Positions 1 through 64,000 of a DNA stretch of 64,000 nucleotides are shown here, piece after piece. The stretch comes from Lactobacillus hominis DSM 23910 = CRBIP 24.179 (GTDB taxonomy: Bacteria; Bacillota; Bacilli; Lactobacillales; Lactobacillaceae). The stretch covers positions 1 through 64,000 of the forward strand of contig NZ_CAKE01000022.1 in assembly GCF_000296835.1 (NCBI RefSeq), written 5' to 3'. Position 1 is the first letter of the stretch. Each line of letters begins with the position of its first letter. Made by a program: the position numbers and the translations under genes. Under the pieces are notes generated by a model, which made no database searches, was not told the DNA's origin, and saw only the letters and a program-made list of their open reading frames with translations.

Positions 1-14
1 AATATCATCAAACA

Positions 15-57
15 AAAAGAACCAAACAACTATTCTTTAGTTGCTTGATTCTTTTTC
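15..57. terminator. Bidirectional hairpin terminator at the left edge
   Basis: Arms near AAAGAACCAAACAAC and GTTGCTTGATTCTTT pair with two G-U wobbles. A-runs and T-runs on both sides let it work in either direction. It probably ends the gene lying to the left of the window. Confidence 0.55.
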
Positions 58-105
58 AAAACTATTCATCAACAGGATTTGACAAACAGCCTTTAATTTT
101 TATAC

Positions 106-158
106 AACAAAAAAGATCCAGCCTTTCGACTGGATCTTTTAAATTATGCTGACTAAAG
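106..158 (-). repeat. Displaced tRNA-Thr 3' end and terminator (attL side)
   Basis: This 53-bp stretch matches 19815-19867 with one mismatch. There the same sequence is the 3' end and terminator of an intact tRNA-Thr. Here only the last bases of the tRNA remain (146-158), preceded by the terminator hairpin (arms AAAGATCCAG and CTGGATCTTT, 112-139). This is the original tRNA tail, cut off when the element integrated. Confidence 0.85.
146..158. other. attL core of the integrated element
   Basis: The 13-bp sequence ATGCTGACTAAAG recurs exactly at 7867-7879, inside the 3' end of the intact tRNA-Thr. Direct repeats at a tRNA 3' end next to a tyrosine integrase gene mark the limits of an integrated element, here about 7.7 kb. 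Confidence 0.85.
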
Positions 159-218
159 CGCAGAGGTTTTAGCCAACACCCTTGATATATCAATATTTTT
201 AATAGGCACAATACTTGC

Positions 219-240
219 AAAGTGCAAATAAAGTGCATTT
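219..240. repeat. Tandem putative integrase arm-type sites
   Basis: Two adjacent 11-bp repeats, AAAGTGCAAAT and AAAGTGCATTT, sit between attL and the integrase stop. A related inverted copy, AATTGCACTTT, lies near attR at 7736-7746. The placement fits arm-type binding sites of a tyrosine integrase. The function is inferred. Confidence 0.45.
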
Positions 241-244
241 TTAA

Positions 245-1480
245 CTAACAATTCCAAAGTTGAGAATTTTCTTTATAAGATTCACGATTTTCCTTTACAT
301 AAGTTGAAAGAAAAACTTGAATAGTATTTCCCATTCTTTGGCAAGCATACATATTAGATATGCGATTATCATTACCTAATAAACTGCTTAAATAAACTCT
401 CAAAGAATACAAAGCTAAAATTGAATCTTTCTGTTTTTCAATCCCTGCATTCTTACAAACAGCTTTTAATTTTTCATTTAAGCTCTTTTGTGTTACCGGT
501 AATTGGTTATTTGAACTAATTGATTTATAATTATGTAAGTTCAGAAAGATGTATCCCGATGTATTTTTTAAACCATATTCATCGAGATACTTTTTTTGTT
601 TAATCTGAAAATCTTTAATCAAATCAATTACTTCAATATTCTTAATTGGCAAACAATATCTATAAGCGCCTTTGGGTCTGTCTTTCAAAGAACCATTAGG
701 CTTTTTTTCTTTTTCAGACCAGCTATCGTCAATTTTAAAAGTATAAGAGCCTTCATACTTTACTAGTTGATCAAACTTTAATACCTGTAACTCTTCTGGA
801 CGTAATCCAAGATAAGTATCAACAATTAAAGCGAGCCTAGACACAGAATTAGCAATCGTGGCTCCTTTATACTCTTTAAGTAATTCTTCCCTTAAAGCAC
901 TAACTTCATCTTTAGAAAATAAGTGCCACTTCCTACCAGTACTAAAATCAGACTGCTTAAAGAATAATTTTAGGTAACCTCTAGGAATTGGATTTACAGC
1001 AAGAACAGCCTTATCTATAAGGAAAGTAAAGAAAGTTCGAAAATGTGCTAAAGTTACATCTATTACGGTACTTTTCTTTACACTAGCCTTCGGATGATTA
1101 TTAAGATACCAATGTCCAAAATCGTTAAAAAAATGCTGGTCAATATCTCTTAATTGAATATCTACCTTTCTTTCCTGCTCAAGGTATTCATTTAACAAAG
1201 TTAATGAATATTTCCAGCTTCGATTCGTTGTCGCAGTAATAGACTGTGCCTTTTTTTCAACAAACTTGGTGTACTCAATTAAAAGTTGAGATTCATCAGT
1301 GATACTTGGTAAACCATTCTTATAGCTCGCATATTTCACTTTCAAATCAATTTCAAGCTTCTGTGCTTCAAGCTTACTATCAGCTCTTCTTGTTACACTT
1401 TTACGCTTGCCATTGACCATTGGTTGAATTCGCACTAGCCAAAGGCCTTTATATTTGCCCTTTAGAATTTTTTTGATCAT
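245..1480 (-). CDS. int: Tyrosine recombinase/integrase of the tRNA-Thr element
   Basis: This 411-residue protein should catalyse integration into and excision from the tRNA-Thr 3' end. Its N-terminus resembles the AP2-like integrase DNA-binding domain (KGLWLVRIQP then KRKSVTRRADSK, residues about 10-40). The middle is a SAM-like core-binding domain. The catalytic domain shows the first Arg in GLRPEELQ, a second Arg in YSLR, and a Tyr in FLSTYV near the C-terminus. Oddly, the usual HxxR box reads YxxR and the usual GH reads GN. The start is supported by AGAGG just upstream of the ATG. It is the last gene before attL and is followed by arm-site-like repeats. Confidence 0.9.
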   Translation of the reverse strand: MIKKILKGKYKGLWLVRIQPMVNGKRKSVTRRADSKLEAQKLEIDLKVKYASYKNGLPSITDESQLLIEYTKFVEKKAQSITATTNRSWKYSLTLLNEYLEQERKVDIQLRDIDQHFFNDFGHWYLNNHPKASVKKSTVIDVTLAHFRTFFTFLIDKAVLAVNPIPRGYLKLFFKQSDFSTGRKWHLFSKDEVSALREELLKEYKGATIANSVSRLALIVDTYLGLRPEELQVLKFDQLVKYEGSYTFKIDDSWSEKEKKPNGSLKDRPKGAYRYCLPIKNIEVIDLIKDFQIKQKKYLDEYGLKNTSGYIFLNLHNYKSISSNNQLPVTQKSLNEKLKAVCKNAGIEKQKDSILALYSLRVYLSSLLGNDNRISNMYACQRMGNTIQVFLSTYVKENRESYKENSQLWNC

Positions 1481-1542
1481 ATTAAACCTCTTTTATAAAA
1501 AGAGAGCGGAATAATGATCTCTTACATTATCCGCCCTCTTAA

Positions 1543-1734
1543 TTATTTTGTCCAAACTTTTTCTTGGTGATAACCTGCATCTTTTAACCAATCAACGACT
1601 TGATCAATCAAGTAAAAAGGTCTACCGCCTGGTAGTTGATGGTAGGGCATACCCGCTTTCCGAAATTTATACAATAGCGTTGTACTAATTCCTAAAGCCT
1701 CACATAATTCTTTACCAGTTAGATATTTGATCAT
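1543..1734 (-). CDS. xis: Excisionase-like MerR-type helix-turn-helix protein
   Basis: This 63-residue protein has a helix-turn-helix of the excisionase/MerR type: LTGKELCEALGISTTLLYKFRK, then a PGGRPFYLIDQVVDWL wing and helix. Such proteins bend attachment-site DNA and direct the integrase towards excision. It lies 62 bp upstream of int on the same strand, with a clear AAGGAG before its ATG, so the two are probably co-transcribed. A role as a transcriptional regulator cannot be excluded. Confidence 0.75.
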   Translation of the reverse strand: MIKYLTGKELCEALGISTTLLYKFRKAGMPYHQLPGGRPFYLIDQVVDWLKDAGYHQEKVWTK

Positions 1735-1826
1735 TATTATTCTCCTTAAATTGTTTTATAAGCAATTTTGGGATAGAATCAAATTAGTCGAGATTCTAGT
1801 CAATGCTTTTGTCGCTATCAGCATGA

Positions 1827-2897
1827 CTAGTATTTTTTTTGTGATTTTATCTTCCAAATTGCTTCTGCTATTTCTTCATCTTTAATTAGTTCATTTTTTA
1901 GATCACTATACGTATCCTCGGTTAACTTTAAAGAAACAATTCTTCTTTTCAATTGCTCAAACGAATCTACTACTTGATTTGAAATGTTACATTCAAAATA
2001 AAAACTAAGTGGATCATATGGTGTAGTGATATAAATTGAACGAGCATTGAGATAACGATCATGGTATCGTGCAGGCGCCATTTTATCAATTTCCCAAGGA
2101 TCTAAAAGAGTAAGCAATTGACCATAGTCGTAATCGTTGGGTCTAAGGTCATTAATTACTATGAATTCCTGACCTTTGTACTCTTGAAAGTGATCACGTT
2201 GAGACCCAAGAATAATAAAATTGTTGGGATGTAATTCTTCTAAAACTTCACGAACAAGTTTTGTTTTTCCAATTCCAGAAGATCCCCAAATCCAATAAGT
2301 GGTACACTTTTGTCCTTTAAAGTCTTTTAAAAATCGTTGATGTTTTTTATAAGCTAAAATGTCTTCAATATGATCCAACAACGTTTTATGTTTTGCCATC
2401 TCAAGGACACCAATTTTTTCTTGAAGTTCTTCTTTGGTTAATTGTTCATTTGAATAATCATCAATAAAATTCTCTATGTCATGTCTTGACGGTTTATTAA
2501 CTTTTTCCCTAATTTGTTTAATCCTTGTTACAAAGTCAAAAGATGCAACTACTTCACTAGGATCATAATGATGTTTATTTTTGGCATTAGTTGTCTCATG
2601 AATTAAGTAACTATATCCATTATTAATGGTATTGTGCCAAACTTCGACATATTGTTGTTGATCATTAAATAATTTAGCAATACGGGAAATTGTTTTTGCA
2701 TCTTTAAATTTTAAAATCACATGAAAATGTGGTCTAATTGGTTCGCCTTTTTCGTTAACATCTTTGTCATGAAGAATATACGCCCATTGTTCGGCATTCG
2801 ACTTTTCAAGTAGCTCTTTTAAGTCTTCCTGTTTGAATGGAAGGTGTTCAATGTCTTGGGTATACATGAATTGTCTGGCTCTTACAGCCTTTTTCAT
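1827..2897 (-). CDS. rep: HUH endonuclease + SF3 helicase replication initiator/relaxase
   Basis: The N-terminal half matches the Rep_2 (pMV158 RepB-like) HUH endonuclease family: LHDKD at about 42-46, the metal-binding HFH at 57-59, and a GYSYLIHET segment at about 94-102 holding the nicking tyrosine (Tyr95 or Tyr97). The C-terminal half is an SF3-type helicase: Walker A GSSGIGKT at 205-212 and Walker B FIVINDLRP at about 245-253. The pairing is known from rolling-circle plasmids, some integrative mobilizable elements and CRESS-DNA viruses. The protein should nick one strand at an origin or oriT and unwind it. I chose the ATG at 2897 (356 residues) because GGAGAG lies just upstream; a TTG 24 bases earlier has no ribosome site. 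The structured region 2922-3082 is its likely target. Confidence 0.85.
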   Translation of the reverse strand: MKKAVRARQFMYTQDIEHLPFKQEDLKELLEKSNAEQWAYILHDKDVNEKGEPIRPHFHVILKFKDAKTISRIAKLFNDQQQYVEVWHNTINNGYSYLIHETTNAKNKHHYDPSEVVASFDFVTRIKQIREKVNKPSRHDIENFIDDYSNEQLTKEELQEKIGVLEMAKHKTLLDHIEDILAYKKHQRFLKDFKGQKCTTYWIWGSSGIGKTKLVREVLEELHPNNFIILGSQRDHFQEYKGQEFIVINDLRPNDYDYGQLLTLLDPWEIDKMAPARYHDRYLNARSIYITTPYDPLSFYFECNISNQVVDSFEQLKRRIVSLKLTEDTYSDLKNELIKDEEIAEAIWKIKSQKKY

Positions 2898-2925
2898 CTT
2901 TACCACTCTCCTTTTTTGCACAATT

Positions 2926-2967
2926 TACACAATCTTGTGTAGGGGCTGAATAACAAGCTCTCAGCCC
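2926..2967. repeat. Inverted repeats upstream of rep
   Basis: There are two perfect inverted repeats: TACACAA/TTGTGTA (2926-2941, 2-bp spacer) and GGGCTGA/TCAGCCC (2943-2949 and 2961-2967). They sit just upstream of rep, next to the larger cruciform. They may be Rep or regulator binding sites. Confidence 0.5.
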
Positions 2968-3017
2968 AGAGCAATAGTGATTATGGATACTTTACACAAC
3001 ACATTTTACATAAAAGT

Positions 3018-3075
3018 GCGAGTGCCTTCGCTTACGCGTTATCCCTTGTCAGGGCACGCGTGCTACGGCACTCGC
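3018..3075. other. GC-rich nested cruciform, putative oriT/double-strand origin
   Basis: The outer arms GCGAGTGCC (3018-3026) and GGCACTCGC (3067-3075) are perfect. Inside them ACGCG/CGCGT (3034-3038 and 3057-3061) pair, and CCCT/AGGG (3043-3046 and 3051-3054) close a TGTC loop. The stretch is far more GC-rich than its surroundings and is non-coding. It lies between rep and the ATPase operon, where HUH initiators usually find their nick site. The nick position is unknown. Confidence 0.6.
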
Positions 3076-3082
3076 GTTCCTT

Positions 3083-3613
3083 TTATTTGGTTCCTTCGCT
3101 GATTAGATAATACCCTTGTCGTTCAAAACCTGTGAAAGAATAGTCAGGATTCTGACTAACAATTGATTCACGTAGTTTGTTTAGGTTGTCATCCAACAAT
3201 TTAGCTGCAGCAATGTTGATTGGTAATCTAATACAAATGTATAATTTATTATCTCTATATTCGCCATAGCTTTGGTAAAGATAAGAATTATATGTTTGTG
3301 TGATCGCATTAATTTTTCTTTTGCCTGTAAATTCATTAATTTCTGCTGGAATTACCAACATATGTTGAATATCAAATGTCAGCAAAAGTGATTTAATATA
3401 GTTAATTAAACTTTTGTGAACAATTTGAATTGCTAAAATGAGTAAACAGATTCCAGCAATAATAGTATTTACGATTAATGATTGAGCAATTTTTACTTTC
3501 CAAAAGTAAAATAGTGCCCAATTAATGGAAGTCAAAATCAATGTGCCCAAAAACATCATAAAAGGTAAATATAACTTAATGTGACTGGGTTGATATTTAT
3601 GATTTTCAATCAT
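3083..3613 (-). CDS. Small membrane protein of the mobile element
   Basis: This 176-residue protein is unrecognised. It has two strongly hydrophobic segments near the N-terminus (about residues 14-36 and 46-66), so it is probably anchored with a cytoplasmic C-terminal domain of about 100 residues. Its start overlaps the stop of the FtsK-like gene by 4 bases, so translation is probably coupled. The position suggests a partner of the translocase at the membrane, but no function can be assigned. Confidence 0.7.
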   Translation of the reverse strand: MIENHKYQPSHIKLYLPFMMFLGTLILTSINWALFYFWKVKIAQSLIVNTIIAGICLLILAIQIVHKSLINYIKSLLLTFDIQHMLVIPAEINEFTGKRKINAITQTYNSYLYQSYGEYRDNKLYICIRLPINIAAAKLLDDNLNKLRESIVSQNPDYSFTGFERQGYYLISEGTK

Positions 3614-4686
3614 AAAATTCCTCCTTTGATATTGTACGTAGGTGTTAATAGAGGTAACACCTGAAATGGATGAGTATTGTCGGTTATTTGAAAAAGACCT
3701 GTACCTTTTCCCGTTGGTATTAATATCCCATCAGGATCAATATCAAAAAGAAATTGTGTTGTTTTCTTATTGATATTGCCCAACTGCAAGCATACATTTG
3801 CCTGCTCACGAACGGCGATGGGAATAGCATCATTGCTAAAACGCTGGCTAATCAAAAGCAGGTGCACCTTCGTTGCTCTACCAAGAAGAGATATCTGTGA
3901 GAGTAATGAGAAGAAAGTATCTTTTATTTTTTTTGGCAATCCATCAGTTAAAGCCAGCACTTCATCAATACAAACTGTTAAATGCTTGAAGTGATGATGT
4001 GGATCGATGTAAAGGATTCTTTGACGCACATATATCTCTTTAACGACATTAGCCAATAGTTCATTACATTGGTTAACAAAATCGCTATTTGACATTTCTT
4101 CGGTTGGAAAGATTGTTCTATCTTCTAAACCATAGACATGCGCCCAACGCGCTGGCACATCACATTTTGGATCGATTATATACAGGTCAGAAATATCTTT
4201 TAAATAAAGAACTGTAAGTAAATATGTCAGCGTGTAGGACTTACCTGAACCAGAATTTCCAGCAATCAAAATTGAAGTTACTTTGTCATAGTCGATAGAT
4301 ACATCTTGCATTATTTCAATGTCTTTATTAGGATTGGAAGCAAGGTATGCATTCATATCTGTAATTGTGAGTCTTCTACTAATGCCAGTCCACGGATAGT
4401 AGAAGGCTCTTTTATTTCCAAAGTCTTCTTCATTTGTTGCAACAAGATACATAGTTGACTGCTTTAGCAAAGATTTAAGCGGATACAATGCAGAATTGGC
4501 AATCTTATAAATCCGCTGATAAAGGTCATTATCAATGATGTAACTTGCAGGTAAATGAGGAATGAAAAGAAAGCCATCATTCAACACCTTGACTTTAAAG
4601 CTGTTCGTATAACTTGTTTCACCTGAAAGATCAAGTGACATATTGAGACATTGGGTAATATAACGAGCAGTTTCACTACTTGACAT
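3610..4686 (-). CDS. FtsK/TcpA-like DNA translocase ATPase
   Basis: This 358-residue protein has Walker A GNSGSGKS at about 143-150 and a Walker B-like TVCIDEVLAL, followed by a Q-rich ISLLGRATKVHLLLISQRF segment typical of FtsK/SpoIIIE-type motors. No membrane segments are seen, so the small membrane protein downstream may supply the anchor. In Tn916/ICEBs1-like elements a protein of this kind (TcpA/ConQ) couples the relaxase-DNA complex to a conjugation channel. No other conjugation-channel genes are present, so the element is more likely mobilizable than self-transmissible. Its ATG overlaps the stop of the upstream small gene. Confidence 0.8.
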   Translation of the reverse strand: MSSSETARYITQCLNMSLDLSGETSYTNSFKVKVLNDGFLFIPHLPASYIIDNDLYQRIYKIANSALYPLKSLLKQSTMYLVATNEEDFGNKRAFYYPWTGISRRLTITDMNAYLASNPNKDIEIMQDVSIDYDKVTSILIAGNSGSGKSYTLTYLLTVLYLKDISDLYIIDPKCDVPARWAHVYGLEDRTIFPTEEMSNSDFVNQCNELLANVVKEIYVRQRILYIDPHHHFKHLTVCIDEVLALTDGLPKKIKDTFFSLLSQISLLGRATKVHLLLISQRFSNDAIPIAVREQANVCLQLGNINKKTTQFLFDIDPDGILIPTGKGTGLFQITDNTHPFQVLPLLTPTYNIKGGIL

Positions 4687-4997
4687 TATTTCATCACCTC
4701 AAGCCCGTTAGCTTTGAAGTATACGTTATTCCCAACCTCACAAGCTTCGAGATTTTGAAATTTAATTTTGGTAAACATAGATGGTAGGCTAACCTTATTA
4801 GGAAATTTAACCTTAAATGGTTCTGTTCCTTCAGCAATAAACCAGCATTGATAACCCGTTACTTCATCTGTAGGTTTTCCATTGACCCATTTAACTTGAG
4901 TATCTAAATTAATAGATAATGAGTAAGTTGAGACGTCACTTGGAATGTACATTTTGGCTAGTGCTTCTGAGTAGCCACTTGTTCGTTTGATTTTCAT
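4686..4997 (-). CDS. DUF961-like small protein of the mobile element
   Basis: This 103-residue protein is the first gene of the leftward operon. Composition and the pattern VNGKPTDEVTGYQCWF followed by beta-rich segments resemble the DUF961/YdcP-type proteins that precede the FtsK-like gene in Tn916/ICEBs1-type elements. That match is by pattern only. The ribosome site AGGAGG is about 10 bases upstream of the ATG. Its stop overlaps the start of the ATPase gene. Confidence 0.6.
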   Translation of the reverse strand: MKIKRTSGYSEALAKMYIPSDVSTYSLSINLDTQVKWVNGKPTDEVTGYQCWFIAEGTEPFKVKFPNKVSLPSMFTKIKFQNLEACEVGNNVYFKANGLEVMK

Positions 4998-5031
4998 TTT
5001 TTGAAAATCCTCCTTAATTAAAATTTATTTT

Positions 5032-5086
5032 GAAGATTTCTTTAATCTTCACTGTTTACTATAAAGTGTATGATGATAAAATACAC
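5032..5086. promoter_or_regulatory. Divergent promoter/operator region of the element
   Basis: The gap between the leftward transfer operon and the rightward regulator holds two inverted repeats: GAAGATT/AATCTTC (5032-5050) and GTGTAT/ATACAC (5066-5071 and 5081-5086). A plausible rightward promoter, TTTACT (5055-5060), 16 bp, TAAAAT (5077-5082), overlaps the second repeat. This suggests autoregulation by the adjacent HTH protein. The binding is inferred. Confidence 0.45.
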
Positions 5087-5133
5087 GTACAGCTTTATGT
5101 TCATAACTTTTGACGGTGAAAGAAGATATTATT

Positions 5134-6093
5134 ATGCCCAAACCTAAATATCCTATTCCTAATAACAATTTTCCTAGATTTATTAATGAATATTTAAGTG
5201 GTCATTCAGACTCACAAAATGACTTTGCGCGCAAAATAAATAAGCTAGTTCCAAAGAAACTAGCTATACCAATAGATAAGTCTGAAATGAAAAGCGGAAA
5301 TTCCAATATTTTTAGTTGGAAAAAAGGAAACAGACCCAAAGAACCCGTTATTAGAGAGGCTTTATGTAAGATTTGTGCAATTGATTATATTGAAACTCTT
5401 TTTCTTATTCCAGCTAATGCTACTGAATATTTAATGAAAGTTTATAACTATATAAAGACTTTCATTGAAGACTTTGATATTGGTGAAACGGAAATTTCGT
5501 TAAATATGTACAATATAGGTTTTATAATATCTAGTAATACTCGTGCAAAAAAATATTTGAATTTGAATTATTTAATAAATTTAATAATTCGTGCCGAAGA
5601 GGATAGAAAAGACATCTTTAATAATGTTGCCTTAAAAAAGTTCTGTGATGATGGATTTAATGAAAATGACTATAGTATATTGTTTGAACCGCAACCACCA
5701 TTTACTTTTTTTGAGTTCTCTAATTCTAATCTTCATATGATAAACGAAAAAAATAACTCGTATTTATATCCACCAAGTTGTATGTTTTCTAAACTGAGTG
5801 AAAGCTTTAATAATTTACAGCCAGATTTAGAATTTATGCTTAGCGATGATGATTGGAACACAGATAACTATAATTATAATTACTTTAGAATGTGTCTTTT
5901 TAATGATACGTCAGATGAAAATATATTATGTTTTAATACAGCAATCAATTTGCTAATTGAGTGGATAGAAAAACTGGATAAATTTTATTTAAATGAGTTA
6001 GCTAAAATGGGAATAGATGAAGATAATACTTTTTACAAAAGATCAGCTGAAACTATGCTTGAGAATAATGATTTTTTCGGTAAAAGAAAATAA
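5134..6093 (+). CDS. HTH (XRE-like) regulator of the mobile element
   Basis: This protein has about 319 residues. Its N-terminal third has a helix-turn-helix pattern (SQNDFARKINKLVPKKL, then NIFSWKKGNRPKEPVIREALCKI), like phage and ICE repressors. The remaining 200 or so residues are AT-rich coding and unrecognised. It is divergent from the transfer operon and shares an operator-like intergenic region with it, which fits a master repressor or activator. The start is uncertain: an upstream in-frame TTG would add 8 residues. I prefer the ATG at 5134, which has a weak AAGAAG upstream. Confidence 0.6.
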   Translation: MPKPKYPIPNNNFPRFINEYLSGHSDSQNDFARKINKLVPKKLAIPIDKSEMKSGNSNIFSWKKGNRPKEPVIREALCKICAIDYIETLFLIPANATEYLMKVYNYIKTFIEDFDIGETEISLNMYNIGFIISSNTRAKKYLNLNYLINLIIRAEEDRKDIFNNVALKKFCDDGFNENDYSILFEPQPPFTFFEFSNSNLHMINEKNNSYLYPPSCMFSKLSESFNNLQPDLEFMLSDDDWNTDNYNYNYFRMCLFNDTSDENILCFNTAINLLIEWIEKLDKFYLNELAKMGIDEDNTFYKRSAETMLENNDFFGKRK

Positions 6094-6353
6094 TTAATAA
6101 TCTTAAATATGAAAATACAAAAGACTATTTACTTCAGAGTATTAAAAATAATATTTTTATTGACACCGATTGGGCAGGTACATTACGTATTTTTTTAAGC
6201 ATTAGGTAAATAAAAAATTTAAAAATACAAGATATTGATTATTTGCTCATTATCACCCTGATCATATGAATTTATGATCAAAGTATTCAATTAGTGACCG
6301 TTAAAATATTACTAATGTCAGTAGACGGAAATTATTTATTTTTTAAATAAAAT
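6094..6353. other. Non-coding AT-rich stretch with possible coding relic
   Basis: No complete gene is seen. One frame just after the regulator stop stays open for about 40 codons and contains KDYLLQSIK and IDTDWAGTL, ending at about 6209. It has no start or ribosome site and lies in another frame than the regulator, so it may be a decayed gene end. The rest shows nothing recognisable. Confidence 0.3.
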
Positions 6354-6384
6354 AAAACCAAGTTGAAAATCAACTTGGTTTTTT
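6354..6384. terminator. Terminator between the element regulator and the cad operon
   Basis: The perfect 12-bp arms AAAACCAAGTTG and CAACTTGGTTTT have a 5-base loop. T-rich flanks on both strands let it end the rightward regulator and the leftward cad operon. Confidence 0.85.
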
Positions 6385-6432
6385 GGCTTAATTATTAAGA
6401 TTTTCTAGAGCTACTTATGAATTAATAGCTAA

Positions 6433-6470
6433 ATTTACCAGCATACTGGTAAATGCTACATACAATGTAG
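6433..6470. repeat. Inverted repeats downstream of cadC
   Basis: ATTTACCAG/CTGGTAAAT (6433-6454, 4-base loop) and CTACAT/ATGTAG (6456-6470) are perfect. Without T-runs they are weak as terminators. They may stabilise the 3' end of the cad transcript. Confidence 0.4.
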
Positions 6471-6572
6471 TTCTATTACTAACCTCTTTAGTAAAGTTTA
6501 TTAATATAAAATACGTTCTATCTCGATTTTTCGAACAAAACAACCCATTTTGTAAAAATATTAATTACAATC

Positions 6573-6926
6573 TTATTTATTAAGTTGAGCAAATAATTCT
6601 TTCAAATCATCATCCTTAATAAAGTAGTACGCCATTTTCCCTCTTTTTTCACGACCTAAAATATTCTCGTCGTAAAGCTTTCTTAAATGGTGTGAAGCAG
6701 TAGCAATACTACAATCCAAAATATATGCAATATCACAAACACAGAGTGATTCTTGTGCAATCAATGAAAAAACGATTTTTAATTTCTTTTCATCAGAAAT
6801 CTTAGATAATGCATAAAAGTATTTCTTTATATTTGGTTTGCCAAGAAAGTCTGAAACTTTTATCACTTTATCTGTTTCTACTAATGTTTGGTCACAAGTG
6901 ATATCAGCTTTATCTAAAACGTCCAT
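6573..6926 (-). CDS. cadC: ArsR/SmtB-family metal-sensing repressor (CadC-like)
   Basis: This 117-residue winged-helix repressor has the CadC-type metal box LCVCDIA at about residues 61-67, the recognition helix SIATASHHLRKLY and a basic wing. An N-terminal Cys11 could complete the thiolate site, as in CadC, which releases operator DNA when Cd, Pb or Zn binds. It lies 16 bp downstream of cadD, the order also seen for cadD-cadX pairs. The likely operator is the perfect palindrome at 7579-7612. It is cargo of the integrated element. Confidence 0.85.
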   Translation of the reverse strand: MDVLDKADITCDQTLVETDKVIKVSDFLGKPNIKKYFYALSKISDEKKLKIVFSLIAQESLCVCDIAYILDCSIATASHHLRKLYDENILGREKRGKMAYYFIKDDDLKELFAQLNK

Positions 6927-6942
6927 AAGTTTACCTCACTCA

Positions 6943-7560
6943 TTATTTGAATAAGTTAATTATAAATTGAATTGATCCATTTTCAATTAAAACAGAACCG
7001 CCAATAAAAATATAGACGAATCCTATGAACCAACGACTATATTTTTCAAGAACCGCACCTATAGTAGGAACATTAGCCATCTTTTGAGCAACAAAAACTA
7101 ACAAGAAAATCATTATCAAAAATACAATCAAGGTTATCACTAAATTCAATGGTGTCAAACTAATGAAGTAAGGTACAAATAGTCCAATATTATCAGCCCC
7201 ACAACTTACGATAGTAATGAACATAAGAGTTCTTATTAAATTCATTTTATTATTACTATTCAGTTCCTTATTGGCCATCTTTTCACCATCGGAGTCACCA
7301 AAAATTAAAGCCTTTAATCCTAAAAATATAGGGATTATTCCAAGTAGTCCTAATAACCGCTTATCAGGAACATAATGCAATATAAAAGCAAAGAATAAAC
7401 TAACTAGTATTAGAACATCAGATCCAAGGAATTGTCCTATATAAATGTCTCTAATACCTTTTTTGTCTTTAATTTTGGCAAAGAAGAGCATCAAAATTAT
7501 TAATAAATCTATAGCGGTACTACTATATGTGATTGCACTGGTAATAATAGTTTTTAACAT
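6943..7560 (-). CDS. cadD: CadD-family cadmium resistance transporter
   Basis: This 205-residue membrane protein has about five to six hydrophobic helices. The N-terminus MLKTIITSAITYSSTAIDLL closely follows the CadD family pattern, including the acidic residue in helix 1. CadD proteins export or sequester cadmium. I start at the ATG at 7560, preceded by GGAGG; a possible ATG 27 bases further upstream lies inside the operator palindrome and is unlikely. It forms an operon with the metal-responsive repressor. Confidence 0.85.
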   Translation of the reverse strand: MLKTIITSAITYSSTAIDLLIILMLFFAKIKDKKGIRDIYIGQFLGSDVLILVSLFFAFILHYVPDKRLLGLLGIIPIFLGLKALIFGDSDGEKMANKELNSNNKMNLIRTLMFITIVSCGADNIGLFVPYFISLTPLNLVITLIVFLIMIFLLVFVAQKMANVPTIGAVLEKYSRWFIGFVYIFIGGSVLIENGSIQFIINLFK

Positions 7561-7578
7561 TTTATTTCGATTTCCTCC

Positions 7579-7642
7579 AAATAACATTCAAATCTACATT
7601 TGAATGTTATTTTGGAATATTTGAATCTAAATGTCAAGACAT
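7579..7642 (-). promoter_or_regulatory. cad promoter with perfect 15-bp-arm operator palindrome
   Basis: The palindrome arms are at 7579-7593 and 7598-7612, with core ATTCAAAT...ATTTGAAT and a 4-base spacer. This is like known CadC operators. Upstream on the minus strand lies TTGACA (about 7631-7636), with a poor -10 about 17 bp on, next to the palindrome. A further half-site, ATTCAAATATT, lies between them. Repressor binding would block the promoter. Confidence 0.7.
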
Positions 7643-7667
7643 CTTTATTTTTTTCTTTAAAAAGTAA

Positions 7668-7698
7668 AAAGATCATGGTCTACATGACCATGATCTTT
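7668..7698 (-). terminator. Element-borne terminator downstream of the rebuilt tRNA-Thr
   Basis: The perfect 13-bp arms AAAGATCATGGTC and GACCATGATCTTT are followed on the minus strand by a T-rich tract. It lies inside the element, where the transcript of the intact tRNA-Thr would run, and so replaces the displaced host terminator. Confidence 0.75.
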
Positions 7699-7866
7699 AT
7701 CATTACATTATTCCGCTCTTAACACCGTGTGCAAAAATTGCACTTTAAAAATTTAACTGCGTGCACTTAGTGTGCATCATTTTTCTTTACGCAAAAAAAT
7801 TAACCTCAACTTACCTTCGTAAAACGTCGATAAATCAAGGTTAATCAATCTAAATGAATCTTTATA

Positions 7867-7879
7867 ATGCTGACTAAAG
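7867..7879. other. attR core of the integrated element
   Basis: This is an exact copy of the 13-bp attL core, located in the acceptor and T-arm end of the intact tRNA-Thr. The element supplies this side's junction while the tRNA stays complete. Confidence 0.85.
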
Positions 7880-7940
7880 GATTCGAACCTTCGACCTCAT
7901 CATTACTAATGACGTGCTCTGCCAACTGAGCTAAGTCAGC
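7868..7940 (-). tRNA. tRNA-Thr (anticodon AGT)
   Basis: On the minus strand the 73 bases fold as a cloverleaf: acceptor GCTGACT/AGTCAGC, D-stem GCTC/GAGC, anticodon stem CGTCA/TGATG with loop TTAGTAA (anticodon AGT, reading ACU and related Thr codons), and T-loop TTCGAAT. CCA is not encoded. It is identical to the copy at 19856-19928. It is the integration target of the element to its left. Confidence 0.95.
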
Positions 7941-7991
7941 ATCAACACATAATAGTATATCAGATGCGGTCAAAAAAGCAAGCATAAATTT

Positions 7992-8642
7992 TTATTCTTT
8001 ATTTACAACGGTAATTCTTTCTTTGCTGTGCTCTGGATACAAGATTTCATTAACAACTAACTTAGCCATTGTGCCGTTAGTTACCTTGGATTCGCCATTT
8101 TCATCATAAAGTAATTCATCGCCACCTACTTCATAAGCAGTCGCAGGACCTGCTTCGTAAGTTAATGATGGGGAAATTCCTAGCCAATCAACGTCATCGA
8201 CGCCGTTTAAGTAGTCTAGCTCTTTAAGTTGTTGCTCTGGAACATTGATCCAGTCTTTAGCGCCCGGCATTTGTGCGATGTCTTTAACAACTAAGTGGTG
8301 ATCTTCACCGGTGCGCAGACTGCCTGCACCTAAAATAAAGATCACTCTAATCTTATTTTTACGCGCTAAGTCGATCAACTTTCTAGCTAAAACTAATTGA
8401 TCGCCTGCTTGAGCAGGAATTGTGCCGAATGCATCGACAATTACGTCAAAGTTTTTAAACATGCTGTCGTTCATCGTCAACACGTTGCCAATAACTAAAT
8501 TTGCATCGTCGCCTAATACGCGGTGAGCCTTGGCTTCATTTCTAACAATTCCAGTAACTTGTAAAGTAGGATTTTGTGATGCTAATTTATAAATTGCACT
8601 TTCAGCCATGCCAGAAGCGCCGATAATTCCAACCTTTGTCAT
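7992..8642 (-). CDS. NAD(P)-binding Rossmann-fold protein (atypical SDR/NmrA-like)
   Basis: This 216-residue protein starts with a dinucleotide-binding turn (GIIGASGMAESAI, residues about 5-17). Later it has VIFILGAGSLRTG and PEQQLKELDYLNG segments typical of the NAD(P)H-binding family related to NmrA and atypical short-chain dehydrogenases. The substrate is unknown. An AGGA-rich site precedes the ATG. It is transcribed alone, divergent from the UPF0237 gene, and lies just outside the mobile element. Confidence 0.8.
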   Translation of the reverse strand: MTKVGIIGASGMAESAIYKLASQNPTLQVTGIVRNEAKAHRVLGDDANLVIGNVLTMNDSMFKNFDVIVDAFGTIPAQAGDQLVLARKLIDLARKNKIRVIFILGAGSLRTGEDHHLVVKDIAQMPGAKDWINVPEQQLKELDYLNGVDDVDWLGISPSLTYEAGPATAYEVGGDELLYDENGESKVTNGTMAKLVVNEILYPEHSKERITVVNKE

Positions 8643-8810
8643 ATGCGTAGTCCTTTCTATTTTAAAATAGATTACTTCTCTTTTAGCATAGCATCTTTTA
8701 AGAAAAACTCGTCCTTTAACGCACTATTAGATTGACTTTTTCTTGTTTTGTGCACCGTTTTTCAATAAAATCTAAAGTTAACAGCTATTATTTATAAAAA
8801 GGAGTCCGCC

Positions 8811-9077
8811 ATGAAAGCAATTCTTACTGTATTAGGCAAAGACAAAGTTGGTATCGTAGCCAGCGTTAGTCAAGTTTTAGCCGAAAATGACATTAACATT
8901 TTAGACGTTTCGCAAACTATCATGGACGATAATTTCGTCATGATGATGATGGTTAATGTCCCTAAAGATAAAGATTTTGCTGATTTAAGCGCCAAATTTA
9001 CTGACTTAGGTAAAGACTTAGACGTTGAAATTAACTTGCGTAACGAAGAATTATACGACGCAATGCACCAACTTTAA
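8811..9077 (+). CDS. ACT-domain protein of the UPF0237 family
   Basis: This 88-residue protein is a single ACT domain: KAILTVLGKDKVGIVASVSQ, then the helix and NINILDVSQT strand that form the ligand pocket. ACT domains usually bind amino acids or similar small molecules. It is followed after 11 bp by the UPF0210 gene, an association conserved in many Firmicutes, so the two probably act as a sensor and effector pair. The exact role is unknown. AAGGAG precedes the ATG. Confidence 0.9.
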   Translation: MKAILTVLGKDKVGIVASVSQVLAENDINILDVSQTIMDDNFVMMMMVNVPKDKDFADLSAKFTDLGKDLDVEINLRNEELYDAMHQL

Positions 9078-9088
9078 GGAGAAAGTAA

Positions 9089-10432
9089 ATGGACGCAAAT
9101 CAAATCTATGAAACAAGCCAGATGCTATCTAGCGAAAACTTAGATATTCGTACAATCACGATGGGAATTTCTCTGCTTGACTGTATCGACAGCGATAGCG
9201 ACCGCGCTTGTCAAAAAATCTACGATAAAATCACTACTAAGGCTCGCGACTTAGTAAAAGTTGGCGAGCAAATTGAACAAGAATATGGCATCCCAATTGC
9301 TAACAAACGCGTTACTGTAACGCCGATTTCTTTAATTGCCGCTGCAAGTGACGATAAAGACTACGTTAAATATGCCAAAACTTTAGATCGAGCAGCCAAA
9401 GAATTAGGCATCGACTTTATCGGTGGCTTTTCAGCGCTAGTTGATAAAGGCTACCAAAACGGAGACCGCATCTTAATCAACTCACTTGCTCAAGCATTAA
9501 GCGAAACTAACTACGTTTGCGCCAGCGTTAATGTCGGCTCTACCAAAAGCGGCATCAACATGGACGCAGTTAAGCAAATGGGCGATGTGATTGTCCAAGC
9601 TTCTAAACTCGACATGATGGCTAATGCTAAGTTAGTCGTCTTTTGTAATGCAGTTCAGGATAATCCGTTTATGGCCGGTGGTTTTCATGGCGTTAGCGAA
9701 CCAGATGTTGTCATTAATGCTGGTGTTTCTGGACCTGGCGTAATTAAAGCTGCTCTTGAAAAAGTTAAGGGGCAACCAATGGACGTTGTCGCCGAAACAA
9801 TTAAGCAGACAGCTTTCAAAGTAACGCGTATGGGGCAATTAGTTGGTAGCGTTGCCGCTGATAAACTCGGTGTGCCTTTTGGCATTGTTGACTTGTCACT
9901 TGCTCCTACTGCTGCACCTGGCGATTCAGTTGCCGAAGTTTTAGAAGAAATCGGCGTTTCGCAAGTCGGCACTCACGGAACCACTGCTGCTTTAGCAATG
10001 CTTAATGACGCAGTTAAAAAAGGCGGGATCATGGCATGTAGCCACGTAGGTGGACTTTCTGGTGCCTTCATACCTGTCTCTGAAGATGCAGGTATGATTA
10101 GTGCTGCTGAAAATGGAACGCTTAACATCTCCAAATTAGAGGCCATGACGGCTGTTTGTTCAGTTGGTTTAGACATGATTGCCATCCCTGGCGATACGCC
10201 TAAAGAAACAATCAGTGCAATGATTGCGGACGAAGCAGCTATCGGTATGGTTAATAGTAAAACTACCGCTGTTCGCGTAATTCCAGTTCCTGGTAGAGGC
10301 GTTGGCGAAGACGTTGAATTTGGTGGCTTGCTCGGTCATGCACCAATCATGGCTGTTAACCCAGCTCCAAGCGATCGTTTAATCAACCGTGGCGGTTTAA
10401 TTCCAGCTCCAATTCACAGTTTTAAGAATTAA
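9089..10432 (+). CDS. UPF0210/DUF711 (PFL-like) protein
   Basis: This 447-residue protein of the UPF0210/DUF711 family is sometimes labelled PFL-family because of a similar fold. Glycine-rich motifs such as [14 protein letters not shown] and [13 protein letters not shown] are visible, as expected for the family. The biochemical activity is not established. It is translated just after the ACT-domain gene (AAGGAG in the gap) and its transcript ends at the strong hairpin at 10451-10479. Confidence 0.88.
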
Positions 10433-10450
10433 TTTAATTGCATGAAAAAA

Positions 10451-10483
10451 ACGCTAGAGGAAATTTAATCCTCTAGCGTCTTT
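10451..10483. terminator. Bidirectional terminator between UPF0210 and the adhesin
   Basis: The perfect arms ACGCTAGAGGA and TCCTCTAGCGT are followed by TCTTTTATTT, with an A-run on the other side. It serves both convergent genes. Confidence 0.9.
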
Positions 10484-10525
10484 TATTTACTCACAGTTTT
10501 AGTTATTAACTAGGAAAGTAAGAAA

Positions 10526-13500
10526 TTAATCATTCTTTCTCTTCTTAGTGCCAGCTAAACCAATTAAACCTGCAAGACTTGCTACGGCTAAGCCGATCAC
10601 GCCAGCATTGTTTTCACGTGCACCAGTTTGTGGTAATTCTTTACGTGAAGCATTGCTGTTGCTCTTTGCATTATCAGCATTGCGTGAAGCATTAGCATTT
10701 GCATTTTGACCATTTACGCCTGCTAAGCCGTTTGCATTAACGCTACCAACCTTGATTGCGTTAATTGCAGCTAAGCCCTTAGCTAATGCAGCATCTACGC
10801 CTGAATCACTAGTAGCAGCACCAATATTAGCTTTAGCATCACGAGCTGATTTTGATACTAAATCTCTTAGGTGTTCTTTTTGTGAAGCAGATAAGTTAGC
10901 GCGATTGATTTCTTCGTTCTTAGCATTGGCAGCCTTATCAATTTCAGTAATTGCTGAATCTTTCTTATCGCTAAGTGATGGAATAGTGATCGCATTAATT
11001 GCGGCGATACCGTTGTTCTTAGCAAGTTCAACAGCTTGCTCATCTCTTGCATTACTAATGTTAGCTTTAGCAGTGTTTGCGGCATCAGTTGCATCAGTAA
11101 TTAATGCAGCTTTTTCGCTATCGCTTAAGTGGGATGCATTGTTGATTTCGTTAACCTTGTTAGCTAATGCTTGGTCAATTGCTTGAGTTGCTGAATCCTT
11201 AGCATTGTTCAAAGCAGCTTGGTCGTTAGTATCATTGCCCGCATTACCTGAATCGCCAGTTGTATCGGCTGGAACAACTACTTTAGCAATTGCATCAAGA
11301 CCATTTTGCTTTGCGCTAGAAACTTGATCATTAGTTGTAGCAGCAGTAATTGCACCAATTGCGTCGTTAGCGGCCTTATTAGCAGCTTCAGTCAAGCTAT
11401 CTCTTTGAGCTTGTGGTAAGTAAGTTGCATTGTTAATTTCATTAAGTTTGCTATTTAAAGCACTCTTAATTTCATCAACAGCACTATCTTTAGCTTCAGC
11501 TAGACTTGGAACCTTAACATTATTAATTGCATCTAAGCCTTGAGTTTCAGCATCCTTAACACCATCGTTAGTTGTTGCATTCTTGATATTTTCTTTAGCA
11601 GTTTCGGCTGCTTTATTTACTTTATCAATTAAGTCTTGCTTAGCCTTATCGCTCAAGTTAGAAGCTTTATTAATCTCATCAGTCTTAGATTTTACAGCAT
11701 TATCAATGGCATCATTAGCATTTCGTTTTGCACTATCTAAGGTTGGGATGAACAAGTTGGTGATTTGATCAATTGCATTGTCACGAGCAGTCTTAACAGC
11801 ATCATTAGTTGTAGTTGCTGGATCGTTGATCTTGGCAATTGCATCATCGGCAATCTTGTTTACTTGATCAGTTAAGTTCTTTTGCTCTTCAGGACTTAAG
11901 TTAGTTGCATCAGCAATTTGCTTATTCTTAGCTTCTTGAACTTGCTTGATGGCATTGATTGCGTTTTGTTTAACTTCATCAAGACTTGGAACAGGTACAT
12001 TAGCAATTGCTTCAATACCCTTGTTTTGGGCATTGGTTACAGCATCGTTAGTGGTTGCCTTAGCGATATTGTCCTTGGCAGTATTAGCCTCATCAGTAGC
12101 CTTCTTAATCAAATCTTGCTTCTCATCTTGTGACAAGTTAGAAGCATTGTTAATTTCATTAGTCTTATTAGTTAATGCATTATCGATAGCATCAGTTGCA
12201 GCCTTCTTTGCATCATCTAAGTTAGTGAAGTTAACGCCCCTGATTGCTTCGACACCATCCTCTTCTGCCTTCTTAACATCATCGTTAGTGGTTGCCTTAG
12301 CGATATTGTCCTTAGCAGTATTAGCCTCATCAGTAGCCTTCTTAATCAAATCTTGCTTCTCATCTTGTGACAAGTTAGAAGCATTGTTAATTTCGTTAGT
12401 CTTAGACTTCAATGCATCATCAATTGCTTGGTTAGCATCCTTCTTAGCATTATCAAGACTAGGAATCTTTACATCTTCAATCTTCTTAACACCTGTATCA
12501 GCTGCTTGCTTGGCTTCATCATTGGTCTTAGCATTGTTAACGTTGTTAATTGCATCAGTAGCAGCCTTAGTAGCATCATTAATTAATTGTTGCTTTTCAT
12601 CATTTGACAAGTTAGAAGCATTGTTAATTTCATCTTTCTTCTTATCTAAAGCCTTATTGATTAAGTCAGTACTTTCTTTCTTAACATCAGATAAGCCTGG
12701 AACAGTTACATCGGCAATTGCCTTTTCACCATTAGTTTGAGCAGTTTCAACATCTTGAGTAGTAGTTGCTTTGTTTATGTTGTCGTGAGCCTTGTTTGCG
12801 GCATCAGTAGCTTGCTTAATGAAATCTTGCTTTTCTTGATCAGTTATGTTAGTAGCATTATTGATTTCGGCTTCTTTGTTCTTCAAAGCCTCATCAATTG
12901 CCTTATTTGCGGCATCCTTAACTGGAGAAGTAGTTGGCACATTAATCTTGTCAATAGCATTTACGCCATCTTCTTGTGCCTTAGTTACTGCTTCTGGAGT
13001 TGTTGCGTTAGCAATGTTTTGTTTTGCATTATTAGCTGCGTCATTAACTAAATCAGTGTAAGTCTTCTTTTCCTCATCAGTTAATGGATCCTTAATTTCT
13101 TTAAGTTTTCCAGCTGCTTCGTTATCAATTGCGGCATTTGCTACTGTCTTATCAATACCAAGTTGCCCAGCATCAGTGGCCTTCTTAACATCATCATTGG
13201 TTTTAGCATTGTCAATGGCATCTTGAGCATTTTTAGCGTCGGTATCAATTTGATTCTTGGCTGCTTGCTTTTGATCATCGGTTAAGTTGCTGTCTTGATC
13301 GATAGCATCCTTAGCATCTTGAACTTGCTTATCAAGGTTTTCTTTGGCCTTGTCTTTTTCTGGTGAAGTTGTTGGAACTTGAATACCTTTAATTGCATCA
13401 ACGCCATTCTTTTGAGCAGTAGTTACCTCTGCTGGAGTAGTTGCGCTATTAATGTTATCCTTTGCATTCTTCACTTCGTTAGCTACTTGATTACGCCACT

Positions 13501-16500
13501 TGTTTTGTTCATCAGTAGTTAATGGAGAACCAGCAATTTCTTTGTTCTTGCCAGCTGCTTCGTTATCAATTGCGGCATTTGCTACTGTCTTGTCGATAGC
13601 AAGCTTACCAGCATCGATTGCATTGTTGACATCAGTATCATTCTTAGCAGCATCGATTGCCTTTTGAGCATTCTTGGCGTCGTTATCGATTTGATCCTTA
13701 GCTGCTTGCTTTTGATCATCGGTTAAGTTGCTGTCTTGATCAATTTCCTTCTTAGCATCATCAGCTGCTTTATTGATGTTGTCTTTTGCTTCTTCTTTTT
13801 GAGTTGAAGTTGATGGAACTTTAATATCATCGATCGCAGCAACACCAGCGTTTTGTGCATCTTTTACTGTTTGTTCAGTATTAGCGGCAGAAATTTCACC
13901 CTTAGCATTCTTTACTGCTTGAGCTACTTGATCTTTAATGCCGTTCTTTTCTTCAGCAGTTAATGAAGATCCATCGATGGCTTTATTTTTGCCAGCAGCA
14001 GCATTGTCAATAGCAGCATTGGCGACAGTCTTGTCGATAGTAACTTTACCGGCAGTTGCAGCAGAAGTTACTGCGTCGTTAGTAGCAGCCTTATTGATAG
14101 CTTCTTTTGCAGCGCTAGCATCTTGATCTACTTGAGCTTTAGCTGCATTTCTTTCGTCTTCAGTTAAGTTAGTATCTTGATCGATTGCCTTCTTAGCTGC
14201 ATCAACAGCAGTAGTTAAATCAGCAGTAGCTTTTTCCTTAGCATCCTTAACATTAGTTGTAGCACTAGTAGTTAAAGCCCTCTGTGCGTCTGTAATTGCC
14301 TTAGTTGCTCTATCAACATCGGCTTGAGTCAATGGAGATGGTGCTGTAGTTGGATCCAATAATTGTTGACCTGCTTTTACTGCATCATCGTATTGCTTTT
14401 GAACATCAGCACTAGCATCTTTGTAGTCATTGCCTGCTTTCACAGTATCAGCATTATTAACTGCTGCTGTAAGCTTGCTGGTGTCAGTTGCCTTACCATC
14501 TAATGCGTTCTTTGCTTCATTAATCTTATTCAATGCAGTTGTTAAGCTTTCAACTGTTGGATTTTGAGCGTTTAATGCATCAGTACCAGCACTAATTGCT
14601 GTGTCATATGCTTGTTGCTTAGCAGAATCGGCATTGTAGTATGCTGGGGTCTTTTCTGTAGTTGACTTGGCATATACTGCTTGTTGCAATGCATCTTTGG
14701 CATTTTGTAATGCTGAGCTATTGTCTAATGCTGTCTTTGCATTAGTTAATGCTGTGTTTGCTTCATTTACTGCTTGTTGTGTTGCATTTGGATCTGCTAA
14801 TACTTGGTTAGCTTTATCAAGTGCATCAGTGTAATCTTGCTTAGCTTGAGCATCAGCATTGCTCTTATCAAGATCTACTGCATTATCTACACTATTTTGT
14901 AAAGTGGTTTTATTTGTTGGGTCTCCGTCTAACGCGCCTTTTGCAGCATTAATATTATCCAATGCTGTCTTTATTTGATCTGCTGTAGCACTTGGATTAT
15001 CTAATACTTTTTGACCTTCTGATACAGCATTCTTATAGTCATTTTGTGCTTTTTCAGTGCCGTTATAGTACTTAGAAGAAGTCTTTTCAACTGTTGGTGC
15101 TTCTTTTACTGCATCTTCAAGAGTAGCCCGGTTAGCAGCTTCTGTCTTAGCATCTCCGTTCAATTTGCCATTGGCAGTATTAAGATCTTTTAATGCTTGA
15201 GTTACTTGAGCCTGAGTTGCATTCTTGTCGTCCAAAACGCTTTGAGCCGCTGTTACTGCATTGTCGTATGCTGTCTTTGCATTTTGATCAGCATTAGTGT
15301 AGTTATTGCTGTTCTTGATGTCTTTAGATTTATTAACTGCATCTTGAAGGGCATCTTTATTTGTTGGTTGACCATCTAATGCAGCCTTTGCATTAGTAAT
15401 TGCATCTAATGCATTCTTGACTTCTGCTGGAGTTGCATTGCTTTTATCTAAAACTGCTTGTCCATCAGTAATTGCCTTATTGTATGCATCTTGAACTTTG
15501 CTACCTCCGTTATAGTATGCTGGAGTATTTCTTACATTCGGTGCGTCCTCCACTGCATCTTCAAGAGCTTGCCTGTTAGCGGCATCTGTCTTGGCATCTC
15601 CGTTCAATTTGCCATTGGCAGTATTTAGATCTTGCAATGCTTGATTTACTTGAGCCTGAGTTGCATTCTTGTTGTCCAAAACGCTTTGAGCCGCTGTTAC
15701 GGCATCATCATATGCTGTCTTTGCTGCTGGATCGGCATTAGTGTAGTTGTTGCTGTTCTTAACGTCTTTAGATTCATCAACTGCATTTTGAAGATCTTGC
15801 TTATTGGTTGGTTGGCCATCTAATGCATTTTTAGCATTGTTAATATTCTTTAAGGCAGCTGTTAAGCTATCAACTGTAGCATTCGAATCATTTAATGCAG
15901 TACTACCGGCAGCAACTGCATTGGTATATGCTTTTTGCTTAGTAGTGTCTGCATTGTAATAAGTTGCAGAAGTCTTTTCAAAGTCTGAAGCTGCATCAAC
16001 AGCATCTTGAAGATCTTGTTTTACCTTGTTGAGATCACCGTTTAAAGCAGTCTTAGCATTGACGATGGCATTAGCTGCAGCTTCAAGTTGTTCTGAAGTA
16101 GCACTGGAATCTTGAAGAAGAGTAGAACCAGCACTAATTGCACGTGTATAAGCAGTCTTAAGATTGTCAGTAGCATTAATGTAGTTAGAGCCTTTTTCAA
16201 CATTAGGAGCTTCATCAACTAACTTTTGTAATTGATCACGGTAAGAACTAGTCATCCAGTCAGAAACAGTCTTAGTATCCGTATCACTAGTTACAAAGTC
16301 CTTAGCTGCATAAAGTGAAACTTGGTCGTTATCGTTTAACTTACCTAAGTTAACGCTAAATTTACCATCTGCTCCTGTTTCAGCAGTGTAAGGAACTTGA
16401 GAAGAAGTTGGATCTCCAGTTTCGCCAACGGTATAAAGAGTTTGTTCACCAGAAGTAGGAACTTGCTTAACTGTACCATTTACAGAAATGTACACGTAAG

Positions 16501-18502
16501 CACCAGTATCAGCAGCAGTATTTGCATTACCACTCATAATATAATTTCCATCAGCATCTTTAGTAAATGTGATATCTTTTAAGTCAACTTCTTGACCAGC
16601 AGCAATCAAGTTAATCTTATTTTTAGCATTATTTTCAGCAGTTCTAGTTGCTGTAGTTGTAGCTTCATCATAACTAGTGACTTTAGTAACAGTTGGAGTA
16701 CCATTTGCTGCATAAGTAATGTCGATTTCGCCGATTGGCTGACCATCAGCTGAGGTCTTTACACCCTTAAATTGAACTTTACCGTTCTTGATTGCAGTGG
16801 CACCATCTGGCATTGAAATGTTAAATAATTCTGGTTGAGTTGAAGTGAAAGTGCTACCACTACCAAGTGATACACCAGTAGCCTTTGCGCCATCACCAGT
16901 TACATCAAAAGTACCATGGTGATTAATGGCGATTGTTGACTTACCATTCGATGAAACAATTGGGCCTGTGTAGCTATCGCCCATATTAGTAGCATCAATC
17001 TTAAATGATCCACCGTTGACATTAATTGCTGCAGTACCATTGATATATACAGGAACATAATCTGCGCGTTTGTTATAGCTAGATTGTCCATCAGAAGTAA
17101 TATTCAAATTACCATTGACATTAATCGTAGCACCCGATTTTAAGTAAAGGGCACCTGAAAGATCTTGATCACTAGACTTTTTATTTAAATTAATATTTAA
17201 GTTGGCATTCTTATCGATAGTTAAATTAGTAGAACCTATTGAAGCAATTGCACGAGCAACTATACCTGAATCCATTCCATTTAAAAGTTCTGGTTTACCC
17301 TTTGAATGAGGATTTAACTTTACATTAGCACCATTTTTAACTTCAATGTTTGTAGTTCCACCATCAATTTCAAGAACATTGGAGTTAGTAGTAGTAAGAG
17401 TTACATTACTACCTTCATCAAAGATAATCTTATTATTTCCACCTTCAAATTGAAGAATTTGCTGATTATTGCCACCTTGGCTAGAACGAGTTTTGCCATC
17501 CAACGGACTAGTATATGACCCTACCGCAGTCGCATTAACAGTATTCTTAAATGTAACCGTAGAGTTAATACTTGGTTTTGTATAAACAAGTTGAGAGCCA
17601 GTGAAGTCAACATTATCGAAGGTATAGCCACCAGCGTTGTAAACTACACCCCAATAAGTACGACTGTAAATATTAAGATCCTTAAACGTTACACTGTTTT
17701 GGCTGCTCATGTTAAAGCAATAACCTGAAAAATCAATTGTGTGTTTTGTTCCTGAAGTGGCAGATTGAATAGTAAAATCACGATTTTTTATAGAAGGAAC
17801 ATAGTTATACTCCTTATCAGTTATAGTTCCCAAATTAATATCATTTGCAACATTAATTGTCGCTACATTTTCCTTTTGAATGGCATTAATTAAGCCCTGC
17901 GCATCAGTAACTGTAACTGAGTTTTCATCTTGAACTGCTGCTTTAGCTTTACTTTCTCCTAACGTTTTAGATAACGTATCCTTGTCAGCTGAAGCCTTAG
18001 CTTTTTCCACAATTAATTTAAGAGTTGCTGCGTTACTATTCTTATTTTCAGACTTTTCGTCTTTTTTATCAGCTGCCTGTTCATTAGCAGAATTCTTTGC
18101 AGGTGTCTTTGCTTTGTTACTGTCACCATTATCTGGTGCAGTGTTAGTACTATCAACAGAAGTTGTAGAAGATACCTCTGCATTTTCATTATTTGAAGCA
18201 CTTTGAACTGAAGCCTTTGGAGCTTTTTCTTCACTCGCAGTTTCATTTACTTGTGCAGTATCCTTTACTTCAGATTCAGTTTTTACATTAATTTTCTTCG
18301 TAGTTTTGCCTACATTAGTATCTTGACCAGTAGCTTCTTGTTGACCATCATTAGTCGCAGCAGAAACTGATTGACCACCAGCCATAAAACTTAAACCAAT
18401 TAAAACGGATGCGGCACCGATACTAAATTTCCTAATGGAGAATCGTTGCTTTTCATCACGCATTTTTTCTTCTAGCATCTTCTTATTATTTTTTGATACC
18501 AT
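10526..18502 (-). CDS. Giant YSIRK/LPXTG wall-anchored repeat adhesin
   Basis: This 2658-residue surface protein has several regions. A YSIRK-type signal peptide (RFSIRKFSIGAASVLIG, cleavage near VSA) leads to a Ser/Asn/Lys-rich linker. Next is a beta-helix-like adhesive region rich in short N/G/T repeats, roughly residues 220-690. About nine FIVAR-like modules of about 70-75 residues follow, then about fifteen DUF1542-like three-helix modules of 73-79 residues. The C-terminus is LPQTGARENN, a hydrophobic helix and KKRKND for sortase anchoring. It should form a long rod that projects a binding domain from the wall. I start at the ATG at 18502, preceded by GGAGAGG; the 62 codons upstream lack a ribosome site. 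Confidence 0.92.
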   Translation of the reverse strand: MVSKNNKKMLEEKMRDEKQRFSIRKFSIGAASVLIGLSFMAGGQSVSAATNDGQQEATGQDTNVGKTTKKINVKTESEVKDTAQVNETASEEKAPKASVQSASNNENAEVSSTTSVDSTNTAPDNGDSNKAKTPAKNSANEQAADKKDEKSENKNSNAATLKLIVEKAKASADKDTLSKTLGESKAKAAVQDENSVTVTDAQGLINAIQKENVATINVANDINLGTITDKEYNYVPSIKNRDFTIQSATSGTKHTIDFSGYCFNMSSQNSVTFKDLNIYSRTYWGVVYNAGGYTFDNVDFTGSQLVYTKPSINSTVTFKNTVNATAVGSYTSPLDGKTRSSQGGNNQQILQFEGGNNKIIFDEGSNVTLTTTNSNVLEIDGGTTNIEVKNGANVKLNPHSKGKPELLNGMDSGIVARAIASIGSTNLTIDKNANLNINLNKKSSDQDLSGALYLKSGATINVNGNLNITSDGQSSYNKRADYVPVYINGTAAINVNGGSFKIDATNMGDSYTGPIVSSNGKSTIAINHHGTFDVTGDGAKATGVSLGSGSTFTSTQPELFNISMPDGATAIKNGKVQFKGVKTSADGQPIGEIDITYAANGTPTVTKVTSYDEATTTATRTAENNAKNKINLIAAGQEVDLKDITFTKDADGNYIMSGNANTAADTGAYVYISVNGTVKQVPTSGEQTLYTVGETGDPTSSQVPYTAETGADGKFSVNLGKLNDNDQVSLYAAKDFVTSDTDTKTVSDWMTSSYRDQLQKLVDEAPNVEKGSNYINATDNLKTAYTRAISAGSTLLQDSSATSEQLEAAANAIVNAKTALNGDLNKVKQDLQDAVDAASDFEKTSATYYNADTTKQKAYTNAVAAGSTALNDSNATVDSLTAALKNINNAKNALDGQPTNKQDLQNAVDESKDVKNSNNYTNADPAAKTAYDDAVTAAQSVLDNKNATQAQVNQALQDLNTANGKLNGDAKTDAANRQALEDAVEDAPNVRNTPAYYNGGSKVQDAYNKAITDGQAVLDKSNATPAEVKNALDAITNAKAALDGQPTNKDALQDAVNKSKDIKNSNNYTNADQNAKTAYDNAVTAAQSVLDDKNATQAQVTQALKDLNTANGKLNGDAKTEAANRATLEDAVKEAPTVEKTSSKYYNGTEKAQNDYKNAVSEGQKVLDNPSATADQIKTALDNINAAKGALDGDPTNKTTLQNSVDNAVDLDKSNADAQAKQDYTDALDKANQVLADPNATQQAVNEANTALTNAKTALDNSSALQNAKDALQQAVYAKSTTEKTPAYYNADSAKQQAYDTAISAGTDALNAQNPTVESLTTALNKINEAKNALDGKATDTSKLTAAVNNADTVKAGNDYKDASADVQKQYDDAVKAGQQLLDPTTAPSPLTQADVDRATKAITDAQRALTTSATTNVKDAKEKATADLTTAVDAAKKAIDQDTNLTEDERNAAKAQVDQDASAAKEAINKAATNDAVTSAATAGKVTIDKTVANAAIDNAAAGKNKAIDGSSLTAEEKNGIKDQVAQAVKNAKGEISAANTEQTVKDAQNAGVAAIDDIKVPSTSTQKEEAKDNINKAADDAKKEIDQDSNLTDDQKQAAKDQIDNDAKNAQKAIDAAKNDTDVNNAIDAGKLAIDKTVANAAIDNEAAGKNKEIAGSPLTTDEQNKWRNQVANEVKNAKDNINSATTPAEVTTAQKNGVDAIKGIQVPTTSPEKDKAKENLDKQVQDAKDAIDQDSNLTDDQKQAAKNQIDTDAKNAQDAIDNAKTNDDVKKATDAGQLGIDKTVANAAIDNEAAGKLKEIKDPLTDEEKKTYTDLVNDAANNAKQNIANATTPEAVTKAQEDGVNAIDKINVPTTSPVKDAANKAIDEALKNKEAEINNATNITDQEKQDFIKQATDAANKAHDNINKATTTQDVETAQTNGEKAIADVTVPGLSDVKKESTDLINKALDKKKDEINNASNLSNDEKQQLINDATKAATDAINNVNNAKTNDEAKQAADTGVKKIEDVKIPSLDNAKKDANQAIDDALKSKTNEINNASNLSQDEKQDLIKKATDEANTAKDNIAKATTNDDVKKAEEDGVEAIRGVNFTNLDDAKKAATDAIDNALTNKTNEINNASNLSQDEKQDLIKKATDEANTAKDNIAKATTNDAVTNAQNKGIEAIANVPVPSLDEVKQNAINAIKQVQEAKNKQIADATNLSPEEQKNLTDQVNKIADDAIAKINDPATTTNDAVKTARDNAIDQITNLFIPTLDSAKRNANDAIDNAVKSKTDEINKASNLSDKAKQDLIDKVNKAAETAKENIKNATTNDGVKDAETQGLDAINNVKVPSLAEAKDSAVDEIKSALNSKLNEINNATYLPQAQRDSLTEAANKAANDAIGAITAATTNDQVSSAKQNGLDAIAKVVVPADTTGDSGNAGNDTNDQAALNNAKDSATQAIDQALANKVNEINNASHLSDSEKAALITDATDAANTAKANISNARDEQAVELAKNNGIAAINAITIPSLSDKKDSAITEIDKAANAKNEEINRANLSASQKEHLRDLVSKSARDAKANIGAATSDSGVDAALAKGLAAINAIKVGSVNANGLAGVNGQNANANASRNADNAKSNSNASRKELPQTGARENNAGVIGLAVASLAGLIGLAGTKKRKND
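10622..10636 (-). other. Sortase motif LPQTG of the adhesin
   Basis: These codons spell LPQTG, followed by a hydrophobic segment and a positive tail. Sortase A would cleave between Thr and Gly. Confidence 0.95.
10745..14262 (-). repeat. DUF1542-like repeat array inside the adhesin
   Basis: About 15 units of 73-79 codons recur with patterns such as EINNASNLS, DEKQ and ATTND followed by a PSLD-type linker. The closest pair repeats at a 237-bp period (12051 onwards and 12288 onwards) with over 100 nearly identical bases. Such homology allows slippage or recombination to change the length. Boundaries are approximate. Confidence 0.8.
14263..16247 (-). repeat. FIVAR-like repeat array inside the adhesin
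   Basis: About nine modules are marked by A(L/V)DEA-like starts, YYN or YTNA centres and NAKxALDG ends. Two-module blocks recur at about 444 bp (15141 and 15585) with long near-identical stretches. Boundaries are approximate. Confidence 0.75.
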
Positions 18503-18723
18503 ACAATCCTCTCCTAACAAAAATAGCCCAGGCCTGATCAATTTATTTTTATTGTATACGTAATACAATGACAACAAGTAAAGATCTAGTCTAAGCAAAA
18601 TGTTTTTCTTTAACCTAGATTTACGAGTAAATTTCTCGTTTAATTCTACATTTATATAATAACATCTTTGCTTCCAATAAACATCCACAAATAAGTTATT
18701 AAAAAGTAAAATTACATATCAAT
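18503..18723 (-). promoter_or_regulatory. Adhesin 5' region with palindromic operator-like site
   Basis: The untranslated region upstream of the adhesin is AT-rich. It contains the inverted repeat ATTGTAT-ACGTA-ATACAAT at 18551-18569, about 50 bp upstream of the start codon, where a promoter would be expected. A clear -35/-10 pair cannot be assigned. No gene is seen. Confidence 0.4.
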
Positions 18724-18739
18724 AGTTTCACGTGTAACA
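18724..18739. other. parS-like site 1
   Basis: AGTTTCACGTGTAACA reads TGTTACACGTGAAACT on the other strand. It matches the parS consensus TGTTNCACGTGAAACA at all but the last base. Such sites load ParB/Spo0J and lie around the origin. Confidence 0.85.
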
Positions 18740-18795
18740 ATAATATTTACATAAAAATTGTCACTTATTCAATTACTCTTTACATTACAGATGCT

Positions 18796-19740
18796 TTAAG
18801 GTAAATCGTGTCCTGCAGCAAAATACAGGTCATACCATTCTTGACGTGTTAATTCGATATCGGCACCTTTAGCAGAATCTGCAATATGCGTTGGTGTCAT
18901 TGTTCCTATAATTACTTGAACTTGACCAGGCCATCTTAAAATCCAGGCAGCAGCTATTGCATTTTTACCTACATTATATTTATCGCCTATTTCTTGTAAT
19001 TTCCTATTTAGTTCTGGAAATTTAGGATTATTAATAAAAGTTCCTTCGAAATTTCCATATTGAAATGGTGACCATGCTTGCAGAGTAACATGATTCATCC
19101 TTAAAAATTCAAGCAAACTGCCATCATGATTAATCGAAGCATCATCAGCCATATTGGTGTGAAAGCCAAAATCAATCATTCCCGTATGCATTAAGCCAAA
19201 CTGCAGTTGATCAAACATTAGTGGCTGACTTACTACACTTTGAAGCATCCTGAATTGTGCAGGATTGAAATTCGATACACCAAAAAATCTAACCTTACCT
19301 TTTGCTTGTAAGATATCAAAAGCTTGCTTGATGCCATCTAAATCCATCATAGCATCCGGTCGATGCAAGACAAGACTATCCAAATAATCGATACCCATTC
19401 TCTTTAAAATACCATCTACTCCATCTAAAATATGCTTTTTGGTGAATTCATAGCGTGAACCATACTTGCCAGCTGGTCCAAACACAATTCCAGTTTTTGA
19501 TTGGATGAACAGATCTTCACGTTTGATGTTTGACAATTTTAAAGCTTCGCCAAAAACTTCTTCGGACTTTCCCCCACCATAAATATCAGCTGAATCAATA
19601 AAGTTAACGCCATTTTCATAAGCAGTTTTAATAGCTTCGGCTGCGTGCTTTGGCGCTTTTGCATCCATTCTCATAATACCTAAGGCCATATTTGGAATAT
19701 CTAAACTTGTTTTTCCTAATTTTGTTGTTTTCATTTTCAT
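18796..19740 (-). CDS. Aldo/keto reductase
   Basis: This 314-residue TIM-barrel NADPH-dependent oxidoreductase has family motifs including FIDSADIYGGGKSEEVFGEAL (catalytic Asp and Tyr), DSLVLHRPD (catalytic His region), FFGVSNFNPAQ and the C-terminal cofactor loop VIIGTMTPTHI. It is close to the YdhF-type family. The substrate is unknown. I start at the ATG at 19740, preceded by AGGAAAAAC, rather than an in-frame ATG 45 bases earlier. It is a single gene, downstream of tRNA-Thr copy 2 on the same strand but separated from it by a terminator. Confidence 0.88.
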   Translation of the reverse strand: MKMKTTKLGKTSLDIPNMALGIMRMDAKAPKHAAEAIKTAYENGVNFIDSADIYGGGKSEEVFGEALKLSNIKREDLFIQSKTGIVFGPAGKYGSRYEFTKKHILDGVDGILKRMGIDYLDSLVLHRPDAMMDLDGIKQAFDILQAKGKVRFFGVSNFNPAQFRMLQSVVSQPLMFDQLQFGLMHTGMIDFGFHTNMADDASINHDGSLLEFLRMNHVTLQAWSPFQYGNFEGTFINNPKFPELNRKLQEIGDKYNVGKNAIAAAWILRWPGQVQVIIGTMTPTHIADSAKGADIELTRQEWYDLYFAAGHDLP

Positions 19741-19818
19741 GTTTTTCCTATTTACATTGAAACCGATTACACGAAAATGATACATATGATTTTAGAAGAC
19801 GTAAAGTGCTTTTTAACA

Positions 19819-19850
19819 AAAAAGATCCAGCCTTTCGACTGGATCTTTTA
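19819..19850 (-). terminator. Terminator of tRNA-Thr copy 2
   Basis: The arms AAAGATCCAG and CTGGATCTTT have an 8-base loop. On the minus strand a T-run follows. An identical hairpin lies at 112-139. Confidence 0.85.
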
Positions 19851-19855
19851 AAGTA

Positions 19856-19928
19856 TGCTGACTAAAGGATTCGAACCTTCGACCTCATCATTACTAATGA
19901 CGTGCTCTGCCAACTGAGCTAAGTCAGC
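19856..19928 (-). tRNA. tRNA-Thr (anticodon AGT), second copy
   Basis: It is identical over all 73 bases to the gene at 7868-7940, with the same cloverleaf and AGT anticodon. Its downstream terminator nearly matches the displaced tail at the left end of the mobile element, so the two loci are a recent duplication or are kept alike by conversion. It is an unused potential attachment site. Confidence 0.95.
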
Positions 19929-20062
19929 ACGTTGCTTAACGCAATTATTAATTTAACCATACAACTAACAGTAATGCAAGCAATTTTTTTGTAATTTGGT
20001 TTTTCATACAAAAAGACTAAAATATAGTTCAGTAATTATCTATGTATTAAGGAGATCTTCAC

Positions 20063-20770
20063 ATGTCATTATCGTCATTTGTTTCTTTACCGACACAAGT
20101 TGACTGGCTACTAAGAATTTTAGTTGCTGCTTTATGTGGTAGTGCAATTGGTTATGAGCGTGCCACCCAGCGTAAAAGTGCCGGAATTCGTACCCACATG
20201 GTAGTTGCTGTGGCTTCGGCTTTATTCATGATTGTTTCTAAGTATGGCTTTTTTGACTTACTAAACATGCATGATATTGCACTTGATCCATCAAGAATTG
20301 CTGCTCAAATCGTAACTGGTATTTCCTTTATTGGCGCTGGCACGATCTTAGTTAGAAAAGAACAAATTTCTGGACTAACAACAGCTGCGGGAGTTTGGGC
20401 CACGGCTGCAATTGGAATGGCCATTGGTGCTGGTATGTATTTAATTGGAATTATCAGTACTCTGTTTTTATTTTTAATTCAAATACTCTTTCACGACGAT
20501 TCATTTATCAACTTCATCATTTTGCATGTGCGCTTCAATGTTCAGATCGATGCCACTAACCACCCTGGCATTTTAGATGAATTAAAACAAAAGCTAAGCG
20601 AAAATGAAGTTGAACAAATTTCAATGAAAATTCTAGACGTCTCCGATGATCACATCTTAGTAAATGTCGATGGCGTCATCAGAAATCGTAAAGATGAAAA
20701 TGACATTATTTTAACTCTTGAAAAAGATCGAGATATTAACCGCATTAATTACAGTCGTGGCGGAATGTAG
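20063..20770 (+). CDS. MgtC/SapB-family membrane protein
   Basis: This 235-residue protein has four to five N-terminal membrane helices with the family pattern GSAIGYERATQRKSAGIRTHMVV, and a soluble C-terminal ACT-like domain from about residue 155. MgtC-type proteins are linked to Mg limitation, acid and ATP-synthase regulation in other bacteria; their role in lactobacilli is not established. AAGGAGATCTTCAC precedes the ATG. It is monocistronic, ending at the hairpin at 20779-20802. Confidence 0.85.
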   Translation: MSLSSFVSLPTQVDWLLRILVAALCGSAIGYERATQRKSAGIRTHMVVAVASALFMIVSKYGFFDLLNMHDIALDPSRIAAQIVTGISFIGAGTILVRKEQISGLTTAAGVWATAAIGMAIGAGMYLIGIISTLFLFLIQILFHDDSFINFIILHVRFNVQIDATNHPGILDELKQKLSENEVEQISMKILDVSDDHILVNVDGVIRNRKDENDIILTLEKDRDINRINYSRGGM

Positions 20771-20771
20771 C

Positions 20772-20802
20772 AAAAAAGCCTCACTTCAAAGTGAGGTTTT
20801 TA
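20772..20802. terminator. Terminator after the MgtC-like gene
   Basis: The perfect arms CCTCACTT and AAGTGAGG are flanked by A- and T-runs. It can serve both convergent genes. Confidence 0.85.
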
Positions 20803-20816
20803 TTTCCCAGGAAATA
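20801..20816. other. Noc-binding-site-like palindrome 1
   Basis: TATTTCCCAGGAAATA differs from the B. subtilis Noc site ATTTCCCGGGAAAT (flanked T/A) only at one central base. Four related sites are at 22813, 29776, 39778 and 56951. Function is inferred. Confidence 0.5.
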
Positions 20817-20817
20817 T

Positions 20818-22746
20818 TTATAGTGGATATTGATATGGAAATTGTGCTGCTTGAGGAACATCTTGCCAGACCACAGTATGGCCAGCCCCATGCGAACAAA
20901 ACACTGAATTAGGCGTATTTTCTAAATCAGATTCTGGGTCATAATTTTTATTGGAAATAATAGTTTGGGCATTATGGCAGTCAAAATAGCCTTTAACAAC
21001 ACATTCAAGATTTCCTTGTCCATGAGTATAAGTACGAACGCTAGTGGCATAATCACGCATTTGCTCAACTGGAGCACTCCCTGTTAAAACTGCTTGATCA
21101 TTGATGGTTTGTGGCGTTTCAAATTGGCCGCCCATTTTTTGAATATCATTCATTGCCCGACCCACTTGATCTTGCGGTATTTCTAGACGGAAATCATACC
21201 ATGGTTCAAGCAGCTTTAAGCTATTTTGAGCTCTTAATTCCATTAATCCCTGTCTGACTGCTCGCCAAGCAGCTTGTCTAAAGTCACCGCCAACTGTGTG
21301 GACATTGCTACCGCGTCCGCCAATCAGAGTTATCTTCATATCAGTTATCGGAGCACTGATTAAAACACCAAGATGTTCTTTTGCCTGCAAGGCAGTCATA
21401 ATTTGATGCTGCCAATTTTTAGTTAAGACTTCAAGACTGCATTTATTTTCAAATTGTAGGCCGCTTCCTGGTTGTCCTGGCTCAAGCAGCAAATGCACTT
21501 CTGCATAATGACGTAGCGGCTCAAAGTGGCCTACTGCTTCGATTTTATTTGTGATCGTTTCTGCGTATAAAATATTTCCTTCTTCAAATTGAATATGCAG
21601 ATCAAATCGTTCTTGCATAATTTGCTCAAGAATTTCTAACTGCACCTGACCCATAATTTGAACATGAATTTCTTGCAGATGCTCTGACCAAGTAACATGC
21701 AAACTCGGATCTTCATCTTCTAAAATACGCAACTTTTCCAAACAGACATTAATATCATTATCCAGTGTATTTAGCTTATAGGTCAAAACCGGACGCAGTG
21801 AGTTTTCAATCCGATCTTTTTCTTTACCCAAACCTTGACCTGGATAAGTTGACGTTAGCCCAGTAGCAGCTACAACTTGTCCTCTTTTAGCTACTGGCAC
21901 AATTTCGAATTTTTCACCATTATAATTGCGGAGCTGATCGATTTTTTGATCAGGTAAGATTTCGCTTTTAGCTTTTAATTGACCGCCAGCAACTTTAATC
22001 CAAGTTAGGCGCTGGCCTTTTTTATCGTGAGAAATTTTAAATACGCGAGCGCCGAACGCAGAACCATATTGTGGCTGAAGGCTCCATTCTTGGATGCCAG
22101 CAAGAAACTGCTTGATGTTTTCTAATTTTAGAGCTGAGCCAAAATACACTGGAAAGACTTTTCGCTGACTGATCAAGTTTTGAATTGCGTCTTCAGAAAC
22201 GCTACCAGTATCAAGATATTTTTCTAAAGTTTTTTCATCGCTTGCAGCAATATTTTCATAAAAAGCATCATCTTCATTGCTAAAATCAATACAGTTCTGA
22301 TTAAGTGATTTTTGAATTTCAGACAAAGATTGTCCTTTATCGCTACCAGCCATATCCATTTTATTTACAAAAATAAAAGTTGGAATCTGGTATTTTTCTA
22401 GCAAATGCCAAAGAGTTTTCGTATAACTGGTCACGCCATCGCTAGCGGCAATTACTAAGATTGCATAATCTAGTGCAGTGAGGACTTGCTGAGTCTGACT
22501 TGCAAAGTCAATATGGCCTGGAGTGTCGAGCAATGTTAGATGCATATCAGGCATTTGAAGTTGAGCTTCATGAGAAAAGATGGTGATGCCGAGTTTTTTC
22601 TCTAAACTATCAGAGTCTAAAAAAGCATCGCCATTATCAACGCGACCCAACTTGCGGAGATTTCCCGCAGTATAAAGTAAGCTTTCTGATAAAGTAGTCT
22701 TTCCTGCATCAACGTGAGCAAGAATTCCCGTAATTAGTTCTTTCAT
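20818..22746 (-). CDS. TetM/TetO-like translation GTPase (divergent)
   Basis: This 642-residue EF-G-like protein is of the ribosomal protection family. Its GTPase domain has AHVDAGKTT (about 10-18), DTPGH and NKMD; later EF-G domains II-V are present and the length matches TetM (about 640). The switch I segment reads KKLGITI where family members usually have RGITI. Proteins of this kind are chromosomal in lactobacilli and are annotated as tetracycline resistance by homology, but low similarity makes resistance doubtful. A role in ribosome rescue or stress is an alternative. It is transcribed alone. Confidence 0.8.
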   Translation of the reverse strand: MKELITGILAHVDAGKTTLSESLLYTAGNLRKLGRVDNGDAFLDSDSLEKKLGITIFSHEAQLQMPDMHLTLLDTPGHIDFASQTQQVLTALDYAILVIAASDGVTSYTKTLWHLLEKYQIPTFIFVNKMDMAGSDKGQSLSEIQKSLNQNCIDFSNEDDAFYENIAASDEKTLEKYLDTGSVSEDAIQNLISQRKVFPVYFGSALKLENIKQFLAGIQEWSLQPQYGSAFGARVFKISHDKKGQRLTWIKVAGGQLKAKSEILPDQKIDQLRNYNGEKFEIVPVAKRGQVVAATGLTSTYPGQGLGKEKDRIENSLRPVLTYKLNTLDNDINVCLEKLRILEDEDPSLHVTWSEHLQEIHVQIMGQVQLEILEQIMQERFDLHIQFEEGNILYAETITNKIEAVGHFEPLRHYAEVHLLLEPGQPGSGLQFENKCSLEVLTKNWQHQIMTALQAKEHLGVLISAPITDMKITLIGGRGSNVHTVGGDFRQAAWRAVRQGLMELRAQNSLKLLEPWYDFRLEIPQDQVGRAMNDIQKMGGQFETPQTINDQAVLTGSAPVEQMRDYATSVRTYTHGQGNLECVVKGYFDCHNAQTIISNKNYDPESDLENTPNSVFCSHGAGHTVVWQDVPQAAQFPYQYPL

Positions 22747-23058
22747 AATTTTTATTTTCCTTTAAATTAATTACTTTTATTTTTGTCCAAGTTGTTAAAA
22801 TATGCAAAATATTATTTCCTAGGAAATGATATTCACTAATTCTTGGGCTAAAATTGAAGGTAGATTGCTTTTTTATGCATATTATTTGACGCTGAGTCCG
22901 ATTCGGCTTCATGATTAAATAAATAAGACTTTTAAGATGTTAATATTTGATATGCTAAGCTACAATAATTAAACATTTCAAAAATTATTTTTATCCACTA
23001 CTTTATTAGACCAAAAATACTAAAATAAACATATATACTTTCATGAAAGGAGTATTGG
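22747..23058. other. Intergenic region with divergent promoters
   Basis: This is an AT-rich divergent gap of 312 bp. It contains the palindrome TATTTCCTAGGAAATG (22813-22828) of the Noc-site-like family and one near-match to a DnaA box (TTATCCACT, about 22991). No gene is seen. Confidence 0.5.
22813..22828. other. Noc-binding-site-like palindrome 2
   Basis: ATTTCCTAGGAAAT is a perfect 14-bp palindrome, differing from the Noc consensus only in the central two bases. Confidence 0.5.
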
Positions 23059-24210
23059 ATGCCTAAATTACTAGACTACATTCGTTGGCGTGGCGACTTA
23101 TCTTTTGAAAGTCAGCCTTTTAACAGCGTCGATGCTGCCCTTTTTGCCCACCTGATTTATTTACCATATGATTCATCAGTTGGCGGACACAAAATTGGCG
23201 AAGCTTCAAAAAGACTTTTATTCAAGCGCACTAAACCTTATCAACTAAATAAAATGGACACAACAGAAATAGAACTATTGCCATTAAGCGATCGCTACCG
23301 CAAAATGGAGATTCTCGATTGGACCGACTACATGCAAAAAAAGCCAGCAGTTCAATTTACTGCAGCAACTATTCGCTTAAATAAAGATACTATTATCGTT
23401 ACTTTTCGCGGAACCGATGGCACAATGATTGGACTTAACGAAGACGTCGACATGTCTTACCGGCCAGAAATAGTCGGACAGACTATTGCAGCCGATTATT
23501 TAAAAGCCATGGCAGAAAAATATCCTCACGATCGTATTTATACGATTGGTCATTCAAAAGGTGGCAATTTTGCAGCTTACGCAGTTTCTGCCTTACCTAT
23601 TGAAGCACAAGATCGCGTTATCAAAGCCTTTAGTTTCGATGGTCCTGGCTTTATGCGCTCGACTTACTCAAGTCCATCGTTTCAGCGGATTCTACCTAAA
23701 TTAATCACCTATGTTCCAGAAGGCTCAATTTTTGGTATGATGCTTGACCACCCTGAACGAACTTTAGTTGTGCGCAGCAATGCGCATATGTTAAAGCAGC
23801 ACGATCCTCGTAGATGGCGCGTTGCACGCAATGGCTTTGTTTTAGCTCCCGGCTTAAGCAATGCTAGTCGCGTAATTCGTAATTCATTTATTTCTTGGAA
23901 TACTAAAATTCCTCGTGAAAAGCGCGAATCATTTTGGCTTGCACTCTTTAGTGCTCTAGAAGATGAAAAAATCACTGAATTTAACCAGTTAACAGCTAAC
24001 AAATTGCGTGGTGCAATTCAATTTAGTCACGCCTATCTTTCACTTGATCCTGAAATTCGCTTGGTTGCTAATGAAATCATTTCTGACATCGCCGCTACTG
24101 CACGTCAGCACATTAATATTCCTTTTGTAAACAAAGCTAAGATCTTAGAGCCACTTGGCAATGATTCTAGCAAAGGACCAATTGTTAATGATTCTTATGA
24201 TGGCTCCTAA
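23059..24210 (+). CDS. DUF2974 (Mbeg1-like) alpha/beta-hydrolase
   Basis: This 383-residue cytoplasmic protein of the DUF2974 family has a lipase-like nucleophile elbow GHSKGG (GxSxG type, about residues 172-177). It is preceded by IIVTFRGTDGT, the oxyanion-side segment of class 3-type lipases. Asp and His partners are probably further along (FSFDGPG, and a C-terminal His). The substrate is unknown. No signal peptide is seen. GAAAGGAG precedes the ATG. It is monocistronic, with a parS-like site directly after the stop codon. Confidence 0.8.
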   Translation: MPKLLDYIRWRGDLSFESQPFNSVDAALFAHLIYLPYDSSVGGHKIGEASKRLLFKRTKPYQLNKMDTTEIELLPLSDRYRKMEILDWTDYMQKKPAVQFTAATIRLNKDTIIVTFRGTDGTMIGLNEDVDMSYRPEIVGQTIAADYLKAMAEKYPHDRIYTIGHSKGGNFAAYAVSALPIEAQDRVIKAFSFDGPGFMRSTYSSPSFQRILPKLITYVPEGSIFGMMLDHPERTLVVRSNAHMLKQHDPRRWRVARNGFVLAPGLSNASRVIRNSFISWNTKIPREKRESFWLALFSALEDEKITEFNQLTANKLRGAIQFSHAYLSLDPEIRLVANEIISDIAATARQHINIPFVNKAKILEPLGNDSSKGPIVNDSYDGS

Positions 24211-24226
24211 AGTTTCACGTGTAACA
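24211..24226. other. parS-like site 2
   Basis: AGTTTCACGTGTAACA is the same 16-mer as site 1. It lies between the stop codon of the DUF2974 gene and its terminator. Confidence 0.85.
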
Positions 24227-24267
24227 AAAAAGGCCTCTTCTTATTTTTCAAAGAAGAGGCCTTTTTA
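24227..24267. terminator. Bidirectional terminator after the DUF2974 gene
   Basis: The long perfect arms AAAAAGGCCTCTTCTT and AAGAAGAGGCCTTTTT have a short loop. It serves both convergent genes. Confidence 0.9.
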
Positions 24268-24278
24268 ACGTAGTAAAT

Positions 24279-24768
24279 TTACACTGATTTTGGTTCTGGC
24301 TTACCTAAGATCATTGTTGCAACTCTTGTTCCTGCCCAAACAGCAATAAATGAAGCAAAGTAAGAAACAACAAAGAAAATTAACCAATCATGCACGCAGC
24401 CATTAATCCAAGTTTGCATTCTAGCAGCTTGTGGTATAGCTGGATTGTAGAAAATACTTTGTCCACTACAAATCAAAGTATTGAATGTATTCAATACAGC
24501 AGAAGGAATTAATGCTTGAACTAAGTTAAAGCTGACTGTACCTTCTTTTAAGTGGAATAATTTTGCTAGCCAGTTGCCCCAGTCGTTGTAAGGAACAAAC
24601 AAACTAATGACAAAGACGATCATAAAGATTTCTGCCCATAACTTAAAAATTACGGTCCAGTTCATACCCAAATTATCAACTAATGCGACGGCTACAGCCC
24701 ATCACAAATCCCATGATGATTGAAAGCACAGTAGTAATAATTGTGCCAAAATGACTCTTTAAAAACAT
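24279..24768 (-). pseudogene. Frameshifted small membrane protein (DUF2798-like)
   Basis: Translation from the ATG at 24768 reads MFLKSHFGTIITTVLSIIMG, then runs to a stop after 30 codons. The downstream frame continues AVAVALVDN then MNWTVIFKLWAEIFMIVFVI, with four hydrophobic helices in total. The two parts join without a break if the G-run at 24698-24700 (CCC on the plus strand) had two bases instead of three. The intact product would be a membrane protein of about 162 residues resembling the DUF2798 family. It lies 30 bp downstream of the flavin reductase gene and is probably in its operon. A sequencing error or phase variation in the short homopolymer is possible. Confidence 0.75.
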
Positions 24769-24798
24769 CCTAATTCACTCTTTTCTTGTCCTAAGCAA

Positions 24799-26682
24799 TT
24801 AATGAGCTGAGGCACCAGTACTTGCATCGCTATTATTTTCTTCAAAGGCAGTATTAGCTGCGATGCGACCAAAGGTAAAGATATCAGCTAATGAGTTTCC
24901 ACCTAAACGGTTACCTGCGTGAATACCACCGGCATTTTCACCAGCACTGTAAAGTCCCTTAATTGGCTCTCCTTGCTTATTCAACACGCGAGCCTTAGTA
25001 TCGATTACTAAACCACCCATGGTATGGTGGATAGCTGGCTTACGTGGTGTTGCGTAAAATGGACCAACTTCGCATTTAAGCCCTAAAACATTCTTATGAA
25101 ATTCTGGATCAGATCCTTGGTCAACATAAGAGTTGTAAGTCTTAATGGTTTCTACTAAAGTATCAGGATCCATGCCAATTTGTTTTGCCAAACCTTCTAA
25201 AGTATTATCTCTAAATAAGGTTCCGGCCTCAACTTGGGCATCAAGTGATTCCTGAGTAGTGTTATAAGCAGTATCCTTAATCTTGTCATCAGCAATCAAG
25301 TAGAACAAGCCACCGTTAGCAATTGCTGCTTTAGCCAAAGTATCACGTTCCGCAAACTCATTTACAAAACGCTTACCCTTTTGATTAACCATGATGAAGT
25401 TTGCAGGTGGAGTTTGAACACCAGTAAAGATTTCACCAGTCTTAGGATCAGATACAGGCATCAATTGGATAAAGCCCATGCCGAACAAATCAGCGCCAGC
25501 TTCAAGTCCCAAATTAATACCATCGCCGGTGATAGATGGTGAGTTAGTTGTGGCAATATCGTCGTCAATCTTTTGCCAGTAAGTGTTGTACTTTTGAACC
25601 ATTTTCGTGTTAGCACCAAAACCACCAGCAGTTAAAATGACAGCTTTGGCATGAATAGTAACTTTACTGCCGTCTTTTCTTTGAGCAACTACGCCTTTAA
25701 CTACGTCATCTTCGATGATCAAGTCCATTGCACGAGTTTCAGTTAAAAGATGTGCCCCATGTGCTTTAACCCAGTCTCCTAAAATATGAATATAGGCATA
25801 ACCCATTGGTTCAACTGGCTTATGTCCTCGACGCCAGAGTCCACCAACTGGCTCAGTTACGTCGTCATTATCAAACTTAACGCCCAAATCAGCTAACCAC
25901 TTAACTGAATTCAAAGCATTAATTACTAATTCATGGACTAAAGCATATTTACCGTGAATTTCATTGCCCTTTAAGTCAGTTCTCTTACCACCTAAGTAAG
26001 TTTGAATTTCGTGAAGTAAGGTCGAATCAAATAAGTAATCTGCACCTAAACCAATGTAGTCTTGAATTTGTTTTTGCAGTTTCTTAAAGTCTTCCTGATA
26101 TTCTGGATCGATTTTTTCAATTGGAGTTGCAGCAAGTTCTATTAAGGTGTCTTTTTCACCAGGCAAAGCCTTAAATTTTTCTTGCCATTCAGGTTCAGCA
26201 GCATTCATTGGGCCACCAGCACGGCTAGTGTTACCACCAATTTGTGGGTACTTTTCCAAGATGACTACATCTTCGTCATGTTGAATTGAACGAACTGCTG
26301 CAGCAAGGCCGGCACCACCAGCACCGACAACAACAACGTCGGTCGTCATTTCTTCATCTTGAGCTTTTTGTGAAGCAGGTTTAGCGCGATTCTTCCATTC
26401 GTTGCTATCGCCACCAGCTTCGTCAATTGCTTGGGCTACTCCATCGATTACTCCGTGGCTAGAAATAGTAGCACCAGAAACAGTATCAACATTCAAAGTT
26501 TGGTTATCAACGATTTGCTTAGGCAAACGTTTAAATACTTCGTCAGCTACGCCACGAGTTTCGCCGCTTGAATCAATACTGATGGCAGCGATCTTATCTT
26601 CATCGATTGTAACTTCCATTGGCATAAAGCTTGATCCATGTCCCTTAGCTTTTACTTCGTATTTTCCTGATTTCATATTCAT
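24799..26682 (-). CDS. FMN/FAD flavoprotein reductase (fumarate/urocanate reductase family)
   Basis: This 627-residue soluble protein has an N-terminal FMN-binding domain with the flavinylation motif SGATISSHG (about residues 68-76, Thr carrying FMN). A FAD-dependent fumarate-reductase domain follows, starting [18 protein letters not shown] at about 113. Catalytic motifs HTMGGLVID and the C-terminal [19 protein letters not shown] are present. No heme motif or signal peptide is seen. The electron acceptor may be fumarate or a related enoate. The tail ends [12 protein letters not shown], a motif also at the end of pyruvate oxidase in this window. AGGAG precedes the ATG. It is divergent from a LysR gene, a likely regulator. 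Confidence 0.88.
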
Positions 26683-26816
26683 AATTATTAACTCCTAAAA
26701 ACGTTTCCAATTGCTTTACAAGTTTATTTTATCGACCCTTTATTTTTTAGTGAAATAGTTTTATTACAAGTACGCTATAATAAAATTATTATCGCTATAT
26801 ATACAGAGGTTTATTT

Positions 26817-27743
26817 ATGAACGATCCTGACGAACTACTCCATACCTTGGATATGCTCTTAAAAGAAAGTAATTTTACTAAAGCAGCACGCGAGCTCTAT
26901 ATTTCTCAGCCCTATTTAACGCAATTAATTAAGCGAATTGAAAAAAGAGTGGGAGCTAAAATTATCAACCGCGATGTCCAGCCTTTTACGTTGACGGAAG
27001 CTGGTTTGATTTATTACAAATATCTAGAAACGATTTCTTATGACGGCTTGCAGCTAGAAAGACAGCTGGCGCAATTTTCTCATCCAGAAAAAGAAATCAT
27101 CCGAATTGGTATTTTAGAAAGTTTGGGCTCTTATTTACTTCCGGCAATTCTGTCCTCTTTCTTACAAAAGCATCCCAATGCCGAAATTCAGCTCTTTGAA
27201 GCTTTCCCTAGAAAAACTGAAAAGCGTCTTTTAAATGAGGAAATCGACTGCTATATTGGTCAAACGCCCGATGCTATTTCTCGAGGATTAGATTTTTATA
27301 CTAACGGTGGCGAGCAATACTATATCGTCATCCCATCAAATTCGAAATACTTTCAGCCAAACAAGTTTATCTTAGAACCAGATGAATTAGACATCAAAGA
27401 ATTGCTCAGCCAGCCACTAGTTTTGAGCCAGCCAGAGTCGGCGATTCGGCACCAGATAAATGGATTGTTGCAAACGTTTCACGTGAAACCACATATTGTT
27501 ATGGAAAGCAATAGCGTAATTACGGTTGCTAACCTTGCAGTTAATGGCATTGGTTTAACCATTTCTTCAGCAAGTATTCTCAAGCGCTTGCGCCATCAGC
27601 CAATTAATTTATTGCCGCTCGATCGCAGCTTAATCATGATTAAGTTCTTTATTGCAGTAAAACAAGGGCGTAAACATTCACAAGCTTTGCAAGATTTAAT
27701 CAAAACCTTCCAGCAAATCAAACTAGAACCATCAATTCACTAA
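26817..27743 (+). CDS. LysR-family transcriptional regulator
   Basis: This 308-residue protein has an N-terminal winged HTH (TKAARELYISQPYLTQLIKRIEKRVGA, about residues 20-46) and a C-terminal periplasmic-binding-protein-like effector domain from about 90. It is divergent from the flavin reductase operon with 134 bp between, the usual layout for a LysR gene and its target. A good -10, TATAAT, lies in the gap at about 26775. The coding sequence contains a perfect parS palindrome at 27476-27489. The effector is unknown. Confidence 0.88.
   Translation: MNDPDELLHTLDMLLKESNFTKAARELYISQPYLTQLIKRIEKRVGAKIINRDVQPFTLTEAGLIYYKYLETISYDGLQLERQLAQFSHPEKEIIRIGILESLGSYLLPAILSSFLQKHPNAEIQLFEAFPRKTEKRLLNEEIDCYIGQTPDAISRGLDFYTNGGEQYYIVIPSNSKYFQPNKFILEPDELDIKELLSQPLVLSQPESAIRHQINGLLQTFHVKPHIVMESNSVITVANLAVNGIGLTISSASILKRLRHQPINLLPLDRSLIMIKFFIAVKQGRKHSQALQDLIKTFQQIKLEPSIH
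27475..27490. other. parS-like site 3 (inside the LysR gene)
   Basis: CGTTTCACGTGAAACC contains the perfect palindrome GTTTCACGTGAAAC, the parS core. It is embedded in coding sequence, as parS sites often are. Confidence 0.88.
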
Positions 27744-27749
27744 AAAATA

Positions 27750-27781
27750 AAAGGGATCGGAAAATTTTCCAATCCCTTTTT
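27750..27781. terminator. Terminator between lysR and the ROK kinase
   Basis: A near-perfect hairpin runs from AAAGGGATCGGAAAA to TTTTCCAATCCCTTT, with T-runs on both strands, between convergent genes. Confidence 0.85.
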
Positions 27782-27808
27782 GAGTTGAGTAGTAAAGTTT
27801 ATTTTTAA

Positions 27809-28693
27809 TTATTTATTTTCTAATGCTGCACGAGCTAATTCAAAATCGCCTAGCGTAGCCGAACCATTATCTGCAACTGCCGGAGTGACAATTAACTCAT
27901 CTAAGTCTGGAGTTGCAACATAGTTATTATTGAATTGATCAAAGAATTTACGTACTTTGACTAAATCATCTTCGTTTAAGACAGAGCCACCAACAACCAT
28001 TACATCAGGTCTTAAAGTCATATAAGCATTATACAAACATTGGGCAACGTAATATGCCACATAAGTAAAGACCTTGTTATCACGGCTCAATTTTTCACCA
28101 GGAATTCCGGTTCTAGCTTCAAGAGAAGGACCAGCAGCCATCCCTTCAACACATTTATTTTGGTGGAATGGACACTTGCCTTCATAATCATCGCCTGGAT
28201 ATGGCGTAACCAAAGTATGGCCGATTTCTGGGTGATTGTTTAAGCCAACGAACTTTCCAGCTTGAACGATTCCAGCGCCAACTCCCGTCCCAATTGTAAT
28301 GTAAAAGTAAGTCTTACTATCATCTTTACCGCGGGCAATATATTCGCCATAACAAGATGCATTAACATCAGTAGTCATTGCTACTGGAACGCCTAATTCT
28401 TTTTCAAAGTAGCCTTTAACGTTTGTTCCAGACCAACCACGTTTTGGCGTATCCAAAATATAACCGAAAGTTCTGGAATTAGGATTAATATCAATCGGGC
28501 CAAAAGTACCGATTCCTAAAGCATTTACTGGATACTCTTTAAAGAATTGAGCAGTTTTAGCCAAAGTTTCTTTAGAATCAGTCGTAGGAATTCTCTTGCG
28601 TGCTACAACTTCACCAGTTTCTGCATCTTGAACTGCGGCGATAAACTTAGTTCCGCCAGCTTCAATACTGCCGAGATATGTCTTTTCTGTCAT
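27809..28693 (-). CDS. scrK: ROK-family fructokinase
   Basis: This 294-residue sugar kinase is of the ROK family. It shows the phosphate loop GSIEAGGTKF at the N-terminus, the catalytic TTDVNASCYGEY and ITIGTGVGAGI, and the zinc-binding set EIGHT and GKCPFHQNKCVEG (His and Cys ligands), which is typical of the fructokinase branch. It should convert fructose to fructose-6-phosphate. It is monocistronic and convergent with lysR. The sucrose operon is not nearby. Confidence 0.85.
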   Translation of the reverse strand: MTEKTYLGSIEAGGTKFIAAVQDAETGEVVARKRIPTTDSKETLAKTAQFFKEYPVNALGIGTFGPIDINPNSRTFGYILDTPKRGWSGTNVKGYFEKELGVPVAMTTDVNASCYGEYIARGKDDSKTYFYITIGTGVGAGIVQAGKFVGLNNHPEIGHTLVTPYPGDDYEGKCPFHQNKCVEGMAAGPSLEARTGIPGEKLSRDNKVFTYVAYYVAQCLYNAYMTLRPDVMVVGGSVLNEDDLVKVRKFFDQFNNNYVATPDLDELIVTPAVADNGSATLGDFELARAALENK

Positions 28694-28793
28694 TTCATTT
28701 TCACCCTTTTTATATAGATTTTTTGTTTTTTAGATAATACGCTCTTATATTATAAAGAAGATTATGGTAAAAAGTAAGTGCTTTCAATGTAAA

Positions 28794-28847
28794 AAATGTC
28801 ATTTATCGCCATACCATCTATGGCAACTAAATGACATTTATTTTTTT
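28794..28847 (-). terminator. Terminator of the rpsF-to-dnaB block
   Basis: The long hairpin has outer arms AAATGTCATTTA and TAAATGACATTT and inner arms GCCATA/TATGGC. T-runs flank it on both strands. It lies directly after the dnaB stop. Confidence 0.85.
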
Positions 28848-28853
28848 AGCCCT

Positions 28854-30233
28854 TTATTTGCTTGGATCATCATGCGTGTAATCCAGGTTAGAAAATCTGT
28901 TATATGGCTTAGAGAACATCAATTTAACGGTTCCTCTACTACCAGAACGGTTCTTTTCAATGATAACTTCAACTTCACCATTATCTTGTTCTGCCTCGAC
29001 TTCGCCATCATCGCTGTCTTCATTTTCATCGCGATAATAATCATCACGATATAAGAAAGCAACAATATCAGCATCCTGTTCAATGGAACCAGATTCACGA
29101 ATATCTGATAAAACTGGCCGCTTATCTTGTCTTTGTTCAACTGAACGCGACAACTGCGATAGTGCAATTACTGGAATGTGCAGCTCTTTAGCTAACTTTT
29201 TTAACTGACGCGAAATAGCAGAAACTTCTTGCTGACGCGACTCGCTTCTTGGACCTTCGATCAACTGCAAGTAGTCGATTACAACTAGGCCTAAGTTACC
29301 TTTTTCTTTAGCTAAACGGCGTGCTTTAGCCCTGATTTCGCTCATTTTAATGCCAGGAGTATCATCAATATAAATACTCGTCCGATCAAGCGAACCAGCT
29401 GCGACAACCAATTTGCGCCATTCATCTTCAGTTAATTGACCAGTTCTAAGGTGCTGCGAATCAATCAAGCCTTCTGAAGCCAGCATTCTTTGCACTAACT
29501 GATCAGCACCCATTTCTAGAGAAAACATGGCAACGGTCTTATCCGTATGCAGTCCCACAAATTGTGCTACGTTTAGGGCAAAGGCCGTTTTACCAACACC
29601 AGGACGCGCTGCTAGGATAATCAATTCATCATCATGAAATCCTGTCGTCATTTTATCTAATTCTTGAAAGCCTGTTGGTAGGCCCGTCACCATATTTCCA
29701 TCGTCAGGAATATTATTAATGGCTTCGACAGTTTCATTTAAAACGTCATGGATCGATTTAAAGCCTCCTGAAGCATTTTCCTGGGAAACATTCATAATTG
29801 AACTTTCGGCATTATCTAAGATGTCTGTGACGTCGTCAGAGCCTTCTATGGCATTTTGAATGATACGTTGACTTGTTGTAATTAAATTACGCAATAATGC
29901 TTTTCGCTTAACAATTTGTGCATAATAAGTCACGTGCACTGCCGTTGGCGTAGCAATTGCTAATTGAGAAACATAAGCTAGTCCGCCGATGTCTTCAAGC
30001 TGATTTTTCTTTTTTAATTCATCTTGCAATGTCACAACGTCAATAGCGCTGCCACGATCTGCAATATCAATCATTGCGCTAAAAACCAGACGATTAGCAT
30101 GTTCATAAAAATCGTCTGGTTCTAGTATATCTGAAGCTTCAATAATCGCTTCTGGGTTTAAAAAGACGGCACCTAAGACCGCCTTTTCTGCCTCACTATC
30201 ATGAGGTATTTGTTGAGAAACAACATTATCCAT
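28854..30233 (-). CDS. dnaB: Replicative DNA helicase DnaB
   Basis: This 459-residue hexameric helicase (called DnaC in Bacillus) has an N-terminal primase-interacting domain (residues about 10-110), a linker, and a RecA-like motor with Walker A ARPGVGKTA, Walker B LGLVVIDYLQL and the ALSQLSRSVEQR loop. It unwinds the fork ahead of the polymerase. It lies 6 bp downstream of rplI, the usual Lactobacillales order. The tail has an acidic stretch rich in E and D. A Noc-site-like palindrome (29776-29789) lies within the gene. Confidence 0.96.
   Translation of the reverse strand: MDNVVSQQIPHDSEAEKAVLGAVFLNPEAIIEASDILEPDDFYEHANRLVFSAMIDIADRGSAIDVVTLQDELKKKNQLEDIGGLAYVSQLAIATPTAVHVTYYAQIVKRKALLRNLITTSQRIIQNAIEGSDDVTDILDNAESSIMNVSQENASGGFKSIHDVLNETVEAINNIPDDGNMVTGLPTGFQELDKMTTGFHDDELIILAARPGVGKTAFALNVAQFVGLHTDKTVAMFSLEMGADQLVQRMLASEGLIDSQHLRTGQLTEDEWRKLVVAAGSLDRTSIYIDDTPGIKMSEIRAKARRLAKEKGNLGLVVIDYLQLIEGPRSESRQQEVSAISRQLKKLAKELHIPVIALSQLSRSVEQRQDKRPVLSDIRESGSIEQDADIVAFLYRDDYYRDENEDSDDGEVEAEQDNGEVEVIIEKNRSGSRGTVKLMFSKPYNRFSNLDYTHDDPSK
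29776..29789. other. Noc-binding-site-like palindrome 3
   Basis: The core TTTCCTGGGAAA fits TTTCCYRGGAAA, but the outer bases diverge. It is inside dnaB. Confidence 0.4.
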
Positions 30234-30239
30234 TTTTAA

Positions 30240-30695
30240 TTAATCTTGCTCCGTAATATGAACGCGAACTGTTGATTCTACGCCTTTGAACAACTTAACT
30301 GGTACATTAGTATAACCTAAAGACTTAATTGGTTCAGGCAATGATAATTTACGTTTATCAATCTTAATGCCGTATTGCTTTTCTAAGCCCTCAACAATCT
30401 TCTTACCAGAAATTGATCCAAACAAACGTGAATCAGTACCAGCCTTAGATTTAAAGTTAACAATAGTCTTGTCATCTTCAAGTTGCTTTTTAATTTCTTG
30501 TGCTTCAGCTTTTTGAGCCTCATACGCATCTTTTTCTGCCTTTTCAAGGCGCTTTAAAGTATTAAGGTTTGAACTAGTAGCTTCTTTAGCAAGTCCTTTT
30601 TTAATTAAAAAGTTTTGAGCGTATCCATCTGGAACTTCCTTAACTTGGCCTCTTTTACCTTTTCCTCTAACATCTTGAGTAAAAATAACTTTCAT
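30240..30695 (-). CDS. rplI: 50S ribosomal protein L9
   Basis: This 151-residue protein has the L9 signature [20 protein letters not shown] at the N-terminus, a long helix and a C-terminal rRNA-binding domain. Length matches the family. AGGAG precedes the ATG. It lies between gdpP (11 bp upstream) and dnaB, so the three are probably co-transcribed. Confidence 0.97.
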
Positions 30696-30706
30696 AACTA
30701 TTACTC

Positions 30707-32725
30707 CTATTCATTTTCTTTTAAATATTCATCAATTGCCTTAAGCAATTCGTCTTTTGCTTGCTCAACTGTTACATCTTCAAGCTGAGTAGCCGCATTA
30801 GACAAGTGACCGCCACCGCCTAATTTTTCCATGATTACTTGAACATTGATTTCACCCATAGAGCGAGCCGAAATTCCAATAGTAGTCTTACTGCGTCTGG
30901 CAATCGCAAAACTTGCATCTACATGCTCTAATGATAGAGCAGTATCAGCTGCTTGAGCCACAATAACTGGGTTATAAATTTGATCATTTTCACCCATTAA
31001 AAGCGCCATATTCGGCTTGATCATTTCAATAGTTGATACTAAATGGCTGCGCTGCAAGTAATTATTGATATTTTCTTTTAATAACTCTGCCACAACTGTT
31101 GAATCTGCTCCAATTGAACGTAAATAACTAGCTGCATCAAAGGTTCTAGTTCCTGTACGCAAGGAGAACTCTTTAGAATCAACTGTAATTCCGGCCAGCA
31201 TGCCAGATGCTTCAAGTGGACTTAACACGCCCTCTCCGCCTTGTGGCTGGTATTCAATCATTTCAGTTACAAGCTCACAAGTCGAAGATGCATATGGCTC
31301 AATATAAACTAGCATTGGATTTTCAGGAAATTCTTCACCACGTCTATGGTGGTCAATAACAATCAACCTATTCTTCAATCTATTATATAGTAACTGGTCA
31401 TAAGTAATTGAGTACTTAGAGTGGTCAGTTAATACTAGCAATGAATCATCGGTTGCCTGATCTAATGCATCTCCAGGACTGATAAAAATATCTTTATCAA
31501 TTCCAGCTGCTTTCATTTTAGCAACTAATCGCCCAACATCATAGTTCACATGTTCAGTATCTAAAACAACATTAGCTTTAACGCCGTGAACTTGCGCAAT
31601 TTTCACAATTCCAATTGCAGATCCAATCGCATCTAAATCTGGATTGCGGTGTCCTTGAACAAAAACTCGATCAACGCCTTTAAATAATTCTTCAAGTGCT
31701 TGAGAAACCATTCTTGCACGAACGCGGGTCCGTTTTTCCATTGGGTTAGACTTACCGCCATAAAAGCGAGCATCTTTACCAGGCCGCTTAACTACAACCT
31801 GATCACCGCCTCGTCCAAGAGCTAAGTCCAAGTTCGATTGAGCTTGATCCGCAATTTCGTTCAAACTTTCAGAACCAAAGGCAATTCCGATAGATAAAGT
31901 AAGTGGCGTATTGCGACGACTTGATTCTTTTCTAATTTTATCTAAGATTGAGAACTTATCTTCTTCCATCTTATCCAAATCAGAAACGTGAGCCAGCAAA
32001 ATAAAGTGGTCCTCATCAATTCGCTTCAAATATGCATGGAATTGTTTAGCATATTCATTGAGCGATTTTTGAACGTATGAACTCATATCGGTCAAATCTT
32101 GATCGCTCATGGCCTGGCTTAATTCATCATAATTATCAATAAAAATTAGGGCAATTGCCAAACGTTGCTGCTTATATTTTTCTTCGATATTAGCATACTT
32201 AGTAATATCAAAAAGATAAACGACGCCGAGATTATTTTGGACGACCATTTCAAATTTATGATTGCCCCAAGTAATTACTCGGTTTTGCGAAGTTTTATCA
32301 TCAATTGCTTCATTAATGAACTGATAAAGCTGCGGATCGACTGATTTAATCGATGATCCAATGGCGTCTTTATCTTTTAAATAAAGCTGCAGATAAGGAT
32401 TAATCCATTGAATCTGTTGATCATCATCATATAGCAAAATACCTAGCGGCATTTTAATCATAGCTTCTTGTTCGCCGCGTTTTATTCTGTAAGATAAATT
32501 GGCCGCATAATTATTAGCATTGCCAGCGAGTACATATGTCCCGTATACTGCAAACGCACAAGTCAAGACAAACAACAAAAACATCGCTAAGCCATAAAGC
32601 GGGCTAATCAAAAAGCCGATAATGGCTCCAATTAGGGATAGCACTAAGATAATAATTAGAGATGCTGTTAATCTTGAATCCTTAATGAATGCAGGCAATT
32701 CTAATTTTCGTAAAAAATCTTTCAT
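30707..32725 (-). CDS. gdpP: Cyclic-di-AMP phosphodiesterase GdpP (DHH family)
   Basis: This 672-residue membrane protein degrades c-di-AMP to pApA and so affects wall, potassium and osmotic control. It has two N-terminal membrane helices (about 17-65), a PAS-like domain, a degenerate GGDEF domain, and a DHH domain with [10 protein letters not shown] and [14 protein letters not shown]1 domain with [11 protein letters not shown] ends the protein. I start at the ATG at 32725, preceded by GAAAGGATC; the ATG 27 bases upstream has no ribosome site. It is first in a gdpP-rplI-dnaB operon. Its promoter overlaps a perfect DnaA box. Confidence 0.94.
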
Positions 32726-32783
32726 AAAGATCCTTTCTGATTGCATTAACATCTAGAAAATAGTGTACACTGCGTTAATTTAT

Positions 32784-32816
32784 ATTATACCCTAGTAAAG
32801 AATGATGTGTGGATAA
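32784..32816 (-). promoter_or_regulatory. gdpP promoter overlapping a perfect DnaA box
   Basis: On the minus strand TATAAT (32784-32789) is a perfect -10. Seventeen to eighteen bases upstream the -35 region falls on TTATCCACA (32808-32816), a perfect DnaA box. The -35 itself is poor (about CCACAC). Confidence 0.6.
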
Positions 32817-32840
32817 TTTAAAGAGCAAAAGCCAAATAAA

Positions 32841-32862
32841 AGATATCCACATGTGGATATCT
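32841..32862. other. Perfect 22-bp palindrome of two inverted DnaA-like boxes
   Basis: The core ATATCCACATGTGGATAT holds two overlapping inverted copies of ATATCCACA, each one base from the DnaA box TTATCCACA. It lies 25 bp from the perfect box in the gdpP promoter. Confidence 0.65.
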
Positions 32863-32867
32863 AAAAT

Positions 32868-32893
32868 AAAAAAGAGCAACTTTTTGCTCTTTT
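32868..32893 (-). terminator. Terminator of corA
   Basis: The arms AAAAGAGCAA and TTGCTCTTTT flank a short loop, with a T-run on the minus strand. It lies just after the corA stop. Confidence 0.8.
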
Positions 32894-32894
32894 A

Positions 32895-33812
32895 TCACAT
32901 CATATCATGTTTCTTCAAGTACCACAGCAAAACTAGCATTACTAAAATGGTGCCAATTGTAATCAAAATCCAGTCAGCCGTGCTATTGAGAATCGGCAAT
33001 TTAACGTTCATCCCGAAAAATCCAGTAACAATAGTCGGAATAGTTAAAAGCAGCGACCAAACCGTTAAGAACTGCATGGTATTGTTTAGGTTGTTATTCA
33101 AAATATTATTAGACGTTTTAGAAATTTCTTCAGTCACTTCGTTATAGATCTTAACCATCTGCGATGATTGCTGAACTTCGATGATAATGTCATCACACAT
33201 TTCTTCTTCAGATGCATTCATATGTAGACCTGATTTTTTATTTTTAACAGTTTCAAGCATCATTAAATTAGTTCTAATTGAACTAGATAAGAAGACTAAA
33301 CTTTTTTCTACTTGAGCTAGTGCCTGCAAATCTTTATTTTTAATTCGACCACTTAAGTGACTATCTAAAACAATACGTTCACTATTTAACTGACTTAAAG
33401 CTCTTTGGAAATATTTAGTTACCGAAAATAGAATCGCAAAAACTAATTCTTTTTCACTATGGATTGTTTCATCAGTTTTTTGACGAAAATCTTCAATCAT
33501 ATAAGTCGTATCTGGAGTATGGACCGTAAATAAAGTACCACTAACCATCAAAAATTTAATTGGCAACGTTGTAAAATGGTCTGCATCTTCAGTTGGCCAA
33601 ATCGGTACATCGTAAACGAACAAGTCACTATTAGTAATATAATCGTGATCAAAGTGAGGACGTTCATGAAGGTCGTTGATATAAGAAATAATCTCTGAAG
33701 TAAGATGGAACTTAGATTTAAGTATTCGAATATCATGATCATCTAAATTGTAGATATCATACCACTTATATTTAAAATCGTATTGGCCTGGTAAACTTTG
33801 TTTAATGATCAT
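32895..33812 (-). CDS. corA: CorA-family magnesium/divalent-cation transporter
   Basis: This 305-residue protein has a long cytoplasmic domain and two C-terminal membrane helices. The pore signature GMN occurs in GFFGMNVKLP between them, and a KK-rich tail ends the protein. It should form a pentameric Mg channel in the membrane. I start at the ATG at 33812, preceded by AAAGGGG; 51 upstream codons in the frame run through the terminator of the rpsR operon and are not coding. It is monocistronic, between two terminators. Confidence 0.88.
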   Translation of the reverse strand: MIIKQSLPGQYDFKYKWYDIYNLDDHDIRILKSKFHLTSEIISYINDLHERPHFDHDYITNSDLFVYDVPIWPTEDADHFTTLPIKFLMVSGTLFTVHTPDTTYMIEDFRQKTDETIHSEKELVFAILFSVTKYFQRALSQLNSERIVLDSHLSGRIKNKDLQALAQVEKSLVFLSSSIRTNLMMLETVKNKKSGLHMNASEEEMCDDIIIEVQQSSQMVKIYNEVTEEISKTSNNILNNNLNNTMQFLTVWSLLLTIPTIVTGFFGMNVKLPILNSTADWILITIGTILVMLVLLWYLKKHDMM

Positions 33813-33864
33813 TGTCCAATCCCCTTTTTTAGCTTGCAGTACTATCATAACGCAAATAAGTAAT

Positions 33865-33896
33865 AAAAAAGAGTACCTTTCGGTACTCTTTTTTGC
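33865..33896 (-). terminator. Terminator of the rpsF-ssb-rpsR operon
   Basis: The perfect arms AAAAAAGAGTACC and GGTACTCTTTTTT have a TTTC loop. It lies right after rpsR. Confidence 0.92.
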
Positions 33897-33909
33897 TTTT
33901 TGATCTGTT

Positions 33910-34146
33910 TTAGTCTTCTGCGACAAATGGCAATAAGCCCATAACGCGAGCTCTCTTGATTGCAACAGTCAACTTGCGTTGATTCTTTGCGCTAGTGCCA
34001 GTGACACGACGTGGTAAAATCTTACCTCTTTCAGAGATAAAACGTTTCAACAAATCAACATCTTTGTAGTCGATGTAATCGATATGGTTAGCAGCAATGT
34101 AGTCAACCTTACGACGACGACGGCCACCTCTTCTTTGTTGAGCCAT
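33910..34146 (-). CDS. rpsR: 30S ribosomal protein S18
   Basis: This 78-residue basic protein begins [13 protein letters not shown] and has the family motif [18 protein letters not shown] then [16 protein letters not shown]. It binds S6 in the small subunit platform. I start at the ATG at 34146, with GAAAGGATC upstream. A TTG two codons earlier is unlikely. It follows ssb by 26 bp in the conserved rpsF-ssb-rpsR operon. Confidence 0.97.
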
Positions 34147-34172
34147 GTTCAAAGATCCTTTCTAGTTAAAAT

Positions 34173-34700
34173 TTAAAATGGGAGATCATCATCTGAGATA
34201 TCGATAGAACTACCTGAATCTGCAAATGGATCTTGCGGTTGCGCATTGTTATTAGTGTTAGCGGTATTGTTGTTAGTGCTTGGTGCACTATTTCCACCAA
34301 AGTTATTAGTACTTGGTGCACCAGCATTATTACCAGCTTGTGGTGCAAATCCTGGGTTACTTTGACGATTCTCACGATCGCGACGTGATTCCAACAATGA
34401 GAAGTTATCTACGACTACTTCAGTAACGTAGACCCTCTTACCATCTTTATCATCATATGTTCTCGTTTGAAGACGTCCTTGAATACCAACTAATGAGCCT
34501 TTTGAAGTAAAGTTAGCAAAGTTCTCTGCAGCTTTACGCCAAATTACACAACTGATGAAATCAGCGCCACGCTCACCTTGGCTATTAGTATATTGACGAT
34601 CAACAGCAAGAGTAAACGTAGCAACTGAGATTCCGCTCCCAGTAGTACGTAAATCAGGATCACGTGTTAAACGGCCAACAAGTACAACATTATTAATCAT
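34173..34700 (-). CDS. ssb: Single-stranded DNA-binding protein
   Basis: This 175-residue protein has an N-terminal OB-fold ([20 protein letters not shown] through about residue 110), a Gly/Asn/Pro-rich flexible linker, and the acidic C-terminal tip DISDDDLPF that docks partner repair and replication proteins. AAGGGG precedes the ATG. It is in the operon with rpsF and rpsR. Confidence 0.97.
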
Positions 34701-34734
34701 ACTTTTGTCCCCTTCCTAATTCACGAAAAAATAA

Positions 34735-35031
34735 TTACTTGTCTAATTTAACAGTCATTGAACGTAAGATTTGGTTATCAATACGTGAAAGACGACCAAA
34801 TTCGTTAACTGCATCTGCGTTATCAGCAGTGAAAGTTAAAATGTGGTATGTACCTTCACGGTATTTATCCATTTCGTAAGCGAAACGTCTCTTACCCCAA
34901 TCCTTAGATTCAAGATCTTGAGCACCGTTGTCGGTTACAACCTTGTCAAAACGTTCAATCAAAGCCTTCTTTGAATCTTCGTCAATGTCAGGCTTGATGA
35001 TGTAAGTAACTTCGTACTTAGTTTTTGCCAT
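34735..35031 (-). CDS. rpsF: 30S ribosomal protein S6
   Basis: This 98-residue protein has the family pattern [13 protein letters not shown] and [20 protein letters not shown] start at the ATG at 35031 because AGGAGG lies 9 bases upstream; an ATG 18 bases earlier lies before the ribosome site. It is first in the operon, so it is a likely place for S6:S18 autoregulation (see the leader hairpin). Confidence 0.96.
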
Positions 35032-35034
35032 ATA

Positions 35035-35090
35035 AATGCACCTCCTCATGGACTAAATGGTTCTTGTGTCAAATCAAGAACAAGGAGTAA
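35035..35090 (-). promoter_or_regulatory. rpsF leader hairpin with potential Shine-Dalgarno masking
   Basis: A perfect stem, GTTCTTG/CAAGAAC (35060-35081), precedes the ribosome site. The sequence before it, ACTCCT, can pair with AGGAGG of the Shine-Dalgarno, extending the helix. Known S6:S18 leaders regulate this operon in other bacteria; I do not see the diagnostic CCG clearly, so the family match is tentative. Confidence 0.4.
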
Positions 35091-35130
35091 TGAATAATAT
35101 TACTCACAATGGTTGATTTTATCACAGAAA

Positions 35131-35216
35131 CAAAAAAATTACCAAACTTTTTTCACGTGATCCTGAGCAAATTGCTCATTATTTATTACACGAAAAGTTG
35201 GTAATTTTATTTTTAA
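35131..35216 (-). terminator. Long hairpin terminator of gyrA
   Basis: AAATTACCAA...TTGGTAATTT form a long imperfect outer stem, with an inner GAGCAA/TTGCTC stem. T-rich tracts flank it. It lies between the gyrA stop and the rpsF leader. Confidence 0.75.
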
Positions 35217-35222
35217 TCTAAA

Positions 35223-37739
35223 TTATTCTTGTGAATCTTCTGAATTATCGCCGTCAGTTAACGCATTTTCTTCAGAATTTTCATTTTCTTGCTCGTCATC
35301 GTCTTGCGCTGGAATAGCGGTTACGCTGGCAACTTTAGCACCATCATCAACACGAATTAACTTGACACCTAAAGTAGCACGACCAGTTTGAGAAACATCG
35401 TTGACGTCGAATCTGATCATTACTCCGGCACTAGTAATTAACATGATGTCTTCATCGCCATTAACTACAGTTACACCAGCCAATGGACCGTTCTTTTCAC
35501 CGATATTAGCGGTCTTGATACCTTTTCCGCCGCGGCCTTTAACTGGATATTCTGAAGCAGCGGTACGTTTACCGTAACCTTTTTCAGAAATTACTAAAAC
35601 TTCTGAATCAGGCTCTAAGATATCAGAACCAACTACATAGTCATTTTCACGTAAGTTAATTCCGCGAACACCAGCAGCGGTACGTCCCATTGCACGAACG
35701 TCGCTTTCGTTAAAGGTTACAGCATAGCCTAAGTGAGTTCCAATTAAAATGTTTTGCTTACCATTAGTCGTCAAAACATTATTTAATTCATCGCCATCGC
35801 GCAAAGTTAAAGCAATCAATCCACTACGTCTAATATTGCTAAATTCGCTAACGTGAGTTCTCTTTACAGTTCCTAAACGCGTTACAAAGAACAAGTAGTT
35901 GTCTTGCGCATCTTCAGGAACATTGATGACAGCTTGAATTTTTTCGCCTTTATCTAACTGCAATAAGTTAATGATTGGCAATCCCTTGGCATTTCTTCCA
36001 AATTCAGGAATTTCGTAAGCCTTCTTAGAATATACCTTACCTAAGTTAGTGAAGAAGAGTAAGAAGTCATGGGTGCTTGAGAAGATCAAGTGGTTGATAA
36101 AGTCATCGTCTTGAACTCCCATACCTTTAATACCACGACCACCACGGTTTTGAACTTTAAAATCGCTCGCTGGCATTCTCTTAATGTAGCCGTTGTGAGT
36201 TAAAGTAAGCAATACGTCTTCTTTTTCGATTAAGTCTTCGTCTTCGATAGAAACTACTTCACCCGCAGCAATTTCAGTTCTTCTCTCATCCCCAAAACGC
36301 TTTTGGATATCAAGCAATTCATCATAAATAATCTTATCGATACGTTCAGGCTTAGCCAAAATATCGCGATAATCAGCAATCTTTGCTTGTAATTCTTGAT
36401 ATTCAGCTTCAATCTTGTCGCGCTCTAAACCTGTCAAACGAACCAAACGCATATCTAATATGGCTTGCGATTGACGATCATCTAAGCCAAAGCGAGAAAT
36501 CAATTGCGCCTTAGCAATATCGCTGGTCTTAGAACCACGGATAATCTTGATAATTTCATCAATATGGTCTAAAGCGATTCTTAAACCTTCAAGAATATGA
36601 GCACGTGCTTCAGCTTTTCTTAAGTCAAACTTAGTTCTACGTGTAATAACGTCTTCTTGGTGGTCTAAGTAATATTGCAGCATTTGCTTTAAAGTTAAAA
36701 AGTGCGGTGCACCATTAACAATTGCCACCATATTGATACCAAAGTTGGCTTGCATTTGGGTTTCTTTGAATAAATTATTCAAAACCACGCTGGCACTAGC
36801 ATCACGACGAATATCAATCGTAATTCTCATACCAGTCTGGTCAGATTCATCACGAACACCAGTAATTCCATCGATAATTTTTTCACGTGCTAAATCAGCG
36901 ATCTTTTTAACTAATTCGGCTTTATTTACCAAGTATGGGATTTCGCTAACAACGATGCGTTCACGACCATTTTTCTCAGTTTCGATATTAGTCTTAGCAC
37001 GTACAACTATATTGCCCTTGCCGCTTTCGTAAGCGCGATAAATTCCGCTGCGTCCCATGACAATACCACCAGTTGGAAAGTCTGGTCCAGGAATGACCTT
37101 CATCAAATCCTTAACCGTTACGTCAGGATTATCCATCAACATATGGATTCCGCTTATTACTTCAGCCAAGTTGTGAGGCGGAATATTAGTAGTCATACCA
37201 ACAGCAATACCGCTAGCACCGTTTACTAACAAATTAGGAATTCTAGCTGGCAAAACAACTGGTTCATTTTCAGTATCATCGTAGTTACGTTGCCAATCAA
37301 TGGTTTCTTTATTGATGTCGCGCAACATTTCAACGGCGATTTTACTCATACGAGCTTCAGTATAACGCATAGCAGCTGGTTCATCGCCGTCTACAGAACC
37401 AAAGTTTCCGTGACCGTCGACTAGCATGTAGCGGTATGAGAAATCTTGAGCCATGTGGGCCATTGCCAAATAAATTGATGAGTCACCATGTGGGTGGAAT
37501 TTACCCATAACTTCACCAACAATTCTGGCACTCTTTTTATATGGCTTATCGGGACTGACGCCCAATTCGTTCATTCCGTACAAAATACGACGCTGCACTG
37601 GCTTTAAACCATCTCTAACATCAGGTAAAGCACGCGCAACGATAACTGACATTGCATAATCCAAAAATGAACTACGCATAGTGTGAGTCAGATCAACATT
37701 TCGTATTCTGCGATCTTGCATTTGATTATCGTTATCCAT
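35223..37739 (-). CDS. gyrA: DNA gyrase subunit A
   Basis: This 838-residue protein is the breakage-reunion subunit of gyrase. Its active tyrosine lies in [12 protein letters not shown]. The quinolone-determining region reads [17 protein letters not shown] with wild-type-like Ser positions. The C-terminal beta-pinwheel carries the GyrA box [11 protein letters not shown]. The tail is acidic. GGAGA precedes the ATG, 9 bp downstream of gyrB. Confidence 0.98.
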
Positions 37740-37748
37740 CTAAATCTC

Positions 37749-39716
<1,968 letters not shown>

Positions 39717-40841
39717 TTAATTCTCCTCTTTAGTAATAATTCCTGACTTGATGTAGTAAATTCTTGGCGTCTTCACTACTTCCCAGGAAATTCCTTCCAA
39801 ATCCGTAGTAGTAATAAAAGTTTGGGTTTTTCCATGAATGTAATTAAGTAAGCTGCTCTGGCGATTATGATCTAATTCGCTCATCACATCATCCAATAGT
39901 AAAATGGGATACTCATTAGTCAGATGATGCACCAGCTGGATTTCAGCTAACTTGATACTCAAAGCAATTGTTCGCTGCTGACCTTGAGAAGCATAATCAT
40001 GAGCATTTTTACCATTAATCTTAAAAAGCAAATCATCGCGATGAGGCCCGGTCAGCGTAGTTCCTTTGCGAATTTCGTTTGCCTTATTTTTATGAAAACT
40101 ATCTAAAACTTTATGATAGATCTCATCAACTTGATCACCGGCCTCAATTTCGTTAATTGAAGGTCGATAGTAGATTTCGAGTTGTTCTTTATTTGCACTA
40201 ATTTGACTATGTGCATCATGGGCATAACTATTTAACAATTTTACGAAGTTGAGTCTGCGATAAATAATTTCCGCAGCGATACCTGCCAGTTGATCTGACA
40301 AGACATCTAAAAAAATCTTATCTTTTGCTTTGCCTAAAGACAGCTGCTTAAGATAATTATTTTTTTGCTGTAGAACTTGCCGATATTGACTAGAAAAATA
40401 CAGATATTCTGCATTGATTTGTCCAAATTCCAAATCCATAAATCTACGCCTTAAAGCGGGTGCTCCTTTAACCAAGGCTAAATCTTCAGGTGAAAACAAA
40501 ATCGCATTCATTTGTCCGACATATTTGGACAATTTTTTTTGCTCTAACCGATTAATCCAGGCCTTTTTGCCCTTAGGCGATAAGCGTAATTTTAGTTCTA
40601 CTTCGACCTGACTTTTGTGCACCTTGCCTTGAAGACCAGCGTATTTACTGCCAAAGCGAATCAATTCTTTATCGGTGCTAGTTCGATGAGAACGCGTTAA
40701 CGCTAAAAAATAGATTGCTTCTAACAAATTGGTCTTTCCTTGGGCATTTTGACCTAAAAAAATATTAATTTGTGGATCAAAATCTGTTTGCAAAGTTGAG
40801 AAATTTCGAAAATCCTTCAAAGCCAAATTTTCTAAATACAT
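39717..40841 (-). CDS. recF: DNA replication and repair protein RecF
   Basis: This 374-residue ABC-type ATPase has Walker [14 protein letters not shown] (about residues 29-41), a signature [16 protein letters not shown] and Walker [15 protein letters not shown]. It helps RecA loading at gapped DNA. It directly follows yaaA. Its 3' end carries a Noc-site-like sequence (39778-39791). Confidence 0.97.
39778..39791. other. Noc-binding-site-like sequence 4
   Basis: ACTTCCCAGGAAAT differs from the family palindrome by one outer base. It is within recF. Confidence 0.35.
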
Positions 40842-40843
40842 GA

Positions 40844-41065
40844 CTACTCCGCAACAAATTTATAGGTTTGTCCCTCAACTTCAACTACATCATCTGGATG
40901 AAGCTTTTTACCTCTACGATTTTCTGGTGCCCCATTTAACTTAACTGGGTTGTCTTTTAAATACCACTTAGCCTGTCCACCGGAAGAAATAATACTTTCT
41001 TCTTTAAGAAATTGAGCTAAAGTAATAAATTCACCCTTAATTGTGAAATTTTTAATACTACTCAC
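40844..41065 (-). CDS. yaaA: S4-domain protein YaaA (RNA-binding)
   Basis: This 73-residue S4-like protein has the motif [20 protein letters not shown] then [21 protein letters not shown]. It lies between dnaN and recF as in most Firmicutes. It probably binds rRNA. The start is a GTG, with a weak ribosome site. Confidence 0.93.
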
Positions 41066-41190
41066 CCCATTTAACTAGTTATACCTTATTATTATACCGT
41101 TTTTCACGATGAAAAACAATTCACATTCGCCTTCTAAGCGCTTTTGAATGAATTTATAGTTAACTAATATCCCTATACTCAAACGTACAA

Positions 41191-41232
41191 AAAAAGCTGA
41201 AAATGGCAAAATTTGCCTTTTCAGCTTAAGTT
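41191..41232 (-). terminator. Terminator after dnaN
   Basis: The hairpin AAGCTGAAAA/TTTTCAGCTT with inner GGCAAA/TTTGCC is flanked by A- and T-runs. It partly separates dnaN from yaaA. Confidence 0.8.
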
Positions 41233-41257
41233 ATCACCAAAAAATACTTCGAGACTT

Positions 41258-42388
41258 TTAGAATGTTCTAACCGGAGTAATCAATTGCGTAAAGTCAACG
41301 TCTTCTTTTGCTGGCGTAACAGTAAATGGACGTAATGGCTGAGTAAATTTCATGACAATTGAATCAGTAATTGAAGCTCTTAGAGCGTCTCGTAAATAAT
41401 CTGGGTTAAATGCAATTTCCAAGCTATCGCCAGTTAAACTCTTAAATGGAATTTCTTCTTCAACATTTCCGATTTCGGCAGATTGACCACGCAAAACTAC
41501 GCTTTGCTTATCAGTGTCTAAATTCATCTTAACCACGTTGTTGCGACTTTCGTGGGTAAGCAAACTTGCACGGTCCAAAGAACGAGATAAAGTAGACAAA
41601 TCAAATTCTACTTGAGTTGTAGAGCTAGTTGGGATTAAGCGATCAGTATCTGGATATGATCCTTCTAGTAAACGTGAGTAAAATGCAATATTTCCAATAT
41701 TGAAAAGTACTTGATTATCACCTGGGTTAACAGTAATTTCAGGGTCTTTTTCACCAATAATTCTAGAAAATTCAACTAGACTATTTCCAGGAATTACCAA
41801 ATTAGATTTCACTTCAGGTCCGTTTTCTACAGAAATTGTTCTTTGAGACAAACGATGACTATCAGTAGCAACAGCTTTAATTGCATTACTGCTAAAGCTA
41901 AAGTTAACCCCATTTAAAGTTGGACGGCTTTCTTGGTTAGCAACAGCAAATACAGTTTCGTTAATTACTTCTCTAAAAGTTTTACCGGAAAGCTCGAAAG
42001 CTGCATCGGTTGGAATTTCTGGTAAACGTGGATAATTATTTGCATCCAAACCGTTAATCATAAATTCGGTATTTTCAGATGTGATTTTTGTTTGGAAACT
42101 TTCTTTTACTTCAAATGAAAAGTCTTTGCCCGGCAATTTTTTGATAATTTCACTGAAAAAGCGTGCTGGTAAAACGATTGAACCAGTTGATTCAACTGTT
42201 AAATCATCGTTAACTGGAATTTTGATTTCAATAGAAATATCAGTATCGCTACCAGTTAAGACTAATTCTTGTTCAGAAAGATCCAATTTGATTCCGCTTA
42301 AAATCGGAATAGTAGCACGTGAAGAAATAGCACGCATAACATTGTTCAAATTATCGAGGAACAAATTTCTATTTATTGTAAATTGCAT
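41258..42388 (-). CDS. dnaN: DNA polymerase III beta sliding clamp
   Basis: This 376-residue protein has three repeated clamp domains. The start MQFTINRNLFLDNLNNVMRA and the C-terminal FTVTPAKEDVDFTQLITPVRTF are typical. It encircles DNA and tethers polymerase III. GGAGGAT precedes the ATG. The 182-bp gap from dnaA carries the unwinding element. Confidence 0.98.
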   Translation of the reverse strand: MQFTINRNLFLDNLNNVMRAISSRATIPILSGIKLDLSEQELVLTGSDTDISIEIKIPVNDDLTVESTGSIVLPARFFSEIIKKLPGKDFSFEVKESFQTKITSENTEFMINGLDANNYPRLPEIPTDAAFELSGKTFREVINETVFAVANQESRPTLNGVNFSFSSNAIKAVATDSHRLSQRTISVENGPEVKSNLVIPGNSLVEFSRIIGEKDPEITVNPGDNQVLFNIGNIAFYSRLLEGSYPDTDRLIPTSSTTQVEFDLSTLSRSLDRASLLTHESRNNVVKMNLDTDKQSVVLRGQSAEIGNVEEEIPFKSLTGDSLEIAFNPDYLRDALRASITDSIVMKFTQPLRPFTVTPAKEDVDFTQLITPVRTF

Positions 42389-42415
42389 TGATTATCCTCC
42401 GTTTATTTTTGAGTA

Positions 42416-42470
42416 CTCTTTTTTATTTAATTATATATTTAAATACTTAGAAGTAGTAGTAGGTACGGTG
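42416..42470. other. oriC unwinding element with DnaA-trios
   Basis: On the minus strand CCTACTACTACTTCTAAG (42446-42463) is a run of DnaA-trio triplets. It runs into an AT-only tract (42416-42446). The layout matches the Bacillus basal unwinding system between dnaA and dnaN. Nearby sequence holds weak DnaA-box matches. Confidence 0.75.
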
Positions 42471-42529
42471 GATTATGTTGAAAACTGTAATAATCCACTG
42501 ATATGAAAGAAAAGTACTTGTACAAAACA

Positions 42530-42556
42530 TGTGAATAATTCTAAAAGTTATCCACA
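42530..42556. other. DnaA boxes at the dnaA 3' end
   Basis: TTATCCACA at 42548-42556 is perfect. TGTGAATAA at 42530-42538 has one mismatch to the reverse box. Confidence 0.85.
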
Positions 42557-42570
42557 TGTTATTAACTTTA

Positions 42571-43932
42571 CTAATGATCAAGCATTGCTTTCAAATCATA
42601 CACAGCCGACTTAATATCTGAGTCAGTTTTGATTGCACGATCGATTTTTTCGACTGCGTGCATGACTGTCGTATGATCTTTTCCGCCAAATTCTTGACCA
42701 ATTTTTGGCAAACTAGAATCTGTTAACTCACGCGACAAATACATGGCAATTTGGCGTGGGACAACAATCTGCTTTACCCTCTTTTTACCTTTTAATTCGG
42801 CAGTAGAGGTTTGGAAATAGTTGGCAACGACTTCTTGAATCTTGGATATCTGCAGTCCACGATTTTTTTGGACTAGTTTTAAGTCGGTTAAAGCTTCTTT
42901 AGCTAAATCGACATTAATATCTTCTTTTTCAATCGTTGCATGAGCTTGCACTTTAACTAATGCGCCTTCGAGTTCACGGATATTAGTATCTACTTGCGAA
43001 GCGATATAGTCTAAAGTATTGTCGTCAATTGAAAGTCCGTCTGCTTCGGCTTTTTTACGCAAAATTGCAATGCGAGTTTCTAGATCAGGCGGCGTTATTT
43101 CGACCTGTAGTCCCCAGGTGAACCGCGAAACTAATCTTTCAGATAACGCTGGAATTTCGTTCGGCAAACGATCACTAGTCATTACGATTTGCTTTTGATC
43201 GTTGTAAAGCGTCTCAAAGGTGTGGAAAAATTCTTCTTGAATCCCCTCTTTTTTAGCAAAGAATTGAATATCATCTACTAATAAGAGATCACAGGTACGA
43301 TATTTTTCACGAAATTCGTCTTGGGTCTTATTTTTTATGGAATTAATAAAATCATTAACGAAGGTTTCGCTTTGAATGTAAACAACTTTGGCATTCGGCT
43401 TTTCCGCAAGCATTTGATGACCGATTGCTTGCATTAGGTGAGTTTTACCAAGACCTACACCACCAAAGATAAATAAAGGATTGTAAAAACTACCTGGATT
43501 ATCGGCAACTGCTAAAGCAGCTCCGGCAGCAAGTTTGTTGCCTTCGCCTTGAACAAAAGTATCAAAAGTATATTTACTATTTAATTGCAAATCTTTAGCA
43601 AATTCATCAGGTGCTTCTTCGTGAACTGGTTTTGGCTCAGTATGCGGTTGAGGTGTAACAAAGCGTTCAGGTCCTTCTTCGCCTGCAACGGTGAAAACTG
43701 GAGAAATTTCCATATCAGCGTAAGCATATGCTTCTTGAACTAATTGAGATGCAAGATTTTTTTCCCAATAGCCTTTTGACACGGGAGATTCTACAGCAAT
43801 TAACATTTGTTTAGTAGTTTTATCAAAGGATAAAGGTTTAGTATTTTTAAACCATGCGTTATAGGCAACTTCACTGTAACGTTTTTTCATTTCAGAATTA
43901 AAAAATTGCCAAAATTTATCTAAATCAAACAA
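42571..43932 (-). CDS. dnaA: Chromosomal replication initiator DnaA
   Basis: This 453-residue initiator has domain I (MFDLDKFWQFF...), a linker, an AAA+ domain (Walker A GGVGLGKTHLM, Walker B LLLVDDIQFF) and domain IV with KGKKRVKQIVVPRQIAMYL and the DnaA-box signature GQEFGGKDHTTVMHAV. I choose the TTG at 43932, with GGAGG 8 bases upstream; it gives the MFDL start usual in lactobacilli. A TTG five codons earlier would lie inside the ribosome site. Confidence 0.97.
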   Translation of the reverse strand: MFDLDKFWQFFNSEMKKRYSEVAYNAWFKNTKPLSFDKTTKQMLIAVESPVSKGYWEKNLASQLVQEAYAYADMEISPVFTVAGEEGPERFVTPQPHTEPKPVHEEAPDEFAKDLQLNSKYTFDTFVQGEGNKLAAGAALAVADNPGSFYNPLFIFGGVGLGKTHLMQAIGHQMLAEKPNAKVVYIQSETFVNDFINSIKNKTQDEFREKYRTCDLLLVDDIQFFAKKEGIQEEFFHTFETLYNDQKQIVMTSDRLPNEIPALSERLVSRFTWGLQVEITPPDLETRIAILRKKAEADGLSIDDNTLDYIASQVDTNIRELEGALVKVQAHATIEKEDINVDLAKEALTDLKLVQKNRGLQISKIQEVVANYFQTSTAELKGKKRVKQIVVPRQIAMYLSRELTDSSLPKIGQEFGGKDHTTVMHAVEKIDRAIKTDSDIKSAVYDLKAMLDH

Positions 43933-43949
43933 AAAAAGATCCTCCAATT

Positions 43950-44300
43950 GGATGGTTTACGTTTTAAAACAAAATAAATTTTAGCATTTTTTAGTTAGGT
44001 TTTCCACAGGTGAATAAGCGTAAATAACAATTACACAGGGATGTGGATAATTATTTTTTGAGTTTCCACAAGCAAGAAGAAAACAAAACGAAAATACACT
44101 TTTTCCACAAGTGAAGTGTGCATAACTTTTGCTTATTTTTCAAAGGTTTAAAAGCTAATTTAAAAATTATTTCCACAGGCTGTGAATTCTGTTTTTCACA
44201 CCTTGTTGATTGTGGAAAACAGTGCGAATTATCCTGTGTATAATTTCTGAACGAAAAATTTATAAAAAATATTTCCACACCAAAAGATAAAAAATTGCGC
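43950..44300. other. oriC: oriC, DnaA-box cluster upstream of dnaA
   Basis: A perfect box, TGTGGATAA, is at 44042-44050. One-mismatch boxes are at 44000 (TTTTCCACA), 44101 (TTTTCCACA), 44117 (TGTGCATAA), 44211 (TGTGGAAAA) and 44235 (TGTGTATAA). Others with two mismatches fill the gap. The stretch is non-coding, AT-rich and divergent between dnaA and rpmH. The reading frame through it is a chance opening. Confidence 0.9.
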
Positions 44301-44330
44301 AAGAGTTTGGTATTTTTTTCTTTTAAAACC

Positions 44331-44359
44331 TTGGTTTTTTGCGGTAAATATGCTATCCT
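44331..44359 (+). promoter_or_regulatory. rpmH promoter
   Basis: TTGGTT (44331-44336), a 17-bp spacer and TATCCT (44354-44359) lie about 47 bp upstream of rpmH. Confidence 0.6.
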
Positions 44360-44405
44360 AATTTAGAAATTGTGCTTAAAGTACTAAAAACGGAGGTGCA
44401 TATTA

Positions 44406-44546
44406 ATGTCCACTAAGAGAACTTACCAACCTAAGAAGCGTCACCGTTCACGCGTTCATGGTTTCATGAAACGTATGGCTACTGCAAACGGCCGTAAGGT
44501 TTTAGCAAGACGCCGTAAGAAGGGTAGAAAAGTCTTATCTGCTTAA
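44406..44546 (+). CDS. rpmH: 50S ribosomal protein L34
   Basis: This 46-residue basic protein starts [20 protein letters not shown] and ends [11 protein letters not shown]. Length and sequence are typical of L34. CGGAGGTG precedes the ATG. It is the first gene right of oriC and is co-oriented with replication. Confidence 0.98.
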
Positions 44547-44574
44547 GCCACTGAACTCAGTGGTTTTTTTAATC
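44547..44574 (+). terminator. Terminator/attenuator between rpmH and rnpA
   Basis: The hairpin CCACTG-AACT-CAGTGG is followed by seven Ts. Only 20 bp separate it from rnpA, so it probably reduces rather than abolishes read-through. Confidence 0.8.
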
Positions 44575-44593
44575 TAAGTTAGGATGAAAAGTT

Positions 44594-44956
44594 TTGAGAA
44601 AATCCTACCGAGTAAAATCCGAAAAAGATTTTCAAACTGTATTTGAATATGGCCAATCTATGGCGAATCGGGCCTTTGTTCTTTATGTTTTACCTAAAGA
44701 GGGTCAGAAGCATTTTCGCGTAGGTATTTCTGTCGGAAAAAAAGTTGGTCACACAGCTGTAGTAAGGAATAGATTGAAAAGATATATTCGTGCTACACTC
44801 ACTGAATTTAAACCAAATATTAAACCTGATTTAGATTTTTTAGTGATTGCTAGGCCATATGCGAGAGATTTTAATATGGTAAGAACCAGAAAGAATCTTG
44901 AACATATAATGAAGCTTTCACATATTCTGACTACTACGGAAACCGAGGAACAGTAG
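44594..44956 (+). CDS. rnpA: Ribonuclease P protein component
   Basis: This 120-residue basic protein has the RNR signature in [25 protein letters not shown]. It assists the RNA subunit in tRNA 5' maturation. The start is a TTG with AGGATG upstream. Its stop is directly followed by the yidC GTG. Confidence 0.96.
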
Positions 44957-44957
44957 A

Positions 44958-45830
44958 GTGAAAGACCTTTTAACAAAGAAAAATTTAAAAAGGCTTGTAC
45001 TTGTTTTAGGAATTGTAGCATTAGTACTCACTGTAAGTGGGTGTGCTGCACCAACAGCAGGTAATATTCAACCAATTTCTCATACAAGCGGAAGCTGGTG
45101 GGATAGATACGTTCTGTATTACTTGTCACAATTCATTTTATGGATTGCAAGTTTGGTAAATAATTCCTATGGCTGGGCTATCGTAATCTTTACTATCATT
45201 ATTAGAATTATCTTATTCCCACTGCAGGCTCTTTCTATTAAGAGTATGGCCAAGCAGCAAAAGCTCCAACCTCAGATGGATGCTTTACGTAAGAAATATT
45301 CTGGTACTGATGTAGAGACACGCCAAAAATTACAGGCTGAAACAAGCAAGCTTTATAAAGAAGCTGGCGTAAATCCATATGTTGGATGTTTGCCACTTTT
45401 GATTCAATTGCCAATTATGTGGGGACTGTATCAAGCAATTTATCGAACACCAGAATTGATGAACGGTAAATTCTTATGGATGGACTTAGGACGTCCTGAC
45501 CCATACTACATCATGCCAATTTTAGCTGCGGTATTTACTTTTATGTCTTCATATATTAGTCAAATGTCACAGCCACAATCATCCCAAAATGGTATGACAA
45601 AATCTATGACCTACGTAATGCCAGTAATTATTGGTGTTTCAGCAATTGGAATTCAGTCAGCAATTTCAGTTTACTGGGTTATTTCCAACCTCTTCCAAGT
45701 AGTTCAAACCTTTATTTTGCAAAATCCATTCAAGTATCAACGTGAAATGGAACAACAAAAAGAGGCTGAGCGTGAACGTGAGCGTCGTTTACGCAAGACC
45801 TACAAGAAGTTAGGCCGTAAGAAAAAGTAA
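44958..45830 (+). CDS. yidC: Membrane protein insertase YidC (lipoprotein form)
   Basis: This 290-residue Oxa1-family insertase has a lipoprotein signal with lipobox LTVSGC at about residues 24-29. Five membrane helices follow, with the family pattern FPLQALSIKSMAKQQKLQPQM and a highly basic tail (KTYKKLGRKKK). It inserts and folds membrane proteins. The start is a GTG just after rnpA. Confidence 0.95.
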   Translation: MKDLLTKKNLKRLVLVLGIVALVLTVSGCAAPTAGNIQPISHTSGSWWDRYVLYYLSQFILWIASLVNNSYGWAIVIFTIIIRIILFPLQALSIKSMAKQQKLQPQMDALRKKYSGTDVETRQKLQAETSKLYKEAGVNPYVGCLPLLIQLPIMWGLYQAIYRTPELMNGKFLWMDLGRPDPYYIMPILAAVFTFMSSYISQMSQPQSSQNGMTKSMTYVMPVIIGVSAIGIQSAISVYWVISNLFQVVQTFILQNPFKYQREMEQQKEAERERERRLRKTYKKLGRKKK

Positions 45831-45864
45831 ATAAATTATCTAAATCATATAGATAAAGTAGTCA

Positions 45865-45912
45865 AAGTGCTTTGTCCATCATGTTTCAATGGTGGAGTGG
45901 GCACTTTTTTTA
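45865..45912 (+). terminator. Terminator after yidC
   Basis: The two-part hairpin AAGTGC/GGCACTT outside and CCATCAT/ATGGTGG inside is followed by seven Ts. Confidence 0.85.
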
Positions 45913-45938
45913 TTGAAATTTTTAGTTAGGGAGTAAAA

Positions 45939-47324
45939 ATGGCACAAGTTTTAACTCAATTTGATACAATTGCTGCAATTTCTACGCCACTTGGTGAGGG
46001 TGGCATTTCAATTGTCCGTTTGTCAGGACAAGATGCTGTGAAAATTGCAAATAAAGTTTTTAAAGGAGCAAATTTAGCTAAAGTCGCATCGCATACCATT
46101 CATTATGGACATGTGATAGATCCTGAAACTAATAAGGTAATTGATGAATGTATGGCAACTGTCATGCTCGCTCCAAAAACATTTACACGTGAAAATATCG
46201 TCGAAATTTCTTGTCACGGTGGAATTGTCGTTACTAATGATATTTTGCAATTGCTTTTAGCAAATGGCGCTCGAATGGCAGATCCAGGTGAATTTACCAA
46301 GAGAGCCTTTATGAATGGGCGTATTGATTTAACACAAGCTGAATCAGTCATGGATATGGTGCGCGCTAAAACTGATCGTGCGCGTCAAGTGGCTATGAAT
46401 CAACTTGAAGGCGGCTTAATGACAAAAATAAAGGCTATGCGCCAAGACCTACTAGATACCATGGCTCAGGAAGAAGTAAATATCGATTATCCTGAATATG
46501 ATATGGATGATATGACTGGTCAGGAAATGAAGCAAAAGGCAATTTCTGTTTCTAAAAAGATCGATGAGCTTTTAAATACAGCCCAGGAAGGTAAAATTAT
46601 TCGCTCAGGTTTAGCTACGGCAATTGTTGGGAAACCTAATGTCGGTAAATCATCTTTATTGAATTATTTAACTCAAGATGACAAGGCCATTGTGACCGAT
46701 GTGGCAGGAACTACGCGTGATACTTTGGAAGAATATGTGTCAGTCAAGGGCGCTGCTTTAAAGCTAATTGATACTGCAGGAATTCATGAAACTTCTGACA
46801 AAGTAGAAAAAATCGGGGTCGAAAGATCTAAAAAAGCAGTTGATCAAGCTGATCTTGTCTTGCTCTTACTTGATTCTAGTCGTGAATTAGAACAAGAAGA
46901 TCGCGATTTATTAGAATTTACAAAAAATAAAAAACGTATTATTGTTCTAAATAAAAACGATTTGGGTCAAAAGATTAGTCCAGAAACAATTAAAAAGATG
47001 ACTGATAGTCCAGTAGTTGTAACGTCAGTTTTGCAAAAAGAAAACTTGGACCAATTAGAAAATGCAATTGAGAAGTTATTCTTTAAGGGAATTGAAAATT
47101 CAGCTGATCAAGTACTAGTTACTAACCAGCGTCAAGCAAGTCTTTTGGTAAAAGCTAGACAAGCATTAGCTGAAGTAATTAAGGGCGTTGATGATGATAT
47201 GCCGCTTGATTTAGTCCAAATAGATTTAACCAATGCTTGGAATGATCTAGGTGAAATTACAGGTGAAAGTGCACCTGATGAGTTAATTACGCAGTTATTT
47301 AGTCAATTCTGTCTAGGAAAGTAG
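45939..47324 (+). CDS. mnmE: tRNA uridine-5-carboxymethylaminomethyl GTPase MnmE
   Basis: This 461-residue GTPase has an N-terminal tetrahydrofolate-binding domain ([19 protein letters not shown]), a helical domain, an inserted G domain ([17 protein letters not shown]) and the C-terminal CLGK with the essential Cys. With MnmG it modifies wobble uridine 34. It lies 9 bp before mnmG. Confidence 0.97.
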
Positions 47325-47333
47325 GAAGCATAT

Positions 47334-49259
47334 ATGAAGACATATGAATCTAATGAATATGATGTAATTGTCGTTGGAGCGGGGCATGCTGGCTGTGAAG
47401 CAGCCTTAGCTGCTGCCCACATGGGTGAAAAGACTTTATTATTAACAATTAATTTGGATATGGTTGCTTTTATGCCGTGTAATCCTTCTGTGGGAGGACC
47501 TGCTAAAGGAACTGTGGTGCGCGAAATTGATGCTTTAGGCGGTCAAATGGGCAAAAATATTGATGCTACTTATGTACAAATGAGAATGCTTAATACGGGA
47601 AAAGGTCCAGCTGTTCGTGCTTTACGTGCGCAAGCTGATAAGTGGCAATATCATGAACATATGAAAGACACCATTGAAAATACGCCTAATTTAACTTTGC
47701 GTCAGGGTGTAGCAGATGAATTAATCGTTGAAGATGGCGTATGTAAAGGCTTAGTTACAAATACTGGTGCTAGATATTTGGCTAAAAGCGTAGTTTTGAC
47801 AACCGGTACTGCTGCTCGCGGTAAAATTATCATTGGCGAATTGACTTATTCTTCTGGTCCTAACAACTCGCTTCCTTCAATTAAGTTACCTGAAAATTTG
47901 GAAAAACTTGGCTTTAAATTGCGTCGCTTTAAAACAGGAACTCCTCCTCGTGTAGATGGCAATACGGTCGATTATTCTAAAACTGAAGAAGAACCTGGCG
48001 ATAGCGAGCCACGCCATTTTTCTTACACAACTAGCGATGCTAATTACATTAAGCCTGAAGATCAGATGTCATGCTACATGACTTATACCAACCCTAAGAC
48101 GCATGAAATTATACGTCAAAATCTGGATCGTGCACCGATGTTTTCCGGCATTATCAAGGGCGTGGGCCCACGTTATTGTCCATCAATTGAAGATAAGGTT
48201 GTTCGTTTTGCGGACAAAGACCGTCACCAAATATTCTTAGAACCCGAAGGTCGCCATACTAAAGAAATTTATGTTGGGGATTTTTCAACTTCAATGCCTG
48301 AAGAAGTACAACTGAAAATGGTGCACTCTGTTGCTGGATTAGAGCATGCCGAATTGATGCGTCCAGGATATGCAATTGAATATGATGTTATTGAACCTTG
48401 GCAGCTCAAGCATACTTTGGAAACTAAGAATATTAAAAACTTATTTACTGCTGGACAAATGAACGGAACATCTGGCTATGAAGAAGCTGGCGGACAAGGT
48501 TTAATTGCCGGAATCAATGCTGCGTTGCGCGCACAAAATAAGCCAGGCTTTACTTTACAAAGAGACGAAGCTTATATTGGCGTATTAATTGATGATTTAG
48601 TAACTAAGGGCACTAATGAACCATACCGACTGCTTACTAGTCGTGCTGAATATCGTTTATTATTGCGTCATGACAATGCAGACTTGCGTTTAACTGAAAA
48701 AGGCCATGAACTTGGTTTGATTTCTGAAGAACGTTACCAAGAGTTTGAAGCTAAAAAGAAGGCTATTGCTGATGCTATGCAGGTTATTAAAGAAGTAAAA
48801 ATCCATCCAACTGATGAAGTCCAAGAATATTTAGCTTCAATTAAGCAAGATCGTCTAAATGCAGGCGTTAGCGGTGCTGACTTTTTAAAGAGACCGCGTG
48901 TTAGTTTTGAAGCTATTGAAAAACTAGTTGGTCATCCGTTAGCTAGTGATCGCTATGTAAAAGAGCAAGTTGAAATTGCTCTTAAGTATGAGGGCTATAT
49001 CAAGAAAGAAAATGTTATGGTTGATCGTTTGCACCGGTTGGAATCTAAGAAGATTCCAGAAGGCATTGACTATAATGCTATTTCAAGTTTAGCTACTGAA
49101 GCACGTCAAAAATTCGAAAAAATTCGTCCAGAATCAATTGCCCAAGCAGAAAGAATTTCTGGCGTAAATCCAGCAGATTTAGCAATTTTGACAGCCTATA
49201 TTCAACAAGGCAAGATAGCTAAACTGCCTGGATATGGCTCAAAGAAAAACGAAAAATAA
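47334..49259 (+). CDS. mnmG: tRNA uridine-5-carboxymethylaminomethyl modification enzyme MnmG
   Basis: This 641-residue FAD enzyme has the N-terminal motif [18 protein letters not shown], the active segment [13 protein letters not shown], and the C-terminal LTAYIQQG region. It is the partner of MnmE. GGAAG precedes the ATG. The two genes form an operon. Confidence 0.97.
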
Positions 49260-49277
49260 CGAAAAATCTGAATAAAG

Positions 49278-49309
49278 AGCACTATTTGAAAAAATAGTGC
49301 TTTTTTTGC
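49278..49309 (+). terminator. Terminator after mnmG
   Basis: The perfect arms AGCACTATTT and AAATAGTGCT have a GAAA loop, followed by a T-run. Confidence 0.92.
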
Positions 49310-49469
49310 TTTTAATATTACAAAAATGTTACAAAATCAAAAATATAAAAAATTATGATCACTTAATCACATCAAAAAATCCTCATAGGATAGAACTTAT
49401 TGTGCTATTTTAAATAAGTTTGTGAAATAATTATCTTTATATTTACGTATATCCTTGTATAGCAAGAAA

Positions 49470-49483
49470 TGAAAACACTTTCA
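49470..49483. promoter_or_regulatory. cre-like site upstream of pyruvate oxidase
   Basis: TGAAAACACTTTCA fits the CcpA site consensus TGWAANCGNTNWCA except for CG to CA in the centre. It lies about 67 bp upstream of the start codon, suggesting catabolite control of pox. Confidence 0.5.
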
Positions 49484-49549
49484 AAGTGTGCACAAGTGTG
49501 GTTTAATTTAGATGTACAGAAATAGAATTTAAGGAGATGCGTATATATT

Positions 49550-51358
49550 ATGGCAAAAATTAATGGCTCAGATGCTATGCTAAAAGTTCTATATGATTGG
49601 GGAATTGATCATATTTATGGTTTCCCAGGTGGTTCATTCGACTCAAGTATGAACGCTATTTATGATTTCAGAGATAAGATGAAATTCATTGAAGTTCGTC
49701 ACGAAGAAGCAGGTTCTTTGGCAGCTTCAGCTGAATATAAATTAACTGGTAAGTTAGGTGTATGTTTTGGCTCAGCTGGACCTGGTGCTGCGCACTTATT
49801 CAACGGTTTATACGATGCTAAGTATGACAAGACTCCAATGGTAGCAATTGTTGCTAACGTACCAACTAGTCGTCAAGATATTGATTTCTTCCAAGCCTTT
49901 GACGAAGACAAATGGTTCTTAGATGCTAGCGTATGGTGCGCTTCAGCTAAGACTGCTGATTTAATTCCAGTTCTGACTGATGAAGCAATTCGTCAAGCTT
50001 ACGCAAGAAAAGGTCCTGCAGTTTTAATAATTCCTAAGGACTATGGCTGGCAAAAGATTGAAGACAACTTCCGTGTAAACAAGGATGCTAAGCCAGAAGC
50101 TAACTACCCAGCTCCAACTAAGACTTCGGTTGACGAAGCTATTAAGTTGATCAATGAAGCTAAGAATCCTGTAGTTTACTTTGGTAACGGTGCTAAGGAT
50201 GCTAGCGAAGAATTAAAGGAATTTTCTGACAAATACAAGATGCCACTTCTTTCATCTTACTTAGGTAAGGGTGTTGTAGAAGACGCATTCCCAGCATACA
50301 TGGGTACTATTGGCCGTATTGGGCCAAAGCCAGCTAACGAAGTTCAAAGCTATGCTGACTTAGTTGTTTGGGTTGGTAACAACTCACCATTCTCATTGTT
50401 ATGGTTCAACAAAGACACTAAGGTAATCCAAATTGATGTTGATGAAGCTAAGTTTGGTAAACGTCACTCAGTTGATGTTTCAATGCTTGCTGATTCTAAG
50501 AAGAGTTTACGTGCATTAATTGATGCTGGCGAAGAAAAGGCAGAAACTCCACTTTACAAGGCAGCTTTAGCTGACCGTGAAAATTGGGATGCATGGCATG
50601 AAAGCTTCAAGGATTCTGATGAAATGCCAGTTCGTCCAGAACCAATCTTTGATGTAATTAACAAAGAAGCTGACGATGACGCAATCTTTGCTATTGATGT
50701 TGGTAACGTTAATGTAGATCATACTCGTTTGCTTAAGATGCATGATGATCAAAAATGGACTACTTCAGGTCTTCACGCAACTATGGGTTATGGTGCACCA
50801 GCTGCTCTTACTGCAGCAACTGTATATCCAGACCGTGAAGTTTGGAACTTAGCTGGTGATGGTGGCTTTGCTATGATGAGTCAAGAATTATTGACTATGG
50901 CTCGTTACAACATGCACATCTTGAATGTGGTATTTACTAATGAAACTTTAGGATACATTCAAGCAGAACAAGAAGATGAATCTCACCAACCATTATCTGG
51001 TGTTATCATTCCAGATAACAACTGGGCAAAAGTTGCCGAAGGTATGAATGTCAAGGGTGTTGTAGTACGTACCAAGAAAGAATTCGAAGACGCAGTCAAG
51101 GAATTCAAGAAGATGGATGGTCCAATGCTTATTGATATTAAGTACACTCATGAAATGCCATACTCAACTGAATTAAATACTTTAAGTGATCCAGCCTTTG
51201 TTGAGAAGTATCAAGCAGAAGCTTTGAAGCCATTCAGTTACTTCGCAGAAAAATATGGTGTTGAAGCAGATGCCGCAAGTGGCGCTTCTGAGCACGAAGA
51301 AGAAAGTGCAGAAGAAGTAGTTGAAACTGATACTTCATCTGGAGCATCAAGACATTAA
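49550..51358 (+). CDS. pox: Pyruvate oxidase (TPP- and FAD-dependent)
   Basis: This 602-residue enzyme converts pyruvate, phosphate and oxygen to acetyl phosphate, CO2 and H2O2. The N-terminal TPP-pyrimidine domain holds the catalytic Glu in VRHEEAGS. A FAD-binding domain occupies the middle (YFGNGAKDASEE onwards). The TPP-pyrophosphate motif is GDGGFAMMSQELLT with NVVFTNETLG. The tail after about residue 575 is acidic and has two SGASxH repeats (SGASEH and SGASRH). AAGGAG precedes the ATG. It is monocistronic. Confidence 0.93.
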   Translation: MAKINGSDAMLKVLYDWGIDHIYGFPGGSFDSSMNAIYDFRDKMKFIEVRHEEAGSLAASAEYKLTGKLGVCFGSAGPGAAHLFNGLYDAKYDKTPMVAIVANVPTSRQDIDFFQAFDEDKWFLDASVWCASAKTADLIPVLTDEAIRQAYARKGPAVLIIPKDYGWQKIEDNFRVNKDAKPEANYPAPTKTSVDEAIKLINEAKNPVVYFGNGAKDASEELKEFSDKYKMPLLSSYLGKGVVEDAFPAYMGTIGRIGPKPANEVQSYADLVVWVGNNSPFSLLWFNKDTKVIQIDVDEAKFGKRHSVDVSMLADSKKSLRALIDAGEEKAETPLYKAALADRENWDAWHESFKDSDEMPVRPEPIFDVINKEADDDAIFAIDVGNVNVDHTRLLKMHDDQKWTTSGLHATMGYGAPAALTAATVYPDREVWNLAGDGGFAMMSQELLTMARYNMHILNVVFTNETLGYIQAEQEDESHQPLSGVIIPDNNWAKVAEGMNVKGVVVRTKKEFEDAVKEFKKMDGPMLIDIKYTHEMPYSTELNTLSDPAFVEKYQAEALKPFSYFAEKYGVEADAASGASEHEEESAEEVVETDTSSGASRH

Positions 51359-51395
51359 TTTAAGCATAATATAGAAGAATAGATACGCCTGTAAA

Positions 51396-51433
51396 AGAAA
51401 TGTTTCTAAGTTTTAAGAAACATTTCTTTTTTT
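51396..51433 (+). terminator. Terminator after pyruvate oxidase
   Basis: The arms AGAAATGTTTCT and AGAAACATTTCT are followed by a T-run that also begins the 42-bp direct repeat. Confidence 0.88.
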
Positions 51434-51469
51434 AACTAAAAGTAAGCAAAACTGTGCGAAAAGTTGGCA
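51428..51469. repeat. 42-bp direct repeat, left copy
   Basis: It is identical over 42 bp to 53389-53430. The two copies flank the ABC transporter region. It starts with TTTTTTAACTAAAAG and ends GAAAAGTTGGCA. Confidence 0.9.
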
Positions 51470-51490
51470 TAATCAAAATAATGAGAGTTG

Positions 51491-51519
51491 TTGACAATCA
51501 AATTATAATAGCTTAAAAT
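51491..51519 (+). promoter_or_regulatory. Promoter of the ABC transporter islet
   Basis: TTGACA (51491-51496), a 17-bp spacer and TAAAAT (51514-51519) form a near-consensus promoter inside the islet. Confidence 0.7.
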
Positions 51520-51577
51520 TTTGTTAATTTACTTTTAATGATATCGCTATAGAGAGTGGTAAAGCATATGCTTTTCA

Positions 51578-51655
51578 ATGTGTTATGGAGTAGGTAGTGA
51601 CTCTGAAAGAAAATTAGAAAAGGAAGTCCAATCCTTAGAAGATATTATTCTTTAA
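51578..51655 (+). CDS. Candidate 25-residue peptide upstream of the ABC transporter
   Basis: The ORF begins MCYGVGSDSERKLEK and ends VQSLEDIIL. It sits between the islet promoter and the transporter gene, 24 bp from the latter. It has a hydrophobic Cys-containing start and an acidic-basic end. No good ribosome site is seen, only GAGAGTGG about 20 bases upstream. It may be an exported peptide precursor, a regulatory upstream ORF or the relic of a lost gene. Confidence 0.35.
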   Translation: MCYGVGSDSERKLEKEVQSLEDIIL

Positions 51656-51679
51656 TTAAATTATTATGTAGGTGATTTT

Positions 51680-53293
51680 ATGCGTGCTGTTCTAAAAGAG
51701 CTTAATGGCAAATACAAGTTTGAGTATTTTCTTTTTTTAGGAATGAATATTATTAATACGTGTATTGAAACATCTAATGTTTTTTTGGAAGGTATGCTAA
51801 TAAATTCACTAGTATATAAGGCTGATAGGACATCATTCATACGCAATATAGTAGTGATAATAGCTTTAAACGTCATAAGATTGTTTTTGTCTTTTTTTAT
51901 AAATAAAATTCAAATTCTAAAGTTTAGAAAAATAAACATAGAAGTAAACGATACGATAATAAAGAAGCTTTATTCAAAAGATACGTTAGAAGTCTTAAAA
52001 CTAGATCCTATTCAAACTGCAGATAGAATTACGGAAGACACTAATGAAATCTTAAATTTCCTGTTTCAAACAGTAAATCAGATAACTTCAATTGTTATTT
52101 CCTCGATTATAATTTTTATTTATATTATTAAAGCCAAATCTCACTTTTTCTTGCTGGTAATGATTTTGCTACCAGCCTATATTATTTTGTACCTCTTTTT
52201 AAAACCTAAAATATTCAAAATAAACTTAGAATTAAGACGGATTTACAATGAATATTTTTCTGGGTTTGCTGAATGGCTGAATAGATATGTTGAAATTAAA
52301 GGCAATAAACGCGAAGAGATGGAATCTAAAAGGTGGAAAAAGACCAAAGCATCTCTTTTAAATATTACAAGAAGAAACTTTTTTCTTAATTTGGGAATGT
52401 CTACCGGCGAGATCGTCTTACAATTGATTTTTCAGTTAATATTGTTTATTAATGGCGGATTGGCCGTAATATCGGGAAGCATGACAATAGGAGCTTTTTC
52501 AGTTCTTTTCCAATATTTTAATCAATTATTAGGACAAGTAGATGAGATCTTTTCTATTTTATTTAACTTTGAATCTTTCCGGGTTGCATACATGCGAATT
52601 GATCAATTGATGTCTATCCGGAATGAAGTAGACGGAGAAATAGTCATTCCTAAGATTGAAAATATCCAAGTTCATAATTTCAATATTAGTCTAGATGCAC
52701 GAAAGACGTTATTTTCCAAAAAACTTACATGTAGTTTTAATAATTCTGGTCTTTACGTTGTTAGAGGCAGAAATGGAATAGGAAAGTCTACTTTTTTAAG
52801 GACGATAATTGGACTGTATACGCCAGCAAAAAAAGGAACAATTTTAATAAACAATATAGATATTGACTTAATAAACAAGAAAAAACTTAGAGAAGATAAT
52901 ATAAGCTGCTTATTCCAAGACACGATTCTTCCCAATTGTCTTGTAAGAGAATATTTAGATATGTATGTAAATGAGAGTAACGAAGATCATATTTCTGAAG
53001 ATCAATATTTCCAAAAAGTATTTAGCTCTTCGCAATTTAACATAAAAAAAGTGTTAGATAAGAAAATGACTGAGCTTTCAACAGGCGAAATACAATTAGT
53101 AAAACTTTACTCTGCTATTTTGAAAAAGAAGGCGCACTGCTTTTTATTAGATGAGCCATTAGCTAATATTTATCCTGAATTGCAATCAGATTTATTAAGC
53201 TTATTGAAAAAAATAGCGCAAACTAATCTAGTTATAATCATTAGTCATGATCTTGGAATTGAGGAAAAAGCTAAAAATATAAGGATAAGATAA
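51680..53293 (+). CDS. ABC transporter with fused membrane and ATPase domains
   Basis: This 537-residue half-transporter has about six membrane helices in the first 300 residues. The ATPase has Walker A GRNGIGKST, Q-loop SCLFQDT, a signature reading LSTGEIQ instead of LSGGQ, Walker B HCFLLDEPLANI and H-loop IIISHD. No peptidase C39 domain is present. The type is seen in peptide, bacteriocin and drug exporters. It should form a homodimer. Codons such as ATA and AGA are frequent compared with neighbours, suggesting transfer. It is flanked by a 42-bp direct repeat. Confidence 0.85.
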   Translation: MRAVLKELNGKYKFEYFLFLGMNIINTCIETSNVFLEGMLINSLVYKADRTSFIRNIVVIIALNVIRLFLSFFINKIQILKFRKINIEVNDTIIKKLYSKDTLEVLKLDPIQTADRITEDTNEILNFLFQTVNQITSIVISSIIIFIYIIKAKSHFFLLVMILLPAYIILYLFLKPKIFKINLELRRIYNEYFSGFAEWLNRYVEIKGNKREEMESKRWKKTKASLLNITRRNFFLNLGMSTGEIVLQLIFQLILFINGGLAVISGSMTIGAFSVLFQYFNQLLGQVDEIFSILFNFESFRVAYMRIDQLMSIRNEVDGEIVIPKIENIQVHNFNISLDARKTLFSKKLTCSFNNSGLYVVRGRNGIGKSTFLRTIIGLYTPAKKGTILINNIDIDLINKKKLREDNISCLFQDTILPNCLVREYLDMYVNESNEDHISEDQYFQKVFSSSQFNIKKVLDKKMTELSTGEIQLVKLYSAILKKKAHCFLLDEPLANIYPELQSDLLSLLKKIAQTNLVIIISHDLGIEEKAKNIRIR

Positions 53294-53294
53294 C

Positions 53295-53339
53295 TATGAA
53301 AAATTTTCTACACCTTTTGCTGGTGGGCTTTATGAAATA
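53295..53339 (+). CDS. Candidate 14-residue hydrophobic peptide
   Basis: The ORF MKNFLHLLLVGFMK starts two bases after the ABC stop. It has no clear ribosome site, though translation could couple. It may be chance. Confidence 0.2.
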
Positions 53340-53388
53340 AAACGGATTGCTATAATTACCAAACTAATTTATGTAGCATATGGATCAC

Positions 53389-53430
53389 TTTTTTAACTAA
53401 AAGTAAGCAAAACTGTGCGAAAAGTTGGCA
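53389..53430. repeat. 42-bp direct repeat, right copy
   Basis: It is identical to 51428-51469. It lies just upstream of gnd, with a TATACT -10-like sequence 7 bp beyond it. Confidence 0.9.
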
Positions 53431-53485
53431 AAAAAAGTATACTAGTAATTGAATGAATAAAACTAATTAAATGGAGGCACTATTT

Positions 53486-54874
53486 ATGCAACAATTTGGG
53501 GTTATTGGCCTTTCAGTCATGGGTAAAAACCTTGCATTAAATGTTAAAAATCACGGCTTCTCTGTATCTGGATTTTCAATTGATAAGCCAGAAGTTGATG
53601 CTTTAGCTAAGTATGAAGATAAGGATTTAAAGCCTACTTATACTTGGGAAGAATTCGTTAACTCTTTGGAAAAGCCACGTAAGATTTTGATTCAAATTAT
53701 GGCAGGTAAGCCAGTTGATGAAACTTTACAAAAATTACTTCCACTACTTGATAAGGGCGATATTTTAATTGATGGTGGTAACTCAAACTTCCACGATACC
53801 AACCGTCGCGCTCATGAAATGGCTAAGCATGGAATTCACTTCTTTGGTATGGGTGTCTCTGGTGGTGAAGAAGGGGCACTTAATGGTCCAGCTTTGATGC
53901 CAGGTGGAGATGAAAAAGCTTATGAAGAAGTAGCACCAATTTTAGAAGCAATTGCAGCAAAAACACCTACTGGTCAGCCATGTGTTGGTTACATTGGGTC
54001 AGAAGGTAGTGGTCACTACGTAAAAATGGTTCATAACGGTATTGAATATGGAATTATGCAAATTATCGCCGAAGTATATGACGTTTTGCGTACTGCGGGC
54101 AACTATTCAAACAACGAAATGAGTGAAATTTTTGCTAACTGGGACAAGGGTGCTCTTCAAGCTTATTTAATTGAAATCACTTCAAAAGTTCTTAAGCAAA
54201 AAGATGACCTAACTGATGACAATATTATTGATCATATCTTAAATGAGGCTTCTTACAAGGGAACTGGTAACTGGATGTTAGAAGATGCAATTAAGTTGGG
54301 TGCGCCAATTACTGTTATTGCTGAAGCAGTGCTAGCTCGTTTTATGTCAAAAGCTACCTTTAGAGATGGTACTGCTCCTAAGATGGATCAAGCTAGAGCT
54401 CCTAAAGATTTAGTAGATAAATTAGGCAAAGCATTGTACTTAGCCATGGCTGTATCATATGCTCAAGGATTTGAACAAATGACTATGGCAGCTAATGCTT
54501 ATAACTGGAAATTGCACTTTTCAACTATTGCTCAAAACTGGGAAGCCGGCTGTATTATTCGCTCACAAATGCTTCACGACATTAAGTTTGCTTATAATTC
54601 AGATCCTGATTTGAAGAACTTATTTAAGGCACCATTCTTTGCTAAGGTTATGAATAGCAACCTTGATGCATTAAAAGAAGTTGTACAAATTGCTGCTGAA
54701 GCTGGCGTACCAACTCCAACTTTAAGTGCTGCGCTTAATTACTTAGAATCAATTTTCAACCCACGTTTACCACAGAACATTATTCAAGGACAACGTGATT
54801 ACTTTGGTGCTCACACTTACCAAAGAAATGATCGTCCAGGTACATTCCATACTGAATGGTATGAAGAAAAATAA
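53486..54874 (+). CDS. gnd: 6-phosphogluconate dehydrogenase (decarboxylating)
   Basis: This 462-residue enzyme oxidises 6-phosphogluconate to ribulose-5-phosphate and NAD(P)H. The N-terminal Rossmann motif is GVIGLSVMGKNLALNV. The substrate signature IDGGNSNFHDT and the catalytic GVSGGEEGAL and HNGIEYG are present. The all-helical C-terminal domain is complete. I start at the ATG at 53486, with GGAGG upstream; an ATG overlapping that site is excluded. A parS-like site follows the stop. Confidence 0.95.
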   Translation: MQQFGVIGLSVMGKNLALNVKNHGFSVSGFSIDKPEVDALAKYEDKDLKPTYTWEEFVNSLEKPRKILIQIMAGKPVDETLQKLLPLLDKGDILIDGGNSNFHDTNRRAHEMAKHGIHFFGMGVSGGEEGALNGPALMPGGDEKAYEEVAPILEAIAAKTPTGQPCVGYIGSEGSGHYVKMVHNGIEYGIMQIIAEVYDVLRTAGNYSNNEMSEIFANWDKGALQAYLIEITSKVLKQKDDLTDDNIIDHILNEASYKGTGNWMLEDAIKLGAPITVIAEAVLARFMSKATFRDGTAPKMDQARAPKDLVDKLGKALYLAMAVSYAQGFEQMTMAANAYNWKLHFSTIAQNWEAGCIIRSQMLHDIKFAYNSDPDLKNLFKAPFFAKVMNSNLDALKEVVQIAAEAGVPTPTLSAALNYLESIFNPRLPQNIIQGQRDYFGAHTYQRNDRPGTFHTEWYEEK

Positions 54875-54877
54875 ATT

Positions 54878-54893
54878 TGTTACACGTGAAACT
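54878..54893. other. parS-like site 4
   Basis: TGTTACACGTGAAACT is the same 16-mer as sites 1 and 2 in the opposite orientation. It lies between the gnd stop and its terminator. Confidence 0.85.
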
Positions 54894-54895
54894 TT

Positions 54896-54924
54896 AAAGC
54901 CACTACGAAAGTAGTGGCTTTTTG
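54896..54924 (+). terminator. Terminator after gnd
   Basis: The perfect arms AAAGCCACTAC and GTAGTGGCTTT have a GAAA loop followed by Ts. Confidence 0.9.
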
Positions 54925-54964
54925 CGGTAAAATAATATTTATATCAATCAGAAAGCGGGAAAGT

Positions 54965-56518
54965 ATGAAATACGAGGAAAAAAGCAATCTCAAATTAATG
55001 CTGCAAGCATTATGCGTGGGATTAATTGCTGGAGTTGTAGTGGGATTTTTTAGATATGGAATTGGTAAAACCGAAGCTTTTTGGCTCGATTTATTTAAAA
55101 AGTCGCACCAAAATCCATTATGGTTTATTGTAATCGTAGCAGGACTGGCATTAACTGGCATAATTGCAGGATATTTTGTTAAACAATATCCGCACGTTGG
55201 TGGGTCTGGTATTCCGGAAGTTAAATTACAAATGCAAGGAAAGTTAACTTTGCAATGGTGGCCGATTTTGTGGCGAAAGTTAATCGGCGGCATTATGGTT
55301 ATTGGAACAGGATTATTTTTAGGACCAGAAGGACCATCGCTTCAATTAGGTTCCACAATTGGTCAAGGAGTCGGCCAAGGCTTTAAGCAAACTAAAACAA
55401 ATTCACGAGTTTTGCTAGCAACAGGTGCTGCCAGTGGTTTATCAGCTGCTTTTGGTGCCCCTTTAAGTGGTGCGTTGTTTGTTTTAGAGGAAATTTTTCA
55501 TAATTTTTCGCCACGTGTGTGGATGAATGCCTTGGTGGGTGCGATTGCCTCGAACTTTGTTGTATCTAACTTATTTGGTCAAAAACCAGCTTTAGCTTTA
55601 GCTTACAATCATTCTTTCCCAATGCCACTTTATTGGCATTTAGTGTTATTAGGACTTATTTTGGGACTTTTAGGACACTTATATAAATTGGGCTTGTTTA
55701 ATTTTAAAAAGTTTTATGCAAAAATCACTTTTATTCCGCGCTGGCTACACGGATTGATTCCACTAGTGATCTTAATACCGATTATGTATTATTTGCCGCT
55801 AATTACTGGACCAGGTAATCATTTGATTTTGTCTTTACCTAAGTCAATTGCTTATAGCAGTTGGAATTTAGTAGAGATGCTGGCGATTTTTTATGTAATT
55901 AGAATTGCATTTTCAATTGTTTCTTATGATTCGGGTCTGCCGAGCGGCATCTTTTTACCAATTTTAACAATGGGTGCTTTAATTGGTGCAACTTACGGTC
56001 TATTTATGGTACAGCTGGGATTATTGCCACAAAAATTAGTTATTAATTTAATTATTTTTGCCATGGCTGGTTATTTTGCAGCAATTATTCGAGCACCATT
56101 TACAGCGATTATTTTAATTACTGAAATGGTCGGATCGCTGTTACATTTAATGCCGTTAGCTGTTGTAGCATTTATTGCTTTGTTAGTTGACCAATTACTT
56201 GGCGGCCGTCCAATTTATGATAGCTTAGCGGCTGCTATGGAGCCAAAATCTAGTGAAAAGGGATTGTGTGGAGAAGAAGATCAAATTTCAATCCCAGTCT
56301 ATGAAAGCAGTAAATTAGTCGATGAAAAAATTGAAGATGTTAAATGGCCGGATGATACCTTAATTAAAGTTATTCATCGCGGCAGTCAAGATATTATTCC
56401 GCATGGAGATACCGTGATTGTAGCTGGCGATTTATTAGTGCTAGCTGTTGATCAAAATCGACGCGGACAAGTCTATGATGCAATTAAAAAATTGCAAGGT
56501 GTCGAATTAGATGGATAG
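54965..56518 (+). CDS. ClC-family chloride channel/transporter with TrkA-C domain
   Basis: This 517-residue membrane protein has about ten or more helices. The ClC selectivity motifs are GGSGIPE, GPEGPSLQLG (with the gating Glu) and GLPSGIFLP. The C-terminal about 80 residues resemble a TrkA-C (RCK-C) domain (GDTVIVAGDLLVLAVD). It probably exchanges chloride or fluoride with protons. I start at the ATG at 54965, with GCGGGAAAG upstream; the 17 earlier codons run through the gnd terminator. Confidence 0.9.
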   Translation: MKYEEKSNLKLMLQALCVGLIAGVVVGFFRYGIGKTEAFWLDLFKKSHQNPLWFIVIVAGLALTGIIAGYFVKQYPHVGGSGIPEVKLQMQGKLTLQWWPILWRKLIGGIMVIGTGLFLGPEGPSLQLGSTIGQGVGQGFKQTKTNSRVLLATGAASGLSAAFGAPLSGALFVLEEIFHNFSPRVWMNALVGAIASNFVVSNLFGQKPALALAYNHSFPMPLYWHLVLLGLILGLLGHLYKLGLFNFKKFYAKITFIPRWLHGLIPLVILIPIMYYLPLITGPGNHLILSLPKSIAYSSWNLVEMLAIFYVIRIAFSIVSYDSGLPSGIFLPILTMGALIGATYGLFMVQLGLLPQKLVINLIIFAMAGYFAAIIRAPFTAIILITEMVGSLLHLMPLAVVAFIALLVDQLLGGRPIYDSLAAAMEPKSSEKGLCGEEDQISIPVYESSKLVDEKIEDVKWPDDTLIKVIHRGSQDIIPHGDTVIVAGDLLVLAVDQNRRGQVYDAIKKLQGVELDG

Positions 56519-56534
56519 CTTAAATATACAAAAT

Positions 56535-56577
56535 AGCCCTCTAGCTCAAATTTAAGCTAGAGGGCTTATTTTTTTAC
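56535..56577. terminator. Bidirectional terminator between clc and pncA
   Basis: The perfect 12-bp arms AGCCCTCTAGCT and AGCTAGAGGGCT are flanked by T-runs on each strand. Confidence 0.92.
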
Positions 56578-56579
56578 AA

Positions 56580-57131
56580 TTAAAGTATAGTTGCACCTAG
56601 ACAAGATTTAAAATGATTTAAGGCCCATTTATGTCCATTTTCATCAAAACTTGCAACACCATCTTGGTGAATTACTAAATTATAGCAGCGATTATATGCA
56701 TCCATTGCCGTATGAAGGACGCAGATATCGGTGCAGACACCAGTCAGATGCAGAGTATCGATTTTTCTTTCTCTTAAAATAAGATCTAAGTTAGTACCTG
56801 CAAAAGCAGAATAGCGCGTTTTATCCATGAATATGACATGATCATTCGTCTTATTTTTGTCATACCACGGTTGCAGCTTGCCATATAATTGCCGACCCCA
56901 AGTGTTTGGCAAATTATGCGGTGGAAATAACTTAGTTTCGGGATGATATTTATTTCCTGGGAAATGTAGGTCAGTGGGAATAATTACCCATTTATTTTGC
57001 TTTAAAAATGAATCTGCTAAATTGACAATTTCATTTTCAATTTCTTGAGCAGGTTTGCCACAAGTTAAGCTGCCTTTGTCTGAAACAAAATCATTAGTGT
57101 AATCGATGATTAAGAGTGCTTCTTGAGTCAT
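56580..57131 (-). CDS. pncA: Nicotinamidase/isochorismatase-family hydrolase
   Basis: This 183-residue protein has ALLIIDYTNDF (catalytic Asp), FMDKTRYSAFAGT (catalytic Lys) and the nucleophile in GVCTDICV. The family hydrolyses nicotinamide to nicotinate for NAD salvage, and these residues fit that role. I start at the ATG at 57131, preceded by AAGGAG. It lies just after an MFS transporter gene on the same strand, but a hairpin stands between. Confidence 0.88.
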   Translation of the reverse strand: MTQEALLIIDYTNDFVSDKGSLTCGKPAQEIENEIVNLADSFLKQNKWVIIPTDLHFPGNKYHPETKLFPPHNLPNTWGRQLYGKLQPWYDKNKTNDHVIFMDKTRYSAFAGTNLDLILRERKIDTLHLTGVCTDICVLHTAMDAYNRCYNLVIHQDGVASFDENGHKWALNHFKSCLGATIL

Positions 57132-57179
57132 AGTATTCTCCTTTATAAATATAATTATGGCTATTATGAGCCACAAAAG

Positions 57180-57202
57180 AAAAAGCCTCAAGTGAGACTT
57201 TA
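57180..57202 (-). terminator. Terminator after the MFS transporter
   Basis: On the minus strand AAGTCTCA and TGAGGCTT pair with one G-U wobble and are followed by TTTTTC. Confidence 0.6.
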
Positions 57203-57209
57203 AAATTAG

Positions 57210-58547
57210 TTATTCTTTTTTGAATTTGGGTGAAGTTTCTGGTGCCCAAATTAAGCAGATAATGAAACTTGCGAGTAATACAATGCTGCAGACCAACATG
57301 GCTAAACTTGCACCACCGCTATTAGTTAAAATTGGTAGTAAGAATGTTCCTGCAGCGGCACCAATTCGACTGATTGTGATACAAGTGCCGACACCAGTTC
57401 CGCGAACTTTAATATCAAATAATTCAGTAGGATAAGGATAATCGAGTACTAGTCCTGAAGAAAGGATGATGGCAAATAAACAAAAGATTATCAGCTGTAA
57501 ATTAGTTGGAATATTTTTAACTAAGGCTAAAATTCCAATTAAGACACCGGATAATAAAAAGTTTGAAACCAGAACGGCTCGGCGGCTGATTTTGTTAAAA
57601 ATAAAAATTCCAAATAAAACTCCGACAAACATTCCGCCATTGTAAATAATTCCTGAAACCTTTTGATCAGTGACATGCATTCCTTGCAAAAGAATCGGCA
57701 AGAAAATGCTAATGCCGAAAAAGGCAAAGGCCTGACAGGCATAAAATAGGCCACCAATTAAGATGCGTCGTAGATATTTTTTAGAAAAGAGAATTTTCCA
57801 AGTAACTTCTTTGACTGGTTTAGCTTTTTTTAGGCGCTTGGGAATTCCCCATCTGCGTCCCATATGTTTTTTAATAACTTGGTTTGCTTTCTTAACTTTA
57901 CCCCGACTAGCTAGCCAGCTTGGAGAAGCAGGCAATGGAAAAATCGATCTAAAAATTGCAGCTATAAATGCAGGAATAGCGCTGGTAGCTAAAATAATTT
58001 GCCAAGTATAACTGCCAAAACCATTTACAAATGTACCAGTGATATATGATGCAATGAAGCCAATTGTCCAGTAAATAAGCAAATGACTTTGGCGTTTGCT
58101 GTCTTCACCAGCAGGAAGCCACTCTGTAAGTAGAGCATTTCCAACAGTATAATCAACCGCAATCATCAGCCCAATAATTACTCTAATAATAAAGATCAGA
58201 GCAAAGTTTGCGGTTAATAACTGCAAAAGCGAAAAGATGCCCAAGATATACATATTGATCATCAGTAATTTGCGACGACCGATTTTGTCCGAAATTCTGC
58301 CAATGATGATACTTCCAGCAAGTCCAATTAATGAACCGGCGCCAATTAATCCCGTCCAAAGATCACTAATTGTTAAATACCTAGCTGCGTTAGATAAGGC
58401 AGTTCCGGATATTCCTAAGGCAAAACCACAGGCAATCTGGCCTAATACTACTGCTACAAAAACACGCATGTGAATTGGCATCAGTGGCGCTTTTTTGTAG
58501 TTCTTCTTTGGTTTTACTTTGTTTAAATTGTTTGCTTGATCACTCAT
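57210..58547 (-). CDS. MFS transporter (sugar-porter-like)
   Basis: This protein of about 445 residues has 12 predicted membrane helices. The family loop GRISDKIGRRKLL lies between helices 2 and 3, and RVIIGLMIAVDYTVGNALLTEWLP follows. The pattern suits the metabolite/H+ symporter or sugar-porter branch. The substrate is unknown. The start is uncertain: ATGs at 58547 and 58559 both lack a near ribosome site, but AGGAGG stands upstream of a small hairpin (58552-58576) that would bring it closer to 58547. Confidence 0.82.
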   Translation of the reverse strand: MSDQANNLNKVKPKKNYKKAPLMPIHMRVFVAVVLGQIACGFALGISGTALSNAARYLTISDLWTGLIGAGSLIGLAGSIIIGRISDKIGRRKLLMINMYILGIFSLLQLLTANFALIFIIRVIIGLMIAVDYTVGNALLTEWLPAGEDSKRQSHLLIYWTIGFIASYITGTFVNGFGSYTWQIILATSAIPAFIAAIFRSIFPLPASPSWLASRGKVKKANQVIKKHMGRRWGIPKRLKKAKPVKEVTWKILFSKKYLRRILIGGLFYACQAFAFFGISIFLPILLQGMHVTDQKVSGIIYNGGMFVGVLFGIFIFNKISRRAVLVSNFLLSGVLIGILALVKNIPTNLQLIIFCLFAIILSSGLVLDYPYPTELFDIKVRGTGVGTCITISRIGAAAGTFLLPILTNSGGASLAMLVCSIVLLASFIICLIWAPETSPKFKKE

Positions 58548-58551
58548 AAAA

Positions 58552-58576
58552 AGAGACATGTTGAAAAATAGTCTCT
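58552..58576 (-). promoter_or_regulatory. Hairpin between Shine-Dalgarno and start of the MFS gene
   Basis: The perfect arms AGAGAC/GTCTCT enclose the upstream ATG. With the stem formed, AGGAGG would be about 12 bases from the ATG at 58547. A control role is speculative. Confidence 0.35.
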
Positions 58577-58759
58577 GTAAAAATACCTCCTTAAATTTAC
58601 TTTTCAAAATATAGTAACTATATTCCACCTTAACAAATTATGAAAAATCATGCAAAGTGGACATCTATTCAATAGTCTTATTAGCTTCAGATCTTTCAAC
58701 TACTTACTTGATGACTGCGTCGACAAAATTAATACTTTCTCAATGAAACACATAAAAAT

Positions 58760-58787
58760 AAAAAGCTATTATTAGTAACAGCTTTTT
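58760..58787 (-). terminator. Terminator after the CHRD-like gene
   Basis: AAAAAGCT and AGCTTTTT arms flank a 12-base loop, with a T-run on the minus strand. Confidence 0.6.
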
Positions 58788-58820
58788 AGAATAAATATTC
58801 AATTAATTTTAATTATCTAA

Positions 58821-59378
58821 TTAATCTTCTTTTTCAATCTTTCCTGCGGCAATTGGCAAGGTAGTGTGAGTATCATAATCCATTACACAGCCCTTAACAG
58901 TGTCTGGTAATTCAAGACTTTCAGGGACGCCGTGGACATAAACTACGCGTTTATCTAATTGAAGATCAGTGCTGCCGAAAGCTTTTTTGAAGTTTTCTTG
59001 TAATTCGGTCAAAGGCACATCAACTTCATATTCGTAATAACCATTGCTGTCAGCGACAGGGTAAGTATTGTTAGGAATATTCATTTTTGCTGGATCCGCA
59101 TCAAGTGGCACCATCGTAGTTCCTGATACTGGTTCGGTTTCAGGTAAATCGACAAAGCCGTCGTGGTTGACATCTTGAGCCATAGTTGCAGCCTGAGCGA
59201 CTTTACCATCAGGAAAGCCGTGGAAATGTTCCCAGTGTTCGATATTCTTTGGTGTATCAAACATTTCTACTTTAATGTGAAGTTGATCGCCATTTTCGGT
59301 AAATTCGGCTGTCCCATGGGACTGACAACCAATTTTTTCTGCATTTAGTGGGTTAATGTGAGCAATATATTTTGTCAT
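58821..59378 (-). CDS. Cytoplasmic CHRD-like protein, function unknown
   Basis: This 185-residue acidic protein has no signal or membrane segment. It is rich in His near the N-terminal half (EHWEHFHGFPDGK) and carries an EF-hand-like loop DVNHDGFVDLPE. The pattern of HINPLNAEKIGCQSHGTAEF resembles CHRD or Cu/Zn superoxide-dismutase-like folds, but the match is weak. Metal binding is plausible. I start at the ATG at 59378, with AAAGGATC upstream. It is divergent from the FNR-like regulator, 144 bp apart, so it may be its target. Confidence 0.65.
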   Translation of the reverse strand: MTKYIAHINPLNAEKIGCQSHGTAEFTENGDQLHIKVEMFDTPKNIEHWEHFHGFPDGKVAQAATMAQDVNHDGFVDLPETEPVSGTTMVPLDADPAKMNIPNNTYPVADSNGYYEYEVDVPLTELQENFKKAFGSTDLQLDKRVVYVHGVPESLELPDTVKGCVMDYDTHTTLPIAAGKIEKED

Positions 59379-59480
59379 AATAAAGATCCTTTCTTTTAAG
59401 TAACACTTCAGCTCTATCATAAATCAAAAAGCTTGAAAGTTCATTTATCAGTGCTTACAAGTTAATTATAAAAAGATAGG

Positions 59481-59505
59481 GTATAATAAAATTGATTTAT
59501 ATCAA
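59481..59505 (+). promoter_or_regulatory. FNR-type box at the Crp/Fnr gene promoter
   Basis: TATAAT (59482-59487) is a perfect -10. Just downstream TTGAT-TTAT-ATCAA (59492-59505) is a perfect FNR box. Binding there would block the promoter, which suggests autorepression. Confidence 0.7.
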
Positions 59506-59522
59506 GAAAGAAGTATGAACAA

Positions 59523-60173
59523 ATGACAAAACATTCGCCACTTGCTTGTTTGAGTAATGCCACTTTATTTAAGGACTTACCAGAATCACTTAGAAAAAAG
59601 CTAGTTACCATTTCGACGCATCAAGAATATTTTCCTAAAGGCAGTTTGATTCGCCAACCCTTTGATGGAAAAGACGGGATGCTTGTCATGGATAAGGGAA
59701 AGGCTAAAGTTTATAGTCTTAATGAAGATGGTAAAGAGACGATTTTAGGCTTGCTGAATAAGGGCGATTCTGAAGGCCAGGAACATTTATTTTCGACTAG
59801 CAGTCCTGAGAGTTTTATTCAGGCAACTACTGATGCTTGGGTGTGTTCGATGACCCGGAATGATTTTCAAAAATTAGTTCGTCAAACGCCAGATCTAGCC
59901 TTAAGTCTACTCAATGATTTTGGTCAAAAATTAGTCACTGCGGAGAAAAATACAGTGCGTCGCAATTCAATGGATGCTAAGCAAAGAATTATGGCGTATT
60001 TGAATGATTTGTCAAAAAAACAAGGTACAAATAAAGTAAAGCTAGATCTTAAGAAAAAAGACCTAGCTGGTTATTTGGGCATTACGCCAGAAACTTTAAG
60101 TCGTAAGTTAAAAGAATTGGCTAAGGAAAATAAAATTCAAGTCGATAAAAAAATTATCACAATTGCAAAGTAA
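59523..60173 (+). CDS. Crp/Fnr-family regulator (FLP-like)
   Basis: This 216-residue regulator has an N-terminal cyclic-nucleotide-binding-like beta domain and a C-terminal winged HTH (LAGYLGITPETLSRKLKEL). The recognition helix carries ExxSR as in FNR, matching the TTGAT box in its own promoter. It lacks a four-Cys iron-sulfur cluster but has Cys9 and Cys108. L. casei FLP uses two similarly placed cysteines as a disulfide switch, so a thiol-based redox sensor is likely. It is monocistronic. Confidence 0.87.
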   Translation: MTKHSPLACLSNATLFKDLPESLRKKLVTISTHQEYFPKGSLIRQPFDGKDGMLVMDKGKAKVYSLNEDGKETILGLLNKGDSEGQEHLFSTSSPESFIQATTDAWVCSMTRNDFQKLVRQTPDLALSLLNDFGQKLVTAEKNTVRRNSMDAKQRIMAYLNDLSKKQGTNKVKLDLKKKDLAGYLGITPETLSRKLKELAKENKIQVDKKIITIAK

Positions 60174-60188
60174 AGGAGCCGGTAATAA

Positions 60189-60220
60189 AACCCAGAAATT
60201 CGGACAAGAATTTCTGGGTT
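60189..60220. terminator. Terminator between the FNR-like gene and mutS2-like gene
   Basis: The perfect arms AACCCAGAAATTC and GAATTTCTGGGTT are followed on the minus strand by TTATTACC. The genes are convergent. Confidence 0.85.
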
Positions 60221-60227
60221 CATATCA

Positions 60228-62105
60228 TTATCTAAGTTTGTCTATTTTTTTCAATTTTTTCCAAGCCTTTTTAGAACCACGGCTTAGGTCTTTATTTAAT
60301 TTGTACTCTTTCCAATCTTGTACGAATAGTAGATCAAGATTGTAACCTTCTGGATAAAGGTCTTTTGCCTTTCTAACTAGCTTAGCTCCTTTAACTGGTA
60401 TTGTCTTAAAATTTTTATTAACAAAGATAATGATTTGATTTGCAAGATCCGAGTTTTGATAAAACAAAACGTCTTGTTCGTACTCAGGGACTTTAAGACG
60501 ATCACCTTTTTTAAAAGAAATTGTAGATTTAATTTTTTTCGAATGATTTTTAAATTTAATTTGACTTTGATTTAAAGGAAATTTACCAGTATTTAAGAAA
60601 TTATTAGCTTGTGTTAAAACCTCTTGAGGCATACCATTCTTTTCAGCTATCCATAGAGCGCGGCTGGTTCCTATCTGATTTAACAGTAACTTATATGTTG
60701 GCTCAAGTGTCTTTAGATCAAAGTCCATAGCTGCAGTGATAAAAGCGGGATGCTTAGTAGAATAGTCTTTTATTGCACTATAGTGAGTGGTTGCTAAGAT
60801 TAGACTGCCTTTTAATTGTAATGTCTGCAGCAGAGCAATAGCAAGAGCAGCACCTTCGTTTGGATCTGTACCGCTGCCTAATTCATCTAATAAAATTAGA
60901 CTGTATTTTGTTGCATGCTGGACAATATAAGACATTTGTTTCATTTCAGCAGAGAATGTAGACAGAGAGTTATCTAAGTCCTGATGATCGCCAATTGAAG
61001 TATATATAGCAGTCATTATTGGAATTGAGCAAATCCCTGAACTTGGTAAGAATAGTCCAAATTCTGCCATTGCAATGGCCAAACCAACTGTTTTTAGAGT
61101 GACAGTCTTTCCACCTGCATTAGGACCTGTGATTATCAAACCACGTTTAGTAGAATCTAAATTAAGTGAAAGAGGAACCGGATTAGATAAAAGAGGATGC
61201 CTCATTTCGTTTAATTGGAGTTGATTTTGTTCATTTAACAATGGTCGTTTACCATTAATATTTTGAGAGTATTTTGCTCGGGCTAAGATACAATCTAGGT
61301 CAATAATAATATTAAGATTTGCCTCTAGTTGAGATAATTCCTGGTAAATTTTTGCTGATAAATCACCTAAAATTTGAGATTCAATTAAATAAATCTGATT
61401 TTCAACAGTTGCTTTTTCTTGGGTAAGATGCACGATTTTAGTGGGTTCTATAAAAACTGTATTTCCATTGTTAGAATGGTCGATAATATTACCACCAAAA
61501 GTGTGTTTAAAACTTGCTTTAATCGGGAGAGTATAATGATTATCTTTTTGAATTATCTGATAATCTTGCAGCATAGTTTGATATTTTTTACTTTGCAAAT
61601 ATTTTTGCAATGTATCTTGAATATTTTTGCTTAATTTTTTGCTTCTTTGTCTTAACTTAGCGAGATCTTTGTCTGCATTATCAGAAACTTGTCCACGTTC
61701 GATAGCATTATAAATTTCGCCTTCTAGCGTATCTAGGATAGTTAAAGTATCACAATAACTTGCGATAATTGGAGTATTATTTCTTTGCTTGTTAAAAAAG
61801 CGCACTAATAGACATGTAACTCTAATGAAGTCTGCTGTTTGTTCTAGTTCTGCTGGATTTAAGATAAATCCTTTTTTGACCTTATTTAAAATTGGAGTAA
61901 AGGCGTCTGAACTAATAAAAGGAATGTGTAATCCATGATTTAAAATCCAGACCATTTCTGCAGTCTCATCAAGTAAAGCAGTTGCTTTAATTAATTTAGT
62001 TGCAAGTGGTTGAACTAGAATTTTGTCTTTTGCTTCGGGTGAAACGGCATAGTGAGAGACAAGTTTACGTACACGTGAAAATTCGATTTCGTCAGTATTA
62101 TTCAA
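60228..62105 (-). CDS. MutS2-like ATPase lacking the Smr domain
   Basis: This 625-residue protein has MutS-type core and lever domains with coiled-coil segments, and an ABC-type ATPase with Walker A GPNAGGKT and Walker B YSLILLDELGSGTDPNEGAAL. It lacks the mismatch-recognition N-terminal domain of MutS1. It is shorter than MutS2 (about 780) and has no Smr nuclease domain at the end. It may act in recombination control or ribosome-linked roles without a nuclease. The start is a TTG with GGAG upstream. Confidence 0.8.
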   Translation of the reverse strand: MNNTDEIEFSRVRKLVSHYAVSPEAKDKILVQPLATKLIKATALLDETAEMVWILNHGLHIPFISSDAFTPILNKVKKGFILNPAELEQTADFIRVTCLLVRFFNKQRNNTPIIASYCDTLTILDTLEGEIYNAIERGQVSDNADKDLAKLRQRSKKLSKNIQDTLQKYLQSKKYQTMLQDYQIIQKDNHYTLPIKASFKHTFGGNIIDHSNNGNTVFIEPTKIVHLTQEKATVENQIYLIESQILGDLSAKIYQELSQLEANLNIIIDLDCILARAKYSQNINGKRPLLNEQNQLQLNEMRHPLLSNPVPLSLNLDSTKRGLIITGPNAGGKTVTLKTVGLAIAMAEFGLFLPSSGICSIPIMTAIYTSIGDHQDLDNSLSTFSAEMKQMSYIVQHATKYSLILLDELGSGTDPNEGAALAIALLQTLQLKGSLILATTHYSAIKDYSTKHPAFITAAMDFDLKTLEPTYKLLLNQIGTSRALWIAEKNGMPQEVLTQANNFLNTGKFPLNQSQIKFKNHSKKIKSTISFKKGDRLKVPEYEQDVLFYQNSDLANQIIIFVNKNFKTIPVKGAKLVRKAKDLYPEGYNLDLLFVQDWKEYKLNKDLSRGSKKAWKKLKKIDKLR

Positions 62106-62301
62106 TTTTGTTTTTTCTCCTTAAGAAAATAGATTTTAAATTTGTTTTTCTCAAGGGAAAGTAAATTAGTCCCTTGAGACTAAAATACAATTAGCATCAT
62201 ATGGCAATATATCCTTTTCTAAATTATTGATTTTAATGATATAACATTTTTACGAAAAAATCATTATAAATTAGGGTAAACAAAGTAGCTTGAAAAATAT
62301 A

Positions 62302-62350
62302 AAAATGCTGATAGTCTTCGCTTTAATGAACGATGATATCAGCATTTTGC
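62302..62350 (-). terminator. Terminator after the methionine gamma-lyase-family gene
   Basis: AAAATGCTGATA and TATCAGCATTTT pair perfectly with a 23-base loop and T-runs on the minus strand. Confidence 0.75.
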
Positions 62351-62355
62351 TTTAA

Positions 62356-63624
62356 TTATTTGTTTTTATAAAATGTCTCTTCTACTGCGTGAGTGATTGC
62401 AATCTTATCATGAGCATAAGAAAGTCCACCTTGAATGTATAGACGGTAAGGCGCACGAAGGGGACCATCAGATGATAATTCAATGGTAGAACCTTCAGTA
62501 AAGCTACCTGAAGCCATGACAACATCGTCTTCATAACCATCTTGGTGGTATGGAATTGGATCAACGAATGAGTTCATTGGGGAATAGTGCTGAATTGCGG
62601 CACAGAATTTAACCATTGGATCTGGTTCGCCAAAGGTTACAGTTTGAACAATATCAGTTCTTGGATCATCCCACTTAGGAGCAACCTTCATACCCATTTC
62701 TTCGCATAATGCAGCAGTAAAGATCATCCCTTTGATGGCTTCACCAGTTGTATGAGGTGCCATAAAGAATCCTTGGTAAATATCACGTAAATAGCCCCAA
62801 GTAGCACCTTCTCCTTTACCTGCTCCAGGGACGTTAAGGCGTGAGCCTGCGCCTTCGATTAATTCTTTTTTACCAGCTAAGAATGCACCACCTTTAACAA
62901 TTCCAGCACCAGCATTCTTGAAAAGCGAACCTGCAAGCATGTCAGCACCATAGAATGTTGGCTCTTCAGTTTCAGAAAATTCACCGTAGCAGTTGTCGAC
63001 AAAGATTTTTACATCAGGACGTACTTCTTTGATGAATTTAAGCATTTTTTTGATTTTTTCCATAGTGAAACTAGCACGTACAGCATATCCCAATGAACGC
63101 TGTATAGTTACAACCTTGATTGATTTATCTTGCAAATCTTTTTCAGCTTGTTCGTAATCAACTTCGCCATTTTCTAATAAGTCAGTATGCTTAAAGTTAA
63201 TACCCCATTCTTTCATATTGCCTGGCTTATCGCCAGCTAAGCCGATAACTTCTTGAATGGTGTCATATGGCATCCCTGTTAAGTAATAGAGCGTGTCGCC
63301 AGGACGCAGCATACTGAATAATCCTACAGAGATAGCTTGCGTTGCTGATGAAAATTGTGGACGCACTAAAGCATCGCCAGTTTTAAAGTAGTCGGCATAA
63401 ATAGCTTCGATTTTATCGCGTCCCATGTCGTCATAGCCATAACCGGTTGAAGGAACTAAATCTTCTTCGCCTACGCGGTGTTTTCTAAATAATTCTAAAA
63501 CGCGTTGTTGGTTGTACAAAACTTGCTCGTCAATTTCGTTTAAACGACCAGCAATCTTTTTGTCAACTTTAACAACTTTTTCTTTTAAATCTTGTGGTAA
63601 ATCTTCAGTCCATGAAAATGTCAT
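62356..63624 (-). CDS. Methionine gamma-lyase-family (aluminium-resistance type) PLP enzyme
   Basis: This 422-residue PLP-dependent protein of the Met_gamma_lyase/YnbB family has VPSTGYGYDDMGRD, the Schiff-base Lys in the GSLFKNAGAGIVKGG region, and SRLNVPGAGKGEGATWG. Family members are annotated as aluminium resistance or cystathionine beta-lyase-like. The real substrate is unclear. AAGGAG precedes the ATG. It lies 10 bp downstream of the decarboxylase gene, so they are an operon. Confidence 0.85.
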   Translation of the reverse strand: MTFSWTEDLPQDLKEKVVKVDKKIAGRLNEIDEQVLYNQQRVLELFRKHRVGEEDLVPSTGYGYDDMGRDKIEAIYADYFKTGDALVRPQFSSATQAISVGLFSMLRPGDTLYYLTGMPYDTIQEVIGLAGDKPGNMKEWGINFKHTDLLENGEVDYEQAEKDLQDKSIKVVTIQRSLGYAVRASFTMEKIKKMLKFIKEVRPDVKIFVDNCYGEFSETEEPTFYGADMLAGSLFKNAGAGIVKGGAFLAGKKELIEGAGSRLNVPGAGKGEGATWGYLRDIYQGFFMAPHTTGEAIKGMIFTAALCEEMGMKVAPKWDDPRTDIVQTVTFGEPDPMVKFCAAIQHYSPMNSFVDPIPYHQDGYEDDVVMASGSFTEGSTIELSSDGPLRAPYRLYIQGGLSYAHDKIAITHAVEETFYKNK

Positions 63625-63634
63625 ATCTATCTCC

Positions 63635-64000
63635 TTATTTTTCTTTTAATACTTCAGCTTGTACGCTAATTTTGCCATTATCTTTTTGATCCCAGTAAAC
63701 GCCTTGAATTTCTGGTACAAAACCAGGGAAGCGTTCGATTGCGCCAACTAAAACTTCAAAGTATTGGCGATCGATCTTAGACCACTTTTCGCCTGGTGCA
63801 ACAATAAAGACGCCTGGTGGGTAAGGAAGTGCTCCTTCGGCAGCAATGCGGCCTTCAACGTCGTTTAAATCAACTAATTCACTTTCATTTTTCATGAATA
63901 ACTGATCTGCAGCAGCTGGCGTCATAACGTAGTCTTGCATATCGTTTTTGGTAAATAATTCCCTTTGTAAAGTAAAAGTTTGATTTTCGCGATAATAATT
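63635..64000 (-). CDS. Orn/Lys/Arg decarboxylase, C-terminal part (runs off window)
   Basis: The frame is open to the right edge. The visible 121 residues include GALPYPPGVFIVAPGEKW and the C-terminal IQGVYWDQKDNGK pattern of the Orn/Lys/Arg decarboxylase family (ornithine decarboxylase type in lactobacilli). The PLP domain lies outside the window, so the substrate cannot be fixed. It would release a polyamine and consume a proton. The ATG at 63940 is internal and not the start. Confidence 0.8.
   Translation of the reverse strand, partial: NYYRENQTFTLQRELFTKNDMQDYVMTPAAADQLFMKNESELVDLNDVEGRIAAEGALPYPPGVFIVAPGEKWSKIDRQYFEVLVGAIERFPGFVPEIQGVYWDQKDNGKISVQAEVLKEK

Follow-up and report, generated by a model that had tools for sequence, protein, structure and literature searches.

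A probable integrative and mobilizable element at a tRNA-Thr gene of Lactobacillus hominis with a PF01719-PF00910 Rep and a conserved hairpin upstream of rep

Integrative and mobilizable elements (IMEs) with a relaxase of the Rel_PF01719-PF00910 class were described in streptococci, for example IME_Seq35246_rpsI (PMC5357655, PMC5704250, PMC7563491). According to the sections of these reports that were consulted, such elements carry a Rep_2 and RNA_helicase relaxase, a xis gene and a tyrosine integrase in a compact row, some of them also a TcpA-type coupling protein, and they occupy the 3' ends of conserved genes or tRNAs. The published class shows the compact order motor, Rep, xis and int (PMC5357655), and its helpers are described in the consulted text as 'proposed' (PMC5704250). 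Integrated bacterial plasmids of the YLxH supergroup (pCRESS4-8) likewise have a Rep of the nuclease-helicase type whose motif III reads YLxH; they integrate site-specifically and have no viral structural genes (PMC6668415, PMC8780604). The consulted parts of these papers centre on the Rep and give no origin hairpin or coupling protein. Within the genus, Tn7088 of Lactobacillus crispatus is an IME at the 3' end of tRNA-Thr, which consists of two FtsK-type ORFs, a relaxase, xis, a tyrosine integrase and a cargo module, and its excision was shown by PCR, as far as the consulted account goes (PMC10763512).

We analyzed a stretch of 64,000 nucleotides of L. hominis DSM 23910 (contig NZ_CAKE01000022.1, positions 1 to 64,000), referred to as the window. 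The integrated element extends from att to att over positions 146-7879 and its reading frames are intact. Its borders are given by 13-bp repeats, by an uninterrupted site in the relative G094 and by a copy in G089 aligning over 147-7940. The 13-mer ATGCTGACTAAAG is present at 146-158 (attL) and at 7867-7879 (attR), where it coincides with the 3'-terminal bases of a tRNA-Thr gene (7867-7941, minus strand), as a preliminary description of this DNA had proposed. Uninterrupted tRNA-Thr sites exist among the relatives: in G094 (locus L207) one contiguous stretch matches both window flanks, 109-158 and 7867-8003, which share exactly 13 bp in the alignment. The window has another, identical tRNA-Thr gene at 19855-19929, which is still followed directly by its terminator hairpin, whereas at the element this terminator (111-140) lies beyond attL. 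Because of the exact 13-bp overlap in G094 and the terminator kept by the second tRNA-Thr, the repeats are not a product of chance. An Rfam search at E up to 1 gave three matches, of which the tRNA alone is credible.

The Rep (356 aa; 1827-2897, minus strand) combines an HUH nuclease carrying the YLxH signature with an SF3-type helicase and is a putative initiator and relaxase. It matches both PF01719 (E 4.5e-25) and PF00910 (E 1.8e-10), the two domains that had been assigned to it before. The residues H57, H59, Y97-L98-x-H100 and the Walker A residues K211/T212 are invariant in 9 of 9 aligned sequences. The Rep thus shows the PF01719 and PF00910 relaxase of the IME class as well as the nuclease and SF3-type helicase with YLxH of the pCRESS4-8 supergroup, and the earlier link to streptococcal mobilizable elements and CRESS-type Reps agrees with the consulted parts of PMC5357655 and PMC6668415. 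Further features of the IME class were found in the compact order of TcpA, relaxase, excisionase and tyrosine integrase, here with a membrane-protein gene between ATPase and Rep, and in the insertion, flanked by direct repeats, into the 3' end of a conserved gene. In contrast to the streptococcal elements, as far as these are described in the consulted sections, the element belongs to another genus, its ATPase has no membrane segment next to a separate membrane-protein gene, it carries a conserved 103-aa gene and it is located at tRNA-Thr, although a similar element of the same genome (L020) is integrated at rpsI. Tn7088 differs by its Rep_trans relaxase (PF02486), its bacteriocin cluster as cargo and its FtsK-type pieces of 183 and 264 aa, as given in the consulted part of PMC10763512. 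PF02486 is absent from the 12 profile matches of the L. hominis Rep. Among 75 genomes of the genus, 22 have a Rep match with E of at most 0.001; 20 of these were counted as Rep-positive, the fragments in G078 and G007 being left out.

Downstream of rep, a Xis-like HTH protein of 63 aa (1543-1734, minus strand) matches phrog_66 (excisionase/regulator, E 8e-6) and HTH_17 with E 7.9e-4, which is under the curated cut-off. The tyrosine-type integrase (411 aa; 245-1480, minus strand) was identified by a PF13102 SAM-like domain (E 1.1e-6) and by alignment with relatives that match PF00589. In the Pfam search it matches no PF00589 model itself, two conserved His positions of the relatives differ and the catalytic domain is divergent. 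The missing PF00589 match and the two His changes were counted against the reading as an IME. At the other end of the element, the cadmium cargo named in the preliminary description was recovered in profile searches. It consists of the cadmium-resistance transporter CadD (6943-7587, minus strand; PF03596, E 9.9e-71; TIGR00779 over cut-off) and an ArsR/SmtB-family repressor (6573-6926, minus strand; PF01022, E 4.7e-12; NF033788 over cut-off). A divergent ORF on the plus strand (5110-6093, starting with TTG at 5110 or ATG at 5134) has homologues in relatives and no family match in Pfam and profile searches; judged by its position, it is probably a regulator.

The ATPase (358 aa; 3610-4686, minus strand) is of the TcpA/FtsK type (PF01580, E 2.2e-7). 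Its similarity to TcpA was borne out by an hhalign comparison with a profile of 4 TcpA proteins (E 2e-19), covering the motor half of these coupling proteins. The profile was built from 4 of 8 fetched loci, since L053 repeats L052 and L055, L057 and L059 are without a full-length TcpA. Unlike TcpA, whose own N-terminus carries membrane segments, the ATPase shows no hydrophobic segment in the hydropathy analysis. The neighboring gene (3083-3613, minus strand) encodes a membrane protein of 176 aa with two hydrophobic segments as judged by hydropathy, and we propose that the two form a split coupling protein, with this one as its membrane half. As a counterpart of the N-terminal part of TcpA it was rejected, as the best alignment, although collinear, falls short of significance (E 0.068), and profile comparison gave no link between the membrane protein and the N-terminus of the ATPase itself. 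The counterparts in L024 and L022 have no hydrophobic segment. Both the non-significant link to TcpA and these segment-free counterparts were counted against the IME reading. The structure model is of low confidence (mean pLDDT 56 for two sequences), too weak for a fold search. The same holds for the conserved protein of 103 aa encoded by the first gene of the operon (4686-4997, minus strand; mean pLDDT 40 for two sequences), which shows 42-70% identity to five relatives and no Pfam match. It had been described as DUF961-like. This assignment was abandoned, as there is no match to PF06125 and the profile comparison gave a probability below 1%. PF06125 is also absent from the genome of the window and from 24 other genomes of the genus searched.

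Upstream of rep, a putative origin or nick hairpin is located at 2943-2967 (minus strand), with the stem GGGCTGA/TCAGCCC and the loop GAGCTTGTTAT. The stem covaries among the relatives and the loop is centred on G(G/A)GCTTGT. A strict hairpin rule found it in 16 of 21 loci of the genus (the broken G033 copy, L027/L031, excluded), in 22 of 25 order-wide loci (those fetched from 32 places outside the genus) and in 8 of 11 plasmids (out of 34 records). A relaxed rule, whose motif was widened only after the strict results were known, found it in 21/21 and 23/25 of the genus and order-wide loci, respectively. The strict rule missed L193 (a G-T pair), L021 (16-base loop) and L196 (GCTCGT), and also L024 and L022, in which the hairpin lies 1614 and 865 bases upstream. 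Further misses are L213, L215 (variant GGACTTGATA), L216, L236, L238 (variant GGGCTCGTTA) and L242; of these, L236 and L242 have no such hairpin in the whole locus. The short loop is kept from Lactobacillus elements to plasmids of Staphylococcus, Leptotrichia, Lactococcus and phytoplasma. The hairpin is predicted to be the cut site of the PF01719-PF00910 Rep class, for which no origin or nick site was met in the partly covered literature. Short direct repeats (TGTGCA/TGTGTA; 2916-2935, minus strand), compared in 20 loci with L199 omitted as near-identical to L198, lie between rep and the hairpin and may be Rep binding sites. Similar TGTGT repeats can be read by eye on its far side (2990-3010, minus strand). 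A second, longer hairpin follows the membrane-protein gene (3018-3075, minus strand; z -5.36; no equally good fold in 200 shuffles), and similar hairpins occur in several relatives. The structured non-coding region of the preliminary description shifts in position: the conserved structure is found at 2943-3075 upstream of rep, and the stretch 6100-6245 is unstructured (z -0.14). In the adjoining stretch 6245-6390 the folding score comes from ordinary hairpins, one of them terminator-like.

The gene order of the element is the same in its relatives within the genus; one relative (L030) is carried by L. taiwanensis DSM 21401. Copies in G061 and G089 are 97.1% (over 109-7941) and 97.5% (over 147-7940) identical to it, compared with only 68% (L205) or 69% (homologous stretch in G061) for the gene right of the tRNA. 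This single gene was used because, of 6 genomes, only G094 matches the control region 8811-10432 (84% identity), which makes that region useless as a yardstick for the other five. G067 shares the ends of the element and the cad cargo, with the core swapped for another. Cargo and cores are exchanged between such elements as modules. A search among plasmids gave no near match. Several copies are decaying: int is in two frames in G061, ATPase and Rep are each in two frames in G089, and in G033 int, Rep, membrane protein and ATPase are broken. This decay was counted against the reading as an IME.

We consider it likely, with a probability of about 0.72, that the locus is an integrative and mobilizable element of the PF01719-PF00910 class, with a Rep nicking the hairpin, a split coupling protein and a helper channel. 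Int and Xis would act on the 13-bp att and release the element in circular form. The Rep would nick the loop at 2943-2967, at a guess after CTTG, and its own helicase domain would unwind the strand, making it rolling-circle initiator and relaxase in one. The TcpA-type motor and the membrane protein would together pass the Rep-bound strand to the conjugation channel of another element, and the circle would integrate at tRNA-Thr in the recipient. This reading is supported by the Rep domains with their invariant residues, the TcpA-type ATPase, the borders and uninterrupted sites, the copies of about 97% identity, the core swap in G067, the gene order kept in the genus and the conserved, covarying hairpin, and also by the published class of equal order and by the pairing of Rep with FtsK-type genes on two Staphylococcus plasmids. 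The element itself has no channel gene over the cut-off in profile searches, as stated before; VirB4 models match its ATPase weakly. The channel marker TcpE was found in 0 of 75 genomes of the genus. VirD4 is not present in the genome of the window and is missing in 15 of the 20 Rep-positive genomes. For AAA_10, the genome of the window shows one match under the cut-off, in an 831-aa frame of host-FtsK size. Helpers may be missed by this survey because one genome per species was sampled. That none was detected in the genome of the window was counted against the IME reading.

It is unlikely, though it deserves consideration, that the locus is an integrated rolling-circle plasmid. In this case the Rep would replicate the excised circle only, the FtsK-type motor would act in segregation or resolution, and spread would occur by transformation or transduction. 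The missing helper fits this explanation, and Reps of the same layout were described on plasmids integrated into bacterial chromosomes (PMC6668415, consulted in part). The small Staphylococcus plasmids SAP110B and p5GD01 (L233, L234) carry a homologous Rep adjoining an FtsK-type gene (353-363 aa, 29% identical to the window ATPase), with no other rep among the genes listed in their incomplete tables, and a hairpin with the loop GGGCTTGT upstream of rep. Small plasmids with such Rep and FtsK-type genes are typed non-mobilizable. The two plasmids differ from the element, as they are autonomous, have no integrase among the listed genes and carry a small protein without hydrophobic segment between Rep and FtsK. 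Their Rep homologues and the conserved hairpin suggest rolling-circle replication, which is only indirectly supported by them. However, the ATPase is nearer to TcpA coupling proteins (E 2e-19) than a generic motor match needs, and the order motor, Rep, xis, int is that of the IME class as published (PMC5357655, consulted in part).

In actinomycete conjugative elements, DNA is moved by a membrane-anchored FtsK/TraB-type translocase without a helper channel. Autonomous transfer of this kind by Rep, FtsK-type motor and small membrane protein has the same minimal gene set, and it would account for copies of about 97% identity across species although none of the 75 genomes has TcpE and 15 of the 20 Rep-positive ones have no VirD4. 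We regard it as very unlikely, since the ATPase resembles TcpA and shows no membrane anchor of the actinomycete type by hydropathy (which the 176-aa protein may supply), the partner protein in L024 and L022 has no membrane segment, and helpers may have escaped the sampling. A phage satellite that relies on a helper phage for its packaging, suggested by the compact element at a tRNA gene and a match of the ATPase to the terminase-type phrog_2666 (E 3e-8) that fits the shared ATPase fold, can practically be dismissed, as profile searches matched neither capsid nor packaging-redirection genes nor any other structural gene, viral contigs gave only distant ATPase matches (22-31% identity; 80 of 100 matches kept) and no Rep or 103-aa protein, and phage records gave 2 distant matches for the ATPase and 15 for the N-terminal part of the Rep (26-43% identical, with 22-41% of the query covered).

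Beyond the IME reading itself, the G(G/A)GCTTGT hairpin might be the shared cut site, as replication and transfer origin, of bacterial Reps with the nuclease-helicase layout of CRESS viruses. In Lactobacillus, such a Rep and a two-part coupling device of soluble motor and separate membrane subunit might also carry DNA from one species to another without recourse to the TcpA-type channel that it is presumed to require, using either VirD4-type channels or no channel of a second element at all. Taken as a whole, this wider proposal is speculative and rather doubtful. For relaxases of a class that, in the literature consulted, were so far named by protein domains and whose helpers are only proposed, the loop can be targeted directly in a nicking assay, and the hairpin allows a search for elements which carry it alone and are mobilised in trans. 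The absence of TcpE in 75 genomes makes the choice of channel in the genus a testable question, and the conserved loop bears on the relation of CRESS-virus Reps to bacterial plasmids.

Judged by its content, the integrated element (window 146-7879) is a member of the published class of integrative and mobilizable elements (IMEs) with a PF01719-PF00910 relaxase. The HUH-SF3 Rep named in the preliminary description matches both Pfam families (PF01719, E 4.5e-25; PF00910, E 1.8e-10). In all 9 aligned Rep sequences H57, H59 and Y97-L98-x-H100 of the nuclease domain are invariant, as are G205, G208, G210, K211 and T212 of the Walker A motif. The window Rep carries the YLxH signature that characterizes CRESS-like bacterial plasmids, as described in the part of the source available (PMC6668415). 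Transcribed from right to left, the row opens with the gene for a 103-aa protein, followed by those for the 358-aa ATPase and the 176-aa membrane protein; after a non-coding stretch carrying two hairpins come rep, a gene for a Xis-like protein and int. On the side next to the tRNA lie a divergent ORF and the cargo, a cadmium cassette made up of cadD and the gene for an ArsR-type repressor. An inverted repeat upstream of cadD (7579-7612, found by self-match) is likely the operator of this repressor.

The 13-bp att repeats are located at 146-158 (attL) and 7867-7879 (attR), and attR forms the 3' end of tRNA-Thr. These borders, first proposed from the sequence alone, are borne out by an uninterrupted site in one related genome (G094, locus L207), in which window 109-158 (96%) and 7867-8003 (97%) align contiguously with an overlap of exactly 13 bp. 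A second, identical tRNA-Thr (19855-19929) still has its terminator hairpin directly behind it, and at the element site the same terminator (111-140) is found beyond attL. The window starts at base 1 of its contig in a genome of 1.93 Mb, and little unique left flank is available because window 1 to ~105 has matches at many places in its own genome and in those of relatives, frequently where contigs end; this repeat is perhaps the end of an insertion sequence. Just past the element, a repetitive surface protein of 2720 aa (10526-18688) shows a SIRK-type N-terminal signal and a C-terminal LPQTG motif.

Upstream of rep, on the rep-sense strand, the loci extracted from the genus share a hairpin with a stem of variable sequence and the loop G(G/A)GCT(T/C)GTT. 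The window copy (2943-2967) has the stem GGGCTGA/TCAGCCC and the loop GAGCTTGTTAT. Since the fold of this single hairpin is only mildly better than that of shuffles (z -1.87), the case for it rests on conservation. The genus loci served as discovery set; order-wide loci and plasmids were examined later with the motif already in hand. A strict rule (perfect stem of at least 6; loop of 8-15 with GCTTGT in it; no more than 500 bases upstream) detected the hairpin in 16/21 genus loci, 22/25 order-wide loci and 8/11 plasmid records, in none of these sets on the opposite strand, and in 0/420, 0/500 and 1/220 of the respective shuffles. With a relaxed rule (2700 bases upstream, variant loops allowed) a motif was found in 21/21 genus and 23/25 order-wide loci. 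Among the plasmid matches are records from Staphylococcus, Lactiplantibacillus, Lactococcus, Leptotrichia and phytoplasma, whose Reps show identities of ~21-30%. Swapping the 3' arms between loci reduced the mean perfect stem from 9.0 to 3.3 pairs in the genus (19 distinct hairpins; highest of 5000 permutations, 5.84) and from 10.15 to 3.19 in the order-wide set (20 distinct; highest permutation, 6.00), figures which are inflated by relatedness. By this sequence comparison the stems covary; they vary widely, yet the loop does not.

CTTG/ATA is the nick sequence of phiX174 and pC194. As the variant loop of locus L215, GGACTTGATA, recalls it, our guess by analogy is that nicking would occur after CTTG. 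On the rep side of the hairpin, repeats of at least 6 bases at 9-13 bp spacing are present in 11/20 loci (9 of the TGTG kind, 2 AT-rich) vs 5.7% of mononucleotide shuffles. A rolling-circle origin typically consists of a bind and a nick region, according to the available part of the source (PMC5714925). The second hairpin (3018-3075), located after the membrane-protein gene, folds more strongly (z -5.36) and has similar counterparts in several relatives; it may represent a single-strand origin or else a structure of the transcript. Among the matches listed in the accessible literature on this class we found no description of the shared loop, although an earlier one may exist; it is the part for which we met no precedent, the rest belonging to a known class. 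Tn7088 of L. crispatus, as far as its partly available account goes, also lies at tRNA-Thr and has two FtsK-type ORFs, but its relaxase is a different one (PMC10763512).

The ATPase, previously called TcpA-like, aligns with columns 196-421 of the TcpA profile (E 2e-19), and hydropathy revealed no hydrophobic segment in it. The 176-aa protein has two such segments (12-30 and 47-65), with a spacing much like that in four TcpA proteins (15-43 and 59-80). The natural reading is that both together form a split coupling protein; the sequence link of the 176-aa protein to TcpA is non-significant (E 0.068), and its counterparts in loci L024 and L022 contain no such segment. Several related ORFs of ~110-150 aa and unassigned family lie between hairpin and rep in these two loci (L024, 8683-10295; L022, 1439-2284). 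The 103-aa protein shares 42-70% identity with five relatives, which marks it as conserved, but its earlier assignment to DUF961 has to be dropped, as searches gave no match. The divergent ORF matched no family and is, as a guess from its position, a regulator. The integrase (245-1480) matches a SAM-like domain model and gave no match to PF00589, which the integrases of relatives do match; two conserved His positions differ from these (RHT to RVY, MGH to MGN). Despite these changes and the absent PF00589 match, copies 94-98% identical to it occur in other genomes.

Rep homologues were found in 22/75 genomes of the genus, 20 of them convincing. The copy in G061 is 97.1% identical over window 109-7941, including cad, with int split into two frames; that in G089 (97.5%, alignment over window 147-7940) has ATPase and Rep each in two frames; and a partial copy in G033 (96.8%) has several broken genes. 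The gene flanking the tRNA on its right shows only 68% identity in G089, and its homologue in G061 69%. Although a single chromosomal gene makes a small control, this contrast of ~97% with 68-69% speaks for recent horizontal spread, by whatever route. G067 (locus L202) shares with the window int and xis (90.5%) as well as the cad region (93.3%), but has a different core (Rep 40.6%, ATPase 31.9%); ends, cargo and core have therefore been swapped as blocks. The genome of the window harbors a second relative (L020, G000:C35:102000-120000) next to rpsI; a Type ISP restriction gene lies close by. A relative in L. taiwanensis DSM 21401 (L030) is also located beside rpsI, near an MmeI-type restriction gene and a PDC-S50 candidate.

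TcpE is a marker of the Tn916/ICEBs1-type channel. It was detected in 0/75 genus genomes and in 6/14 genomes of other families; B. subtilis, one of the controls, was positive. VirD4 (PF02534) occurs in 11/75 genus genomes (5/20 Rep-positive, 6/55 others) and is not found in the genome of the window. AAA_10 matches were obtained in 70/75 genomes, for the most part in frames of ~800 aa, which is the length of host FtsK; the single match in the window's genome is of this size and below the cut-off. In a few other genomes, weak matches fall in frames of 550-690 aa and could be VirB4-like channel ATPases. The same holds for the weak matches in frames of ~676-684 aa in G019, G022, G064 and G096, and all four genomes also match VirD4. 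As one genome per species was sampled, these absences are weakly established.

For streptococcal IMEs of this relaxase class, some of which carry TcpA, TcpA-type helpers were proposed in the available parts of two accounts (PMC5357655, PMC5704250). Two small Staphylococcus plasmids carry FtsK-type genes beside a homologous Rep and no other rep among the listed genes of their incomplete gene tables, which argues that this Rep type can act as a replication initiator. Beyond gene content, the following steps are probable. Int and Xis would excise the element, Rep would nick the hairpin loop and its helicase domain would unwind the nicked strand, followed by rolling-circle copying. Motor and membrane protein would then deliver the Rep-bound strand to the channel of another element, and in the recipient the element would integrate at tRNA-Thr.
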